64,000 nucleotides of DNA, from positions 31,047,880 to 31,111,879 of the forward strand of contig OZ026600.1 of NCBI GenBank assembly GCA_964020085.1, given 5' to 3'. Origin of the DNA: Micromussa lordhowensis. Its lineage: Eukaryota; Cnidaria; Anthozoa; Scleractinia; Lobophylliidae. Each line of letters begins with the position of its first letter. Within the stretch, counting starts at the first letter, position 1. Of this stretch, positions 1 through 64,000 are shown piece by piece. The translations under genes were made by a program, and so were the position numbers. Below the pieces are notes generated by a model. That model was given only the letters and a program-made list of their open reading frames with translations. It had not been told where the DNA came from and did no database searches.

Positions 1-3000
1 TGCACTTCAAGTGCATTCTAATTAGGGGTTGATGCGATTTGCGCCAGGGTGTTTTTGAAGACCCATAGTTGGCCTACTTTTTTGGGCATTTTGCCTTGGT
101 CCCCCCTTGGCAAAATCTTAGAAAATGGCCGATTTAGGTCTCCTTGCCAAAGTTGTCAGAACTCGGCTCTACGGACACTTATGGAGCCGCAGTTTGCAGC
201 AAAATGTTCTCCTATGTTTGCACTTCAAGTGCATTCTAATTAGGGGTTGATGCGATTTGCGCCAGGGTGTTTTTGAAGCCCCCATAGTCGGCCTACTTTT
301 TTGGGCATTTTGCCTTGGTCCCCCCTTGGCAAAATCTCAGAAAATGGCCGATTTAGGTCTCCTTGCCAAATTTGTCAAAACTCGGCTCTACGGACACTTA
401 TGGAGCCGCAGTTTGCAGCAAAATGTTCTCCTATGTTTGCACTTCAAGTGCATTCTAATTAGGGGTTGTTGCGATTTGCGCCAGGGTGTTTTTGAAGCCC
501 CCATAGTCGGCCTACTTTTTTGGGCATTTTGCCTTGGTCCCCCCTTGGCAAAATCTCAGAAAAATGGCCGATTTAGGTCTCCTTGCCAAAGTTGTCAGAA
601 CTCGGCTCTACGGACACTTATGGAGCCGCAGTTTGCAGCAAAATGTTCTCCTATGTTTGCACTTCAAGTGCATTCTAATTAGGGGTTGATGCGATTTGCG
701 CCAGGGTGTTTTTGAAGCCCCCATAGTCGGCCTCCTTTTTTTGGCATTTTGCCTTGGTCCCCCCTTGGCAAAATCTCAGAAAATGGCCGATTTAGGTCTC
801 CTTGCCAAATTTGTCAGAACTCGGCTCTACGGACACTTATGGAGCCCCAGTTTGAAGCAAAATGTTCTCCTATGTTTGCACTTCAAGTGCATTCTAATTA
901 GGGGTTGATGCGATTTGCGCCAGGGTGTTTTTGAAGCCCCCATAGTCGGCCTACTTTTTTGGGCATTTTGTCGTGGTCCCCCCTTGGTAAAATCTCAGAA
1001 AATGGCCGATTTAGGTCTCCTTGCCAAATTTGTCAGAACTCGGCCCTACGGACACTTATGAAGCCGCAGTTTGCAGCAAAATGTTCTGCTATGTTTGCAC
1101 TTCAAGTGCATTCCAATTAGGGATTGATGCGATTTGCGCCAGGGTGTTTTTGAAGCCCCCATAGTCGGCCTACTTTTTTGGGCATTTTGCCTTGGTCCCT
1201 TCTTGGCAAAATCTCAGAAATTGGCCGATTTAGGTCTCCTTGCCAAATTTGTCAGAACTCGGCTCTACGGACACTTATGGAGCCGCAGTTTGCAGCAAAA
1301 TGTTCTCCTATGTTTGCACTTCAAGTGCATTCTAATTAGGGGTTGTTGCGATTTGCGCCAGGGTGTTTTTGAAGCCCCCATAGTCGGCCTACTTTTTTGG
1401 GCATTTTGCCTTGGTCCCCCCTTGGCAAAATCTCAGAAAAATGGCCGATTTAGGTCTCCTTGCCAAAGTTGTCAGAACTCGGCTCTACGGACACTTATGG
1501 AGCCGCAGTTTGCAGCAAAATGTTCTCCTATGTTTGCACTTCAAGTGCATTCTAATTAGGGGTTGATGCGATTTGCGCCAGGGTGTTTTTGAAGCCCCCA
1601 TAGTCGGCCTACTTTTTTGGGCATTTTGCCTTGGTCCCCCCTTGGCAAAATCTCAGAAAATGGCCGATTTAGGTCTCCTTGCCAAATTTGTCAGAACTCG
1701 GCTCTACGGACACTTATGGAGCCCCAGTTTGCAGCAAAATGTTCTCCTATGTTTGCACTTCAAGTGCATTCTAATTAGGGGTTGATGCGATTTGCGCCAG
1801 GGTGTTTTTGAAGCCCCCATAGTCGGCCTACTTTTTTGGGCATTTTGTCGTGGTCCCCCCTTGGTAAAATCTCAGAAAATGGCCGATTTAGGTCTCCTTG
1901 CCAAATTTGTCAGAACTCGGCCCTACGGACACTTATGAAGCCGCAGTTTGCAGCAAAATGTTCTGCTATGTTTGCACTTCAAGTGCATTCCAATTAGGGA
2001 TTGATGCGATTTGCGCCAGGGTGTTTTTGAAGCCCCCATAGTCGGCCTACTTTTTTGGGCATTTTGCCTTGGTCCCTTCTTGGCAAAATCTCAGAAAATG
2101 GCCGATTTAGGTCTCCTTGCCAAATTTGTCAGAACTCGGCTCTACGGACACTTATGGAGCCGCAGTTTGCAGCAAAATGTTCTCCTATGTTTGCACTTCA
2201 AGTGCATTCTAATTAGGGGTTGATGCGATTTGCGCCAGGGTGTTTTTTAAGCCCCCATAGTCGGCCTACTTTTTTGGGCATTTTGCCTTGGTCCCCCCTT
2301 GGCAAAATCTCAGAAAATGACCGATTTAGGTCTCCTTGCCAAATTTGTCAGAACTCGGCTCTACGGACACTTAAGGAGCCGCAGTTTGCAGCAAAATGTT
2401 CTCCTATGTTTGCACTTCAAGTGCATTTTAATTAGGGGTTGATGCGATTTGCGCCAGGGTGTTTTTGAAGCCCCCATAGTCGGCCCACTTTTTTGGGCAT
2501 TTTGACTTGGTCCCCCCTTGGCAAAATCTCAGAAAATGGCCGATTTAGTTCTCCTTGCCAAGTTTGTCAGAACTCGGCTCTACGGACACTTATGGAGCCG
2601 CAGTTTGAAGCAAAATGTTCTCCTATGTTTGCACTTCAAGTGCATTCTAATTAGGGGTTGATGCAATTTTTTCCAGGGTGTTTTTGAAGCCCCCATAGTC
2701 GGCCTCCTTTTTTGGGCATTTTGCCTTGGTCCCCGCTTGGCAAAATCTCAGAAAATGGCCGATTTAGGTCTCCTTGCCAAATTTGTCAGAACTCGGCTCT
2801 ACGGACACTTATGGAGCCGCAGTTTGCAGCAAAATGTTCTCCTATGTTTGCACTTTAAGTGCATTTTAATTAGAAGTTGTTGCGATTTGCGCCAGGGTGT
2901 TTTTGAAGCCCCCATAGTCGGCCTACTTTTTTGGGCATTTTGCCTTGGTCCCTCCTTGGCAAAATCTCAGAAAATGGCCGATTTAGGTCTCCTTGCCAAA

Positions 3001-6000
3001 TTTGTCAGAACTCGGCTCTACGGACACTTATGGAGCCGCAGTTTGCACCAAAATGTTCTCCTATGTTTGCACTTCAAGTGCATTATAGTTAGGGGTTGAT
3101 GCGATTTGCGCCAGGGTGTTTTTGAAGCCCTCATAGTCGGCCTACTTTTTTGGGTTTTTTGCCTTGGTCCCCCCTTGGCAAAATCTCAGAAAATGGCCGA
3201 TTTAGTTCTCCTTTCCAAATTTGTCAGAACTCGGCTCTACGGACACTTATGGAGCCGCAGTTTGCAGCAAAATGTTCTCCTATGTTTGCACTTCAAGTGC
3301 ATTCTAATTAAGGGTTGATGCGATTTGCGCCAGGGTGTTTTTGAAGCCCCCATAGTCGGCCTACTTTTTTGGGCATTTTGCCTTGGTCCCCCCTTGGCAA
3401 AATCTCAGAAAATGGCCGATTTAGGTCTCCTTGCCAAATTTGTCAGAACTCGGCTCTACGGACACTTATGGAGCCGCAGTTTGCAGCAAAATGTTCTCCT
3501 ATGTTTGCACTTCAAGTGCATTTTAATTAGGGGTTGATGCGATTTGCGCCAGGGTGTTTTTGAAGCCCCCATAGTCGGCCTACTTTTTTGGGCATTTTGC
3601 CTTGGTCCCCCCTTGGCAAAATCTCAGAAAATGGCCGATTTAGGTCTCCTTGCCAAATTTCTCAAAACTCGGCTCTACGGACACTTATGGAGCCGCAGTT
3701 TGCAGCAAAATGTTCTCCTATGTTTGCACTTCAAGTGCATTCTAATTAGGGGTTGATGCGATTTGCGCCAGGGTGTTTTTGAAGCCCCCATAGTCGGCCT
3801 ACTTTTTTGGGTTTTTTGCCTTGGTCCCCCCTTGGCAAAATCTCAGAAAATGGCCGATTTAGTTCTCCTTTCAAAATTTGTCAGAACTCGGCTCTACGGA
3901 TACTTATGGAGCCGCAGTTTGCAGCAAAATGTTCTCCTATGTTTGCACTTCAAGTGCATTCTAATTAAGGGTTGATGCGATTTGCGCCAGGGTGTTTTTG
4001 AAGCCCCCATAGTCGGCCTACTTTTTTGGGCATTTTGCCTTGGTCCCCCCTTGGCAAAATCTCAGAAAATGGCCGATTTAGGTCTCCTTGCCAAATTTGT
4101 CAGAACTCGGCTCTACGGACACTTATGGAGCCGCAGTTTGCAGCAAAATGTTCTCCTATGTTTGCACTTCAAGTGCATTTTAATTAGGGGTTGATGCGAT
4201 TTGCGCCAGGGTGTTTTTGAAGCCCCCATAGTCGGCCTACTTTTTTGGGCATTCTGCCTTGATCCCCCCTTGGCAAAATCTCAGAAAATGGCCGATTTAG
4301 GTCTCCTTGCCAAATTTCTCAAAACTCGGCTCTACGGACACTTATGGAGCCGCAGTTTGCAGCAAAATGTTCTCCTATGTTTGCACTTCAAGTGCATTCT
4401 AATTAAGGGTTGATGCGATTTGCGCCAGGGTGTTGTTGAAGCCCCCATAGTCGGCCTACTTTTTTGGGCATTTTGCCTTGGTCCCCCCTTGGCAAAATCT
4501 CAGAAAATGGCCGATTTAGGTCTCCTTGCCAAATTTGTCAGAACTCGGCTCTACGGACACTTATGGAGCCGCAGTTTGCAGCAAAATGTTCTCCTATGTT
4601 TGCACTTCAAGTGCATTTTAATTAGGGGTTGATGCGATTTGCGCCAGGGTGTTTTTGAAGCCCCCATAGTCGGTCTACTTTTTTGGGCATTTTGCCTTGG
4701 TCCCCCCTTGGCAAAATCTCAGAAAAATGGCCGATTTAGGTCTCCTTGCCAAAGTTGTCAGAACTCGGCTCTACGGACACTTATGGAGCCGCAGTTTGCA
4801 GCAAAATGTTCTCCTATGTTTGCACTTCAAGTGCATTCTAATTAGGGGTTGATGCGATTTGCGCCAGGGTGTTTTTGAAGACCCATAGTTGGCCTACTTT
4901 TTTGGGCATTTTGCCTTGGTCCCCCCTTGGCAAAATCTTAGAAAATGGCCGATTTAGGTCTCCTTGCCAAAGTTGTCAGAACTCGGCTCTACGGACACTT
5001 ATGGAGCCGCAGTTTGCAGCAAAATGTTCTCCTATGTTTGCACTTCAAGTGCATTCTAATTAGGGGTTGATGCGATTTGCGCCAGGGTGTTTTTGAAGCC
5101 CCCATAGTCGGCCTACTTTTTTGGGCATTTTGCCTTGGTCCCCCCTTGGCAAAATCTCAGAAAATGGCCGATTTAGGTCTCCTTGCCAAATTTGTCAAAA
5201 CTCGGCTCTACGGACACTTATGGAGCCGCAGTTTGCAGCAAAATGTTCTCCTATGTTTGCACTTCAAGTGCATTCTAATTAGGGGTTGTTGCGATTTGCG
5301 CCAGGGTGTTTTTGAAGCCCCCATAGTCGGCCTACTTTTTTGGGCATTTTGCCTTGGTCCCCCCTTGGCAAAATCTCAGAAAAATGGCCGATTTAGGTCT
5401 CCTTGCCAAAGTTGTCAGAACTCGGCTCTACGGACACTTATGGAGCCGCAGTTTGCAGCAAAATGTTCTCCTATGTTTGCACTTCAAGTGCATTCTAATT
5501 AGGGGTTGATGCGATTTGCGCCAGGGTGTTTTTGAAGCCCCCATAGTCGGCCTCCTTTTTTTGGCATTTTGCCTTGGTCCCCCCTTGGCAAAATCTCAGA
5601 AAATGGCCGATTTAGGTCTCCTTGCCAAATTTGTCAGAACTCGGCTCTACGGACACTTATGGAGCCCCAGTTTGAAGCAAAATGTTCTCCTATGTTTGCA
5701 CTTCAAGTGCATTCTAATTAGGGGTTGATGCGATTTGCGCCAGGGTGTTTTTGAAGCCCCCATAGTCGGCCTACTTTTTTGGGCATTTTGTCGTGGTCCC
5801 CCCTTGGTAAAATCTCAGAAAATGGCCGATTTAGGTCTCCTTGCCAAATTTGTCAGAACTCGGCCCTACGGACACTTATGAAGCCGCAGTTTGCAGCAAA
5901 ATGTTCTGCTATGTTTGCACTTCAAGTGCATTCCAATTAGGGATTGATGCGATTTGCGCCAGGGTGTTTTTGAAGCCCCCATAGTCGGCCTACTTTTTTG

Positions 6001-9000
6001 GGCATTTTGCCTTGGTCCCTTCTTGGCAAAATCTCAGAAATTGGCCGATTTAGGTCTCCTTGCCAAATTTGTCAGAACTCGGCTCTACGGACACTTATGG
6101 AGCCGCAGTTTGCAGCAAAATGTTCTCCTATGTTTGCACTTCAAGTGCATTCTAATTAGGGGGTTGTTGCGATTTGCGCCAGGGTGTTTTTGAAGCCCCC
6201 ATAGTCGGCCTACTTTTTTGGGCATTTTGCCTTGGTCCCCCCTTGGCAAAATCTCAGAAAAATGGCCGATTTAGGTCTCCTTGCCAAAGTTGTCAGAACT
6301 CGGCTCTACGGACACTTATGGAGCCGCAGTTTGCAGCAAAATGTTCTCCTATGTTTGCACTTCAAGTGCATTCTAATTAGGGGTTGATGCGATTTGCGCC
6401 AGGGTGTTTTTGAAGCCCCCATAGTCGGCCTACTTTTTTGGGCATTTTGCCTTGGTCCCCCCTTGGCAAAATCTCAGAAAATGGCCGATTTAGGTCTCCT
6501 TGCCAAATTTGTCAGAACTCGGCTCTACGGACACTTATGGAGCCCCAGTTTGCAGCAAAATGTTCTCCTATGTTTGCACTTCAAGTGCATTTTAATTAGG
6601 GGTTGATGCGATTTGCGCCAGGGTGTTTTTGAAGCCCCCATAGTCGGCCTACTTTTTTGGGCATTTTGTCGTGGTCCCCCCTTGGTAAAATCTCAGAAAA
6701 TGGCCGATTTAGGTCTCCTTGCCAAATTTGTCAGAACTCGGCCCTACGGACACTTATGAAGCCGCAGTTTGCAGCAAAATGTTCTGCTATGTTTGCACTT
6801 CAAGTGCATTCCAATTAGGGATTGATGCGATTTGCGCCAGGGTGTTTTTGAAGCCCCCATAGTCGGCCTACTTTTTTGGGCATTTTGCCTTGGTCCCTTC
6901 TTGGCAAAATCTCAGAAAATGGCCGATTTAGGTCTCCTTGCCAAATTTGTCAGAACTCGGCTCTACGGACACTTATGGAGCCGCAGTTTGCAGCAAAATG
7001 TTCTCCTATGTTTGCACTTCAAGTGCATTCTAATTAGGGGTTGATGCGATTTGCGCCAGGGTGTTTTTTAAGCCCCCATAGTCGGCCTACTTTTTTGGGC
7101 ATTTTGCCTTGGTCCCCCCTTGGCAAAATCTCAGAAAATGACCGATTTAGGTCTCCTTGCCAAATTTGTCAGAACTCGGCTCTACGGACACTTAAGGAGC
7201 CGCAGTTTGCAGCAAAATGTTCTCCTATGTTTGCACTTCAAGTGCATTTTAATTAGGGGTTGATGCGATTTGCGCCAGGGTGTTTTTGAAGCCCCCATAG
7301 TCGGCCCACTTTTTTGGGCATTTTGACTTGGTCCCCCCTTGGCAAAATCTCAGAAAATGGCCGATTTAGTTCTCCTTGCCAAGTTTGTCAGAACTCGGCT
7401 CTACGGACACTTATGGAGCCGCAGTTTGAAGCAAAATGTTCTCCTATGTTTGCACTTCAAGTGCATTCTAATTAGGGGTTGATGCAATTTTCTCCAGGGT
7501 GTTTTTGAAGCCCCCATAGTCGGCCTACTTTTTTGGGCATTTTGCCTTGGTCCCCGCTTGGCAAAATCTCAGAAAATGGCCGATTTAGGTCTCCTTGCCA
7601 AATTTGTCAGAACTCGGCTCTACGGACACTTATGGAGCCGCAGTTTGCAGCAAAATGTTCTCCTATGTTTGCACTTTAAGTGCATTTTAATTAGAAGTTG
7701 TTGCGATTTGCGCCAGGGTGTTTTTGAAGCCCCCATAGTCGGCCTACTTTTTTGGGCATTTTGCCTTGGTCCCTCCTTGGCAAAATCTCAGAAAATGGCC
7801 GATTTAGGTCTCCTTGCCAAATTTGTCAGAACTCGGCTCTACGGACACTTATGGAGCCGCAGTTTGCACCAAAATGTTCTCCTATGTTTGCACTTCAAGT
7901 GCATTATAGTTAGGGGTTGATGCGATTTGCGCCAGGGTGTTTTTGAAGCCCTCATAGTCGGCCTACTTTTTTGGGTTTTTTGCCTTGGTCCCTCCTTGGC
8001 AAAATCTCAGAAAATGGCCGATTTAGTTCTCCTTTCCAAATTTGTCAGAACTCGGCTCTACGGACACTTATGGAGCCGCAGTTTGCAGCAAAATGTTCTC
8101 CTATGTTTGCACTTCAAGTGCATTCTAATTAAGGGTTGATGCGATTTGCGCCAGGGTGTTTTTGAAGCCCCCATAGTCGGCCTACTTTTTTGGGCATTTT
8201 GCCTTGGTCCCCCCTTGGCAAAATCTCAGAAAATGGCCGATTTAGGTCTCCTTGCCAAATTTGTCAGAACTCGGCTCTACGGACACTTATGGAGCCGCAG
8301 TTTGCAGCAAAATGTTCTCCTATGTTTGCACTTCAAGTGCATTTTAATTAGGGGTTGATGCGATTTGCGCCAGGGTGTTTTTGAAGCCCCCATAGTCGGC
8401 CTACTTTTTTGGGCATTTTGCCTTGGTCCCCCCTTGGCAAAATCTCAGAAAATGGCCGATTTAGGTCTCCTTGCCAAATTTCTCAAAACTCGGCTCTACG
8501 GACACTTATGGAGCCGCAGTTTGCAGCAAAATGTTCTCCTATGTTTGCACTTCAAGTGCATTCTAATTAGGGGTTGATGCGATTTGCGCCAGGGTGTTTT
8601 TGAAGCCCCCATAGTCGGCCTACTTTTTTGGGTTTTTTGCCTTGGTCCCCCCTTGGCAAAATCTCAGAAAATGGCCGATTTAGTTCTCCTTTCAAAATTT
8701 GTCAGAACTCGGCTCTACGGATACTTATGGAGCCGCAGTTTGCAGCAAAATGTTCTCCTATGTTTGCACTTCAAGTGCATTCTAATTAAGGGTTGATGCG
8801 ATTTGCGCCAGGGTGTTTTTGAAGCCCCCATAGTCGGCCTACTTTTTTGGGCATTTTGCCTTGGTCCCCCCTTGGCAAAATCTCAGAAAATGGCCGATTT
8901 AGGTCTCCTTGCCAAATTTGTCAGAACTCGGCTCTACGGACACTTATGGAGCCGCAGTTTGCAGCAAAATGTTCTCCTATGTTTGCACTTCAAGTGCATT

Positions 9001-9541
9001 TTAATTAGGGGTTGATGCGATTTGCGCCAGGGTGTTTTTGAAGCCCCCATAGTCGGCCTACTTTTTTGGGCATTCTGCCTTGATCCCCCCTTGGCAAAAT
9101 CTCAGAAAATGGCCGATTTAGGTCTCCTTGCCAAATTTCTCAAAACTCGGCTCTACGGACACTTATGGAGCCGCAGTTTGCAGCAAAATGTTCTCCTATG
9201 TTTGCACTTCAAGTGCATTCTAATTAAGGGTTGATGCGATTTGCGCCAGGGTGTTGTTGAAGCCCCCATAGTCGGCCTACTTTTTTGGGCATTTTGCCTT
9301 GGTCCCCCCTTGGCAAAATCTCAGAAAATGGCCGATTTAGGTCTCCTTGCCAAATTTGTCAGAACTCGGCTCTACGGACACTTATGGAGCCGCAGTTTGC
9401 AGCAAAATGTTCTCCTATGTTTGCACTTCAAGTGCATTTTAATTAGGGGTTGATGCGATTTGCGCCAGGGTGTTTTTGAAGCCCCCATAGTCGGTCTACT
9501 TTTTTGGGCATTTTGCCTTGGTCCCCCCTTGGCAAAATCTC
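1..9541. repeat. Higher-order repeat of 22 satellite monomers (two copies)
   Basis: Positions 1 to about 4720 recur at 4821 to about 9541 with a shift of 4820, becoming 4821 after one extra G near 6160. Private variants recur in the same order. Examples are the agacccatagttgg variant (about 59 and 4879), a monomer pair whose TGA is changed so the frame reads on (257-682 and 5077-5502), the tggtccgc/ccccgcttgg variant near 2730 and 7550, and the tcggtctac variant at about 4672 and 9493. The match breaks where the left copy has aaaaatgg (about 4722) and the right has aaaatgg (about 9543). This is a unit of about 22 monomers duplicated in tandem. The left copy may continue outside the window. 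Confidence 0.9.
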
Positions 9542-11424
9542 AGAAAATGGCCGATTTAGGTCTCCTTGCCAAATTTGTCAAAACACGGCTCTACGGACAC
9601 TTATGGAGCCGCAGTTTGCAGCAAAATGTTCTCCTATGTTTGCACTTCAAGTGCATTCTAATTAGGGGTTGATGCGATTTGCCCCAGGGTGTTTTTGAAG
9701 CCCCCATAGTCGGCCTACTTTTTTGGGCATTTTGCCTTGGTCCCCCCTTTGCAAAATCTCAGAAAATGGCCGATTTAGATCTCCTTGCCAAATTTGTCAG
9801 AACTTGACTCTACGGACACTTATGGAGCCGCAGTTTGCAGCAAAATGTTCTCCTATGTTTGCACTTCAAGTGCATTCTAATGAGGGGTTGATGCGATTTG
9901 CGCCAGGGTGTTTTTGAAGCCCCCATAGTCGGCCTACTTTTTTGGGCATTTTGCCTTGGTCCCCCCTTGGCAAAATCTCAGAAAATGGCCGATTTAGGTC
10001 TCCTTGCCAAATTTGTCAGAACTCGGCTCTACGGACACTTATGGAGCCGCAGTTTGCAGCAAAATGTTCTCCTATGTTTGCACTTCAGGTGCATTCTAAT
10101 TAGGGGTTGATGCGATTTGCGCCAGGGTGTTTCTAAAGCCCCCATATTGGGCCTACTTTTTTGGGCATTTTGCCTTGGTCCCCCCTTGGCAAAATCTCAG
10201 AAAATGGCCGATTTAGGTCTCCTTGCCAAATTTGTCAGAACTCGGCTCTACGGACACTTATGGAGCCGCAGTTTGCAGCAAAATGTTCTCCTATGTTTGC
10301 ACTTCAGGTGCATTCTAATTAGGGGTTGATGCGATTTGCGCCAGGGTGTTTCTAAAGCCCCCATATTGGGCCTACTTTTTTGGGCATTTTGCCTTGGTCC
10401 CCCCTTGGCAAAATCTCAGAAAATGGCCGATTTAGGTCTCCTGGCCAAATTTGTCAGAACTCGGCTCTACGGACACTTATGGAGCCGCAGTTTGCAGCAA
10501 AATGTTCTCCTCTGTTTGCACTTCAAGTGCATTCTAATTAGAGGTTGATGCGATTTGCGCCAGGGTGTTTTTGTAGCCCCCATAGTCGGCCTACTTTTTT
10601 GGGCATTTTGCCTTGGTCCCCCCTTGGCAAAATCTCAGAAAATGGCTGATTTAGGTCTCCTTGCCAAATTTGTCAGAACTCGGCTCTACGGACACTTATG
10701 GAGCCGCAGTTTGCAGCAAAATGTTTTCCTATGTTTGCACTTCAAGTGCATTCTAATTAGGGGTTGATGCGATTTGCGCCAGGGTGTTTTTGAAGCCCCC
10801 ATAGTTGGCCTACTCTTTTGGGTATTTTGCCTTGGTCCCCCATTGGCAAAATCTCAGAAAATGGCCGATTTAGACTTCCTTGCCAAATTTGTCAGAACTC
10901 GACTCCACGGACACTTATGGAGCCGCAGTTTGCAGCAAAATGTTCTCCTATGTTTGCACTTCAAGTGCATTCTAATTAGGGGTTGATGCGATTTGCGCCA
11001 GGGTGTTTTTGAAGCCCCCATAGTCGGCCTACTTTTATGGGCGTTTTGCCTTGGTCCCCCCTTGGCAAAATCTCAGAAAATGGCCGATTTAGGTCTCCTT
11101 GCCAAATTTGTCAGAACTCGCCTCTACGGACACTTATGGAGCCGCAGTTTGCAGCAAAATGTTCTCCTATGTTTGCAATTCAAGTGCATTCTAATTAGGG
11201 GTTGATGCGATTTGCGCCAGGGTGTTTTTGAAGCCCCCATAGTCGGCCTACTTTTTTGGGCATTTTGCCTTGGTCCCCTCTTGGCAAAATCTCAGAAAAT
11301 GGCCGATTTAGGTCTCCTTGCCAAATTTGTCAGAACTCGGCTCTACGGACACTTATGGAGCCGCAGATTGCAGCAAAATGTTCTCCTATGTTTGCACTTC
11401 AAGCGCATTTTAATTAGTGGTTGA

Positions 11425-13178
11425 TGCGATTTGCGCCAGGGTGTTTTTGAAGCCCCCATAGTCGGCCTACTTTTTTGGGCATTTTGCCTTGGTCCCCTCT
11501 TGGCAAAATCTCAGAAAATGGCCGATTTAGGTCTCCTTGCCAAATTTGTCAGAACTCGGCTCTACGGACACTTATGGAGCCGCAGTTTGAAGCAAAATGT
11601 TCTCCTACGTATGCACTTTAAGTGCATTCTAAATTAGGGGTTGATGCGATTTGCGCCAGGGTGTTTTTGAAGCCCCCATAGTCGGCCTACTTTTTTGGGC
11701 ATTTTGCCTTGGTTCCCCCTTGGCAAAATCTCAGAAAATGGCCGATTTAGGTCTCCTTGCCAAATTTGTCAGAACTCGGCTCTACGGACACTTATGGAGC
11801 CGCAGTTTGCAGCAAAATGTTCTCCTCTGTTTGCACTTCAAGTGCATTCTAATTAGAGGTTGATGCGATTTGCGCCAGGGTGTTTTTGTAGCCCCCATAG
11901 TCGGCCTACTTTTTTGGGCATTTTGCCTTGGTCCCCCCTTGGCAAAATCTCAGAAAATGGCTGATTTAGGTCTCCTTGCCAAATTTGTCAGAACTCGGCT
12001 CTACGGACACTTATGGAGCCGCAGTTTGAAGCAAAATGTTCTCCTACGTATGCACTTTAAGTGCATTCTAAATTAGGGGTTGATGCGATTTGCGCCAGGG
12101 TGTTTTTGAAGCCCCCATAGTCGGCCTACTTTTTTGGGCATTTTGCCTTGGTTCCCCCTTGGCAAAATCTCAGAAAATGGCCGATTTAGGTCTCCTTGCC
12201 AAATTTGTCAGAACTCGGCTCTACGGACACTTATGGAGCCGCAGTTTGCAGCAAAATGTTCTCCTATGTTTGCACTTCAAGTGCATTCTAATTAGGGGTT
12301 GATGCGATTTGCGCCAGGGTGTTTTTGAAGCCCCCATAGTCGGCCTACTTTTTTGGGCATTTTGCCTTGGTCCCCCCTTGGCAAAATCTCAGAAAATGGC
12401 CCATTTAGGTCTCCTTGCCAAATTTTTCAGAACTCGGCTCTACGGACACTTATGGAGCCGCAGTTTGCAGCAAAATGTTCTCCTATGTTTGGACTTCAAG
12501 TGCATTCTAATTACGGGTTGATGCGATTTGCGCCAGGGTGTTTTTGAAGCCCCCATAATCGGCTTACTTTTTTGGGCATTTTGCCTTGGTCCCCCCTTGG
12601 CAAAATCTCAGAAAATGGCCGATTTAGGTCTCCTTGCCAAATTTGTCAGAACGCGGCTCTACGGACACTTATGGAGCCGCAGTTTGCAGCAAAATGTTCT
12701 CCTATGTTTGCACTTCAAGTGCATTCTAATTAGGGGTTGATGCGATTTGCGCCAGGGTGTTTTTGAAGCCCCCATAGTCGGCCTACTTTTTTGGGCATTT
12801 TGCCTTGGTCCCCCCTTGGCAAAATCTCAGAAAATGGCCCATTTAGGTCTCCTTGCCAAATTTTTCAGAACTCGGCTCTACGGACACTTATGGAGCCGCA
12901 GTTTGCAGCAAAATGTTCTCCTATGTTTGGACTTCAAGTGCATTCTAATTACGGGTTGATGCGATTTGCACCAGGGTGTTTTTGAAGCCCCCATAGTCGG
13001 CTTACTTTTTTGGGCATTTTGCCTTGGTCCCCCCTTGGCAAAATCTCAGAAAATGGCCGATTTAGGTCTCCTTGCCAAATTTGTCAGAACGCGGCTCTAC
13101 GGACACTTATGGAGCCGCAGTTTGCAGCAAAATGTTCTCCTATGTTTGCACTTCAAGTGCATTCTAATTAGGGGTTGA
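11425..13178. repeat. Dimeric higher-order repeats inside the satellite
   Basis: To the right of the 4.8-kb repeat the satellite shows two-monomer periodicity. A variant pair with tacgtatgcactttaag and an extra A (cattctaaattag) occurs at about 11600-11640 and again at 12040-12080, period 439. The pair with ggcccatttagg, atttttcag and atgtttggacttc occurs at 12303-12540 and 12741-12978, period 438. These are local duplications by unequal exchange, distinct from the long unit on the left. Confidence 0.8.
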
Positions 13179-15798
13179 TGCGATTTGCGCCAGGGTGTTT
13201 TTGAAGCCCCCATAGTCGGCCTACTTTTTTGGGCATTTTGCCTTGGTCCCCCCTTGGCAAAATCTCAGAAAATGGCCGATTTAGGTCTCCTTGCCAAATT
13301 TGTCAGAACTCGGCTCTACGGACACTTATGGAGCCGCAGTTTGCAGCAAAATGTTCTCCTATGTTTGCACTTCAAGTGCATTCTAATTAGGGGTTGATGC
13401 GATTTGCGCCAGGGTGTTTTTGAAGCCCCCATAGTTGGCCTACTTTTTTGGGCATTTTGCCTTGGTTCCCCCTTGGCAAAATCTCAGAAAATGGCCGATT
13501 TAGATCTCCTTGCCAAATTTGTCAGAACTCGACTCTACGGACACTTATGGAGCCGCAGTTTGCAGCAAAATGTTCTCCTATGTTTGCACTTCAAGTGCAT
13601 TCTAATTAGGGGTTGATGCGATTTGCGCCAGGGTGTTTTTGAAGCCCCCATAGTCGGCCTACTTTTATGGGCATTTTGCCTTGGTCCCCCCTTGGCAAAA
13701 TCTCAGAAAATGGCCCATTTAGGTCTCCTTGCCAAATTTGTCAGAACTCGGCTCTACGGACACTTATGGAGCCGCAGTTTGCAGCAAAATGTTCTCCTAT
13801 GTTTGCACTTCAAGTGCATTCTAATTAGGGGTTGATGCGATTTGCGCCAGGGTGTTTTTGAAGCCCCCATAGTCGGCCTACTTTTTTGGGCATTTTGCCT
13901 TGGTCCCCTCTTGGCAAAATCTCAGAAAATGGCCGATTTAGGTCTCCTTGCCAAATTTGTCAGAACTCGGCTCTACGGACACTTATGGAGCCGCAGTTTG
14001 CAGCAAAATGTTCTCCTATGTTTGCACTTTAGGTGCATTTTAATTAGGGGTTGATGCGATTTGCGCCAGGGTGTTTTTGAAGCCCCCATAGTCGGCCTAC
14101 TTTTTTGGGCATTTTGCCTTGGTCCCCTCTTGGCAAAATCTCAGAAAATGGCCGATTTAGGTCTGCTTGCCAAATTTGTCAGAACGCGGCTCTACGGACA
14201 CTTATGGAGCCGCAGTTTGCAGCAAAATGTTCTCCTATGTTTGCACTTCAAGTGCATTTTAATTAGGGGTTGATGCGATTTGCGCCAGGGTGTTTTTGAA
14301 GCCCCCATAGTCGGCCTACTTTTTTGGGCATTTTGCCTTGGTCCCCTCTTGGCAAAATCTCAGAAAATGGCCCATTTAGGTCTCCTTGCCAAATTTGTCA
14401 GAACTCGGCTCTACGGACACTTATGGAGCCGCAGTTTGCAGCAAAATGTTCTCCTATGTTTGCACTTCAAGCGCATTCTAATTAGGGGTTGATGCGATTT
14501 GCGCCAGGGTGTTTTTGAAGCCCCCATAGTCGGCCTACTTTTTTGGGCATTTTGCCTTGGTCCCCCCTTGGCAAAATCTCAGAAAATGGCCGATTTAAGT
14601 CTCCTTGCCAAATTTGTCAGAACTCGGCTCTACGGCCACTTATGGAGCCGCAGTTTGCAGCAAAATGTTCTCCTATGTTTGCACTTCAAGCGCATTCTAA
14701 TTAGGGGTTGATGCGATTTGCGCCAGGGTGTTTTTGAAGCCCCCATAGTCGGCCTACTTTTTTGGGCATTTTGCCTTGGTCCACCCTTGGCAAACTCTCA
14801 GAAAATAGCCAATTTTGGTCTCCTTGCCAAATTTGTCAGAACTCGGCTCTACGGACACTTATAAAGCCGCAGTTTGCAGCAAAATGTTCTCCTATGTTTG
14901 CACTTCAAGTGCATTCTAATTAGGGGTTGATGCGATTTGCGCCAGGGTGTTTTTGAAGCCCCCATAGTCGGCCTACTTTTTTGGGCATTTTGCCTTGGTC
15001 CCCCCTTGGCAAAATCTCAGAAAATGGCCGATTTAGGTCTCCTTGCCAAATTTGTCAGAACTCGGCTATACGGACACTTATGGAGCCGCAGTTTGCAGCA
15101 AAATGTTCTCCTATGTTTGCACTTCAAGTGCATTCTAATTAGGGGTTGATGCGATTTTCGCCAGGGTGGTTTTGAAGCCCCCATAGTCGGCCTACTTTTT
15201 TGGGCAGTTTGCCTTGGTCCCCCCTTGGCAAAATCTCAGAAAATGGCCGATTTAGGTCTCCTTGCCAAATTTGTCAGAACTCGGCTCTGCAGACACTTAT
15301 GGAGCCGCAGTTTGCAGCAAAATGTTCTCCTATTTTTGCACTTAAAGTGCATTCTAATTAGGGGTTGATGCGATTTGCGCCAGGGTGGTTTTGAAGCCCC
15401 CATAGTCGGCCTACTTTTTTGGGCATTTTGCCTTGGTCCCCCCTTGGCAAAATTTCAGAAAATGGCCGATTTAGGTCTCCTTGCCAAATTTGTCAGAACT
15501 CGGCTCTACGGACACTTATGGAGCCGCAGTTTGCAGCAAAATGTTCTCCTATGTTTGCACTTCAAGTGCATTCTAATTAGGGGTTGATGCGATTTGCGCC
15601 AGGGTGTTTTTGAAGCCCCCATAGTCGGCCTACTTTTTTGGGCATTTTGCCTTGGTCCCCCCTTGGCAAAATCTCAGAAAATGGCCGATTTAGGTCTCCT
15701 TGCCAAATTTGTCAGAACTCGGCTCTACGGACACTTATGGAGCCGCAGTTTGCAGCAAAATGTTCTCCTATGTTTGCACTTCAAGTGCATTCTAATTA

Positions 15799-16296
15799 TA
15801 GATTTTATCACGCTTTATCCCGCTTAGAATGAACACTGACCGTTAGACTGGAAGAAACGAGAAAACTATGATGTACTTATCTGAAATAAGATGTTGCCAG
15901 AACCAACTGGTTCCGGAGTCCGAGAAATTCATTCACCTGTCCACAATAAAGTTGCACTTTCCTTGAATTCATGAATATCAATTCAACCTGGAAAAAAATT
16001 ACATGAAATAAATATAGTAAGCACAAATTTTTTGAAGTTTTCGTGTTTATGTGTCCTAAAACAGTCACCGTTTTTTGAAGAAAAAGTTCCAGACCAAAAC
16101 AGATTGACTGCTTTGGTTTGTTTCGCTTGTTTAGCTCAAGAATGGACACTTTGCATAATAGCATAAACGTCTGATGTAAAGTATATATGAAATAATTCAT
16201 AAATTTGAACTGCGGCTATTGATGAACGTGAAGAATGATCCTCGCAGTGAATTTTCCAATTTAAGCAACTGGAAAGAAGAAGCCTGAAAAAAATCA
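15799..16296. other. Satellite right flank, no gene seen
   Basis: AT-rich unique-looking DNA between the satellite edge and the tRNA. Short open frames are present but have no recognisable motif or codon pattern. Confidence 0.5.
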
Positions 16297-16298
16297 GA

Positions 16299-16330
<32 letters not shown>

Positions 16331-16369
16331 GATACCGGTGCGATGCTCTATCAACTGAGCTATGAAGCC
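16297..16369 (-). tRNA. tRNA-Thr-like (anticodon reads GGT)
   Basis: The minus strand folds as a complete 73-nt cloverleaf. The acceptor is GGCTTCA with TGAAGCT, the B box is GGTTCGAATCCC, and there is an A-box-like TAGCTCAGTTGATAG. The anticodon loop is CCGGTAT, giving GGT (Thr). It has C rather than the near-universal U at position 33, and the base of the anticodon stem has an A-C mismatch. It may be a tRNA pseudogene or the tRNA-like head of a SINE. A related 3' half lies at 53503-53562. Confidence 0.6.
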
Positions 16370-17164
16370 ACACATTGGCAGCGAGGTCTATCGACAAAAA
16401 CAATTTACTGCAACGGGCGTTTAAAAACATGAAACGGGCACTTAACAATGTGGGATACCAAAACTAAAGATGAATTTTAAAAGCCACTGGAATAAGTACA
16501 GTTTGCGCTCATGAACAAAAACGGGACGGTTTTACAAATGAAACACGACATCTTTCAAAAAGCCAAATTCAACTGAGCGGCATGGCTTCCAAGAGTTCAA
16601 CAACTAGAAATTTAACTGACATTATGATCACATTTGGATACTTTAACCAAGAAAATGTTTGAACTCCCAAATTTCAGACGATATTCAAGCACATTAAGCA
16701 TCCGAAAATTGTAATTCCATTCTTTTTTTACCAAAGAATTTCTTCTTTGAGCCTTTTGATAAAGCATCAAACATCAATCGTCTGAATGTCACAAGCCAAT
16801 GCTTCACATGATCTTCTTCCCTAATTATATTTGGCCTAATTCATCCAGAAGAAACTATTCATGACTTCAACTGAAACCAGGGTTCAGGTTTTCGCGTTAT
16901 TCTCGTTAACAATAATCGATTGTATATTGTACTCAGTTTTACTATTACGCATGTAACTAATCAGTCCAATCAGCAACGCAAGCGACGAAATTTCACTAAT
17001 GATGAATGTACTGAAGAGAACGTCATCCGAGAGCCGTTGCATAAAATCCCGCACGCTTTGACAAATGGCCGAGGGAAGGTTTGCTTCTGTTTGCTCAGTT
17101 CAAGAATTTATGACGAAGGACGAGGACAGGAAAATTTATCGTCAATCAATTTATCATCTCCGTC
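16370..17164. other. Intergenic DNA, no feature seen
   Basis: AT-rich sequence without a convincing open frame, terminal repeat or RNA fold on either strand. Confidence 0.4.
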
Positions 17165-17461
17165 CGCACTAAAGATGGCACCGAGTACGATTATGGAAAA
17201 ACAGTAAAATTACAGCTCTTGATAAGCGATTTTGAAAAAGTGAGAGTACAAAAGGACGATTGTTTTCCAAAGCACCTGTGCAGGAACTGTAACCGAACAC
17301 TATTATATCTGCGAGACAAGCTGCTTGCATTTCAAACCAGATGTGCCACAACGCAAATAAATATTGGCAAAGGAGCACTTCATGTCAAACGGACTCGCCT
17401 TGTGGTGTGTTGTCAATTGAACACAATACACGGTACACCTACTTCCCCAAGGGGATTATAA
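17165..17461 (+). pseudogene. Zinc-finger-associated (ZAD-like) domain relic
   Basis: The frame around 17195-17340 reads a CxxC segment, FPKHLCRNCNRTLLYLRDKL, followed by LLAFQTRC. This spacing (FPK-x-[IL]C-x2-C then a helix ending in a Cys) resembles the second half of ZAD-like treble-clef domains in many cnidarian and insect zinc-finger or transposon-derived proteins. The partner cysteines expected upstream are not in frame and there is no convincing start. The other reading frames between about 17000 and 17160 contain stops. I infer a decayed retrocopy or transposon remnant. A chance resemblance is possible. Confidence 0.35.
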
Positions 17462-18614
17462 AGAGGGTGAAGGCATCGTTATGATGAGAGAGACTGAGTG
17501 GTTAACAATTTACTTAATTTGCATTTAACTCAATAAATTCGAATTCTCCTGTCTTAAATTGCTCCCCTTCTCTTTGGAATCTATAGGGGAATTCTTGTTT
17601 ACAATATTTGCCTCATTAGCATAAGCAATTCAGTTTCTGATGGAGTTACAAATAAATCAGTTCTGAATATTGAAAGGTCATAGTACGATTAACTCTGCCA
17701 GTGAATATGAACCTGATGTATTGAATACTTTTTGTGCAACACGGGTTTAAAAACTCACAATTTAACAAAGAATCTATGAGCTCATTAGCGCTTTTGCCAC
17801 CAAGAAATTTTGCAGTTTGTGAAAGACAATTTCTCCTTGAATATTACATCCAAAGAGCAAAAAAAATTCACCATTTATTAAGTTTCACTAGCTCTTTAGC
17901 GATCTGTACGCAAAGCCGTACGCAAAGCCGTATGCAAATGAGCAAATATGTCAACAATGACGTCAGCATGAATCCGCCTATACCCTTGTATTCTCAAAAG
18001 TACCCCTGGGATCAGCCCAGGGGATTGATTGCAGGGGAAATCGTATGATAAAAGTGTGATATGCATTCCCAAACCTTCACCCTTTGTACGATAAGAACTA
18101 AGAAAGGTTTCTTTTTACCAATACAGCATGTAAATCATTCCAAGTAGCAAACTAATACGAATACCAAAAACCAAATAATTTGAATTGATATACAGGGTTC
18201 CATTTTGCCTAAAATGTTTTAAGCTTAAGTTACTTTGAGAGGGTATAAGATTTGCAATTTCATATTTTTTCTTTACTACATCTTCGAAAGACAAAAAGAG
18301 AGGGATTTGGTTATTTTTGCGGCAATTCCACAAATTCATCTTTCCCAAAATGATAAATTAGTTGAGTAGGTTAGATCTCTGATCTAATATTCGTACTATA
18401 ATGTTGATATATTCAAGTTTTTATTTTCTTCTTGGTTACTGTTAACCAAAATATATCAAGTTTAGTCCAAATACTGTTGAGAAGGACCATCAATAAAAGA
18501 AATGTTCTAATGTTTCTCGAGAGGTTTGACATAACTTGCAAAGATCACTTTGACTCCTTCCGATTTTTGCTAATTGTCAGTATAAATCCTTTTCGAGTCT
18601 CTTCTGGTCTTCCC
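17462..18614. other. Intergenic DNA, no gene seen
   Basis: AT-rich DNA with only short random open frames. A small direct repeat (cgtacgcaaagccgtacgcaaagccgtatgc) lies near 17907-17935. Nothing else stands out. Confidence 0.4.
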
Positions 18615-18618
18615 TTAA

Positions 18619-19387
18619 GGTGGCCGAACACAGTTTTCGCACGTGCTTTTGCTGATGCAATATTTAACACGTGCACAAGGATTTCACAAACATGCCGTCA
18701 GTAGAGCGATCATTTTATTTACTCAACACCCGCACTATCTGTGTTAATTTTCCCTATAATTAAACGCAGTGTATTGATGGCTTTAGTCTTTTATTACAAA
18801 GATATGCTAGAAAAGGTAACGTTGCAAAGAACCCAGCAATTTTCAGGTTTTGTTTGTTACCGAAAGAACCCAGTTAAATGCAACGCATGCGCAATTGATC
18901 GAAAAATTGAGACCGATTGCTTTAGCAGAAACATGCCTATTTCTAATGATCCAGTCGTTAGAATTTTAAGAAATTTGGCAGAAAAATAGATCAGAGACCA
19001 CGTAAATGATCTATCAAAAAATATCTGAATTTTGACATAGGGGTTTTTAATAATACAGAAAACGATCAACCGCGAATTACGAAAATCGCCTATGTCAAAA
19101 TTTTATTAGAACCGTGTTGACAGAAGGGATTTAATATCAATTCTTAGAGTGCCAAATATAAAAACAATCTAACGACTGGATCCTTTTAAATAAACAAAAA
19201 CCATTATTTAAGCCTTCTTTTTAACCAGCCCCATTGCCATGGCAACAGCACACACCCTAGTCAAAATGTGAGAATAAATAATTCTGTAATCAACCTTGAC
19301 TCTTGCAAAAACTGGGCACCCAAGCTTAAATAGTTTAAAAGTTATGGTGAATTAGACATAGGCACTTGAAAACTGTGTTCGGCCACC
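18619..19387. mobile_element. TTAA-flanked MITE with 20-bp inverted ends
   Basis: Perfect 20-bp terminal inverted repeats, GGTGGCCGAACACAGTTTTC, begin at 18619 and end at 19387. Both ends are flanked directly by TTAA (18615-18618 and 19388-19391), matching a TTAA target-site duplication as made by piggyBac- and Kolobok-type transposases. The 769-bp interior has no transposase frame, so the element is non-autonomous. An inner inverted pair (ttttgacatagg near 19030, cctatgtcaaaa near 19090) adds a small hairpin. A related end, TTAA followed by ggtggctggaaacag, lies at 21099. Confidence 0.85.
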
Positions 19388-19919
19388 TTAAGCTAAAATT
19401 TGATATTAGTTAAAAGAAACCTCTTGAATATTTGGCTCTTTCTTAAATAAGCGAAGCAATAAAAAGTTTTACTCTTGCTCGAAATAGGATCACAATCTTT
19501 GTTACCACATTTTAACTTAAGTGTATTTATAACGTTTCTATCGACGTTATGATACTTCGGTACAGAGCAACGAACAGCAGACCACGTAACGTAATTGGTC
19601 CCTTGTCCTTTGTTACGATTCAACATTGTTCCAAGAAAACAATAAATTACTGATAAGAATTACACCAGAATTAATATGATTATGATAACAGATCGGTTTG
19701 CCGTCCATCTGTACATTACATTTATTCCAAATTATAAAATGAGAAGCTTAAGAATCCGTTGAAAAATTTCAGCGATATTCAGACCACCAAGAAAGGAACT
19801 CTTAATAAAAAGTCGAATCAATATGATAATCATAAATATGTTAGTTGCAGGGAAAAAAAACTCCAAAAGGTTTGAGCAAAAGGTAAGAGAAATACGAATT
19901 TCAGGGAAAACCTAATAAA
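19388..19919. other. Intergenic DNA, no feature seen
   Basis: AT-rich flank between the MITE and the tRNA-Tyr array. No coding or structured signal recognised. Confidence 0.4.
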
Positions 19920-19997
19920 AAAATTATCTAAACTCAAATAACATACTTTGAAAGTGGAACTCACGAGCTGTAGGTTAAGTTAAAAAAAGAAAAAGAT

Positions 19998-20083
19998 TCC
20001 TTCGAGCCGGATTCGAACCAGCGACCTAAGGATATCAATTTATCTTCTACAGTCCTCCGCTCTACCAACTGAGCTATCGAAGG
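19998..20083 (-). tRNA. tRNA-Tyr (GTA) with 14-nt intron, copy 1
   Basis: The minus strand shows the acceptor CCTTCGA/TCGAAGG, A box TAGCTCAGTTGGTAGAG, B box GGTTCGAATCC and anticodon loop CTGTAGA. The total of 86 nt implies an intron of about 14 nt after position 37, as in eukaryotic tRNA-Tyr(GTA) genes. All stems appear intact, so it is probably functional. Confidence 0.93.
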
Positions 20084-20300
20084 AAGGCGTATGCGATTAC
20101 GATAACATAGGGTAGACCTTATTTCATGCCAAACTGGTAACATTCAAGAGGAATTTAGTAGATTCGATTTTTGCCTTTCATAATTAAGGTGACAAGGATA
20201 CAAGTTTCAAGGAAGGCCTAACGAAAAAATTATGTAAACTCAAATAAAATACTTTGAAAGTGGAACTCACGAGCTCTAGGTTAAGTTAAAAAAAGAAGAT

Positions 20301-20386
20301 TCCTTCGAGCCGGATTCGAACCAGCGACCTAAGGATATCAATTCATCTTCTACAGTCCTCCGCTCTACCAACTGAGCTATCGAAGG
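20301..20386 (-). tRNA. tRNA-Tyr (GTA) with 14-nt intron, copy 2
   Basis: Identical mature sequence to copy 1. The intron differs at one base (attcatcttc against atttatcttc on the plus strand). It lies one ~303-bp repeat unit downstream and appears intact. Confidence 0.93.
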
Positions 20387-20610
20387 AAGGCGTATGCTAT
20401 TACGATATCAGAGAGTAGAGCTTAGTTCCTGCCAAACCGGTAAGATTCAAGAGGAATTTAGTAGATTCGATCTTTTCTTTTCATAATTAAGGTAACAAGA
20501 ATACGAGTTTCAGGGAAAGCCTAATTGAAAAGAGTTATGTATACTCAAATAAAATACTTTGAAATTGGAACGCGCGAGCTGTAGGTTAAGTTAGAAAAAA
20601 CGAAAAAGAT

Positions 20611-20696
20611 TCCTTCGAGCCGGATTCGAACCAGCGACCTAAGGATATCAATTCATCTTCTACTGTCCTCCGCTCTACCAATTGAGCTATCGATAG
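20611..20696 (-). pseudogene. tRNA-Tyr pseudogene, copy 3
   Basis: Same family as copies 1 and 2. The 5' acceptor strand is destroyed: the plus strand reads cgatagcc where the others read cgaagg, at the junction with a 176-bp insertion. The invariant U33 of the anticodon loop is changed to A (CAGTAGA), and the D loop carries a further substitution. Correct charging and processing are unlikely. Confidence 0.85.
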
Positions 20697-20872
20697 CCTG
20701 CAGTGCAGGCGGTTTTGGTGGGGGCTGTTGGTGTATTTCACCTTTCGTGTGGTTAGCCGCCATCTTGGATTCGTTGCAGACGGGGAGAATTGGGGAGAGA
20801 ATGCGATGCGAGAATGTCCGAGGGGGTGGAGGGCGGGGAAGGATAAAGAGGGCGCAGGCAATTAAGTATCAG
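20697..20872. mobile_element. 176-bp GC-rich insertion in tRNA-Tyr unit 3
   Basis: This segment is absent from units 1 and 2, whose flank resumes at gtgggtagacctta. It starts with the palindrome gcctgcagtgcaggc and ends with gcgcaggca, hinting at short inverted ends. It contains gccgccatcttggat, a good YY1-type motif, and a purine-rich stretch (gagggggtggagggcgggg). A small non-autonomous element, or a gene-5'-end fragment moved here, are both possible. Confidence 0.5.
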
Positions 20873-21264
20873 TGGGTAGACCTTATTTCATGCCAAACCG
20901 GTAATATTCAAGATGAATTACTATTTACTAGATTCCTTCTTTTGATGTTGAACGGTAACAAGAATACGAGTTTTAGGGAAAACCAAAAATCAAATGAAAA
21001 AATTTCTGAATACTAAAATAAATTTTTTTCAAAGTGGCGGGAACAGTTGAGCTGTCGGTTACGTTTAAGAAAGAAAAATATTTCTTCGAGCCGGGTTTAA
21101 GGTGGCTGGAAACAGTTTCCAGTACTTTTCAAGACTTGTGTTTGATTGGTGATTATAACCACTCTGTGTCAATTGACACCAAAATCATGTTATCAAAAAA
21201 CTGCCCAATCATCGGTGAACAAGTTTCCAAATTTCATTAATTGGCCAAAAAAAAACAATAAAGA

Positions 21265-21760
21265 TACATACATACATACATACATACATAAACTTTATTT
21301 TTCCTCGAATTTAAGAGTAGCTATTATAAAAGCTAATATTTCCGAGAAAACAATAACAAAAGTAACAAAATATACAACAACATTATTAACTACGATTCTG
21401 TACAATATTTACAAGTTATGGCTAAAAGAAATAGAACTATATATAAAAAATTTAAGAGCACTAAAGTGAAAATTATCAAATGTACATAAAATCAAGGCTA
21501 GCTAATGCTTTTTTAAAATCATTAAAATTGGTAGTTCGAAAAAAGTCCGGCAGTGAGTTCCATTGATTGGCGGCATGATAAGAAAAAGAACGAAGGCCAG
21601 ATAACTGATGTCTTGGACGATTTGTAATAAAAATGCCTTTACTACGTTTTTATATTTGAAAAACCATAACTGAAGGTCAACTGAATCTCGTTAGAATGCC
21701 AAACCCATATGAAAAGTCCTACGTTGTAATGCTGTTAAATGGGTCCCGGGGTACCAGTCG
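21265..21760 (-). mobile_element. LINE 3' fragment (RT C-terminus, tail and CATA microsatellite)
   Basis: On the minus strand a frame ending at the stop 21476-21478 reads a run with SYHAANQWNSLPDFFR, then DFKKALA and DFMYI. This is the characteristic C-terminal end of CR1/L2-like LINE reverse transcriptases (FSYxxAxxWNSLPxxxR...FKxxL). It is followed by a 3' UTR ending in a tail whose plus-strand form is cctcgaatttaagagtagc...atttccgag, then (TACA)n at 21265-21290, the simple-repeat end typical of this LINE group. Severely 5'-truncated. The tail is also shared with the SINE inside the Polinton polymerase gene. Confidence 0.7.
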
Positions 21761-23740
21761 CGTCAATTAACTTGTTTCAAGTCCTCATTAGTACCTTGTT
21801 TTTACTATTCGTGTTATTGGTCATTTTAATTGGTCAAGTTTTGGTTTGAAAGCCACTGTACTGCTAGTTCAGGTAATTTCGTGGTACATCAAGACAATGC
21901 CATTGATATAATAAACCTTTTCTTTCCTAGTTGATTTATAAGGTACTGCAATTCTCCCCAGCTCCGAATATGAGCTTAGACAACCATTTACGATTATAAT
22001 TTAGTTTAAGCTTCTGTTGGAGTGTTGTTGTTTTTCATAGCAATATATCCATATTTCAGTAAAAGGTTACATGTACAAACTTTACGAATTGATCAGAAAT
22101 TTGTCCAAGAACAATTTGGTATTACAGGGTGTTTAATACGTCATTACACGCACAACTTAATGTTTCCATGGCAGCAGTATTTGGAAACGCAAGTTTTTTT
22201 ATCAAATTGCGTTTTGTGTTAACAACACTCGACTTTTATGCCGTTATCTTCGTATTTTTTAAATATAAGTTTCTAGTTTACTGATTTTGATTAATTTGAG
22301 TCTTTTTTTATGATTTCACTCCAGTCTGATGATTTGAGAGAGCGTGACTGAATTCAAAATGGTGACCGTATGGATATCATGACGCAATTACCTTGCGAGT
22401 ATGATGTTATCACCTCGTGTTGCTCTCATCTCGAAAGAAATGTTGTTAAACGTACTAGATATCATCTAAATTTCATCATCATTGCTTGGATATTCTTGAA
22501 GTTATGATGGGAGGGAGAAGACTTACTCTGGTTGTAGAAAAAAGCCAGGTCTGAATAGGGTTGAATGAGCTGCATCATTCCCGGCTTACAACAAAACATT
22601 CTGAGTGTATTTCACAAATTTTAAAAGCTAAGAGGATGATGGCTTCCAATACCATCTCCTTCAAGCAGGTCCTATCATATGTTTTTCGGTTCAATACCCT
22701 CAAAGGTGCACTGAGATTGCTCTAATGATCAGGAGAGGAGGATCATTTAATTGTTAAACATCCTGCACAACAAAACCTAGCCACGAGTCTATTCCTGAAA
22801 TTTAAGGCAAAACAGTCACCCCACTGGCCATCGGCGAACATGAAAAGGCAATCCCTAATTATATAAGTCAACTAATAAGAGCAAATTAAACCCAAGTATT
22901 TTACAGTGTTGGACAGCTCCAGAAGTTTGTCCAGTAAAAATAAGAAGAGTCCTTGTGATCTTGCGAGACGCCTTTTAGAGCCAAAAAGCATGGTTTTGTC
23001 GCAATTTACTAGCAATCGATTTAAAGAAAATCATTCGCCAACGGCATTTATGTTTTCTTGCATGGTGGATTGAATAGTTTGAACGCATCTGCCGGCAAAA
23101 AAAGCAGTACCATCAGCATACAAGACTATTTTATAACGATGAACTTCTTCTAGTAAATTTGACTGAATAAACGGAACAACCAATGATACAGCTTATTTGA
23201 ATTGTTAAAGTAAGGAGAATTCTGTTGCAGTTTTAAATCTTGTAACTTGATAGCGTTCTCAGCGGTTCAATCAATCAGCCATTAGAAGCCAGCTTGAGAG
23301 AGGGACAGCAGTGTTTCCAGTATATTGTGCTGTGGAATCGTATCAATGTGGGTGTATTGACGTGTTTATAATTTCAAGAGACAATTTTGACTATTTAAAG
23401 TATATGAACAGCACAATGTGGTGAGGATTAATAAACCATGAATGCTCAGATGAAACGTGACTACCTGCTTCGAAAACTAAGAAGATAGCTCACCAGCGTA
23501 ATACATGAGAGAAGCAATCCTGAAGCGAAGAACAGAATCATTTCCTATGGAAAAATGCATAGATCAAAAATACCATAATTAGCTAACTGTGTCACCTTTC
23601 TCCCATACATGGAATATGAAATGTCAATTTCAAGCAAGGAAAGATATCTACGACGGAGGTTGCCCACCAATGGAATTAAACAAATTGTAGACAACTGACG
23701 ACACGTAACAAAACTTTTAACCTACAATTCTACGACTGCA
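21761..23740. other. 2-kb stretch without a recognisable gene
   Basis: AT-rich intergenic DNA with no frame of convincing length or motif. The right end (about 23600-23740) is probably the 3' UTR of the LINE that starts on the minus strand next to it. Confidence 0.4.
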
Positions 23741-23752
23741 TGAACGAAATAG

Positions 23753-26465
23753 TTATTTCTCATCGCGCCCTGAGGCGCATAAGGCTGTAACTGTCTCTCG
23801 CCAACTAGCCCTGTCTTGCGCTGCGCCCCTGATTTCCGACCAGCTGGACCATTTCTTTTGCCTGGATTCTTTTTCCACTGTCCTTCTCCATGTGGTTTTA
23901 GGTCGTCCCACTTTTCTCTTTCCTTCAGGTTTCCATTCCATCGCCACCATGCAGTCATCCTTCCTCTCCTTTCTGAGCACATGGCCAATCCAATTCCATC
24001 TTCTCCTTCGTATTTCTTCACTGGTCTTCGTCACACCCGTTATTTGGGAAATTGTGTCGTTTCGGATGCGCTGTGGCCACCAAATTCTTAAAATCCGTCT
24101 CAGGCATGTGAACTGAAATCTATCCAGTTTTTTCTCCTCAGCAGCTGTTAGTTTCCATGCCTCACACCCATACAAAAGAACTGGTTGAACCAAGGTCTTA
24201 AACAGTTTGATTTTTGTATTCCGACCAATACTCCGTGTGTTCCAGATCTTCCTCAAGTTGAAAAATGCTCCTTGCGCCTTACTTAGACGTTTCTTGATGT
24301 CTTCTGTGCCACCACCCTCTTTTGTCACAGTTGCACCCAAATATACAAACTCTTCGACGTCTTCTACTTCCTCTCTTCCAATCATTACTTTGTCTTCTCT
24401 TCGTGTATTCATTCTCATCACTTTGCATTTTTGAGCATTCAATTTCAATCCCACTCTTCCTGCATTATCTACCAGTCGGTTGGTCTTGTTCTGTATGTGG
24501 TCGTATTTCGATGAAACTAGTACTATATCGTCTGCAAAGTCGAGGTCTTCAAGTGTACTTGTGAAATCCCATCTGATGCCATTTCTATGCCTTTCTGTTG
24601 TTCTTCGCATTGTCCAATCAACAGTAAGCAGGAACAGAAAGCCCGACATAACACATCCTTGTTTAACGCCAGTGGTGATTTTGAACCATCTTGTTTGTTC
24701 CCCTTCGTCTAATACAGAACACTCAAAATCGTCATACATGATCTTCACCATTCTTATCAACTTGTCAGGGATGCCATAGGCCTTCATAATTCTCCACAGT
24801 CCTTCGCGGTGTACAGAGTCAAAGGCTTTTTCGAAATCGACAAAGTGCGCATAGAATGTTGCCTGCCACTCATGGACCTGTTCTATGATGTTACGGAGGA
24901 TGAATATTTGATCTATTGTGCTCTTATTCTTTCGAAATCCAGCTTGTTCTTTTCTAAGTATATGGTCTACTCCGTTTTATATTCTCTCGATGGTGACTCT
25001 TCCCATTACTTTGCTGGCCACAGGTAGCAATGTCACGCCTCGCCAATTCTTGCACTCTTTCAAATCTCCTCGTTTTGGTATTTTCACTATCAAGCCTTTC
25101 TTCCATTGGTCAGGTATTTTCTCCTCATGCCATATTCTATTAAAAAGTCTTGTCAACTCCCTAACTGCCACATCACTATCTGCTTTGTAAAGCTCTGCTG
25201 GGATACCGTCGATTCCAGGTGTTTTTCCACTCTTTGTCTTCCTCAGTGCCTGCCTTACTTCTGCTTCCTTTCTCACTGTTGTAGCCATCTCACTAATTTC
25301 GTCTGTCTCTACTTCATTTTCTTCAATTGGGTTTGCCGGGGCCTCCCTGACTAGGACCTCCTCAAAGTGTTCAGCCCATCTTTCGAGTCTGGCATTCCTG
25401 TCTTTTATTATCTCGCCCCTCTTGTTCTTAACTGTTGCGACTTGGCGCCACCGCTTGTTGGTGATGTTTTTGGCTGTTTGGTACAGTTCTCTGGTTCTTC
25501 CATTCTCTGCGTACTTTTCTGCATCCTTTCCCGCCTGTTCTAACCAAACCCTTTTGTCTTCTCTTGCTCTACGTTTAACCTCTCTGTCTTTCATCTTATA
25601 CTCTGCTCGTAGCTTGCTTTTTCTCCTCTCTGATTTTGTGCTGTGTATTTTGTCATGGATCATCTGCCGTTGGTCTATTGCTTTCCAGGTTTCCTCACTC
25701 AACCATTGCTTGTTTTTCTTCTTCACTCGACCTAGGACTTTTTCTGCGGTTTCTGTGTAAACTTTTTCCATTTGTATGCAGTCTTCGTTGATATTTTCTT
25801 CGACCTCTAATACTGCAAATCTGTTGCGCAGTTCGACGTTGAACTTTGATTTGAACATTTCGTTTTCGAGCTTTTGTGTGTCAAATCTTGCATTGGTCTT
25901 TACTCTATCTGGGTTTCTGTGTAATTTCAGCTTTATTTTCATAATAAGCAGGTAGTGATCACTGGCTGCATCTGCACCACGGTACACTCTGGTGTCTTCC
26001 ACAGATCTCCTCCATTCTTTACGGATCATGATGTGATCAATTTGGTTTTGCGTTCTTCCGTCAGGTGACACCCAAGTTGCTTTATGGGTTGTTCGGTGTG
26101 GGAAGCATGTTCCTGTGATCACAAGGCCATTCATTGAGCAGAAATCACATAGTCTTTCACCATTATCGTTTATATTACCCAATCCATGTTTCCCCATTAT
26201 CCCTTCCATGTCTTTGTTGTCATCACCAACTTTTGCGTTCAGGTCTCCCATAACAATGACTATGTCGTGCCTGTTGCATGTATCAAAAGTTGCCTGGAGT
26301 TGATCGTAGAAGTCATCCTTCTCATCATCTGTAGATTCATTTGTCGGAGCATACACTTGGATGATTGTTGTATTTTTATAGCGGGAGTAAAATCGTGCAG
26401 TAATTATGCGACTTAATATTGCTGTCCATTCAATCAGACTTTTCTGTGTGTCCTGGCTCATCATG
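23753..26465 (-). pseudogene. APE-type LINE ORF2, 3' part (endonuclease + reverse transcriptase)
   Basis: The minus strand codes for the remainder of an apurinic-type endonuclease (VYAPTNE, VIVMGDLNAKVG, DHIMIRK, SDHYLL) followed by a reverse transcriptase. RT landmarks are RGVTLLPV, FVDFEKAFDSVHREGL (motif A), TTGVKQGCVMSGFLF (motif B), LDFADDIVLVSS (motif C, FADD) and VLLYGCEAW. A single in-frame TAA at 24977-24979 breaks an otherwise continuous frame from 26464 to 23753. The 5' part of the same ORF lies at 44996-45165, beyond the Polinton inserted into its endonuclease domain. The family matches endonuclease/RT proteins annotated widely in invertebrates; the clade is left open. Confidence 0.92.
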
Positions 26466-26471
26466 ATTGCC
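26466..26471. repeat. Polinton target-site duplication, left (attgcc)
   Basis: Hexamer attgcc directly before the left terminus. It is repeated exactly at 44990-44995 directly after the right terminus. Six-bp duplications are the rule for Mavericks/Polintons. Confidence 0.95.
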
Positions 26472-26937
26472 AGTAGTTATATAGTTGGGGGTATGAGCGC
26501 ATTTTTCAGCGCAGATTTCAAATACTAAATTCAGACCACTTTTCTAAATCTATGTTGAAACACAGAAGCCAAGGTCAAACAAAACCCAAGGTCAAATATG
26601 AAATTAAATAAATAGATTAATCCTTTAACCAATACTGAAAAAATAAAAATTTAAACTAAAGATATAAACAATACTAAAACACAGAAGCAAAGGTCAAATC
26701 TTATCAGCTTATTCAGTCGGCTTATTCAGTCGGCTGAATCAAATCAATTTTCATACCTAGGTTATGTCTGGAAAGATAGACAAAAATAATTATATTTTTG
26801 GCTACCCAATAGATAGCGAATTACAGCATATTTTTGCTGTATTTATCAACACAAACTTAATTGTATTTCTCTACAATATATATTTAGATAAAAATCAAAT
26901 TCTTAATTCAGTCGGCTTTCTCTGTCGGCTGAATCAA
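26472..26937. repeat. Polinton left terminal inverted repeat (466 bp)
   Basis: Reverse complement of 44526-44989 with only a few differences: a 2-nt A-run indel near 26640 and scattered substitutions. Copies of the octamer cagtcggc (as in ttcagtcggcttattcagtcggctgaatc) form sub-terminal repeats near 26712-26745 and 26909-26930. A 58-codon open frame inside each TIR is identical apart from one residue, but this is expected of the repeat and I do not call it a gene. Confidence 0.97.
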
Positions 26938-26970
26938 ACATTAAATATCTATCATATTATTATAAAGTTG

Positions 26971-27294
26971 ATGTTATTAGATATAAACAATCCCAATGTT
27001 GTTATAAAAGTTATTTCATGGAATAATAGGAAGAAAATTACTAAAATTTATGGACTTATATCGTATTTTAATGAAAAAATACTGAGGAAGATTTCTCGCG
27101 AACTTGGCAGAAGATGTGCAGCAGGAGCTTGTGTTGTTGATACTGATAAAAATAAGAAAGATAATCTGTTAAAAATAAAAAAAACTGAGGAAAAAATAAT
27201 CCAGATCCAGGGAGATAATGTAGATGTTATGATAGAGTATTTACTTGAAATTGGAATTCCTGAGGAAAAAATAAAATCAAATAATTACATATGA
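26971..27294 (+). CDS. eIF1/SUI1-like translation initiation factor
   Basis: A 107-aa protein starting at the ATG at 26971; the open frame extends further upstream into the TIR, but homology starts here. It has the SUI1 fold pattern: a first strand VVIKVISWNNRKKITKIYGL, a helix ending KISRELGRRC, a short strand AAGACVV, then the diagnostic IIQIQGDNVDVMIEYLLEIG and IPEEKI. The [IV]IQ[IL]QGD signature followed by an L-x2-IG(I/L) helix is typical of eIF1, which monitors start-codon selection on the 40S ribosome. Some giant viruses carry SUI1 homologues. In a Polinton it could tune translation of viral mRNAs with very short leaders. Function is inferred; host capture of eIF1 is the likely origin. 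Confidence 0.72.
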   Translation: MLLDINNPNVVIKVISWNNRKKITKIYGLISYFNEKILRKISRELGRRCAAGACVVDTDKNKKDNLLKIKKTEEKIIQIQGDNVDVMIEYLLEIGIPEEKIKSNNYI

Positions 27295-27644
27295 AAATTA
27301 AATCTATTATTAATATATATATGGAATCATTCATTGGAATAACAGACTTCAAACTAACACAAATTTTAAATGATATTTTGGAAATTGAAAAACATCATGT
27401 GAAGAAAATTGAAAAAAATGAAATGAATAAAATAACAAATGTGACTTGGTCTCCAAAATTTATTTGTTATGATATGTATTGTGAGGGAAAACGAAAAATC
27501 AAACACCATGAATGTCGTATTTGCAGACGGATTGTATTACATCTTCTTGGTGATATAGGATCTCATCTTCGTTGGTGTTTAAAATGTAATGGTTTTTTTG
27601 AAGTTCCATCTTGGTATTTTTATGACCATAAGCATAACTTTTAA
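27291..27644 (+). CDS. Doubtful ORF following eIF1-like gene
   Basis: A 117-codon frame whose ATG overlaps the eIF1-like stop (ATGA). Its second half (27499-27644) lies antisense to the 3' end of the polymerase gene and includes Cys residues (HHECRICRR, WCLKC). The AT-rich first half has no recognisable motif. It could be a small viral gene convergent with PolB or a shadow of it. I do not assign a function. Confidence 0.25.
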   Translation: MKIKSIINIYMESFIGITDFKLTQILNDILEIEKHHVKKIEKNEMNKITNVTWSPKFICYDMYCEGKRKIKHHECRICRRIVLHLLGDIGSHLRWCLKCNGFFEVPSWYFYDHKHNF

Positions 27645-30600
27645 TTCCATCTTCATGAATGTATCTCTTATCATCAAAACAGCTGAGTGACACTTTATTT
27701 ATCTCATAACTACCTAACTGGTGATTTTCACTTCTGATTGTTTTCATTTTGTGACTCATTTGTTCAGCATTGAAAAGTGTATTTTTATAGTTTCCATGTG
27801 TAATGTCTTTTTTGATAATATTCTTTTTTATTCCTTTCGCAGTCTTTCCACATTTTTGATCGTCTTTCGTGTAGCTGTACATTTTTGATCTTAATCCAAC
27901 GAATTCAATAATTGGAACACCAGCTGCTTCATCTTTAAATTTTCCAATTACTTTTTTATTTTTTTTGTCAAAGAATGGTGAGTATTCATGATAGTCACTA
28001 TTGTCAAATTTATCTATGTCTTTGAAGAAATCACTATAAACATCTTTTGCTTCAATCTCATATGTCAAGCTGTCAGTGTCTGTGAATAATAATTTTGCTT
28101 TTTCTCCATATTTGTGTTTGATATAATTATAATGAAAATCATTCATCAATGTCTTACTAAGATCTAAGATACACATTCCTACATATGCTGGCCTATTTAG
28201 AGTAAGTGTTTCTTTTATCTTATGAACAGCCACTAGATTTTCATTAAAGATCTTACTACTGATATAAGTTGGTTTGCTTGCTAACTTTGTTAACTTCTTC
28301 TTATCAGTCACTAATCTTACATCAACTCTTTTTCTTATATTTTCCATTGTCTTGCCAAATACACTGTTATTCATTAATTTGAAAAAATCTTTTTCAAAAG
28401 CATTTTTAGCATTCTTTCTTTTTTCTGTATTGAAGTCAATATATTGTTTTAGCCATGGTGATTGATTGAACTTTAGAACTCTGTGAACTTTAGTCACTTT
28501 CAAACCAAGATCAATATATAGTTGTAAGTCCCTATAATGAAGAACATATTTTTCTTTATTACTCAATGTTGGAATTAGCTTGCTAACTAATCCTGTTGAT
28601 ATTCCATATTTCTCAGCAATTTGTTTACTATACTTAGATAGCATGTCTTCTGTTACTTTGACTTTTTCTGGTCCCAATGGATAATCATTATGTAAGTTAT
28701 GTAGTTCTTTTGGATATTCTAAATCAACTTCTTACTATCTTCTTTATATTTGCTGAGATCCAATTTATCAATATGTTCTTGCTTCATCCATTTAAATCCA
28801 CCAGTTGGTAAATATTGACTCATAGCCCAACCATATAGATTATTAGCATCAAGATACATGATATACTTTGAGGGCGCCTTCTCATCATATGATTTCATGT
28901 ATTTATTGTTTGCTTTACCATAACGATTGGCTATATAACTGATACCACCACGAAGTCCTTTTTCAATGAATTGGAACATATCAATATCAGTCATCAATTC
29001 TAATTTGATATCAGTCATCTTCAACATAGCATCCCAAGATAAACCAGGTGATGTGAAATAATGACAAGGATCTAATTTATAATACTCAAGACATGTCTTT
29101 CTGAAGTTTTCAAATACATCAACCAAAAGAAGTATATCTGATTGTAAGTACAAATCATGGTAATCACCCATATTATTCATTGAAAATGTTTTCCAAACTT
29201 TTTGAGCATGATTATAATCTTCATCTGATATATGTTCATCATTTAATAAACTATAAAATTAATCTTTGGTTGGCAAAACAGTATCTTCAAACTTATCAAA
29301 ACTGTCCATATAGTCATAAGGATAAATACCTTTTCTTATCATCAAATCAAACTTATCACCTTTGAATCGCCGTGAGGTATACTTTAATGATTCTCTTGGA
29401 AGATTACTTACAAGTTTTTCAAGACTTGAACTCATAAATTGGAAACTGTCAAGAAATGTAAGATGATTACCCAACATGAAAGCCATATACTTTTCCATAT
29501 TGTTTGGGATTGCATTTATGTTCATTTGACATTTTTCACCTTTTTTGTTTTTATATTCATAATCTTTAACAATAGCTCCAATCTCTTGCATAATAAAATG
29601 ACTGTCATAACCTCTAAGATTATGAAATATAACAGGTATTTTTATTTTTTCTAGATTTAATCTAATTTGTAGATTGCATTCTTGATGTGCTGAGCCTCTA
29701 TATTTACCTGTGATATGACAATGGTCTCGAACTCTAATATCTTCATTTTTATTACAAATGTAACATTCTTCAGCTTTCTTAAATTTTTCTTCATCTTTCT
29801 TTGTCATTTTCAAAGGTTTGTTGAATTCTTTTTTCATTACTTTCTTGCAATATTTTACTTCATCTAACATATATTCCAAGAATGTATAAACAGCTTTTTC
29901 TCCTCTGTAAATTTTCAACGGTTGACTATATTTATCATCATAACAACATACAACTTTATAACCAAATCCACAGTCAGTATGCTTTTGATAAGCATTAGTG
30001 TATGATTGATTATTATCTGGTTGACAATTGGATATTTTTTCTGTTATAGCTTCAAAATCAGCATAGATCACAAACGGCACTTGTTGTTGTTTATGAAAGT
30101 TGTTATATTTCAATGTATTGTTGCCCTTCTCTGGCATTTTTACTGCTTGTGTTCCATTTAATGCAATACAATTATCTTTATGATTATTCAATACTTTTTC
30201 AGAGCTGAAACATTGAAGACAAAACATACAGAAGTGCTTGCTTTCCTTATGTTTTGTTTTATTGTACATGAATCTGTTGAAATCTTTAATCAGAACATAA
30301 TGCTTATTTTCATTTTCAGTTATTAATAATAGTTCCATATGATCATCATATTTTTCTTTTGAAACATAGATTGGATATGGTTGTTTATTTTCATAACCGA
30401 ATACATTGATGTTGATCTCATTTTGCTTTTCAATTTTATTATACTGCTTTGTTGTAACCGGAAAATCAATTCCAGAGTAATCTAAATTATTAACATATTG
30501 TTTGTCAACTTTTTTAATTCGTTGTGGATCCTTATCTTGAGGATTCAAATGTCTGATATGACACCATCTGAAGCATTCATTATCTTCATTTTTCATATTG

Positions 30601-31735
30601 ATCAATCCCTTTCGATGATGTCTGAGTTCTTGTGGTAGTTTGATATATGATGATCCTTTCATTGGTTCATATTGTACAACATTAATATAATGATTGTCAA
30701 CTGATTCAACAGTCCAACCAGAACCTTCAGATATCCATTGAGCTACTAAGCTCAATATTTATTGTTCTGATAATTGTAGTGATCCATAGATTTCTGTATT
30801 GTTTATAATAATTTGTGGTTTGCTATTGAAATATGCTGATTTATGAATTATTTCTTCACCTGACATTTTTGCAAATGTTACCTTGAGTGTTTCAACTGCT
30901 TTTAAACCTTTCTTTGATTCAATAATATTTTTGCTATGATACTCAATAGCATTTCTAGTGTTTGTCAACTGTTCTAAGGGATCTTTGTTGTTTTTGATGC
31001 TGATTTCAAAAGACTTAGTATAACCCTTCATTGCTTGTGCTTTTTCTTCAATTTTAGTTCTCAATAATGGAACTGGTTTCTTAGTCCTCGGTTTTGGTGT
31101 TGGTTTGTAATCATCTCTGAATTCCAATACATCATACATCACTTTTCTTTACCCTCGGATTTTAAGAGTAGCTTATGCAGCTAATTTCTCCGAGCATTTA
31201 ACCATTAGATGAGAGATAGACCACCACACCGGGAACTACGTCCCCTACTCTTTTCGAACAGTGTGTGGGTTCTTTTACGTCCCACAGAATTAATTATGAA
31301 GAGTTGTGAAACGGGGCCTACGGTTTATCGTCCTTATCCGAGAAGACTAGAAAGTCTAACCATTTGCAGATGTCATTACAAAGGCCGCACTTTCTCCTCA
31401 GTTATTTAAAGACCCTGAGTGTTGGTCCGGCCGGGGTTTGAACCCGCGACCTCCCGCACGCTAGTCCGGAACTCTACCTACTGAGCTAACCGGTCGACGG
31501 TGGTGGTTCAATTATGTTGTCTTCATAATCTTGTACCATCTGCTTCACACTCTTACGAGGGGCTGGGATTGGTTTTTTTTGTTATTGGAGTTGGGATTGG
31601 TTGTTGTTGCATATTTTGCTGTAACAACTTTTGTATTTCCAAATTCTGTTTGATCAGCAAGTTGATTAATTGAGATTTATCGAGATGTTTGAAATCACGC
31701 TTGTTCATATTATTAGTTGAGATTAAATTTTCCAT
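27499..31735 (-). pseudogene. polB: Protein-primed type-B DNA polymerase (PolB), broken
   Basis: It would replicate the Polinton. Landmarks in order are an N-terminal SKSQL-type region (31735), exonuclease I VIYADFEAI (about 30060), Exo II HNLRGYDSHF (about 29620), Exo III DLYLQSDILLL (about 29140), motif A YLDANNLYGWAM (about 28850), motif B LMNNSVFGKTMENIRKR (about 28360) and motif C FTDTDSLTY (about 28080). Lesions are a +1 frameshift at an A-run near 31575, a SINE inserted at about 31146-31499, in-frame TAA at 30759-30761 and 29259-29261, and a -1 frameshift near 28725. All catalytic motifs are individually preserved, so decay is recent. An AT-rich TATATAATGG motif sits at the original start. 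Confidence 0.93.
31146..31499 (-). mobile_element. tRNA-derived SINE inserted in PolB
   Basis: Read on the minus strand, it starts with a tRNA-like head (about 31495-31424) with an A box TTAGCTCAGTAGGTAGAG and B box GGTTCAAACCC. The anticodon arm cannot form a normal 7-nt loop, so it is tRNA-derived and not a tRNA gene. A conserved-looking central body follows (for example gtgggacgtaaaagaacccac). It ends in a tail (aaatccgagggtaaa) that resembles the LINE 3' tail at 21291-21345, as expected for a SINE mobilised by that LINE. It splits the N-terminal linker of the polymerase. A clear target duplication was not found by eye. Confidence 0.8.
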
Positions 31736-31846
31736 TATATAATATTACTATATATTATTTTATTCTTAAGTATTATATAGCGCGTTTAAAAATGTTAATA
31801 ATAAAAGACTTTTTAATTTCTGATTATTAATTGATGTGTGATTTTA

Positions 31847-32047
31847 TTATGTTTTTTTATTATTTGCGGCTTGTTCATTTTTGATAGGTTTTTTTGTTTT
31901 GAGATGGCTCCATTTTCCAGCTAATGAGTAATCTTTGTTTCCACATATGGAACATTTCCACTCTTTATTTAACATATACTTGGTTTTAATTGGTTTGTGT
32001 GCTTGCTTTCTTTCTTCTTCACTTAAATATTTTTTTGGTCTTCCCAT
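31847..32047 (-). CDS. Small basic zinc-finger-like protein with AT-hook-like start
   Basis: A 66-aa protein beginning MGRPKKYLSEEER (GRPKK resembles an AT hook) with a single finger-like motif WKCSICGNKDYSLAGKWSHL. C32 and C35 are followed by H48. The position of the expected second His reads KKPIKN where I would expect H, so the zinc site may be incomplete. Small proteins of this type recur in cnidarian Polintons; the role is unknown, with nucleic-acid binding inferred. A TATATAATGGG motif lies at the start. A second, partial finger of similar layout is on the plus strand at 32494-32637. Confidence 0.6.
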   Translation of the reverse strand: MGRPKKYLSEEERKQAHKPIKTKYMLNKEWKCSICGNKDYSLAGKWSHLKTKKPIKNEQAANNKKT

Positions 32048-32074
32048 TATATATACTATATATGAAATTTTTTT

Positions 32075-32461
32075 TTAAGTGATTATATTGTAATCGATGT
32101 TGGGTAAATCTAATAATTTTGAAGCAATATCAGACATTTTGTTTTTGCATGCCCATATTAATGCTGTTTCTCCATTTTCATCTGTTTTATTGTAATCAAT
32201 GTTGGGTGAATCTAATAATTTTGAAGCGACATCATTCATTTTGTTTCGACATGCCCATATTAATGCTGTTTCTCCATTTTCATCTGTTTTATTACAATCG
32301 AGATTTGGTGAATCTAATAATTTTAAAGCAATATCAGACATTTTGTTTTTACATACCCATATTAATGCCATTTCTGCTATTAATGCAATTTCTGCATTTC
32401 CATCTATTTTATATGAATATTTTGTGAAATTTGTTGATGTTTCATTGTGGTTGATTTCCAT
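32075..32461 (-). CDS. Ankyrin-repeat protein
   Basis: 128 aa with three consecutive ~34-residue ankyrin repeats of the pattern NGETALIWAC(K/R)NKM(S/N)D(I/V)ASKLLDSPN(I/L)D. The repeats are nearly identical at the DNA level (period 102 bp), so they expanded recently. The first repeat is degenerate (AEMALIWVCKNK). Ankyrin proteins are common accessory genes of large DNA viruses and Polinton-like elements, where they bind host proteins. The specific partner cannot be inferred. A TATA-rich leader abuts the ATG. Confidence 0.8.
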   Translation of the reverse strand: MEINHNETSTNFTKYSYKIDGNAEIALIAEMALIWVCKNKMSDIALKLLDSPNLDCNKTDENGETALIWACRNKMNDVASKLLDSPNIDYNKTDENGETALIWACKNKMSDIASKLLDLPNIDYNIIT

Positions 32462-32493
32462 ATTGTTTATATTATATTATATTAATTTATTTA

Positions 32494-32637
32494 ACTGAAG
32501 TTTCAGATGAAGACAAAAAGAAACATTTACAAGACTGGCGAAACAAAGAATTCACATGTCCAAATTGTGACAAATTGATTAAGAATGATGATAAATATAA
32601 GCACAAGAAGCATTGCAAAAATAGCCAGAAACAATAA
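32494..32637 (+). pseudogene. 3' fragment of a zinc-finger gene
   Basis: A plus-strand frame without start reads KKKHLQDWRNKEFTCPNC, then HKKHC, and ends in TAA at 32635. C-x2-C plus H-x3-C forms one finger, similar in layout to the 31847-32047 protein. It has no ATG and the upstream sequence is AT-rich spacer, so it is probably the tail of a related gene displaced by rearrangement. Confidence 0.45.
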
Positions 32638-32664
32638 TATTTTTGGCCATCATTAAAACAGCAA

Positions 32665-32752
32665 ATATGCAACTTATATTGTATTATCTTACAATATAAA
32701 TTACATAAAATATACAACTTATATTGTATTATCTTACAATATAAATTACATA
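32665..32752. repeat. Tandem hairpin repeat between convergent genes
   Basis: Two copies of acttatattgtattatcttacaatataaattacataa in tandem (about 32668 and 32709). Each contains the inverted pair ttatattgta/tacaatataa (with a short loop), giving two identical hairpins next to the integrase 3' end. A transcription termination or RNA 3'-end role is possible. Confidence 0.65.
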
Positions 32753-32771
32753 ACAAACGCTTAAATCATTT

Positions 32772-33740
32772 TCATGTATTTACCAAATCTTTCATTGGCA
32801 TCCAGCTATTGAATTCATCACCATATCCCTTCCACTTTACCAAAGCTTGTTTCTTCTTATGATCCCTACGAATGACCTTATCAATTCGGAATACATCTTG
32901 TTTGGCTTTTAATAATTCAGGTTCATAGAAACTCCCTTCTATAGTCTCATCATTTAGATCCTTTATTTTGTATGTTATTGGATTAGTGTATTGAATCTTA
33001 TCAACTGTAAATACTTCTTCAGTCCAATTTGGTGTATAACCCTTGTCGAACACATTCCTTTTGTACTTAGATATTCGGACCTTATCACCTATTTTAAATT
33101 TTGGCTTCTGCTTTGATGTTTTAATATCACCATATAGATTAAAGTAAACAGTTCCCTCATTCTTCTTTTTACTGGCTTCCATAGGTGTCATCTTAATGCT
33201 TGAATGTTTTGTGTTGTTGTACTGATTTACTAGTTTGGGGAGCATATCGAGATACATTGTATTACCTTGAACGGTGAACTGCTTCCACATTTTAGATTTA
33301 ATTGTTCTATTCCATCTTTCAACTACTGATGACTTCTCTTCATTCTCAGTTGAGTACAATATTATGTTATTCTTCTCTAATAAGTCCTTCACATGTTTGT
33401 TGTAATATTCTTTACCTTTATCAACCCATAAATACTGTGGTTTTCTACCTTCCTTGAATATTGTTTTGAATGCTTCAGTGACAGATTCACCTTTCTTATC
33501 CTTCAATGGAACAATCCAACCATATTTGCTGAAGACATCAATCACCATTAGAAGATATCTATAACCTTTATTCCATTTACTGAACTGTTGCATTTCAACT
33601 AGATCACTTGCCCATATTTCATCAATATGATTTGTGATTACACGCCGTCGAGTAAAGTTACGCTTTATGGGTGAATGTAATTCATCTGCTAATTTTTCTT
33701 GCCAGTTTTCTTCACCCGACGGCTTTTTACGTTTTTTGAC
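32772..33740 (-). CDS. int: Retroviral-type integrase with C-terminal chromodomain
   Basis: Inserts the element and makes the 6-bp target duplication. The DDE core is WASDLVEM (first Asp codon at 33603-33605), LWVDKGKEY (Asp 58 from the internal Met) and SSVVERWNR (Glu 92), followed by YNNTKHSSIKMTPMEAS. A chromodomain-like end (VIRRDHKKKQALVKWKGY, then SWMPMKDL) closes the protein. The first ATG (33593) lies after the first catalytic Asp, so it cannot be the real start. The frame stays open upstream to 33740 without any ATG and overlaps the PLA2 gene in the -1 frame. I infer expression as a -1 frameshift product of PLA2, or loss of the start. Confidence 0.93.
   Translation of the reverse strand, partial: VKKRKKPSGEENWQEKLADELHSPIKRNFTRRRVITNHIDEIWASDLVEMQQFSKWNKGYRYLLMVIDVFSKYGWIVPLKDKKGESVTEAFKTIFKEGRKPQYLWVDKGKEYYNKHVKDLLEKNNIILYSTENEEKSSVVERWNRTIKSKMWKQFTVQGNTMYLDMLPKLVNQYNNTKHSSIKMTPMEASKKKNEGTVYFNLYGDIKTSKQKPKFKIGDKVRISKYKRNVFDKGYTPNWTEEVFTVDKIQYTNPITYKIKDLNDETIEGSFYEPELLKAKQDVFRIDKVIRRDHKKKQALVKWKGYGDEFNSWMPMKDLVNT
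33644..33737 (-). promoter_or_regulatory. Candidate -1 ribosomal frameshift signal, PLA2 to integrase
   Basis: On the minus strand, the PLA2 frame reads TCA AAA AAC, placing the canonical slippery heptamer A_AAA_AAC in phase (33737-33731). After a 7-nt spacer (gtaaaaa) comes GCCGTCG (33723-33717), perfectly complementary to CGACGGC (33650-33644). Directly inside it GGTGAA (33716-33711) pairs with TTCACC (33675-33670). A -1 slip here enters exactly the integrase frame, which has no ATG. Confidence 0.6.
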
Positions 33741-34493
33741 TTAGCACCCATACCTAATTTTGACTTAGCTGCTATAGCATTGCGAGCTATTGTATGTCCC
33801 CATTGTCTTTCTTTCCAAGGAATAGCATCAAGAGACTTAACCATTTTACGATCTGCATCATTCTTGCATTTTACTTGGTTACTTTTTGGTTTGTTTCCAC
33901 AAACTGAGTAATCAACATCATGCTGCATACTTACTGCATCTGTTTTACCTGTTGGCTGTTGATATATCTCAAGTATCTGACCAGTATTTGGATCATACCT
34001 CAGTTGCTGTTCGAGAGGATTACCAGGACCTGTATATCTATGTCCAGGCATCACAAAACCTTTCTTTGGCGCAACTTTTAATATAGCCTTACGTATATCT
34101 ATTCCAGATCCTAGTTTTTTGGATAAATCTGATGTTAAACTGTCCAAAGCTTGATCCAAATATTTGTTCGCAACATTTTTTATTTTCTTTTTTGCATAAT
34201 CTGATTTGATGGCTTTTGCAACACCTTTTTTAGCAAAGTAAGCCCCAGTGTTTGCCAAACCTTTCAAAGCAATCTCACCGAGAGAATGAGAGTCATGAAT
34301 ATTGAATAAATTGCCCCCAGCTTGTGAGGGCTCAATCAGTTTCCCTGATTCTTAACAAGTTTGGTCTTTGTTATCCCACATTCAGCACAAGTGCATTTCA
34401 TCATGGTTCGACCATTTTTAGCTTTAACATATCTTTCACTCCCTGGAACACATTCGGTTTGTTTTTTTGTTTTACGCAATATGATTTTACCAT
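33689..34493 (-). pseudogene. Phospholipase A2-domain virion protein (parvovirus VP1u-like), frameshifted N-terminus
   Basis: The 34267-33689 frame carries the secreted-PLA2 signature used by parvoviruses for endosome escape: the calcium loop YTGPGNPL and the catalytic helix MQHDVDYSVC (His and Asp adjacent). A basic C-terminus follows. The gene probably starts at the ATG at 34493 (MVKSYCVK, after a TATATA motif) with a zinc-ribbon-like segment (KCTCAECGITKTK). To connect these parts two -1 shifts are needed, at CAA AAA AAC (about 34465) and CAG GGA AAC directly before a TGA (about 34350). Single-base losses or recoding could explain them. Membrane penetration during entry is inferred from the family. 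Confidence 0.8.
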
Positions 34494-34505
34494 TATATAT
34501 GTAAG

Positions 34506-35081
34506 TTAGATATTTTTGAAATAATTGATGATGAATTTAGGATTGACACTTGTATCTGACATATCGAATTTACAATTGTGGATTGTTTCGAGAATGGATC
34601 TTCCCTTCTGTCTTTCCAACAGATAGTATAAACACCAATAACCACACAATACTGAATCACGTTCTTGTATCTCATCTGTTGAATATACCAATTGTTTTCC
34701 ACTTGTTGCCATATATTTCTTAACCTCAAGTGGCATTTTTAATCCAAAGGAGTCAAAGTATTCACAAAATCTGTCAATGTTTCTGTAACATACCCAATGT
34801 GTGCCAGGTCCAATATGATCATCAAGATTGATTATTCCACATTCTTTGTTTTTGATTTGTTTTGGTAAAACATCCTTGCTAAAAACACCTCTGAAGTATT
34901 TTATCCCAAGTTGTTTCACCCAATTTTTCAAATCATAGTTGGATAATGGTTTATTTACAAAATGGCTCCAACCAATGGAATGTTGTTGAATGGACTGTTT
35001 GGACCTAGCAGAAGACCTTTTCCCTTTCTCTTTTTTTTGGTGGGCTTTTTTTTTATCCCATAACCGATTGGATTGTTCCAA
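34506..35081 (-). CDS. pro: Adenovirus-type cysteine protease (PRO)
   Basis: Processes virion precursors. Catalytic elements in the open frame are GTHWVCYRN (His 95), CEYFDSFG (Asp 110), IQERDSVLCGYWCLYY (Gln about 139, Cys 146), in the adenain/Ulp1 order H-D-Q-C. The 191-residue open frame has no ATG before the catalytic His; it opens right after a TAG at 35082. It overlaps the pX-like gene by 127 nt in the -1 frame, across two in-phase slippery A-runs (35031-35054). I infer expression as a -1 frameshift fusion to the pX-like protein, which would also package the protease. A lost start codon is the alternative. Confidence 0.92.
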   Translation of the reverse strand: MEQSNRLWDKKKAHQKKEKGKRSSARSKQSIQQHSIGWSHFVNKPLSNYDLKNWVKQLGIKYFRGVFSKDVLPKQIKNKECGIINLDDHIGPGTHWVCYRNIDRFCEYFDSFGLKMPLEVKKYMATSGKQLVYSTDEIQERDSVLCGYWCLYYLLERQKGRSILETIHNCKFDMSDTSVNPKFIINYFKNI

Positions 35082-35806
35082 CTACCGAAAAAAGGTGGTG
35101 ATTGATGTGGCATCAACATCATTGAACTGTTTTTACCTTTACCCTTTGTTGGAGGAACATATACAGGAATTGATCTTTTTGGTCTTGATTTCTCAACATG
35201 CAAACCACTTCCAGTCAAAGCTTTCAAAACCATAGGAATCCCAATACTTGCAAGTAAAGTACCAAGGAAACCACCTGATTGTTTCAATGTTGGTTTCACA
35301 AAAACACTTGAACCTGATTGAAGAGCAGCAACTATTTCTTCTTTCTGTTTCTTTGATAGAAGATGTTTGTTTGCGATTAGTTTATCAATCTTATTCTGTG
35401 GTATGAGAAAACCACCTTTTTGTTTTCCAAATATTTTATCAATACCAAGACTTCCAAGAGCTGATAATGCTCCTGTTGCTAATGCTGGTACTGCTTTGGA
35501 TACAGCTGTGGTTGCATATGGTAATAGTTTTGTACCAAGAGAGAACAAACTGCTCCACAAAGAACCACCTTCAATGACCGCCTTTCTGATTTGTGTTTTG
35601 TATATCTTGATGTCTGATCCATTTCCCAAGCTTTTGGCTTTCTTCAATTTCATGATTTGTCTATTGGTTAACATAAGCTGGTCACTTCCGCTTAACTCAT
35701 CATTACTCAATCTGATGGTAATGGCTGAATTATCTCTGTAAGCTTTTGCTAGCTTTTGCCTCTGTCCTGTTGATAGTTTTACTCCGTGTGGATGATAAGT
35801 TGTCAT
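34955..35806 (-). CDS. pX/pVI-like virion precursor protein
   Basis: 283 aa, conserved in position between MCP and protease in Polintons. It starts at the ATG after tatatatATGAC. Seen: a soluble N-terminus; an adenain-like site VIEGG|S after residue 81; a hydrophobic, Ala/Leu-rich membrane-active-looking stretch (about 82-125, LWSSLFSLGTKLLPY, ALATGALSALGSLG); Gly-Gly segments KQKGGF and KQSGGFLGTLL; and a very basic C-terminus (KKKPTKKKRKGKG). This resembles adenovirus core or membrane-lytic precursors that are cut by the viral protease. The C-terminal Lys run carries the slippery sites feeding the protease frame. Confidence 0.7.
   Translation of the reverse strand: MTTYHPHGVKLSTGQRQKLAKAYRDNSAITIRLSNDELSGSDQLMLTNRQIMKLKKAKSLGNGSDIKIYKTQIRKAVIEGGSLWSSLFSLGTKLLPYATTAVSKAVPALATGALSALGSLGIDKIFGKQKGGFLIPQNKIDKLIANKHLLSKKQKEEIVAALQSGSSVFVKPTLKQSGGFLGTLLASIGIPMVLKALTGSGLHVEKSRPKRSIPVYVPPTKGKGKNSSMMLMPHQSPPFFGSWNNPIGYGIKKKPTKKKRKGKGLLLGPNSPFNNIPLVGAIL
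35031..35054 (-). promoter_or_regulatory. Candidate -1 frameshift site, pX-like to protease
   Basis: In the pX frame the codons ATA AAA AAA AAG (A-run 35054-35046) contain A_AAA_AAA and A_AAA_AAG, and ACC AAA AAA AAG (35038-35031) contains a further A_AAA_AAG, all in phase. A -1 slip enters the protease frame, which lacks an ATG. I saw no downstream stem as convincing as at the integrase junction. Confidence 0.5.
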
Positions 35807-35870
35807 ATATATATAATAGGTTATATAAATATGATCATTAATTGAATATGATTTATGAATTGATGAATGA

Positions 35871-37157
35871 TTACATAGACCTCAGGATTAATTTCCCATC
35901 AGTCTTTCTCATTTCAACATCCTGTTCATAAAGGACAAGTGCATAAACCGAGTATGGAGCATTGGTAGCATCGCCTAGTGTATATTTGAAAGTCAGTTTG
36001 GTCATGCCATCTTTGATATCTGTTTGTTGCTTTGTTAAATCAAAGTAAATAAATGAAAAAATGCCACCAAAGTTCGTCCTGTTAATGAGAGTATCACCAG
36101 CATAATCACTGTTAGCATGAACATACCTCAAAACATCTTGGAATACACGTGTTGGTTCCTCATTTGGTTTGTAATGAACTTCTGGATATTCTTTTCCATT
36201 TCCCACTTCGAGATAGCAACTAATTAATTTCTTATCGTCAACTACGTTGAAAGTGTTATATAAGAATTTATTAACAGTTTGTGTTTCAAGATCAGCATCA
36301 TTGAGAATAAAAACAAAAACGTGTCTTGGTTTGTTAATTGATGTTGAAATACGGAAGTTGGCCGACTGCTGTTGTGTTGAATTACCTCTCTCAACCAATT
36401 CACGAAGATAGGTCCACTTTCTTGTATCAAGATATTCTTTCATGTACAATGACTTTCCATCTGCATTGAAAACAATACGAGGGACTATCAACTGAAATTT
36501 AGTAAGGACCACACGACAATCAGCTCCACCTGCCCGCCAGGCAATGTTGTTGTCACTCTCAAGATCGATTCTTATCTCAATTCGAGAATTTGGAAGAAGT
36601 TCACCATGAAGGCTTTCAAAAAAGCCATACCGATTGAGTGGTATTTCTGCATTAAATGTGGCACCACCATTCAGAAGAAGTTTTCTGGCGGCGAAACCTG
36701 AATTGTAATTGGCTTGAGCTTTTCTATTTTCAGCAAATCTGGTTGTGTCAATGTAAAATAATTCATTGGTACCTTGACTTTTTGAATAACCTTGTGAATA
36801 TTCCAGAAGATTTTTTATGTTTGTTGCTTGGTTAGCATCCGTACAATCATAAACATCAACACCATTCATCTTGACATTCAATTTTTTGATAAGAGCGGAG
36901 GCAGAATTGACTATCCCCATCTGATCAGCAGCTGCGACATTAGCTCCAGCTGCCTTCTGTTCCAACGTAATATTCATATTGAATCTGGCGTGATACCAAT
37001 CAAAAGGGGTTGATTCTCCACTATTGTCGACAACAAAACGATGATTATTTTTTGTTTGAGAAGCATTGTTTGCAGGATTTACATTCAATGCTGTTTCAAG
37101 TTCAATAACAACATCTTCATACCTTTCTATAAGCTTTGATTTTCGATAATTTGTCAT
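35871..37157 (-). CDS. mcp: Major capsid protein (double jelly roll)
   Basis: An intact 428-aa frame with a TATAATATATG start. Conserved Polinton MCP landmarks are STPFDWYHARFNM near residue 50, IPLNRYGFFESLHGELLPNS (about 172-191), the following RIEIRIDL, YLDTRKWTYL (about 240), KPRHVFVF and FTYTLGD-like FKYTLGD near the end. Length and strand-rich composition fit the double-jelly-roll capsid proteins of Polintons, adintoviruses and virophages that build a T-number icosahedral shell. No stop or frameshift is visible. Preservation of this gene alongside a broken polymerase argues for late decay of the element. Confidence 0.92.
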   Translation of the reverse strand: MTNYRKSKLIERYEDVVIELETALNVNPANNASQTKNNHRFVVDNSGESTPFDWYHARFNMNITLEQKAAGANVAAADQMGIVNSASALIKKLNVKMNGVDVYDCTDANQATNIKNLLEYSQGYSKSQGTNELFYIDTTRFAENRKAQANYNSGFAARKLLLNGGATFNAEIPLNRYGFFESLHGELLPNSRIEIRIDLESDNNIAWRAGGADCRVVLTKFQLIVPRIVFNADGKSLYMKEYLDTRKWTYLRELVERGNSTQQQSANFRISTSINKPRHVFVFILNDADLETQTVNKFLYNTFNVVDDKKLISCYLEVGNGKEYPEVHYKPNEEPTRVFQDVLRYVHANSDYAGDTLINRTNFGGIFSFIYFDLTKQQTDIKDGMTKLTFKYTLGDATNAPYSVYALVLYEQDVEMRKTDGKLILRSM

Positions 37158-37168
37158 ATATTATATGT

Positions 37169-37549
37169 TTAGATAAAATTCCTTCTTCTAAGTTTTCCAC
37201 CTGAAAGTATCTGATTTACTCTATCATTTACCTCCTGAGCAGTTAATTGTTTTGGTGGGATTGATATATCTGGTTCCATCTGAACTAATGGGTTTTTTGT
37301 TTTACTCTTACTTAGAAGCTCAACTATCTTATCACCAGCCTTCTTGCCAGCATATTCACCAGTTGTTGTAGCCGCCTTTTTTAATGCACTCTTTGCTGCA
37401 CTTTTGGCTGCTTTCTTTGCAGTTCTTCCAAAGATTTTCCTTCCAACTGCTTTTAAGACATCAGTTATGCCTTCACCATCAATATGTTTTGTCAAATACA
37501 TATCTGTATCTGGATCAAAACGTTTTTTAAATTCACACTGTCTGATCAT
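37169..37549 (-). CDS. Small basic virion-like protein with adenain-like site
   Basis: 126 aa between the two capsid genes. It has an Ala/Lys-rich helix (TAKKAAKSAAKSALKKAA), GEYAGKKAGDKIVELL, and a C-terminal LSGG|K motif (cut after residue 118) followed by a basic LRRRNF tail. The helix looks amphipathic or DNA-binding. No known family is recognised. Its place in the capsid cluster, its TATAATATATG leader and the processing-like motif suggest a minor core or scaffold protein. Confidence 0.65.
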   Translation of the reverse strand: MIRQCEFKKRFDPDTDMYLTKHIDGEGITDVLKAVGRKIFGRTAKKAAKSAAKSALKKAATTTGEYAGKKAGDKIVELLSKSKTKNPLVQMEPDISIPPKQLTAQEVNDRVNQILSGGKLRRRNFI

Positions 37550-37565
37550 ATATTATAATATTATA

Positions 37566-38351
37566 CTAAATCTCTGTTGATCGAACAAACAGTTCAATGT
37601 ACCAATCTATCCCATTCAAATCAATTGGACTCCCAGATGAATCAGTAACATAAAAACGCATTGAAGATATTAAATGACCTGATACTGGACTATATGCGAG
37701 AAAACGAGGTTTGTAGGTGAATGGAAGGGATCTGGTAAGATTTTCAACGGGAATAACAGCCACTGTGCTAGAAGATTGACCATCAGTGATGCTGTCTGTT
37801 ACTCTATCACAGTTGATTTGTATTTCATCTACTCCTCTTGTGATATCAGGGAGATTTGTTCCATACTCCGTCTTTTCAATCTTTTTTGAATCAAATCCAA
37901 TCAGTTTTCTGAAATCTAAGTTTGTGAGATCTACTTGATAATCACCTTTCAATTCAATAAGCACTCGATATGTTGATAAAATAAAATGTATATCGATACC
38001 ATACTCATCTATTCCATTATTATCAGCAGCCTTCTTAACAAGATCTCCATTGTCTTTCATAGCCTTTTTAATGTATTCATCAATGTCATCATAACTGTAC
38101 ATACCATCAACAAATATGATTGTTTTCCAATTTGCTCCTTTATCAGGACTGTATTTAATTTGATTATTACCATATGATTGTCTGATGTTATACCAGCTGT
38201 ATGTCATTGATATTGTTCTTACAGCTAGCTCATGCTTCATGTCATAAGATAGTTTAATAGGCTCATTGAATTTAGTTGTGAAATCATGACTAAGACTTAC
38301 ACCTGACTTTTGTCTATTTTTTGATTTAAAACGCAACAAGAATTCACTCAT
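37566..38351 (-). CDS. Minor capsid protein (penton-like, single jelly roll)
   Basis: An intact 261-aa frame. Polinton minor capsid hallmarks are the N-terminal SEFLLRFKSKNR, KLSYDMKHELAVRTISMTYS, the central LIGFDSKKIEKTEYG and C-terminal IDWYIELFVRS. The family forms the pentameric vertices of the capsid. It lies directly upstream of the small basic gene and MCP on the same strand. Its ATG is abutted by an AT motif (attaatatATGAG). Confidence 0.85.
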   Translation of the reverse strand: MSEFLLRFKSKNRQKSGVSLSHDFTTKFNEPIKLSYDMKHELAVRTISMTYSWYNIRQSYGNNQIKYSPDKGANWKTIIFVDGMYSYDDIDEYIKKAMKDNGDLVKKAADNNGIDEYGIDIHFILSTYRVLIELKGDYQVDLTNLDFRKLIGFDSKKIEKTEYGTNLPDITRGVDEIQINCDRVTDSITDGQSSSTVAVIPVENLTRSLPFTYKPRFLAYSPVSGHLISSMRFYVTDSSGSPIDLNGIDWYIELFVRSTEI

Positions 38352-38383
38352 ATATTAATAGATTAGATATTTTTTATATATAT

Positions 38384-39505
38384 TTATAATAAATATTCTT
38401 TCATGAGATCATTCATTTGTTTGTTGTCTATAACATTCAATTTATTCAATCTGTGTACTATATTAACAAACTCTTCTCTGACAGCATTACTGTTGTTTCC
38501 AGCAGACATAGACCCTCCAAGTAGCTCCAACCGTGAAAGTAAATCTTGTGGATTGTTGTAATATACTACACCACTTCCAAGTTTTGAATACTTCTTAGAT
38601 GTTCTGTGTATTGGTATTTGACTTAGTCTGTTGAGGTCATTGAAAACAGTTCTTGCTAGTTCAGAGTAGTTCTTTCTGCTGTTGAATCGTTTTGTTAGAA
38701 GATCAAGTGTGTCAAAGTCAGCTTGTTTATCATACACCTTTTGACCGTTTTTATGAGCCACAACTTTCAGATGTCCATACAGTTTTGGAAGATCAATGAC
38801 CAGACCACCATACTGTCCTTTTTGTGATATCTTATAGGCGTTTCTTTTTTTCTGTGTATAGAGGCCTGTACCAATATGTGATACATATTTTAATGAAGCT
38901 AGTAAATCATCGATTGTTCCTCTGTATTTCTTCAGAGTTTGTAGTTCTATGTCATAAGATTTTTTGTCTTCATCTGATGTATTTTTCTGTCCTTTTTTTC
39001 TTCCAATTGTTTTAGCTAGTTCTGCAGCTTTTATTTTCTCTTCCGATAGTTTTTGTGGGAGCATTTGTGTCAATTCCCCCGGTTTTGATAGTTTGTAATT
39101 ATTTAATATAATTCTGTCGGTTTTGTTGAAATTGTTGTCAATATTAAGTATTGAAGGCTCTTGTTTTGCTTCAGGAAGTTCATCTTTTAATTCGATTGCT
39201 TTAGGAAGTTCATCTTTTAATACGATTGCTCTCAGATTTGTTTCTGTAAATTTGTTGATTCCTTCTGCTAAATCCTCTTGGTTTTTCTGTAATTGTTCAA
39301 TGACTTTATCCTGTTTTTCATCAACACTTTCTTTGATTGACTTCTGAACATCAATAGTGGGTTTAAATATTTCTGAGGTATCATCATACATATCCTGTTT
39401 TTGTGTTTTATAAGTCTTGACGACTTCGCGGACTGCTTTCACCTTATTTCCAGCTTTAATTCCACTGGTAATAAGTTTTTTCATTCGTTCAATGTCCATA
39501 TACAT
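38384..39505 (-). CDS. Conserved Polinton virion-associated protein, unknown function
   Basis: About 373 aa from the first true ATG (39505); another in-frame ATG is at 39499. The N-terminal half is Lys/Glu-rich and probably coiled-coil (for example DEKQDKVIEQLQKNQEDLAEG). It includes an imperfect repeat LKDELP. The C-terminal half is more ordered (GGLVIDLPKLYGHLKVVAHK) and ends with an adenain-like site ELLGG|S, about 42 residues from the end. It sits at the edge of the capsid cluster, divergent from the ATPase. Similar proteins occur at this place in cnidarian Polintons; I know no function for them. Confidence 0.65.
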   Translation of the reverse strand: MYMDIERMKKLITSGIKAGNKVKAVREVVKTYKTQKQDMYDDTSEIFKPTIDVQKSIKESVDEKQDKVIEQLQKNQEDLAEGINKFTETNLRAIVLKDELPKAIELKDELPEAKQEPSILNIDNNFNKTDRIILNNYKLSKPGELTQMLPQKLSEEKIKAAELAKTIGRKKGQKNTSDEDKKSYDIELQTLKKYRGTIDDLLASLKYVSHIGTGLYTQKKRNAYKISQKGQYGGLVIDLPKLYGHLKVVAHKNGQKVYDKQADFDTLDLLTKRFNSRKNYSELARTVFNDLNRLSQIPIHRTSKKYSKLGSGVVYYNNPQDLLSRLELLGGSMSAGNNSNAVREEFVNIVHRLNKLNVIDNKQMNDLMKEYLL

Positions 39506-39603
39506 ATACACTATATAAAATGACTTATCTCAACTTATCTCAACTTATCTCAACTTATCTCAACTTATCTCAACTCATCTCAACTTATCCAAACTTATTA
39601 TAT
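39506..39603. promoter_or_regulatory. Divergent promoter region with 10-bp tandem repeat
   Basis: The 98-bp gap between the minus-strand capsid cluster and the plus-strand ATPase cluster contains about seven copies of atctcaactt (39534-39597). An AT motif lies at each end: ttatatagtgtat on the left and cttattatatATGG on the right. A bidirectional control region is inferred. Confidence 0.6.
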
Positions 39604-40245
39604 ATGGAAATACCAAACTATGATAGCGGTGAAACATTAGAAAACGGTTTCAAACAATTACATGAATACATGCCGAAAAACACATTCAGGATGCTTTTAG
39701 CTGGTAATTCAGGATCGGGTAAAACGAATCTATTGAGTCATATTTTACAATCTCCATTGATCTATTATGATCAGATCCATTTGTATGCCAAAAATCTAGA
39801 TCAGGATAAGTACACAAATTTAATTGACAAGATGAATGGAGTAAGTGAACATGTTGGTTACCCAGTTTTGATAGCAAGCAATGATGAAATAATACCTGTC
39901 GACCAGCTGCAAGATACTGATATGCAAAGAGTTGTTATATTTGATGATTATGTATGTGAAAAAGTACAGAAACCTCTGATAGACTATTTCATTCAAGGTC
40001 GGCATAAAAACTGCTCTGTGATATATCTCACACAATCCTTTTACGGATGCCCTAAAGCAATCAGATTGAATTGTAGCCATTTCTGTTTGTACGATTTTCC
40101 ATCCTCAAGAGAAAGAAATTTGATATCTCAAGAATTAGGAATCGATAAAGAAAAATACATCAAGGCAACCAATAAACCATACTCCTTCTGCTATGTAGAC
40201 AAACCAATGAAAACAGTGAAGAGAAACTTTTATGGAAATATATAA
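39604..40245 (+). CDS. FtsK/HerA-family genome packaging ATPase
   Basis: 213 aa from the ATG that follows ttattatatATGG. The frame is open 28 codons further upstream through the 10-bp repeat, which I exclude. Walker A is AGNSGSGKTN (residues 33-42). Walker B is RVVIFDDY (about 109-116), followed by IQGRHKNCSVIYLTQSF, the sensor-like segment typical of A32-type packaging ATPases. Ends FYGNI. The protein pumps DNA into the capsid in Polintons, virophages and NCLDVs. The frame is intact and the next gene starts 11 bp downstream. Confidence 0.95.
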   Translation: MEIPNYDSGETLENGFKQLHEYMPKNTFRMLLAGNSGSGKTNLLSHILQSPLIYYDQIHLYAKNLDQDKYTNLIDKMNGVSEHVGYPVLIASNDEIIPVDQLQDTDMQRVVIFDDYVCEKVQKPLIDYFIQGRHKNCSVIYLTQSFYGCPKAIRLNCSHFCLYDFPSSRERNLISQELGIDKEKYIKATNKPYSFCYVDKPMKTVKRNFYGNI

Positions 40246-40256
40246 TATACTTGTAT

Positions 40257-43103
40257 ATGGGATTATTCAATGACAATTCACAAAATGATAATTTAGGTCC
40301 TTCCAAATCTTCCACTGAAAGAGGACCACCAGGACCGCGAGGACTAAGAGGATTAAAAGGACCAAAAGGACAACCTGGTGTTGGGTTCAAGTTAACAGAT
40401 AATGGTAATTATAATATTGATGGAAAACGATTGACTAATGTTGGAGAACCAATTGGAGATGGTGACGCTACAACAAAAGCTTATTTTGAATCTGAAAACT
40501 CTAAAAAAGCTGATAAAACTTATGTTGATTCAGAAATTTCTAAAGTAAAAGTTCATTTGTCTCCAAATTATCATTTACAACAAAGTTTCACTTTTTATAA
40601 AGATTATGGTGATAAAGCAGAATAAACTAAATCAAACATTTCAATCGCCGACCATACAAATCATTTAGATTTATTAGAGATATCTCGACAAGGTGTTCGT
40701 GATGGTTTTGCTTATTCTAATGTGAAATTGACAAATAATGTTGATCCGGAAACTTATTCCATTCTTTTTGAAATTTTTGGTTATAATGGTTCCAATATCG
40801 TTACTGATGGTGACAGTGATCGTCTTTTATTTTATAATGTTGAAGGTGATTCAATAATATCTGATTTCAGTCATGATTGGTTTTCAAATTATGCTAAAGT
40901 GTATATAATTTTCAACAATTCCAAAAAAGATGTTGGCATCACTCTCCAATTTCGTTATTATGGCTCCAGCAACTCAAACTTCAAGTTTCTATTTTTCAGC
41001 AGATGTGTTAAAGGAGTACAAAAGACTGGTTTTGATCACGCCCTTTTTAATGTTCCTGATGTCCAAGATAATCATATTATTCTCTATTTTGAGAATTTGA
41101 ATCTCAATGGTAATCTTATTTATGGTTTAGGTGATCCTGTCCATCTTGATAGTGCTACTAATAAAAAATATTTCGAGACGGAAAATATTCGACAAGATAT
41201 TGCTATTAATGATAAAGCTAGTAAATCATATGTAAACGCTGAAATAGCAAAAGTCCATATAGATACAACACCATTGTTACCAAGAGACGGTAGTAGAAGC
41301 ATGACTAGTGATTTAGACATGGATGACAATCATATTCTCTCTGTGAAAAATTTAAATGATTATAAGGTTGATGATGCTTATGAGGTTAGAGTTAGGGATT
41401 TGAAAAGTGTTGTCAACAAAGAATATCTGATTGAAAAGTTTCTCAAAGTAGACAAAAATGGTAATTATTTTGATCTAAAACAAAATACTATCAAAAACTG
41501 TGAACCTTACTATGATGGACTTTTTGATGATAACAGTCTGGTTAGTAAAGCTTTTGTAGATGCTGAAATCGCCAAACAACCAAAAAATGTCCTTCTTTTA
41601 GACGGAAGTAAAGCTATGACTGATAATCTAGATATGGGAGGAAATGCCATTAAAAACATCAAGCCTTTTGTTGAAGATGACTCAAGTCAAGCCGCTCAAA
41701 ATGCTCAATTAAATGATGTTATTAACTTTGGGTGTTTCCATGCTCAAAGAGGGGAACTCACAAGAGAAATAAATGATGTTGCTTATGAAGCATTAAACAG
41801 AAAAAATCCAGATCCAATGGAAGACAATATTGATATGAACAATCATAGAATAAAAGGTCTAAGTGATGGTAATGAAAATGATGATGCTGTCAATATAAAA
41901 CAATTGAATGAAGCAGAGGATAATCTTACAAAATATATTGATAATAAAATCACAGACAATAACACCAACATCAACTCCATCATTGACCAAAAGATAAAAG
42001 AATCTGAAACAAGTTCCATTGATTTAGTCGACCAAGAAAATGTCTTCAAAATGGTGATGGATGATGACCTGTTCAAAGAAGATGATGATGACATTCACAA
42101 AGTTGGTGTTCAGAATAAAGATTTTCATTTGGTGAACAAAAAGACTTACGAGTTCAAGATTGATTATGATTCAGCTATTGGTTACTACAGCACCAGACTT
42201 TCAATTGATTTAATCTATTTGGATGCTGGTTATTATACGATGGTATTTGAAATGTATGTGGATGATGGTATCACCATTGATCAAATTGAGGGTATTAGCG
42301 GCACTCTATCAGGAATAACAACCAAATCAAATATAGATGGTACTAAGACAAGAAGCATAATACATTTTAACTACAATGGTTTAGCTTCTGGTTTCACTGA
42401 TTTAGATATTGACATCAAGCTAAAAAGTAAAACTGATCCTCAAACCACTATTTTTGTTGTTGTATATGGTGTTAATGGTAATGTTAATAATGTCTCTGTT
42501 GGTTTATGGGATCGATTATACTATTATGACAACGATTCCAGTGAATATGAGGTTCCAATCGATATGAAAGGCAAAAAGATCAAGGGAGTTGGTGATGGTA
42601 GTGAAGACGGTGATGCAGTCAACAAATTACAAGTAAATACACACATACTACATGTTGTGACACATAGAAGTTATTTCTATTTCACAACTGATTTGAAGCA
42701 TAATGAAACTGATACTGTCAAATTTCCAACTAATATTAATAAGTATCCATTTTCAACTGTTTCAAACAATAATGAATCACACAAATTGATACTGTCACTT
42801 GATGGTTATTACAAAATAACATATACTGATTTTCACGTGTTACCTGTTGAAATACCATCTGTTTCTTATGATGGTTTATTCAAAATATATAATTCAGAAC
42901 AATCAAATAAAGAACTTTTCAGATTAAATCTCAAAAAAGAAACAAATTGGGCACCTTTGACAATCAACGCAGTCATCAAAATTGAGAAAAAAGATCCATC
43001 AATTTCTCAGAAAATCCATTTAAAACTTATTGGATTAAATTCAAAATTATTGGGATCTGGATTCAGCACATTTTTTATAAGATATTTATACCCCCTAAAT
43101 TAG
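40257..43103 (+). pseudogene. Fibre-like protein: collagen stalk plus phage-type shaft repeats, one nonsense codon
   Basis: About 948 codons from the ATG at 40257, interrupted only by TAA at 40623-40625; the frame is the same on both sides. Near the N-terminus a collagen-like Gly-X-Y run (GPPGPRGLRGLKGPKG) is followed by repeated shaft modules of the pattern (L/I)DM-x-N-x-I-x-(G/N)-(L/V/I) with a following DDAV/SATNKKYF-type segment. Examples are GNYNIDGKRLTNVG, NLNGNLIYGLG, NIDMNNHRIKGL and IDMKGKKIKGVGDG. The C-terminal ~200 residues look like a folded head domain. This architecture resembles phage tail fibres and suggests a trimeric receptor-binding spike. Readthrough of the TAA or a recent mutation are both possible. 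Confidence 0.75.
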
Positions 43104-43124
43104 ATTAAAACATAACACATATAT

Positions 43125-43602
43125 ATGAAAGAGCCACGAAAGAGTATATTCAACTGGAACCATATTTCAGATGAACTAACAAACGAACAGATCGATGAAT
43201 TAAAATCTTACTACCATACATATCACAAAAAGTGTTGGGCGTACAAACAAAAATCGAAACACCTCAAAAAATTGAAACTATTAGGCAACTCATTGTCTAT
43301 CATATTTGCATCCGGAGGTTTCGCTAGCAGTCTAGCAACTGGCGGTATTAGTTTGATAGCCATCAGTACAGCAGCACTTTTGATTCAGGGTTGGATGAAG
43401 CATAAAGACCTTGATCTTAAGATCATATGCTTATCAAAGTTATCAGCATTTATTAAATGAAATAAAAGACATTATGAGAAGTGGAGAGTTCAATCCATAT
43501 CACATTTACAATACAATGAAAAACATAGATGATTATGTGACAGACAACAGTCCTATTGTTGACAAATATTTGATAAAATACGATGAAAAATTCATACGTT
43601 AA
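43125..43602 (+). pseudogene. Two-helix membrane protein, frameshifted
   Basis: The first frame (43125-43460) has a basic N-terminus and a hydrophobic double segment (LLGNSLSIIFASGGFAS, then LATGGISLIAISTAALLI), followed by WMKHKDLDLKI. From about 43420 the expected continuation is in another frame to 43602 (YQSYQHLLNEIKDIM, then NPYHIYNTM). Single-frame proteins with these two parts occur in cnidarian Polintons, so a one-base indel near 43415-43435 is inferred. A small viral membrane or holin-like protein is possible. The function is unknown. Confidence 0.6.
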
Positions 43603-44152
43603 CCATCGACTGAATTCTATCACCTATCAATGATTGAATCTTTTCCCAATATTGTTCATAAGATTTTAATGTCCTCTTCGACTTCGTTACATTGATATCT
43701 TTGTAAGGAAGCCCAAGCATCTTGAATAATTGTTTGATAATATATTTGATACTCATAATACGTTTGCGTCCATCACCAACTTTGTGTAAAACACTGTCCA
43801 TCTCAATGAATACCTTGTGGATACACTTTCTCTGGTGGTAAGTTAATTGAATATTATTCTTACTTGATATACTATCCAACACATTCTCAATATGGTATTT
43901 CCGATGATATATTGATTTTCGTCGTATCCTATACAAATTTTCATGGAAGTCAAAGTATGGTGTGAAATATTCACAACTATGAACTAAGCCACAATTAATA
44001 CAAACATTCATACCATTCACAGTTTTCATATCTTCTTCACTACAACATAACTCAGCCGCTTTGTTAACTTCTGCTAATAGTTCATCACAGAAAGGACATA
44101 TCGGCTCCATCATATTTTTCAATTCATTATGGATTACAGAATCACAATTCAT
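43592..44152 (-). CDS. VLTF3-like late transcription factor
   Basis: 186 aa with a zinc-ribbon-like N-terminus (CPFCDELL, C19/C22; NVCINCGLVH, C51/C54). A helical domain follows, with RRKSIYHRKYHIENVLD, a central LTYHQRKCIHKVFIEM and MSIKYIIKQLFKMLGLPYK. The spacing of Y-x-R-x-x-H-x5-L and the later helix pair match the Pox_VLTF3/A2L-like late transcription factors of NCLDVs and some Polinton-like viruses. It overlaps the membrane-protein gene tail-to-tail by 11 bp. It may drive the late AT-motif promoters seen at most genes of the element (inference). Confidence 0.72.
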   Translation of the reverse strand: MNCDSVIHNELKNMMEPICPFCDELLAEVNKAAELCCSEEDMKTVNGMNVCINCGLVHSCEYFTPYFDFHENLYRIRRKSIYHRKYHIENVLDSISSKNNIQLTYHQRKCIHKVFIEMDSVLHKVGDGRKRIMSIKYIIKQLFKMLGLPYKDINVTKSKRTLKSYEQYWEKIQSLIGDRIQSMVNV

Positions 44153-44216
44153 TTCTATAATATTATACTAGATTGTATTTTCAAAGTCTAAATTGTGCGA
44201 ACCTTTCTTTGTTCAT

Positions 44217-44392
44217 GATGAAAAGAGAGTGAATTTTATTCTCCTGCAGGAGAATAAAAGCAGCAACAGTTGTGAGAAATTGATTGGTTGATATTTGCAT
44301 GGCAGATGAAAAGAGAGTGAATTTTATTCTCCTGCAGGAGAAAAAAAGCAGCAACAGTTGTGAGAAACTGATTGGTTGACATTTGCATGGCA
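44217..44392. repeat. 88-bp tandem duplication with ctcctgcaggag palindrome
   Basis: Two copies (44217-44304 and 44305-44392) of a unit starting gatgaaaagagagtgaatttt. Each has the perfect palindrome ttctcctgcaggagaa and gcaacagttgtgag (an E-box-like caacagttg). They lie between the VLTF3-like gene start and the right TIR. They may be upstream control or origin elements. Confidence 0.8.
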
Positions 44393-44525
44393 GCTGTGGG
44401 TGTTATACATAATTTATCACCTGTATTGGTAGATATTTGCATAGCACCTAGGATTTTATGTTTTCCGTGTTTGATTCAGCCGACTGAATAGTTGACTGAA
44501 TTATGGATTTGGAAAGTGAGCTGGA

Positions 44526-44989
44526 TTGATTCAGCCGACAGAGAAAGCCGACTGAATTAAGAATTTGATTTTTATCTAAATATATATTGTAGAGAAATAC
44601 AATTAAGTTTGTGTTGATAAATACAGTAAAAATATGCTGTAATTCGCTATCTATTGGGTAGCCAAAAATATAATTATTTTTGTCTATCTTTCCAGACATA
44701 ACCTAGGTATGAAAATTGATTTGATTCAGCCGACTGAATAAGCCGACTGAATAAGCTGATAAGATTTGACCTTTGCTTCTGTGTTTTAGTATTGTTTATA
44801 TCTTTAGTTTAAATTTTTATTTTCAGTATTGGTTAAAGGATTAATCTATTTATTTAATTTCATATTTGACCTTGGGTTTTGTTTGACCTTGGCTTCTGTG
44901 TTTCAATATAGATTTAGAAAAGTGGTCTGAATTTAGTATTTGAAATCTGCGCTGAAAAATGCGCTCATACCCCCAACTATATAACTACT
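44526..44989. repeat. Polinton right terminal inverted repeat (464 bp)
   Basis: Inverted copy of 26472-26937. It ends ...gggtatatagttgg-type reversed as ccaactatataactact at 44989, followed by the target duplication. Only a handful of differences from the left TIR are visible. Confidence 0.97.
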
Positions 44990-44995
44990 ATTGCC
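44990..44995. repeat. Polinton target-site duplication, right (attgcc)
   Basis: Exact repeat of 26466-26471. Together they mark the insertion point inside the LINE endonuclease codons. Confidence 0.95.
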
Positions 44996-45712
44996 ACCCC
45001 TCTTTGGTGCTCACTTTCTTCTCCAGCATATATCATTGTATAGCCATTTCTCATCTTAATACGTCCAGCTCCTGTCCATCTTATCTCGCTTAGCCCCATT
45101 AGGTCAAGTCTGTATCGTTCAATCTCTCGTGCAACTTGGGCTGCTTTTCCAACTGTGTACATTGTTCGTACGTTCCAGCATCCAACACGCTAATGACCTT
45201 GTCGGTCTGTGAGCTTCCCGTAGGCTTTCACCCATTGACGTCATGGTGGGTCCGGCTGTTCCTCCGTCCACGGCCACAGCTTCGCCATTGCTAATTTGTT
45301 CTTGATAGGTTACAGTTTCGGTAATCTCCTGGATTTTCCAGGGGCAGGTGATTGGCCTACCGCCCAACCCCCATGACCTGGAGGGCCAGTGGTTTTCTGT
45401 CAGGGTTTTCCTTCCCTTACGGGGTTTATATGGCTCCCCAGCCGGTGTTGCTTTAGTCTGGACCCTCACCGCGCAGACCGATCCGGCATGGTTGAACCTG
45501 CCAGGAGCACAAGGCTCCCGCCGGCATAGCCCTGGGGGTCGTAAGGTCGCACAACCCTCCCCGCCACGACAAGGCACACCACCAAGGGGAGGGCATGAAC
45601 GAAATGTTAACTGGTAACTCCGTGTTTCGACAACCAACACAGCATTGATTTCTTTGGCGTCAAAGATTTGTACCTCAAAGTCCTCACGGCAGCAGAATAG
45701 ATATATTCTCAA
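44996..45712 (-). pseudogene. APE-type LINE, 5' part split off by the Polinton
   Basis: On the minus strand the ORF2 start region reads CWNVRTMYTVGKAAQVARE, then LDLMGLSEIRWTG and EESEHQRGVAIV, the N-terminus of the endonuclease whose remainder starts at 26465. A TAG lies just before the CWNVRTMY segment. Upstream is a GC-rich segment (about 45240-45600) open in another frame, with Cys-rich low-complexity sequence, probably the LINE 5' UTR/ORF1 region. Joined across the target site, the endonuclease fragments are in register, confirming one disrupted element. Confidence 0.85.
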
Positions 45713-47109
45713 ACAGTTTTAAGTGCCAGCTGGCGAAAGAAACGGAAAACTAACAACTAGCCGGAGAACTAGATGAGAGAACTAGATGACGACAACGTCG
45801 ACCAACAGCAAAATGGGTGTGTCGTTTGGCAGTTATCTACATTCCCTTATTAAAATTCATGTTTCTGAGCACAAGAAATCCGTGGTATGCATTATACTCC
45901 TTTTCTGCGTGTTTCTTGATTTGTACAATGAGGCGACGAGAAAAACACGCCTTCCAATGTTTACTGAGGAAGAGGAATGTTATTTTTACGATAAATGATT
46001 GCTCCCTTATTTCGCAAGGTTTTCAAAATTTAAACCGTTATTAAATATGCAAAGTGATAAATTGTATGTACAAGTGTCATGAAAGCACGGTATTTTAACA
46101 GTATTTTTTTGTGTATTGTATTATTGTATTGTATTAGCACCTATTTAACACCTATTACGTAACTTGTATTCATCATTTGTGTAACTTGTTTTGCAATTAA
46201 TCTTATACCAATAGTTTTCTTTCCTTGTATGTAACATCTTGTGTCTGTATATATTTGGGATTTTGGGTGGATACGGTGTGTGGTTTAGTTTTGCCTGTGT
46301 AGAAGAAAGAGGTTGTGGTGTAGTAACGAGCGACCGGACAAGTAAAGTTGAAGTATACTGGAATGAGCAAAAACGTAACCTGAAGAAGTAAGTTGGGAAG
46401 TGGAAGTAATTAACGGGAGTTTGGTTTGGTTTGTGTGTTGTGTTGGTGGAACTTTGTTGGTGTCAAGTTCAAGGATAAGGATTTCAGACACAAGGTGAAC
46501 TGAACTGCTGAACGCTTACATTTTTTATTTAACGATATTCTTGTAAATAGATTTAGGTTTAGTTTACTATTTAATTGTAATATTCTTGTGAATTACTTTA
46601 GGTACGAAATAATTAAGTTTATTGTATTATCGTTTCTTTTGTTAGTTAGAGTAATTGTCTTATTAAATACTTGTAGTCCTATGTTAAGTTGTAGCGTGTT
46701 TTCTCGGGTGTGTTTATGTGTATTGCTTTTGTGTGTTAGAGGGCGCCCACCCTTGTGGCGCGGTACCGTCACAACAAGGTGATCACGGCGCTAACTGCAA
46801 CCGTGACAGTTTTATCACGTCCAATGCAACTTTCGTTTCGTTCGGTAAACGGAAATTGGGCGAATAGAGGTTCGAGATTTGCGGAAAAAACAAACAGCTT
46901 TTTTATTCTCATCCCAATAGAACTGCCTTTCAATTGCGAGCCAGAGATTCATTTTACTGTGCAACTTTGCTCAAATTTCAAAATAGAGAGGCACATAGCT
47001 AGATTCGTATTTGCTGCGTTTCATGGGGGGGGGGGGGTGGGGAAATCCTCTGCAGGTCACGTGATCGCTTTGAGCCTGCATTGTAAGCGGTATTACTGTA
47101 AAATTCAAT
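45713..47109. other. Gene-poor stretch upstream of PIGV-like gene
   Basis: Mixed AT-rich DNA with GTATT simple repeats (about 46113-46135) and a run of eleven G at about 47027-47037. From 46750 GC content rises and the sequence up to 47109 probably includes the PIGV promoter, ending in atATGGCGGAC. No coding region was recognised. Confidence 0.4.
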
Positions 47110-47178
47110 ATGGCGGACGAAGTTGTAGAAGTTGTTCGCGTGGCAATATCTTCGAGAGTTCTCTTACTTTTCGTCCAG
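47110..47178 (+). CDS. PIGV: PIGV-like GPI mannosyltransferase 2, exon 1
   Basis: Starts at ATGGCGGAC, 23 codons, ending at the donor CAG|gtaaat in phase 0. The product (VVRVAISSRVLLLFVQ) matches the first transmembrane helix region of PIG-V, where the family has VLRFAVSCR-type sequence. Exon 2 follows a 68-bp intron with a ttgtag acceptor. Confidence 0.75.
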
Positions 47179-47246
47179 GTAAATGTGATAAGTTCCTGAG
47201 ACGTTTTGCTGGTATCTCTGTCAAACTCTCGTACGTTACTTTGTAG

Positions 47247-47769
47247 ATTGTGGTGAACGAACTTATCTCTGACTACGATACTTCGAGTTTTATCGATGAA
47301 AACAGATTACAAATTTCAGGATGGTGCGACCGGATACTTCAAAAGAGTTTAGGAGGATTTGGCAAGTGGGACGCTGCATATTTTCTGACGATAGCAGAAC
47401 AAGGATATAAATATGAGCAGTATGTGGCTTTCTTTCCGTTTTATCCTTGGTTATTAAGGATCTTGGCTCGGACACTACAACTAGTACTTCAATATTTTGC
47501 GAGCGAGCGAAGTCTGTTGCTAGCTTGTGGTTGGGTGTTGAACTCAGTTTTCTTTGCATTAGCAGCTGTGTCGCTTTACAGATTGACTCTCGCTTTGTTT
47601 AGGAAAATGAATGTAGCTTTGGTTTCGTCACTTCTCTTCTGCTTTAATCCTGCAAGTGTATTCATGTCAAGTCTCTACACTGAGAGCTTGTTTCGTTTTT
47701 TGCAGTTCACTGCCTTATGTTACTTGGACGCAAACCCCTTTTTTATATTTTTCATTGGCACGAAGCAGT
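47247..47769 (+). pseudogene. PIGV: PIGV-like GPI mannosyltransferase 2, exon 2 (fragment of gene)
   Basis: Continues exon 1 in phase 0. PIG-V adds the second mannose to the GPI anchor precursor in the ER membrane. Family motifs are LGGFGKWDAAYFLTIAEQGY, FFPFYPWLLR (membrane-luminal catalytic region), a hydrophobic helix (WVLNSVFFALAAVSLYRL), LLFCFNPASVFMSSLYTESLF and YLDA. The frame stops at 47769 after about 197 residues with exon 1; the family is nearly 500. A foldback MITE begins 12 bp later, and I see no later exon with PIG-V motifs in the following 15 kb. It may be a truncated duplicate, or one with distant exons. Confidence 0.75.
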
Positions 47770-47777
47770 GAGAGCGC

Positions 47778-48014
47778 TGAAAGCCTCTGGTCGAGAACGC
47801 TGGGAAACTCACTTTCATGCCATCAGCGTTTGACCGTCGTTTCTGATTAGAGGATATTTTTAATCTCTCCACGAGTGATATGATTGGATCTGTCAACAAA
47901 TTGTAAACACGATCCTCCTTTGTGATTGGTCAAAAGAAAATGAAACTTTGACAGCTGTCAAGTGCTGAGCCAGCATGAAAATGAGATTCTCAACGATCTT
48001 GACCAGAGGCTTTC
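47778..48014. mobile_element. Foldback MITE after PIGV exon 2
   Basis: Imperfect inverted arms of about 48 bp: gaaagcctctggtcgagaacg...tttcatgc at 47778-47822, and its reverse complement gcatgaaaatgag...gaccagaggctttc at 47969-48014. The first 14 bp are identical. It has no coding capacity. It may have interrupted or replaced downstream PIGV coding sequence. Confidence 0.65.
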
Positions 48015-48582
48015 TTTTCCGTCTCGGCTTGGCGCTTCGATCAGCGCTTCGCGTCGCAAATTTCCAAAGAAAAAAAGATAATATCAAAAGAACGCCTCTG
48101 GGACCAGGGTAGTCAAAACTAGAATGGCCAGTTTGTTTTTATTATGGAATTAACCAACGTCGTTTTCATCTTTTGCTTTTGTCCTACATACATACATACA
48201 TATACTTTTTGATAAGAGAGGCCTGAATATGGAAACCTAAGGGCTGGTTTGGACCAGCACTTGGCGCTTCTATATGTATGTAGTTATTGTAATAAGTGTA
48301 ATTTGTTTAGTGGTTACTTGGGTAGGCATTGCTGCGTCAATCATTTTTTTGCAATAACTGTCATTATGCTGCTATTGTTACTTAATTTCTTTGTTTCTGA
48401 AATGTATATCACCAGAATGCGGTTTCTGAGGTGGTATTAAACCAGTTTCTATCCTGGTCCCGGTTGTTCGAAAGCCGATTAGCACTAACCCACGATTAAA
48501 TCATCCTAATCCACGGAATAAATGTGTTCCTCGAAGGGTTAAATTTAACACACCTAGCGAGGTGGATTAACTCGCTAATCGG
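48015..48582. other. Intergenic or intronic DNA
   Basis: Contains a short (CATA)n tract at about 48185-48200. An AT-rich tract leads into a region with repeated gattagcactaacccacgattaaatc-type words. No gene is seen. Confidence 0.4.
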
Positions 48583-48891
48583 ATGAAAAAGCAGACAAAC
48601 AAATCAAAACTGGCGGACTTACATTTCGTTGATTTTCCTTTTATGCCTGGCCCAGTAAGGAAAGAAATGCAGTTTAAGCAACCTTGCGACTTTTCCAAAA
48701 TAGATGTTACTACTCTCTCAGGGATGAGCCATCCCGTGTCCGGTTTTCCCGCGGTTTTTCACAACGTGGACGGACCGATGTTCGGCGCTCCGCAAAATGT
48801 TTTACACAAAGAGAAGCGAGAAATCATGAAAAAGTTCAACATTTCCGTTCTCAGAGGTAGAAATCGTTGCTTGCTAGCCGCTGTAATGTAA
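48583..48891 (+). CDS. Possible exon of an unrecognised gene
   Basis: An open frame of about 100 codons with a coherent composition (LADLHFVDFPFMPGPVRKE, then FGAPQNVLHKEKREIMKKF). It has a candidate acceptor (aaaaagcag at about 48597) and a donor (TCAGAG|gtagaa at about 48857). The Pro/Gly/His content resembles short-motif ciliary or microtubule proteins, but I do not recognise a family. It could be a chance frame. Confidence 0.3.
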   Translation: MKKQTNKSKLADLHFVDFPFMPGPVRKEMQFKQPCDFSKIDVTTLSGMSHPVSGFPAVFHNVDGPMFGAPQNVLHKEKREIMKKFNISVLRGRNRCLLAAVM

Positions 48892-49192
48892 AAGGACAGA
48901 TCAGTAGTGGAATTAAAGGCTTTTCTTCCTTGATAAAGGCGAGTATTATGGACAAAATATTGCTAAAGTTTCATTTACTGTCGACCTTGATTGTTTTTCA
49001 AAAAGTTGTTTATCTCATTCGACATAATTTAGACAATCAATCTCCGCTTTAGCATGTAGTTGAGATAAAAAAATTTTACTTTCTTTTCCCTTTTTACTCA
49101 ACAACAAGTTTGCATCAATTTTGTAGGAGCCGTCATCCCTTCCCTCCCCTACTGGTCCTAGTACTTCATCATTTTCTCCCATCACAGACCGG
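48892..49192. other. No feature seen
   Basis: AT-rich spacer before the minisatellite. Confidence 0.35.
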
Positions 49193-49484
49193 TTGATGTC
49201 GGTCGATATGTCGGCGGAGTTTCGGCCGATATATAGGCCGAGTCTCGGTCGAGATATCAGCAGACTGTCGGGCGACATACCGGCCGATAGTATCGACCGA
49301 TACTCGGTCGATATAGATGCACATGATCCGCCAAATGTCGGTAAAGTATCGTCCAACTGTCGGCCGACTGACGGTGAAGTATCGGCCGGGTGTCGGCCAA
49401 CATGCGTGTCGGTTGACGTCGGTCGATATGTCGGCCGAATCTCGGCCGAGTATGGGTCGAGATATCGGCCGACCGTCGGTCGAC
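49193..49484. repeat. GC-rich cggccgata minisatellite
   Basis: A ~290-bp degenerate array of units built on tcggccgata/tcggtcgatat (for example ggtcgatatgtcggc repeated at the left and right ends). The words are nearly self-complementary (tatcggccgata), so long hairpins can form and several frames stay open on both strands. It abuts the inverted-duplication arm at 49485. The open frames reading RPIYRPSLGR and similar are by-products. Confidence 0.85.
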
Positions 49485-50269
49485 TGGTAATGATGACAAC
49501 CGATAGATTTCACACATACATCATAATTTCCAGAGGAAAGCATTTAAGGGCAGAGCCACATAATTACTACAGATATAAGTAACAGTCACCATAACGCTGT
49601 GATGATGAAAGTATAATTCGCCTTGAACTTTTCGGATGCACTGTACTTGTCAGTTGGAAGCAAGTCGCACGAGATATTTCCGTTTGGTAGGTGAAATGCT
49701 CCCGTGTTTGCGGAAAAACAGCGATCGCTATTCACACATCGTAGCAGACAGTGTATTGCCGTTTGAACAGCGACTCCTTCAATTTTCGGAACGTCGAGAA
49801 CGTGATGAAAATGTTCTATGAATTGTGCGTATCTGAACGGGTTTTTCGGATCGCGTTGAAGGCCAGCCCAGTGACTGGCGTCACAGAAGCCATCATCTAA
49901 AATCTGATACGTAAAGAAGATAAAACTACTCGCTGAGAAAAGCACAAAACCATTCATGATTCAGAGAATGGATTAAATGACTTTGTTTCAACTTCCCACA
50001 GATACTAGTAACACCCTAACATCATTTATTAATAAGTTGCTAAAGAGTAATGATGATAATAATAATCAGGAGCCTATGACGCGTACGGGCTCCTGTAATA
50101 ATGATTAACCATATCTATAACAAAATTATCGATCGCGTTTGATTCTCCGCGCGCCTATTAGTCGAGCACATGGGTGTCCAATTACAGGTATCCAATTACA
50201 ACTTTTTCATATTGGAAGCCTGTAAGTTGATACCTAGGCCATTAGCAAGTCAATTAGGCGCTCTTTACA
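49485..50269. repeat. Left arm of large inverted duplication
   Basis: Matches 57507-58262 in inverted orientation. The match runs from tggtaatgatga (49485) through the PAN exon, the hairpin cagg/ctcctg region (about 50070-50100) and the gtccaattacaggtatccaattaca words to gcgctctttaca (50269). The distal flanks differ. Confidence 0.85.
49590..49957 (-). pseudogene. PAN/apple-domain first exon, inverted duplicate copy
   Basis: Signal peptide (FVLFSASSFIFFTYQIL) followed by a PAN-like domain with Cys landmarks DDGFCDASHW, HCLLRCVNSDRCF and NISCDLLPTDK. It is nearly identical to the exon at 57797-58165. Its donor (ATG|gtgact) is weaker than gtgagt in the other copy. The exon is one base shorter (368 nt), so it would not join a phase-0 EGF exon in frame, and no EGF or fibrinogen-like exon follows downstream on this strand. 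I infer a non-functional duplicate. Confidence 0.75.
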
Positions 50270-51090
50270 CGCACACTGTGATGGTTTTCTTTGAGTTGTG
50301 TTTTAAGAGTTTTCCTTTTGTGACGAAAGGGCTCAAATTTCTCCACTCCTGGCAGCGTTTTCAAATTTGCTTGCTTTTGATTAAAACGATGAGCGTTTTC
50401 GGTCGGTTAAGTTTAGGACAGAAGACAAAAAAGCATCAGAAATTACGCGTTTTCGATCGGAAGCGTGTTATTGTGTTTCCGAGAGTTGCTCCATTTTTGA
50501 CACACTTCTACCCACTCCAAAATGAACTATGGAGTGGGTGATACAATACTGGTGACAATTAACAGCTTTTTTAGTTAAGATCAGTTCAGCTTTTTTGAAA
50601 TATAACCAAGAAGTTAACTTATCGGCATTAGCAATTTCAAATCAAATAGTCCAGTAAGCTGGAATTTCTTGCATATCGAGGTCAATATCCTTTCCTTTTT
50701 CTTTGTCTTACAGGCAGTCGATTTCCCAGAATTTAAAATACATTACACAGTGCCTTTGAGCGCATGTTCATGTAGTGGGTTGTCCGTCTAAGGGGGCGCG
50801 CAGTGGCCGTTGATAAGCGTGCTCGACTACCGATCTTCATACCAAGACAGATCTTGGAGAAGGGTGTTTCACAGTAGGTCGGTAATTTGGTCCGCTTGTA
50901 AATCAAACCCACTGGTTAATAGCCATTTCTGTCGCTCCAAAAGAGAACATAGTAATGAAACGTCATCTGAAATAAAAGAGAGAACATTAGATTTATATTC
51001 GAAACATGTCCACAATACTTGTAATTTAAAACCATGCTGTGGAGTGATTTGTACCTCGGTGCCATCAATCCTCATTGTGAGCGTCCATCG
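50270..51090. repeat. Spacer with a dispersed repeat (50329-50465)
   Basis: Positions 50329-50465 (from gggctcaaatttct through gcagcgttttcaaatttgct and aaaacgatgagcgttttcggtcg to cgttttcgatcgg) recur inverted at about 53090-53230. This is a dispersed MITE-like family rich in cgttttcg words. The remaining sequence shows no gene. Confidence 0.6.
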
Positions 51091-51099
51091 ATCCTCCGT

Positions 51100-51219
51100 C
51101 TCCACATCCGAGATGATAGAAAGTCAACCATTGCTGAGAGAAATATACAGAGAACTACCTTTCATTTCTTACAGGAAAGGTAAATCTCTAAAAGACATGC
51201 TTGTTAAAGCTCAACTCTA
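51100..51219 (+). pseudogene. Penelope-like/retroelement RT C-terminal fragment
   Basis: The frame ending at the stop near 51218 reads PLLREIYRELPFISYRKG followed by KSLKDMLVKAQL. The pattern P-x-[IV]-x-[YF]-[KR]-x2-[KR]-S-L-[KR]-D-x-L-V-[KR]-[AS]-[KQ]-L is typical of the end of reverse transcriptase domains in Penelope-like elements and relatives found in cnidarians. Nothing else of the RT is in frame upstream, so this is a small relic. Confidence 0.45.
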
Positions 51220-51430
51220 AAAGTCACAGACGTTAACATCACGAAACAGCGGGAGTCGCGTTAAGCCTGTCAACCCCTTGTTAACCTCTTTGCCCTTTAG
51301 CGCGTTCTTAGCGTCAAAATTCAAAACCTCGTTTCAAGCGTGCTATTTTTCTATTCAAATATTCAATGTTCCGATTAAAACCTGGAGCTTTTTAATTCCA
51401 ACATATTCCAACATATAATGCAGTTTTCCC

Positions 51431-51655
51431 CTTGAGTTTATATGTTCATATTTTATTAGCACCATTGTTTTCGGGATTCTCAGCTGTATTTACCGTTACC
51501 ATGGTGTATTTTCTTACGCGTGTCATTCGAGAGTTTTCTCCTTAGAAGGCAGACTTGAGTTATATACTCATATTCTATTAGCACCATTATTTTCGGGATT
51601 CTCAGCTGTTTTTACCGTTACCATGGTTAATTTTCTTACGCGTGTCATGCGAGAA
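51431..51655. repeat. ~120-bp tandem duplication
   Basis: Two copies of a unit containing cttgagttatat, attagcaccattnttttcgggattctcagctgt, ttaccgttaccatgg and cttacgcgtgtcat (starting about 51431 and 51553), with some substitutions. Confidence 0.7.
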
Positions 51656-53060
51656 AATTACATAAGTCTAAAATTCAGGTCTTCTGCTCTTCCTGGAAAT
51701 AGCTATTCGGAAATCCATAACTCAGGAAGCAGGAATTTGTTGTTTAATTTTTCAGTCAAATTTTGTTCGTTTGGTTGAAGCTACGGTCGTTTCATTAAAA
51801 TTCAGACCTCGTTCACAACTTCCACAAAAGTGGAAAGAAATGTGTACGTATCACAATTAGCAGTATGGTGTCACATTGAATATGTTTAAACTCGAGTGCA
51901 CGTATAGATAATGGTATGGACTAGGCTGGTTCAGAATTCGAGAAAGGCCAACCCACGAACTTGGAATTGTTCAATTGAGTTTTGTTAGTAACACTTATGT
52001 CGCAAGAAAACTACGACAACAACCTTTACTTCTAAACTTAGTGTTATCCTAAACTTTTAATCAATAAAAAGCAAGATTGTAGCTTTTATATTATTCACGT
52101 TGCCTTATTTTGGTCAACCACTTAGGAATAGTCTGTTAAAATCAAGGAAGAAAATGTTTTAGTCAACCTCGATAAACTCGAGGGAAAATATGCTAAGTAG
52201 CTTTGTGCCCCGTCGCAATAGAACCATAAGCGAGCTGCGCATGACAATACGATAGCCTAATTGACAGTTTGACAGTGATTTGATGAATCATGTGGTTGTC
52301 CCTTAAAAAGAAACGGGACGACTGAACTCCTCGTAGTTGTGATAGTTGTTGTAATCAGTCAAGAGCAGAGGTAGAAAAACGTTGTGGCAACTGTATTGGA
52401 GAGGGAGGGAGATCTGCTGGAGTGATCAGCTGGAGTGATCTACTAAATTCCCCAAAGGCTGCTCCAACAAAAAATGTGGGAATACCTCTCCCGGGAGCCA
52501 AAGTTAAGAAACAGTAATAAAATAACCATGGACATGCGCATTCTTCGACTCGCAGTAGTTAAGATGAAAAACAAGATCAAAACAGCTTTGAAAGGATGCT
52601 CCCAGGTGAGACGTTCAAAACATATTTTCAATAAGCGTCAGCATGAGTGCGGGGAAATTAAAAACAGTTTAATTATAAGAACAACAAATAAAACGTACAC
52701 CTGCCGACTTGCGGCGGTGTTATAGGACATGATTGAAGTCTTATTATTTTATTTTAGGTGCGTTCTAGGCACATAGTGCTATAGCGCTGAAAAAAAGGCG
52801 GACGACTGAAATCAATACATCAATGGAGTTTTTGTATTAATTAAATAACGCAAGTCCATTCATATGTTCGAGCTAAAAAAGCTGAAAGACATACGCTTTC
52901 GACCGTGCAGAAATGACCCACGAATACGACACATAGCCACAGAAACAAGTCACTCGGAGAATAAATCTCTTCCGACTAGGGCGCAAGCGACTGCCACCGC
53001 TTTATATACTGGTCAGCAGATGTAGAAAAAGTTAACAGGAATCGATGGATGGACAGAAGG
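51656..53060. other. 1.4-kb stretch without a recognised gene
   Basis: Unique-looking, moderately AT-rich DNA. The frame at 52474-52725 has no recognisable motif. No RNA fold stood out. Confidence 0.35.
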
Positions 53061-53084
53061 AAGGAAGGAGTGTCCTGTTTCACC

Positions 53085-53420
53085 CTACACGTTTTCGATC
53101 GAAAACGCGTAATTTCTGATGCCTTTTTGTCTTCCGTCCTAAACTTAAGCGACCGAAAACGCTCATCGTTTTAATCAAAAGCAAGTAGATTTGAAAACGC
53201 TGCCCAGAGTGCAGAAATTTGAAATTTGAGCCCTATCACAATTGTGTGAAAAGCGAAAATGTTGTGGTGTTTTCTGATAGGATATCAGCTTCGTAGGTCA
53301 TTTCATTGTGGACAAGGAAAACGCTGCGAAATCGGTTGTGTAGACGGGGAGAGTTTTAGGCTAAACCCGATCATCGAAAACGTATCGTTTAAAAAACCCA
53401 TCCCTGTGGACCGGACCTAA
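53085..53420. repeat. Copy of cgttttcg-rich dispersed repeat
   Basis: 53090-53230 is an inverted copy of 50329-50465. The right part (aaaacgctgcgaaatcggttgtgtagacgg...cgaaaacgtatcg...ccctgtggaccggacctaa) reads like the end of a MITE-type interspersed repeat. It is non-coding. Confidence 0.55.
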
Positions 53421-53481
53421 TAAACTGCGGTGGAGGAACATCCCTAACATTCCATACATACCAAGTTTTCAAGTGTGGAAC

Positions 53482-53562
53482 GCTCTGCCAACTAAGCTAT
53501 CAAGTTGGTAGAGCACTGCACCGGTATCGCAGAGGTCATGGGTTCGAATCCCGTTCAGTCCT
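53482..53562 (+). pseudogene. tRNA-like half fused head-to-head with an inverted D arm
   Basis: The plus strand reads a D-arm part agttggtagagc, an anticodon arm ctgcaccggtatcgcag and a T arm with GGTTCGAATCCC. The end, gttcagtcc, has no 5' acceptor partner. In place of the 5' acceptor there is an inverted D-arm sequence, so gctctgccaact (53482-53493) pairs with agttggtagagc (53503-53514). It is related to the tRNA-Thr-like gene at 16297-16369. Probably a rearranged tRNA or SINE relic. Confidence 0.6.
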
Positions 53563-53863
53563 GAACTTTTTGAAGGCTTTAATTTCACAGCTGCTTAAAT
53601 TGTGTATATGACTGCGATGATCCTTTATGTCTTCATGACTTTGTAATTTTATGGACAATATTAGCCTGATAGCCATATATAATAAGAAGTTAAACTTGAC
53701 CATAACTCGTCAACGAAGGCGATGCCATCATATTGAAACTAGGACTGTTTTCTCGGTTTTGACAACTCAATTTCATGTAGAACCACAATGTAGACTACCA
53801 GATCACTGGTAATCATATCGTGGTCTATCCAATAACGTTTTCCATAATAGTAATTGGACCGAG

Positions 53864-56800
53864 TGTTTTTTTTAACAGCTTTATTGACCATTACACATGT
53901 TACATACAACAAGAAAAATAACCAAGAAGAAATGAAATATATATATGCAGAGTGATATGAAGTGATAAGGTCAAAAGGGCAGGTGCGAACGGGACACGGG
54001 GACCCATGCGAGGCGCCGCCAATGAAAAAAAAAATTAAGATACAAATAATAATTAAAAACACGGTTAAATTGAAAAGACGCTAAAAACTAGGGATGACAA
54101 GGGCAGGATCGTACAATTGACCAGGTACAGGGATAGTATATGTCAAAGTGATTGTGCAGAAGGTGAAACATGTGCTCAGTATTAAAGTTGCGGAAGGAAG
54201 CAGTAGTTGGAAAACTGGTAGGGGTTGAAAATTTACAGATATAGTTCCAGAGCTTAGCAATACGATTAAAGTAAGAGGCCTGAAAGGTGCTAGTTTTACA
54301 TACAGGAGTTTTAAGGTTATAAGAATTACTTAGTCTGGTTCGGCCGTGAGAAACAAAAGAAACAAAATCAGAAACATTAAGATCAGTAATACCATTCAGA
54401 CATTTGTAAAAGAAAACAAGATCTTTGAGTTCGCGGTCAAATGTCAGAGGAAGAAGTTTCAAAGTTAAAAGTCTGTCTCTGTATGACATCACGCCTACAC
54501 GTTGTTTGAGGATCCACCTTGTGGCCCTCCTTTGAACCCTTTCAATTTGAGTTTTTAATGCTATCTTGTCCGGGGACCAGACTTGGGTCGCGTAGGATAA
54601 CTGTGACTTCACAAGTGCAAGATAAAGTGAGCGTCTAGCAGAGACATCATTTAATAGTGGGCACGTGCGTTTTAAAAGTCCAAGTAACTTGTTGGCCTTA
54701 GCAGTAATGGCGTGGATATGTGTGTTCCAGGTGAGGGAGTTGGTGATGTTAACTCCAACGTCTTTCTCCGTTGACACACGCTCGAGCTCTACATTATCAA
54801 GTTTGTAAATGAAGTTTAGCGGGCTCTTTTTTCAAGTGATGGTTAGCGCCTTGCATTTGGAAGCATTGAACCGGATATTGTTGTGCCGAGTCCACGTGTC
54901 CATGTTGGTCAGGGTTTTCTGCATGGACATGCAGTCTTCGATGGTAGTGATGTTGCGATATGCTTTGGTATCGTCAGCATAAAGGGAAGTGAAAACATCA
55001 CCTATGGCTACATCTGGGAGGTCGTTAATAAATATTATGACTAGCAGTGGCCCCAAAAGGCTGCCTTGGGGGACCCCAGAAGTGACAGGGGCCCATTGCG
55101 AAGTTGCGCCGTCGATAACAACTCGTTGGAGTCGCCCAGATAGGTAGTTAGCGAACCAGGTTAGAAGCTGACCTGACACCCCGTAGGCTTTTAACTTGGA
55201 AAGGAGGACGTTATGATCTACAGTGTCAAACGCCTTGGCGAAGTCTAGGTAAATTACGTCCGTCTGGATGTTTTTATCCAGGTTTCGGCCGATGGTATGA
55301 AGAACGGATAGTAGCTGGGTGACACATGAGCGATTCCTTAGGAACCCGTGTTGTAAAGGAGTAATTAAGTTATTAACATGATCATACAGACAATTAAAAA
55401 CGTAGCGTTCCAGGACTTTGCTGACAATCGGAAGAAGTGATATGGGTCGGTAGTTTTCGGCAGGCTCTTTTGAGTCTTTCTTGTGAATGGGTGTTATGTC
55501 CGCGGATTTCCACTCTGTAGGAATTTGACCGCTGCTGAGAGACTGATTAAAAATCCCACAGAGACTCGGAGCAATTTGTTGGCTACATTCTTTCAGTAGG
55601 CGCGCTGAAATGCCGTCGGGTCCACAAGCTTTTGAGGTGTCAAGCCCAGTCAGGTGCTTTGTCACATCATCAACTGACACCTGTATTTGAGAAAATTCCA
55701 TATCTGTTCTAAGTGAATTGTTCGTTGGGTCTATGTTTACATCCGGAGTAGCCGATAGAAAAACAGAACAGAAATATTTATTTAAGAGTTCAGCTTTCTG
55801 CGCCGGTTTTGTAGCCACTTCACCATCGTAACAAATCGCTGAGTTAGTGCATAAGCGCCCGCCCATGAACACTTTGTGGTAGCTCCAGAACTCTTTCGGG
55901 TTGTCTTTGAAAGACGCTTCCATTTTGGCTAAGTATTGCCGGTGTTTTGACCGCACTAGGTATTTGATGTTTTGACTTAGTTTGCGGAGCTTCAGCTTCC
56001 GTTCTGGCGATTTGTTCAAGCGAAAATTCTTTAAGGCTGCATATTTTTTACGGATCAGATGTCGGACTTCACCGTCAATCCAAGGCGGAGAATTCTTGTC
56101 GCCAACTGTTTTGATAGGGATATGTTCTTTTACAGCAGTTAAAAACAGGTCTTTCCAGTTCGACCAGTGTTCGTTCACGTCGGCCGAGGCAGCAACTTCA
56201 AACGGGAGACGGGTGAGAGAATCCCGTAAGCTATCAAAGTTACCATTCTTGAAGTCGTAGAACTGGCGAGTCACCCTCTTTGCTCGTTTAAACTTTAGTA
56301 TAATCTCAAATTCAACAACATAATGGTCAGAGGGGAACAAACCATCCCTTGGATGGAAAGATCGAACACTGATTTCAGGCCAATTGCAGAGCAGTAGATC
56401 TAGTTTGTTGCCGGCCAAATGCGTAGGTCCAGAGATGAACTGCTGAAGAAAGTTATCACCCATCAGGTCACAAAATATGTTATGATCGGTGCGACTTCCA
56501 TTATTTATTGGAGCAGTTTGATCGCCAGACCAGTCGAGTTCGGGTAGATTGAAATCCCCAAGCACGATAATACACGCAGATTCACTGTTGTCACATAGTG
56601 AGGAGTTTAATTTGAGGATAGGATCGGGCGATGTATTGGGGTGATAGAAGCAATAAAGTAGCACTGATTTTTCGTGGCATCTTTTGAGTTCCACGACTAC
56701 TAGCTCGACATCCTCCCTCTCTAAATCGAGGCGTCTAGAAGCTTGAATATTTCCTTTGACAGCCACAATTACTCCCCCACCAAGATCCTCTCTATCCCGG

Positions 56801-57300
56801 CGAAAGATAGAATAACCCGGAATGATTTCGCTGTCTATAACAGATTCATTGAGCCAAGTCTCGCAGATTCCGACAACATCGAAGTCGCCGCTATAAACAA
56901 GCTCCTGAAGTATGGTAATTTTGCAAATCCTTCGTGTACTGTCATCGGAAGCGACATAGGCTTTCAAACTCCTAGCGTTCAAATACAGAGCACGTAAACC
57001 GGCACTCCGACAGCGCTCAGGACCGGGGTTTAAGGAGATGTCCATATAGATAGTAATGTCGATATCTCGGTGCAGATCTGGAGGCGAACGGCAGGTGTAT
57101 CCGTGTTTGGACCAACTCACTTGCTGCAAGCGAAGTGGAGCTGTGATACAGCGCTTGGTCAATATAACCCGAGTCGAGCTTCTTACGGGAATAAATATCG
57201 TAGATATCCTCAGTAAGATTGGTGTTTTTATCACGACAAGATCGGCGAAGCTCTGGGGCGCAAAAGATGCTCAGCAGATTAGAAAAACTAAGAGAGAGCA
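53864..57300 (-). mobile_element. CR1/L2-like LINE, nearly full length
   Basis: A minus-strand element between the two inverted-duplication arms. Its 3' end is probably near the T8 run at 53864-53872 (plus strand), and its 5' end is near 57300. It contains one long ORF for endonuclease plus reverse transcriptase with a single in-frame TGA. No target duplication was found by eye. Confidence 0.8.
54088..57234 (-). pseudogene. LINE ORF2: APE endonuclease + reverse transcriptase
   Basis: Endonuclease landmarks are LYLNARSLKAY, VVGICETWLNE, CIIVLGDFNLPELDW, SDHYVVEFEI. RT landmarks are TPIHKKDSKEPAENYRPISL, VIYLDFAKAFDTVDH (motif A), SGVPQGSLLGPLL (motif B) and SLYADDTKAY (motif C, YADD). After the TGA at 54832-54834, the same frame continues through LGVxI-type VGVNITNSLTW, SQLSYATQVWSP, RVQRRATRWIL and YRDRLLTLKLLPL to 54088. 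The in-frame TGA is the only lesion, and a CGA-to-TGA change would explain it. Length and motifs fit the CR1/L2 group, which lacks an RNase H domain. Confidence 0.92.
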
Positions 57301-57506
57301 GAGGCAACGTGTGGCGGCCATCTTGACTTATACTTCACACATTTTTCAATTCAGGTTTGAAATTTCCAGCATTAATTAATCGTATCCATAACAAATTTGG
57401 AAATTAAAAGTCTTTTAAAAACTTCTTTTAAGCGAAAAAGTCAGTAGCGCTTTCCAAAAGGTTTAAAAACTGACGGAGAAACATTAGCAAGGAAACTCTT
57501 ACAGTC

Positions 57507-58262
57507 TGTAAAGAGCGCATAATTGACTTGCGAATAGCCTAGGTATCCAATTACAGGTTTTCAATATGAAAATGTTGTAATTGGATACCTGTAATTGGAC
57601 ACTCACGTGATCGGAGAATCAAACGCGATCGATAATTTTGTTATAGATATGGTTAATTATTATTGCAGGAGCCCGTCATAGGCTCCTGATATTGTTATTA
57701 TCATTACTCTTTAGCAACTTATTAATAAATGATGTTAGGGTGTTACTAATATCTGTGGGAAGTTGAAACAAAGTCATTAAATCCATTCCATGAATCATGA
57801 ATTTTTTTGTGCTTTTCTCAGCGAGTACTTTTATCTTCTTTACGTATCAGATTTTAGATGATGGCTTCTGTGACGCCAGTCACTGGGCTGGCCTTCAACG
57901 CGATCCGAAAAACCCGTTCAGATACGCACAATTCATAGAACATTTTCATCACGTTCTCGACGTTCCAAAAATTGAAGGAGTCTCTGTTCAAACGGCAAGA
58001 CACTGCCTGCTACGATGTGTGAATAGCGATCGCTGTTTTTCCATAAACACGGGAGCATTTCACCTACCAAACGGAAATATCTCGTGCGACTTGCTTCCAA
58101 CTGACAAGAAAAATGCATCCGAAAAGTTCAAGGCGAACTATAATTTTCATCATTACAGCATTATGGTGAGTGTTACTTACATCTATAGTAATTATGTAGC
58201 TCTCCTCTTAAATGCTGTGCTCGGATGCATGTGTCAAATCTATCGGTTATCATCATTACCAG
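57507..58262. repeat. Right arm of large inverted duplication
   Basis: Inverted match to 49485-50269. It includes upstream DNA of the skeletal-matrix-like gene, its first exon and about 100 bp of intron 1. The arms are separated by about 7.2 kb that includes the LINE. Confidence 0.85.
57797..58165 (+). CDS. Skeletal-organic-matrix-like protein, exon 1 (signal peptide + PAN)
   Basis: 123 codons starting MNFFVLFSASTF, a hydrophobic signal peptide, followed by DDGFCDASHWAGLQR and a PAN/apple-type Cys pattern (HCLLRCVNSDRCF, ISCDLLPTDK). The exon ends in phase 0 at ATTATG|gtgagt. It is the first exon of a gene whose later exons give EGF and fibrinogen-like segments. Such proteins are secreted or membrane-associated in coral calicoblastic tissue (inference). 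A one-base difference from the inverted copy near 58142 changes the last ~8 residues, so the exact exon end in one of the copies is altered. Confidence 0.8.
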
Positions 58263-60099
58263 CCCCGAATAACTCAAATTCTCCGAAGTTACATCTTTTT
58301 GCAAGTAGTTTGGCACTTTTTCCTTTTTTGATCTAGCCAAATGTCACCTCTTGATCTTAAGTATTTTTCTTTGACAACCTCTTTTTCAAGCGAGGAGGAC
58401 TTTTTTTTTACTTTACTTTACTTTATTACAATTTAATGGCAAAATATGTAAAAATACATCTATATATATATATATGAAAAAAGGTGACAAAAAGAACCTA
58501 TTATAGCATAAGCCATTGGGAGGTCTGTTGAATGAAAACCCTCAACTTTATTTGTCGAGTTTAATCTCCTGAAACATTTCCTTGGAATCTTCACCACGAA
58601 GAAGAACTGTAGAAAAACTTTAGCACATATGCTAATTAGAGACACAAGGTAAAGAATAAATAATTAAGTACTAATTATATACAGTAAAGAATTAACGGTA
58701 AAAGTTCCGTTCGACCTTTCGATCAGTCTCTGGTCATCAAATTCACTGTTGACAATAATAATCACATATGAAACATTTATATGTATATATATTTATTATA
58801 CACTCAACAAAATATCTTGTTTCTGATTGGCCAATGGCGAATGCATAAATAGGTTATAGAGCGCAATCCAGGTTATAGAGTGCAATACGGAAGTTGCTAT
58901 GGAAACAACGGGGAAGCGCCAAATTTTCTATATATATTTTCTGAGATATTTTCTGAATTTTTTCAAAATCCTTCAAAAAACTTCATGCTAGATTTGCCTA
59001 TCACAACATTATAGTTCTCATTGGTTCAAATAAAACATGTGAGCATATTGGAAATCATTGAAGCGTTTAATGTCGTACGTAACGCGTACAAAGTAGCGCG
59101 TTTGAGTAATTTTGTTGAGAATACAACAAATAAAAAATCGTATAAACATGCTCGTGCATATCGTGATTTATGGTCACTCGTGATGTTTTCAAAACATCAC
59201 TCGTGCCCACAAATCACGAAATGCACTCGCGTTCACACGGATTTCCTGTACTTATAAAGAGAGGCAACGAGGTGAAAATATGTGCTAAAAGATAACAAAC
59301 GCTTAACAAAGACACCCCGGGTCCAATGCGGCAGTCTCTTGTTACGACAAAACAAACGACTCAAAAAAAGCTATAGGACTTTATTCCGCGGCCCCTATTT
59401 TAATTTAATTCAATTTTATTGAGCGCCACAACAGGAAGTCGGAGTCTTGTAAAAGGCATTACACATTTAGCTTGGGTAAGTTCTGCGAGAGATAGGTGAA
59501 ATAAACAAAGCTATACAGCTGCGAAAATCGAAGATATAATATAAAACTATTTTTACTGGACTTCGTCCCTGGCGTCGCTGTCGTCATTGCTTAGGGTCCC
59601 TATTGTCGTGCATAAACATTGCGTTTATTTTAAAGAGGTGCGGGGGCTTCAAGAAAAGCGGTGTTTATCCAGGAACATGTAGTTTCCTACAAAGAGAGTA
59701 GGCTGATATTTCAATCACATCGTAGCCAATTATCGATTTACAGAGAGAATTAACCTGACTCATAGACACAACTAATAATTGAAGTAAAATTGTTTTTTAA
59801 TTCAACATGAATGTTTAAGCGATCGATTTGTCCAGAAGTTTTGTCATCTGGTTAAAATTAACTTCATATGATATTCAGGCAGATGTTTAACTTCATTAAT
59901 ATTTTTTACTGTTTGTCTGCAACAAGGGTAAACTTCTTTACTTGAAAAACTAATTTTAGTTTTAAGCTACTGAATACTGTAAGCTAGCTTTAGAAAATTT
60001 GTTTCAAAAGCCGTGAAATCGATGATGATGTAAACTACAGCACGAGGAAGGGAGACTTCATTAGTTCAAAAAGTTAATAAGGCAAAAGGATCTTTAGTG
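58263..60099. other. Intron 1 of the matrix-like gene: repeats, no coding
   Basis: Contains a T/ACTTT-rich tract (about 58404-58430) and a (TA)n tract near 58461-58473. A MITE-like segment (about 58795-59260) starts cactcaacaaaatatc with sequences such as attggccaatggcgaatgc and gttgctatggaaacaac. A further LINE/SINE-tail-like T-rich run lies near 59398. No ORF has a recognisable motif. Confidence 0.45.
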
Positions 60100-60138
60100 T
60101 TAGGGTTAGGCTAACCCTAACCCTAACCCTAACCCTAA
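60100..60138. repeat. Interstitial telomere repeats, head-to-head
   Basis: ttagggttagg is followed directly by ctaaccctaaccctaacccta, that is, (TTAGGG) units facing their reverse complement. This is the metazoan telomere repeat, inside intron 1. Confidence 0.92.
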
Positions 60139-60195
60139 GTAGTTTAATATCAACGAGCCCGGATCTGACGACTGCTTTCTTTGTAGTTTATGTAC

Positions 60196-60291
60196 TGTTT
60201 AAAACACGAGCAGCAGTGTTTTATCGGGTTTAAAAACACGAGGCGTATGTTTTTAAACCCGATAAAACACGTGCTGCGAGTGTTTTGAACA
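60196..60291. repeat. ~96-bp hairpin palindrome
   Basis: tgtttaaaacac...gtgttttatcgggtttaaaaaca (60196-60238) pairs with tgtttttaaacccgataaaacac...tgttttgaaca (60248-60291) around a ~9-nt loop, with few mismatches. Further gaaaacacgtgcatg words follow at 60340-60410. Confidence 0.85.
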
Positions 60292-60425
60292 GCTTCAAAA
60301 ATCCGCGATAACACCTACCTGCCAATTTTTCTACTGTTTCAAAAACCCGAGAAAACACGTGCATGCGAATTCTTCTGCTGCTTCAAAAACCCGAGAAAAC
60401 GCGTGCATTGAGATCGATTGATTGA

Positions 60426-60492
60426 GATCTTTATATAAAGATCACACGGGGATCTTTATATAAAGATTACGTGTGATCTTTATATAAAGATC
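60426..60492. repeat. Triple gatctttatataaagatc palindrome
   Basis: The 18-bp palindrome gatctttatataaagatc occurs at 60426-60443, 60451-60468 (last base changed) and 60475-60492, spaced about 24-25 bp apart. Each contains a tttatataaa TATA-like centre. Confidence 0.85.
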
Positions 60493-60764
60493 ATGGTAGT
60501 CGTTCTCATTTTTACCAGGTATAAAGGTTCATGCACGTGATCAATTTGACGTCTGTCATTTCGCATTTCGAAATGTTGACCGCTAACGTTCCGAAAGCTT
60601 AACCTAATCCGATCTATCGAAATTGTAGACTAATTAGTTATGTACTTAGACAGCCATTTCCTTAAATCAAACGAAAATCAGTTCACTTATAATTTAGTAA
60701 ATTGTCACTTTCCGATTACTTCTAAGTGATTGACTTCTCATTACTTGTTTCTACTTTTTGCCAG

Positions 60765-60879
60765 AGTCCATGTGAAAATTTCCCCTGCCAGCACGGTGGA
60801 ACCTGCATAGCGCTTTACGAAACTGACGACTACCAATGTATATGCAAACCAAACTACAGGGGCAGAAACTGCGAAAACC
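60765..60879 (+). CDS. Skeletal-organic-matrix-like protein, exon 2 (EGF)
   Basis: A single EGF-like domain: SPCENFPCQHGGTC, then YQCICKPNYRGRNCEN. Six cysteines have standard spacing. The acceptor is tttgccag|AGT (phase 0) and the donor AACC|gtgagt (phase 1). This joins exon 1 and exon 3 in frame. Confidence 0.88.
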
Positions 60880-60929
60880 GTGAGTTACTTTAGTCCGTCT
60901 GTAATTGCTTTAATTAATTAGACTAAGGA

Positions 60930-61745
60930 AAGACAGCAACAAATAACAAATCTATTATGGACTCGGGTATAGCCGTACGGGCAGGACTGGAACGAGTCAG
61001 GATCCACGACCCGTTTGTCGACAACGAGCTTGTAACGCTTGGTCACGGTGACGGTCTCCAATTGCTTGGTGATCGCGGGTGATCTTGGGAATCTCGCGTG
61101 GGTCGTTGAAGGCCGGCTCGAGGACTTCATTGACAACGTTCTCTTTGAGGAGATCGAAGTTAAGTTGTCTTTGCCCTCGTATGTTGATCGTGAAGCCACG
61201 AACCTTCCATTCCACTTTGCCTTCTTTGGTGCGACAGCCGTAAGTTTTGGGACCGGCCGAATGAAGCGAACTCGACGATGTGGTCGCCCTGTTTTAATTG
61301 GCTGGTGAATTCACCTCGGTAATCGCCGAGAGATAGAGTGGGTTGACTTTCACGCTGGGAAAAGATGATGGAATCCAAGTCGAAGAACAAGAATTGTTGA
61401 GGTTCGAATTGACTCAATCCTTCTTAGTACAATTTCAGGAGAGCCCAGCAGGTGGTGAAAAAGACCACAAAGATGTTGATGTTGACCTGGAAGGGATCTG
61501 CGTCATCGACGGTTTTGTAGACCACTTCGGCCATCTCAGGGTTTATGAGACGAAGGGTCTGAAGTTCTCTATCAACAAACCGCTGGTCCATACTTCGGCA
61601 CGCATACAAAGAAGCAGACTTTTCAAGTTGCGCTTTTGCACTCTCCCGCTCTAGGTCTCCGAAGAGTATACACAGCATATACTGCAGTTGGGCTCCCCTG
61701 CTTTGAGAACAAATAACATATAGTGTTTTGCGTTTTGGGGCATGC
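60930..61745 (-). pseudogene. Decayed type-B DNA polymerase fragment (second, different PolB)
   Basis: Minus-strand pieces in three frames: FTTCWALLKLY (about 61430), FLFFDLDSIIF (about 61385, motif C with DLDS in place of DTDS), LSLGDYRGEFTSQL and DHIVEFASFG, KVRGFTINIRGQRQLNFDLL (about 61200), then KRYKLVVDKRVVDPDSF and PYGYTRV (about 60965). This order is the C-terminal third of a PolB family common in cnidarian genomes and clearly different from the Polinton PolB in this window. It lies in an intron, antisense to the host gene. It could come from another Maverick-type element. Confidence 0.75.
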
Positions 61746-61790
61746 AAGTTTAGAACGAGGTGTATACATTCTAATTAGCGCCTTTCTTTG

Positions 61791-62100
61791 TACGGATCGT
61801 GAAACAATGATTTACTAGTCGTTCAGTTTGTGAACTGTGTATCATTAGAGATACTTAGTGGGTATATAAATGTTAACGACCCCTACGAGTTGTAAGGATC
61901 GTGAAACAATGATTTACGAGTCGTTCAGTTGGTGAACTGTATATAATTAGAGAGACTTAGTGGGTATATACATGTCAACGACCCGTACAATTCGTACGCG
62001 TCGTTGACATGTATATACCCACTACGTCTCTCTTATAATATACAGTTCACAAACTGAACGACTGGTAAATCATTGTTTCACGATCCTTACAACTCGTACG
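61791..62100. repeat. Foldback element of two direct and one inverted ~100-bp units
   Basis: Units at 61791-61888 and 61890-61990 share ggatcgtgaaacaatgattta, agtcgttcagtt-gtgaactg and agtgggtatata-atgt. The third unit, about 61997-62100, is inverted. Units 2 and 3 form a long palindrome centred near 61994 (agtgggtatatacatg...catgtatatacccact). Confidence 0.85.
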
Positions 62101-62216
62101 AAAAGGGAAGATGCCATTATACGGATCGTATCAATTCGTGTATATTGGACAACCCTCGCATAGGATTTTTGTTTCGGTTTTATATTTACTTCACTTAATT
62201 GTAATTTTCTTTACAG

Positions 62217-62259
62217 TTGTTCCTGTATCTTCCTGTAAGGAACTGCATGAGAAACACAA
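62217..62259 (+). CDS. Skeletal-organic-matrix-like protein, exon 3 (linker)
   Basis: A 43-nt exon between acceptor ttctttacag and donor CACAA|gtaagt. With the phase-1 base from exon 2 it reads VPVSSCKELHEKHK, leaving phase 2. CKEL at the start of a fibrinogen-like domain is typical. Confidence 0.72.
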
Positions 62260-62269
62260 GTAAGTTGAC

Positions 62270-63125
62270 AGTATGTTAGAATGTCCTTTCGCGTTCTACT
62301 TCAAAACAACCCTAATTCTCACCACGCTACAGATGCTATAGATGAATCACTATCATGGAAATATCATATCTCCTATATTTGTTCTCGTGTTTCACGTAAT
62401 ATAGGTATTATTTCAAAACTAAGGCACTATCTATCTATTCATCAATTGAAACAAATTTATTATAACCTTATCTACCCTTATCTATCGTATGCCGTAATAG
62501 CTTGGGGAAGTGCTTATAAAACGCATTTGCAAAAGTTGCAAACTAAACAGAATACGGTTTTAAGATTAATGTTTTTTGCAACAACATTTGGGCCTTACAC
62601 TGAAAGCGCTCTCCCTTTCTTAAACCTTCTAGACATTTTAACAGTAGATAATGTTTACCGCCTGCATGCTTTAAAATTTACGCATATGTGGCATAAAGGG
62701 TTCTTACCAAAGGTGTTTGATAACTTATTTCAATATGCCAAAAGCAGACACACATACAACACAAGGTACGCATCAAATCAAAACTTTTGCAAACCATATA
62801 TTCGAACCAACACTGGGAAACAAATGTTTTCCTATAAGGCGATTGACCTCTGGCATGATATCCCTTCTTACTTGAAAGATCTAAGTACATATTCCTTTGC
62901 CAAAGAAGTAAAACAATATCTACTGTTTAAACAATGCTCATAGGAGTTACGTAAAAGCATTTCAAATTAATATTATCAAACGTATGCATTATTAACTGGG
63001 TCTAGTCTCTTTCTTCTTGTTGCTCCTAATCTTTTTTTATTAAAATTAACTGTAAATAGTTACTAGAGGTCAACTCGAAAACCTTACGGTTCCTTTGGCC
63101 TCTAGGCTCCAATTAATTAAAAAAA
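62270..63125 (+). mobile_element. 5'-truncated LINE, RT C-terminal end
   Basis: The frame 62281-62943 carries a LINE RT tail: ESLSWKYHISYICSRVSRN, IYYNLIYPYLSYAVIAWGSA and KLQTKQNTVLRLM. It ends with MFSYKAIDLWHDIPSYLKD and YSFAKEVKQYLL. These are the thumb and C-terminal motifs of a CR1/L2/Rex-like family. The 3' UTR has a hairpin (agaggtcaactcgaaaacctta...tttggcctct, about 63064-63104) and ends near the A-run at 63118-63125. It is inserted in sense in intron 3-4 of the host gene. Confidence 0.85.
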
Positions 63126-63500
63126 TTTCCTAATTATTCTCCTTAAGTAACCTGTGATGTACATAACGATCCTCTGTAACTTGTCTTAAGTGTGAGTGAA
63201 TTAATATTGTTGTTGTTGCTGTTGTTGCTACACTGACATGCGGGGCAATGGGAAGCTTCTTGAGGGAAACATGACGCGGTTTGAAACGAGCAATCGAGTT
63301 TTGTCACTGGCGCAATGTTTCGTTTTCTTGCAAGACATAGTCCGCAGGCCAGCCTGCAGTAAGGGTGCGGATATGATAATGATTTGTTTAAAAAATAATG
63401 ATTTGCTTCAAACCACTCTAAAGATTCACGCTGAATTGATATGATTTTACAAACAATGACTTTGTTTTTGAACCTGATGTATTTTATTTTCACTTATTAG

Positions 63501-63636
63501 TTTGCGAGTAAATAAAGCCTATGTACTGCAGACTGACAATGGAAAGATCCCTGTGTATTGTCACATGAACAGCTACGGCATTGGCGCATGCGGAGGTGGA
63601 GGATGGACACTGGTCATGAAAACTGATGGCCATAAG
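63501..63636 (+). CDS. Skeletal-organic-matrix-like protein, exon 4 (fibrinogen-like start)
   Basis: Acceptor cacttattag, donor CATAAG|gtatcg. In the frame set by exon 3 it reads NKAYVLQTDNGKIPVYCHM, then CGGGGWTLVMKTDGHK. The YVLQ-x5-PVYCHM and GGGWTLVMK motifs define the fibrinogen-related/USOMP5-like domain of coral skeletal organic matrix proteins. It ends in phase 0. Confidence 0.88.
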
Positions 63637-63782
63637 GTATCGATCTTGGTTAATTTAGCCTCCCGGCATTTGCAAAACTGAAGGACGTTTTGTTAGTTAT
63701 GGGAAAAAAATGCTGAAGACAAACAGTTGCGAAAGTTGATAAGGTTTTAAAAACCTGCCTTTTTTTCTTTCTTGTCATGTAG

Positions 63783-64000
63783 CCAACCTTCCACTATAAT
63801 TCCCCACTCTGGACCAACAAGAACGAGTTTAACATTCCAGGAGGCAAGACTGGGTTTGACTTACAAGAGACCAAGTTACCGACCTACTGGAACACGTCTT
63901 TCTCCAAGATCTGTCTTGGTATGAAGATTGGCCATCAGATTAACTTCATTGTCATTAACTGGCACGCCAACTCTCTGTACTCACTGATCGCTGATGGAAG
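63783..64000 (+). CDS. Skeletal-organic-matrix-like protein, exon 5 (partial, runs off window)
   Basis: Acceptor cttgtcatgtag, phase 0. Reads [33 protein letters not shown], then [10 protein letters not shown] and [18 protein letters not shown]. This continues the exon 4 domain. The family resembles coral uncharacterized skeletal organic matrix protein 5, a secreted protein found in the calcified matrix. Remaining exons are beyond the window. The name is from memory of the family, so treat the ortholog assignment as tentative. Confidence 0.82.

What the first reader, a model, noticed from the sequence alone, without database searches (positions are those of the whole stretch)
33644..33740. 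Retrovirus-style -1 frameshift signal joining PLA2 and integrase in a Polinton
The integrase has no ATG before its first catalytic Asp (codon 33603-33605), and its open frame overlaps the PLA2 gene in the -1 frame. In the overlap the PLA2 frame reads TCA AAA AAC, the canonical slippery heptamer A_AAA_AAC in phase. Seven nucleotides later starts a nested stem: GCCGTCG with CGACGGC (7 bp perfect) and, directly inside, GGTGAA with TTCACC (6 bp). Slippage enters precisely the integrase frame. Slippery site, spacing and stem make a complete recoding signal. I know of no report of this in Mavericks.
Basis: partly seen in the sequence, partly recalled or inferred. Interest (0 to 1): 0.85.

Follow-up and report, generated by a model that had tools for sequence, protein, structure and literature searches.

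The report
Two retrovirus-like frameshifts in a Polinton
A virus-like jumping gene, probably in a coral genome, appears to make its integrase by having ribosomes slip back one letter at two successive sites, a trick best known from retroviruses and not found for this kind of element in the papers we could search.

Summary
Among 93 copies in the same genome, 89 keep the heptamer exactly, 91 the spacer, and 88 form at least 13 of 14 pairs. The codon phase of shared variation switches at the heptamer. Relatives hold DUF5679-PLA2-integrase in one ORF; a sister clade has an A-tract before its start-less integrase. Best reading: tandem programmed -1 frameshifting, arranged like gag-pro-pol. Against: no expression data, one genome's DNA, this copy is decaying, a few copies are fused or have an ATG, and two-sided stem changes do not exceed slid controls.

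The parts
26472..26937 (.). left terminal inverted repeat of the Polinton
   Evidence: arms 26472-26647 and 26640-26937 are 98-100% complementary to 44526-44989
44526..44989 (.). right terminal inverted repeat
26466..26471 (.). target-site duplication ATTGCC, left copy
   Evidence: flanks printed
44990..44995 (.). target-site duplication ATTGCC, right copy
   Evidence: flanks printed
34336..34493 (-). ORF1, DUF5679 zinc ribbon, start ATG to stop TGA; in this copy the ATG and the zinc-ribbon end lie in different frames (frameshifted), intact copies exist
   Evidence: DUF5679 E 2.2e-5 for the ORF1 of copy L012 (24.9 bits, curated cutoff 27)
34339..34345 (-). slip site 1, G_GGA_AAC in ORF1 phase, followed at once by the ORF1 stop
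   Evidence: exact in 80 of 83 placed copies, stop next in 82 of 83
34332..34338 (-). 7-nt spacer of slip site 1 (holds the ORF1 stop)
34325..34331 (-). 5' arm of the 7-bp hairpin after slip site 1 (5-nt loop)
   Evidence: its columns are unchanged in at least 81 of 83 copies
34313..34319 (-). 3' arm of the 7-bp hairpin after slip site 1
   Evidence: its columns are unchanged in at least 81 of 83 copies
33689..34345 (-). PLA2 frame (-1 to ORF1), no ATG before the PLA2 domain, ends at TAG 33691-33689
33731..33737 (-). slip site 2, A_AAA_AAC in PLA2 phase
   Evidence: exact in 89 of 93 copies
33724..33730 (-). 7-nt spacer of slip site 2
   Evidence: 7 nt in 91 of 93 copies
33710..33723 (-). 5' arm of the 14-bp stem after slip site 2
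33644..33657 (-). 3' arm of the 14-bp stem after slip site 2 (52-nt loop)
32772..33740 (-). integrase frame (-1 to PLA2): rve core and chromodomain, no ATG before the first catalytic Asp

Best explanation
The element makes one DUF5679-PLA2-integrase polyprotein by two successive programmed -1 ribosomal frameshifts. Ribosomes start at the ORF1 ATG. Most stop at the TGA/TAA right after G_GGA_AAC. A fraction slips -1 there, helped by the 7-bp hairpin 7 nt downstream, and reads PLA2 to its TAG. A fraction of those slips -1 again at A_AAA_AAC, helped by the 14-bp stem 7 nt downstream, and reads the integrase. The result is falling amounts of ORF1, ORF1-PLA2 and ORF1-PLA2-integrase, as in a gag-pro-pol gene. 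Shown by sequence: frames, missing starts, heptamers, spacers, stems, their conservation, purifying selection on both start-less frames, relatives with the domains in one frame. Inferred: that slippage happens, its efficiency, and that fusion to PLA2 (a likely virion protein) carries a small dose of integrase into particles.
For: Site 2: 89/93 heptamers exact and 91/93 spacers of 7 nt; 69/93 form all 14 pairs and 88/93 at least 13; columns 18/89 are T-G 43, C-G 32, T-A 17, C-A 0, one gapped; over 63 distinct rows 97% of cells pair against 30-50% for slid controls. Phase switch: shared variants fall at PLA2 third positions just upstream (13 of 20, against 5 and 1 at positions 1 and 2) and at integrase third positions after the PLA2 stop (11 of 34, against 2 and 1), with 3/14, 2/14, 3/14 in the dual-coding overlap. 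Wider, PLA2 has 54/100 third against 12 and 7, integrase 52/100 third against 21 and 11: both start-less frames are under selection. Site 1: GGGAAAC exact in 80/83, next codon a stop in 82/83, although the ORF1 module upstream differs between copies; the shared variable columns between heptamer and hairpin end (8, 13, 22) lie in spacer or loop. 75 of 83 copies keep GGGAAAC plus stop, AAAAAAC and at least 12 of 14 stem pairs together. Database relatives P0010 and P0049 carry all three domains; 12 of 120 clusters listed, these two among them, do (my count). 107 of 120 PLA2 clusters end in the same zero-frame tail past the slip site.
Against: No RNA, ribosome profiling or protein data. This copy is decaying: ORF1 is frameshifted and the PolB region has in-frame stops and a frame break. 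The copies are one genome's family, so they are not independent. In 13 of 93 copies the integrase frame is closed or out of phase after the first heptamer match. 4 of 93 copies are one-frame fusions and 4 of 93 unfused ones have an in-frame ATG upstream; 7 of 83 have an ATG in the PLA2 frame upstream of site 1; 13 of 120 integrase clusters may start inside PLA2. Shared changes at stem column 25 (8 copies) and column 17 (4 copies, 3 unpaired) break pairs. The site-1 hairpin is not improbable given its codons (P 0.074) and its region's fold z-scores are -0.8 and -1.0. A 52-nt loop is long for a stimulatory hairpin. The sister clade has an A-tract at the junction instead of a fixed heptamer; I did not search there for a stem.
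Confidence: 0.82

Rival explanations
1. Chance frame breaks: the real gene is one ORF, and this element is a decaying copy with small indels at A- and G-runs.
For: PolB and ORF1 of this copy are broken. Fused single-frame relatives exist, and 4 of 93 copies here are fused.
Against: The same -1 relation, heptamers, spacers and stems recur in most of 93 copies, and the zero-frame tails past the slip sites are kept. Decay would not place both phase switches at canonical heptamers with 7-nt spacers.
Confidence: 0.05
2. Independent initiation: PLA2 and integrase start at internal ATG or near-cognate codons, by own promoters, leaky scanning or reinitiation.
For: 4 of 93 unfused copies have an ATG in the integrase frame and 7 of 83 in the PLA2 frame; 13 of 120 protein clusters may start inside PLA2.
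Against: In 44 of 93 copies the integrase frame is closed by a stop that begins 6 nt upstream of the heptamer, and in further ones somewhat higher up. The CUG that overlaps the ORF1 stop reads CUA in 24 of 83 copies. Integrase-frame constraint begins at the heptamer.
Confidence: 0.06
3. Transcriptional slippage at the A-run changes the mRNA frame.
For: The sister clade carries 7-22 A at the same junction, with frame relations close to random: fused 13, -1 20, +1 21 of 54.
Against: In this clade the run is 6 A followed by C, and site 1 has only 3 A, both within canonical ribosomal heptamers followed by conserved stems.
Confidence: 0.04
4. Splicing joins the frames through a small intron.
For: The window has GTAAAA right after the heptamer, which resembles a donor site.
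Against: The second base of that GT is T 46, G 30, C 14, A 2 among the copies, so the GT is not kept.
Confidence: 0.01

Closest known systems
gag-pro-pol of betaretroviruses and deltaretroviruses (recalled, no call)
   Same: Two successive -1 sites, with the heptamer types G_GGA_AAC and A_AAA_AAC and a downstream stem or pseudoknot; the last product carries a DDE integrase and no start codon of its own.
   Different: The proteins joined are DUF5679, PLA2 and a chromodomain integrase of a DNA element with PolB, a packaging ATPase and inverted repeats; no gag or reverse transcriptase seen in the cassette; the second loop is 52 nt.
IS3/IS1-type bacterial insertion sequences (recalled, no call)
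   Same: A DDE/rve transposase made by -1 slippage on an A-rich heptamer.
   Different: Bacterial, a single site, a different first ORF, no PLA2.
Maverick/Polinton PLA2 (CAP) and INT ORFs, e.g. Sf Maverick 1 and 2 (PMC5803895, passages read)
   Same: PLA2 and chromodomain integrase proteins in the same class of element.
   Different: In the passages read they are separate ORFs, and the word frameshift appears only for errantiviruses.
Hypothetical slippery site in adintovirus Penton genes (PMC11071296, passages read)
   Same: A -1 frameshift proposed in a related group of elements.
   Different: It concerns the Penton 3' end, was predicted by KnotInFrame and called hypothetical there; not PLA2 or integrase.

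Membership tests
programmed -1 ribosomal frameshift signal | X_XXY_YYZ heptamer in zero-frame phase | tested here: met
   site 2 exact in 89/93, site 1 in 80/83 placed copies
programmed -1 ribosomal frameshift signal | spacer of about 5-9 nt, then a stem or pseudoknot | tested here: met
   7 nt at both sites; 14-bp and 7-bp stems. Pseudoknot: a 6-bp loop contact is possible, inconclusive
programmed -1 ribosomal frameshift signal | downstream frame lacks a start codon and is under selection | tested here: met
   with the minority exceptions stated
programmed -1 ribosomal frameshift signal | stem supported by compensatory changes beyond controls | tested here: inconclusive
   paired cells 97% against 30-50% slid, 13 extra pair types against 3-10, but pairs with two-sided changes 2 against 0-2
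programmed -1 ribosomal frameshift signal | measured frameshifting or fusion product | not testable with these tools
   no expression data
Maverick/Polinton | long terminal inverted repeats and 6-bp target duplication | tested here: met
   about 466-nt repeats, ATTGCC
Maverick/Polinton | PolB, rve integrase, A32-like ATPase | tested here: met
   PF03175 3.2e-9, rve 2.9e-10, Pox_A32 5.2e-15
Maverick/Polinton | adenovirus-type protease | tested here: inconclusive
   PF00770 E 0.0079, 16.3 bits against a cutoff of 21.3
Maverick/Polinton | major capsid protein | tested here: inconclusive
   ORF 35871-37160 has no Pfam match
retrovirus gag-pro-pol | gag and reverse transcriptase in the frameshift cassette, LTRs | tested here: not met
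   Pfam finds DUF5679, PLA2 and rve-chromo there and the element ends in inverted repeats; it works like gag-pro-pol but is not one

The most novel reading that the evidence does not exclude
A DNA transposon/virus lineage evolved, independently of retroviruses, a gag-pro-pol-like tandem -1 frameshift cassette that ties integrase dose to a PLA2 capsid-associated protein, so that integrase is packaged as a rare fusion. The site-1 cassette tolerates swapping of the module upstream, and the sister clade solves the same problem with a slippage-prone A-tract.
Probability: 0.5. Interest if true: 0.92.

Novelty: new variant of a known kind. Interest (0 to 1): 0.84.

Why it matters
It would be a case of retrovirus-style recoding, and of two sites in a row, in a eukaryotic DNA transposon or virus. 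It suggests how Polintons could control integrase dose and bring integrase into particles, which bears on whether they form infectious virions. Gene finders that expect an ATG or a single frame will call these genes broken, so copies counted as dead may not be.

Tried and rejected
Protein scans of viral contigs and of genome contigs found no relatives. A junction pattern hit two viral contigs (L001, L002); neither encodes a PLA2 or integrase relative by tblastn, so they are taken as chance. A loop-downstream pseudoknot was sought: one 6-bp contact in 96% of copies, in conserved codons, and another in 84%, inconclusive. A first codon-usage table had an ORF slice out of frame and was redone. Splicing, near-cognate starts and simple decay were considered and rejected as above. 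A possible third -1 overlap (capsid-like ORF into protease) was seen but not settled.

Novelty searches, all ten in the held PMC library: Polinton + frameshift (41 papers, 20 listed, passages opened in 3 of them), adintovirus + integrase + PLA2 (none), Polinton + ribosomal frameshifting (1), Maverick + integrase + ribosomal frameshift (1), adintovirus + frameshift (11, 10 listed), DNA transposon + programmed ribosomal frameshifting + transposase + eukaryot (2), Polinton + phospholipase A2 + integrase (3), ribosomal frameshifting + double-stranded DNA virus + eukaryotic + capsid + slippery (none), Polinton + slippery (1), adenovirus + Maverick + frameshifting + gag-pol (none). Passages only were read in PMC11071296, PMC8097293, PMC12567637, PMC3671162 and PMC5803895; other papers were seen as listings. 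Most subscription papers are not held. Statements on retroviruses and insertion sequences are recalled.

Full report
Setting. The finding lies on the minus strand of a Polinton at 26472-44989, with inverted terminal repeats of about 466 nt and a 6-bp target duplication ATTGCC. It encodes PolB, a Pox_A32-like ATPase, an rve-chromo integrase, a PLA2 protein and a weakly matching adenovirus-type protease. The window's genome is held unnamed, 580.8 Mb. The named protein relatives in the listings come from the corals Oculina patagonica and Stylophora pistillata, so a stony coral is the likely host (inference).

The reported site. The PLA2 ORF (33689-34351) and the integrase ORF (32772-33740) overlap by 52 nt, the integrase in -1 phase. 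The PLA2 frame reads TCA AAA AAC. After a 7-nt spacer the RNA folds into a continuous 14-bp stem with a 52-nt loop (z -3.4). It is the only one of 622 slippery heptamers in the window followed 4-10 nt later by a stem of at least 12 bp with at least 6 G-C pairs; 24 shuffled windows give 0.04 on average. The integrase codons in the 3' arm use the rare Arg codon CGG (4 of 108 Arg codons in eight slices of the element's ORFs), and 14 of 14 pairs has probability about 0.001 or less given the protein and the codon usage.

Relatives in the same genome. A DNA search found 508 candidate places, of which 40 were scored, and a motif search found 91. I analysed the junctions of 93 copies of this clade at distinct places, the window included; some are recent duplicates of each other. 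89 of 93 keep AAAAAAC exactly; the other four are three point changes and one deletion. A script found the integrase in -1 phase to its first AAAAAAC match in 80 of 93; of the 9 out of phase, four come from an extra upstream A-run that the script met first (my reading of the printed contexts). In 13 of 93 the integrase frame is closed or out of phase after that match, as expected of decaying copies. The spacer is 7 nt in 91 of 93. All 14 pairs form in 69, and at least 13 in 88. Columns 18/89 are T-G 43, C-G 32, T-A 17 and C-A 0; columns 21/86, 24/83, 27/80 and 19/88 vary mainly between Watson-Crick and G-U. Exceptions are column 25, changed in 8 copies, and column 17, changed in 4 copies and unpaired in 3. 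Over 63 distinct rows, sliding the 3' arm by 1-3 columns drops paired cells from 97% to 30-50% and extra pair types from 13 to 3-10. Pairs with changes on both sides are 2, against 0-2 in the slid controls, so compensation is suggestive and no more.

Selection. In the 60 nt before the heptamer, sites with shared variants are 13/20 at PLA2 third positions against 5/20 and 1/20 at first and second. After the PLA2 stop (+49 to +150) they are 11/34 at integrase third positions against 2/34 and 1/34. Between, where both frames are read, it is 3/14, 2/14 and 3/14. The first base that varies freely after the heptamer (T 46, G 30, C 14, A 2) is the silent third position of an integrase Arg codon and a replacement site in PLA2. 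So the integrase frame is read from the heptamer on. That variability also removes the GT of a would-be splice donor.

No separate start in most copies. In the integrase frame 44 of 93 copies have a stop codon beginning 6 nt upstream of the heptamer, and others have one further up. Four copies are fused to PLA2 in one frame (L068, L070, L079, L086), and four unfused ones carry an upstream ATG (L073, L082, L112, and L092, which has lost the heptamer). Outside this genome, 31 of the 120 listed integrase clusters are PLA2 fusions, and 13 of 120 begin with MG at a place that is ATG GG inside PLA2 here (my count; their start codons were not seen). Among the 120 listed PLA2 clusters, 107 end in the same zero-frame tail past the slip site, which makes the split state the usual one in that listing.

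A second slip site. PLA2 itself has no ATG before its domain in the window. Directly upstream is a DUF5679 zinc-ribbon ORF (E 2.2e-5, 24.9 bits against a cutoff of 27, tested on copy L012) that ends in G_GGA_AAC and a stop. The PLA2 frame is the -1 frame. Of 83 copies where it could be placed (10 of 93 could not), 80 have GGGAAAC exactly and 82 have a stop next (TGA 58, TAA 24); 76 have no ATG in the PLA2 frame upstream. The module upstream differs between copies, zinc ribbon alone or other sequence, but the end is the same. A 7-nt spacer and a 7-bp hairpin with a 5-nt loop follow. The shared variable columns between the heptamer and the hairpin's end (8, 13, 22) are in spacer or loop; the stem columns are unchanged in at least 81 of 83. 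The hairpin alone is not improbable (P 0.074), and folds of the region in two copies have z -0.8 and -1.0, so site 1 rests on the heptamer, the adjoining stop, the frame and the conservation. 75 of 83 copies keep both sites together with at least 12 of 14 pairs of the second stem.

The joined product exists elsewhere. The database proteins P0010 and P0049 carry DUF5679, PLA2, rve and chromo, and 12 of 120 clusters listed, these two among them, carry all of these (my count of the Pfam column). In a sister clade of the same genome (integrase 64-66% identical to P0047; 54 copies among the 126 scored of 1578 candidates), DUF5679 and PLA2 share one frame from an ATG in 14 of 14 copies looked at, 13 of them without a stop. 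There the integrase is joined through a run of 7-22 A: 13 of 54 copies in frame, 20 in -1, 21 in +1, and none of the 41 unfused has an integrase ATG upstream. Twenty further junctions fetched from the groups showed the same A-tract. So three states of one polyprotein are seen: one ORF, ORF plus A-tract, and three ORFs with two heptamers. Whether a stem follows the A-tract was not tested.

Mechanism. The best reading is tandem -1 ribosomal frameshifting giving ORF1, ORF1-PLA2 and ORF1-PLA2-integrase in falling amounts. This is supported by anatomy and conservation, not by expression. That the fusion brings integrase into particles is inference from the parvovirus-like PLA2 and the retroviral parallel. 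The window copy itself is probably inactive: ORF1 is frameshifted, and by ORF layout PolB is cut by two in-frame stops and a frame change.

Known or new. -1 frameshifting, these heptamers and tandem use are known from retroviruses (recalled). In the ten searches listed, the nearest statement is a hypothetical slippery site in adintovirus Penton genes (PMC11071296, passages). I found no report of frameshifting for a Polinton PLA2 or integrase, in a library that lacks most subscription papers and with most listed papers not opened.

Noticed in passing
34506-35081 and 34955-35881, minus strand: The protease-like ORF has no Met before its HWVCY motif and overlaps the capsid-like ORF in -1 phase near A-rich runs. 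-1 in 8 of 8 placed sequences (39 tried, the window counted and also present as L003), but 2 of 8 have an in-frame ATG. A possible third recoding site, unsettled.
   Followed up: partly
L117-L190: Sister Polinton clade in the same genome with a homopolymer A-tract (7-22 A in 54 copies, longer in L190) between PLA2 and integrase and nearly random frame relation.
   Followed up: partly
upstream of slip site 1, e.g. L028, L033, L051, L066: Different N-terminal modules precede the same GGGAAAC-stop junction, as if modules were swapped at it.
   Followed up: partly
27499-31148, minus strand: By ORF layout, PolB of this copy is broken by two in-frame stops and a frame change.
   Followed up: no
40176-43103, plus strand: A collagen-like G-x-y stretch, a stop, then an 825-aa repetitive ORF that by eye looks like a fibre or tail protein.
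   Followed up: no
32075-32476, minus strand: Short ORF of ankyrin-like repeats (by eye) inside the element, next to the integrase.
   Followed up: no
43592-44167, minus strand: ORF that by eye resembles a TFIIB-type zinc-ribbon transcription factor, near the right inverted repeat.
   Followed up: no
23753-26476, minus strand: Endonuclease and reverse-transcriptase ORFs of a non-LTR retrotransposon (by eye) next to the left end of the Polinton.
   Followed up: no
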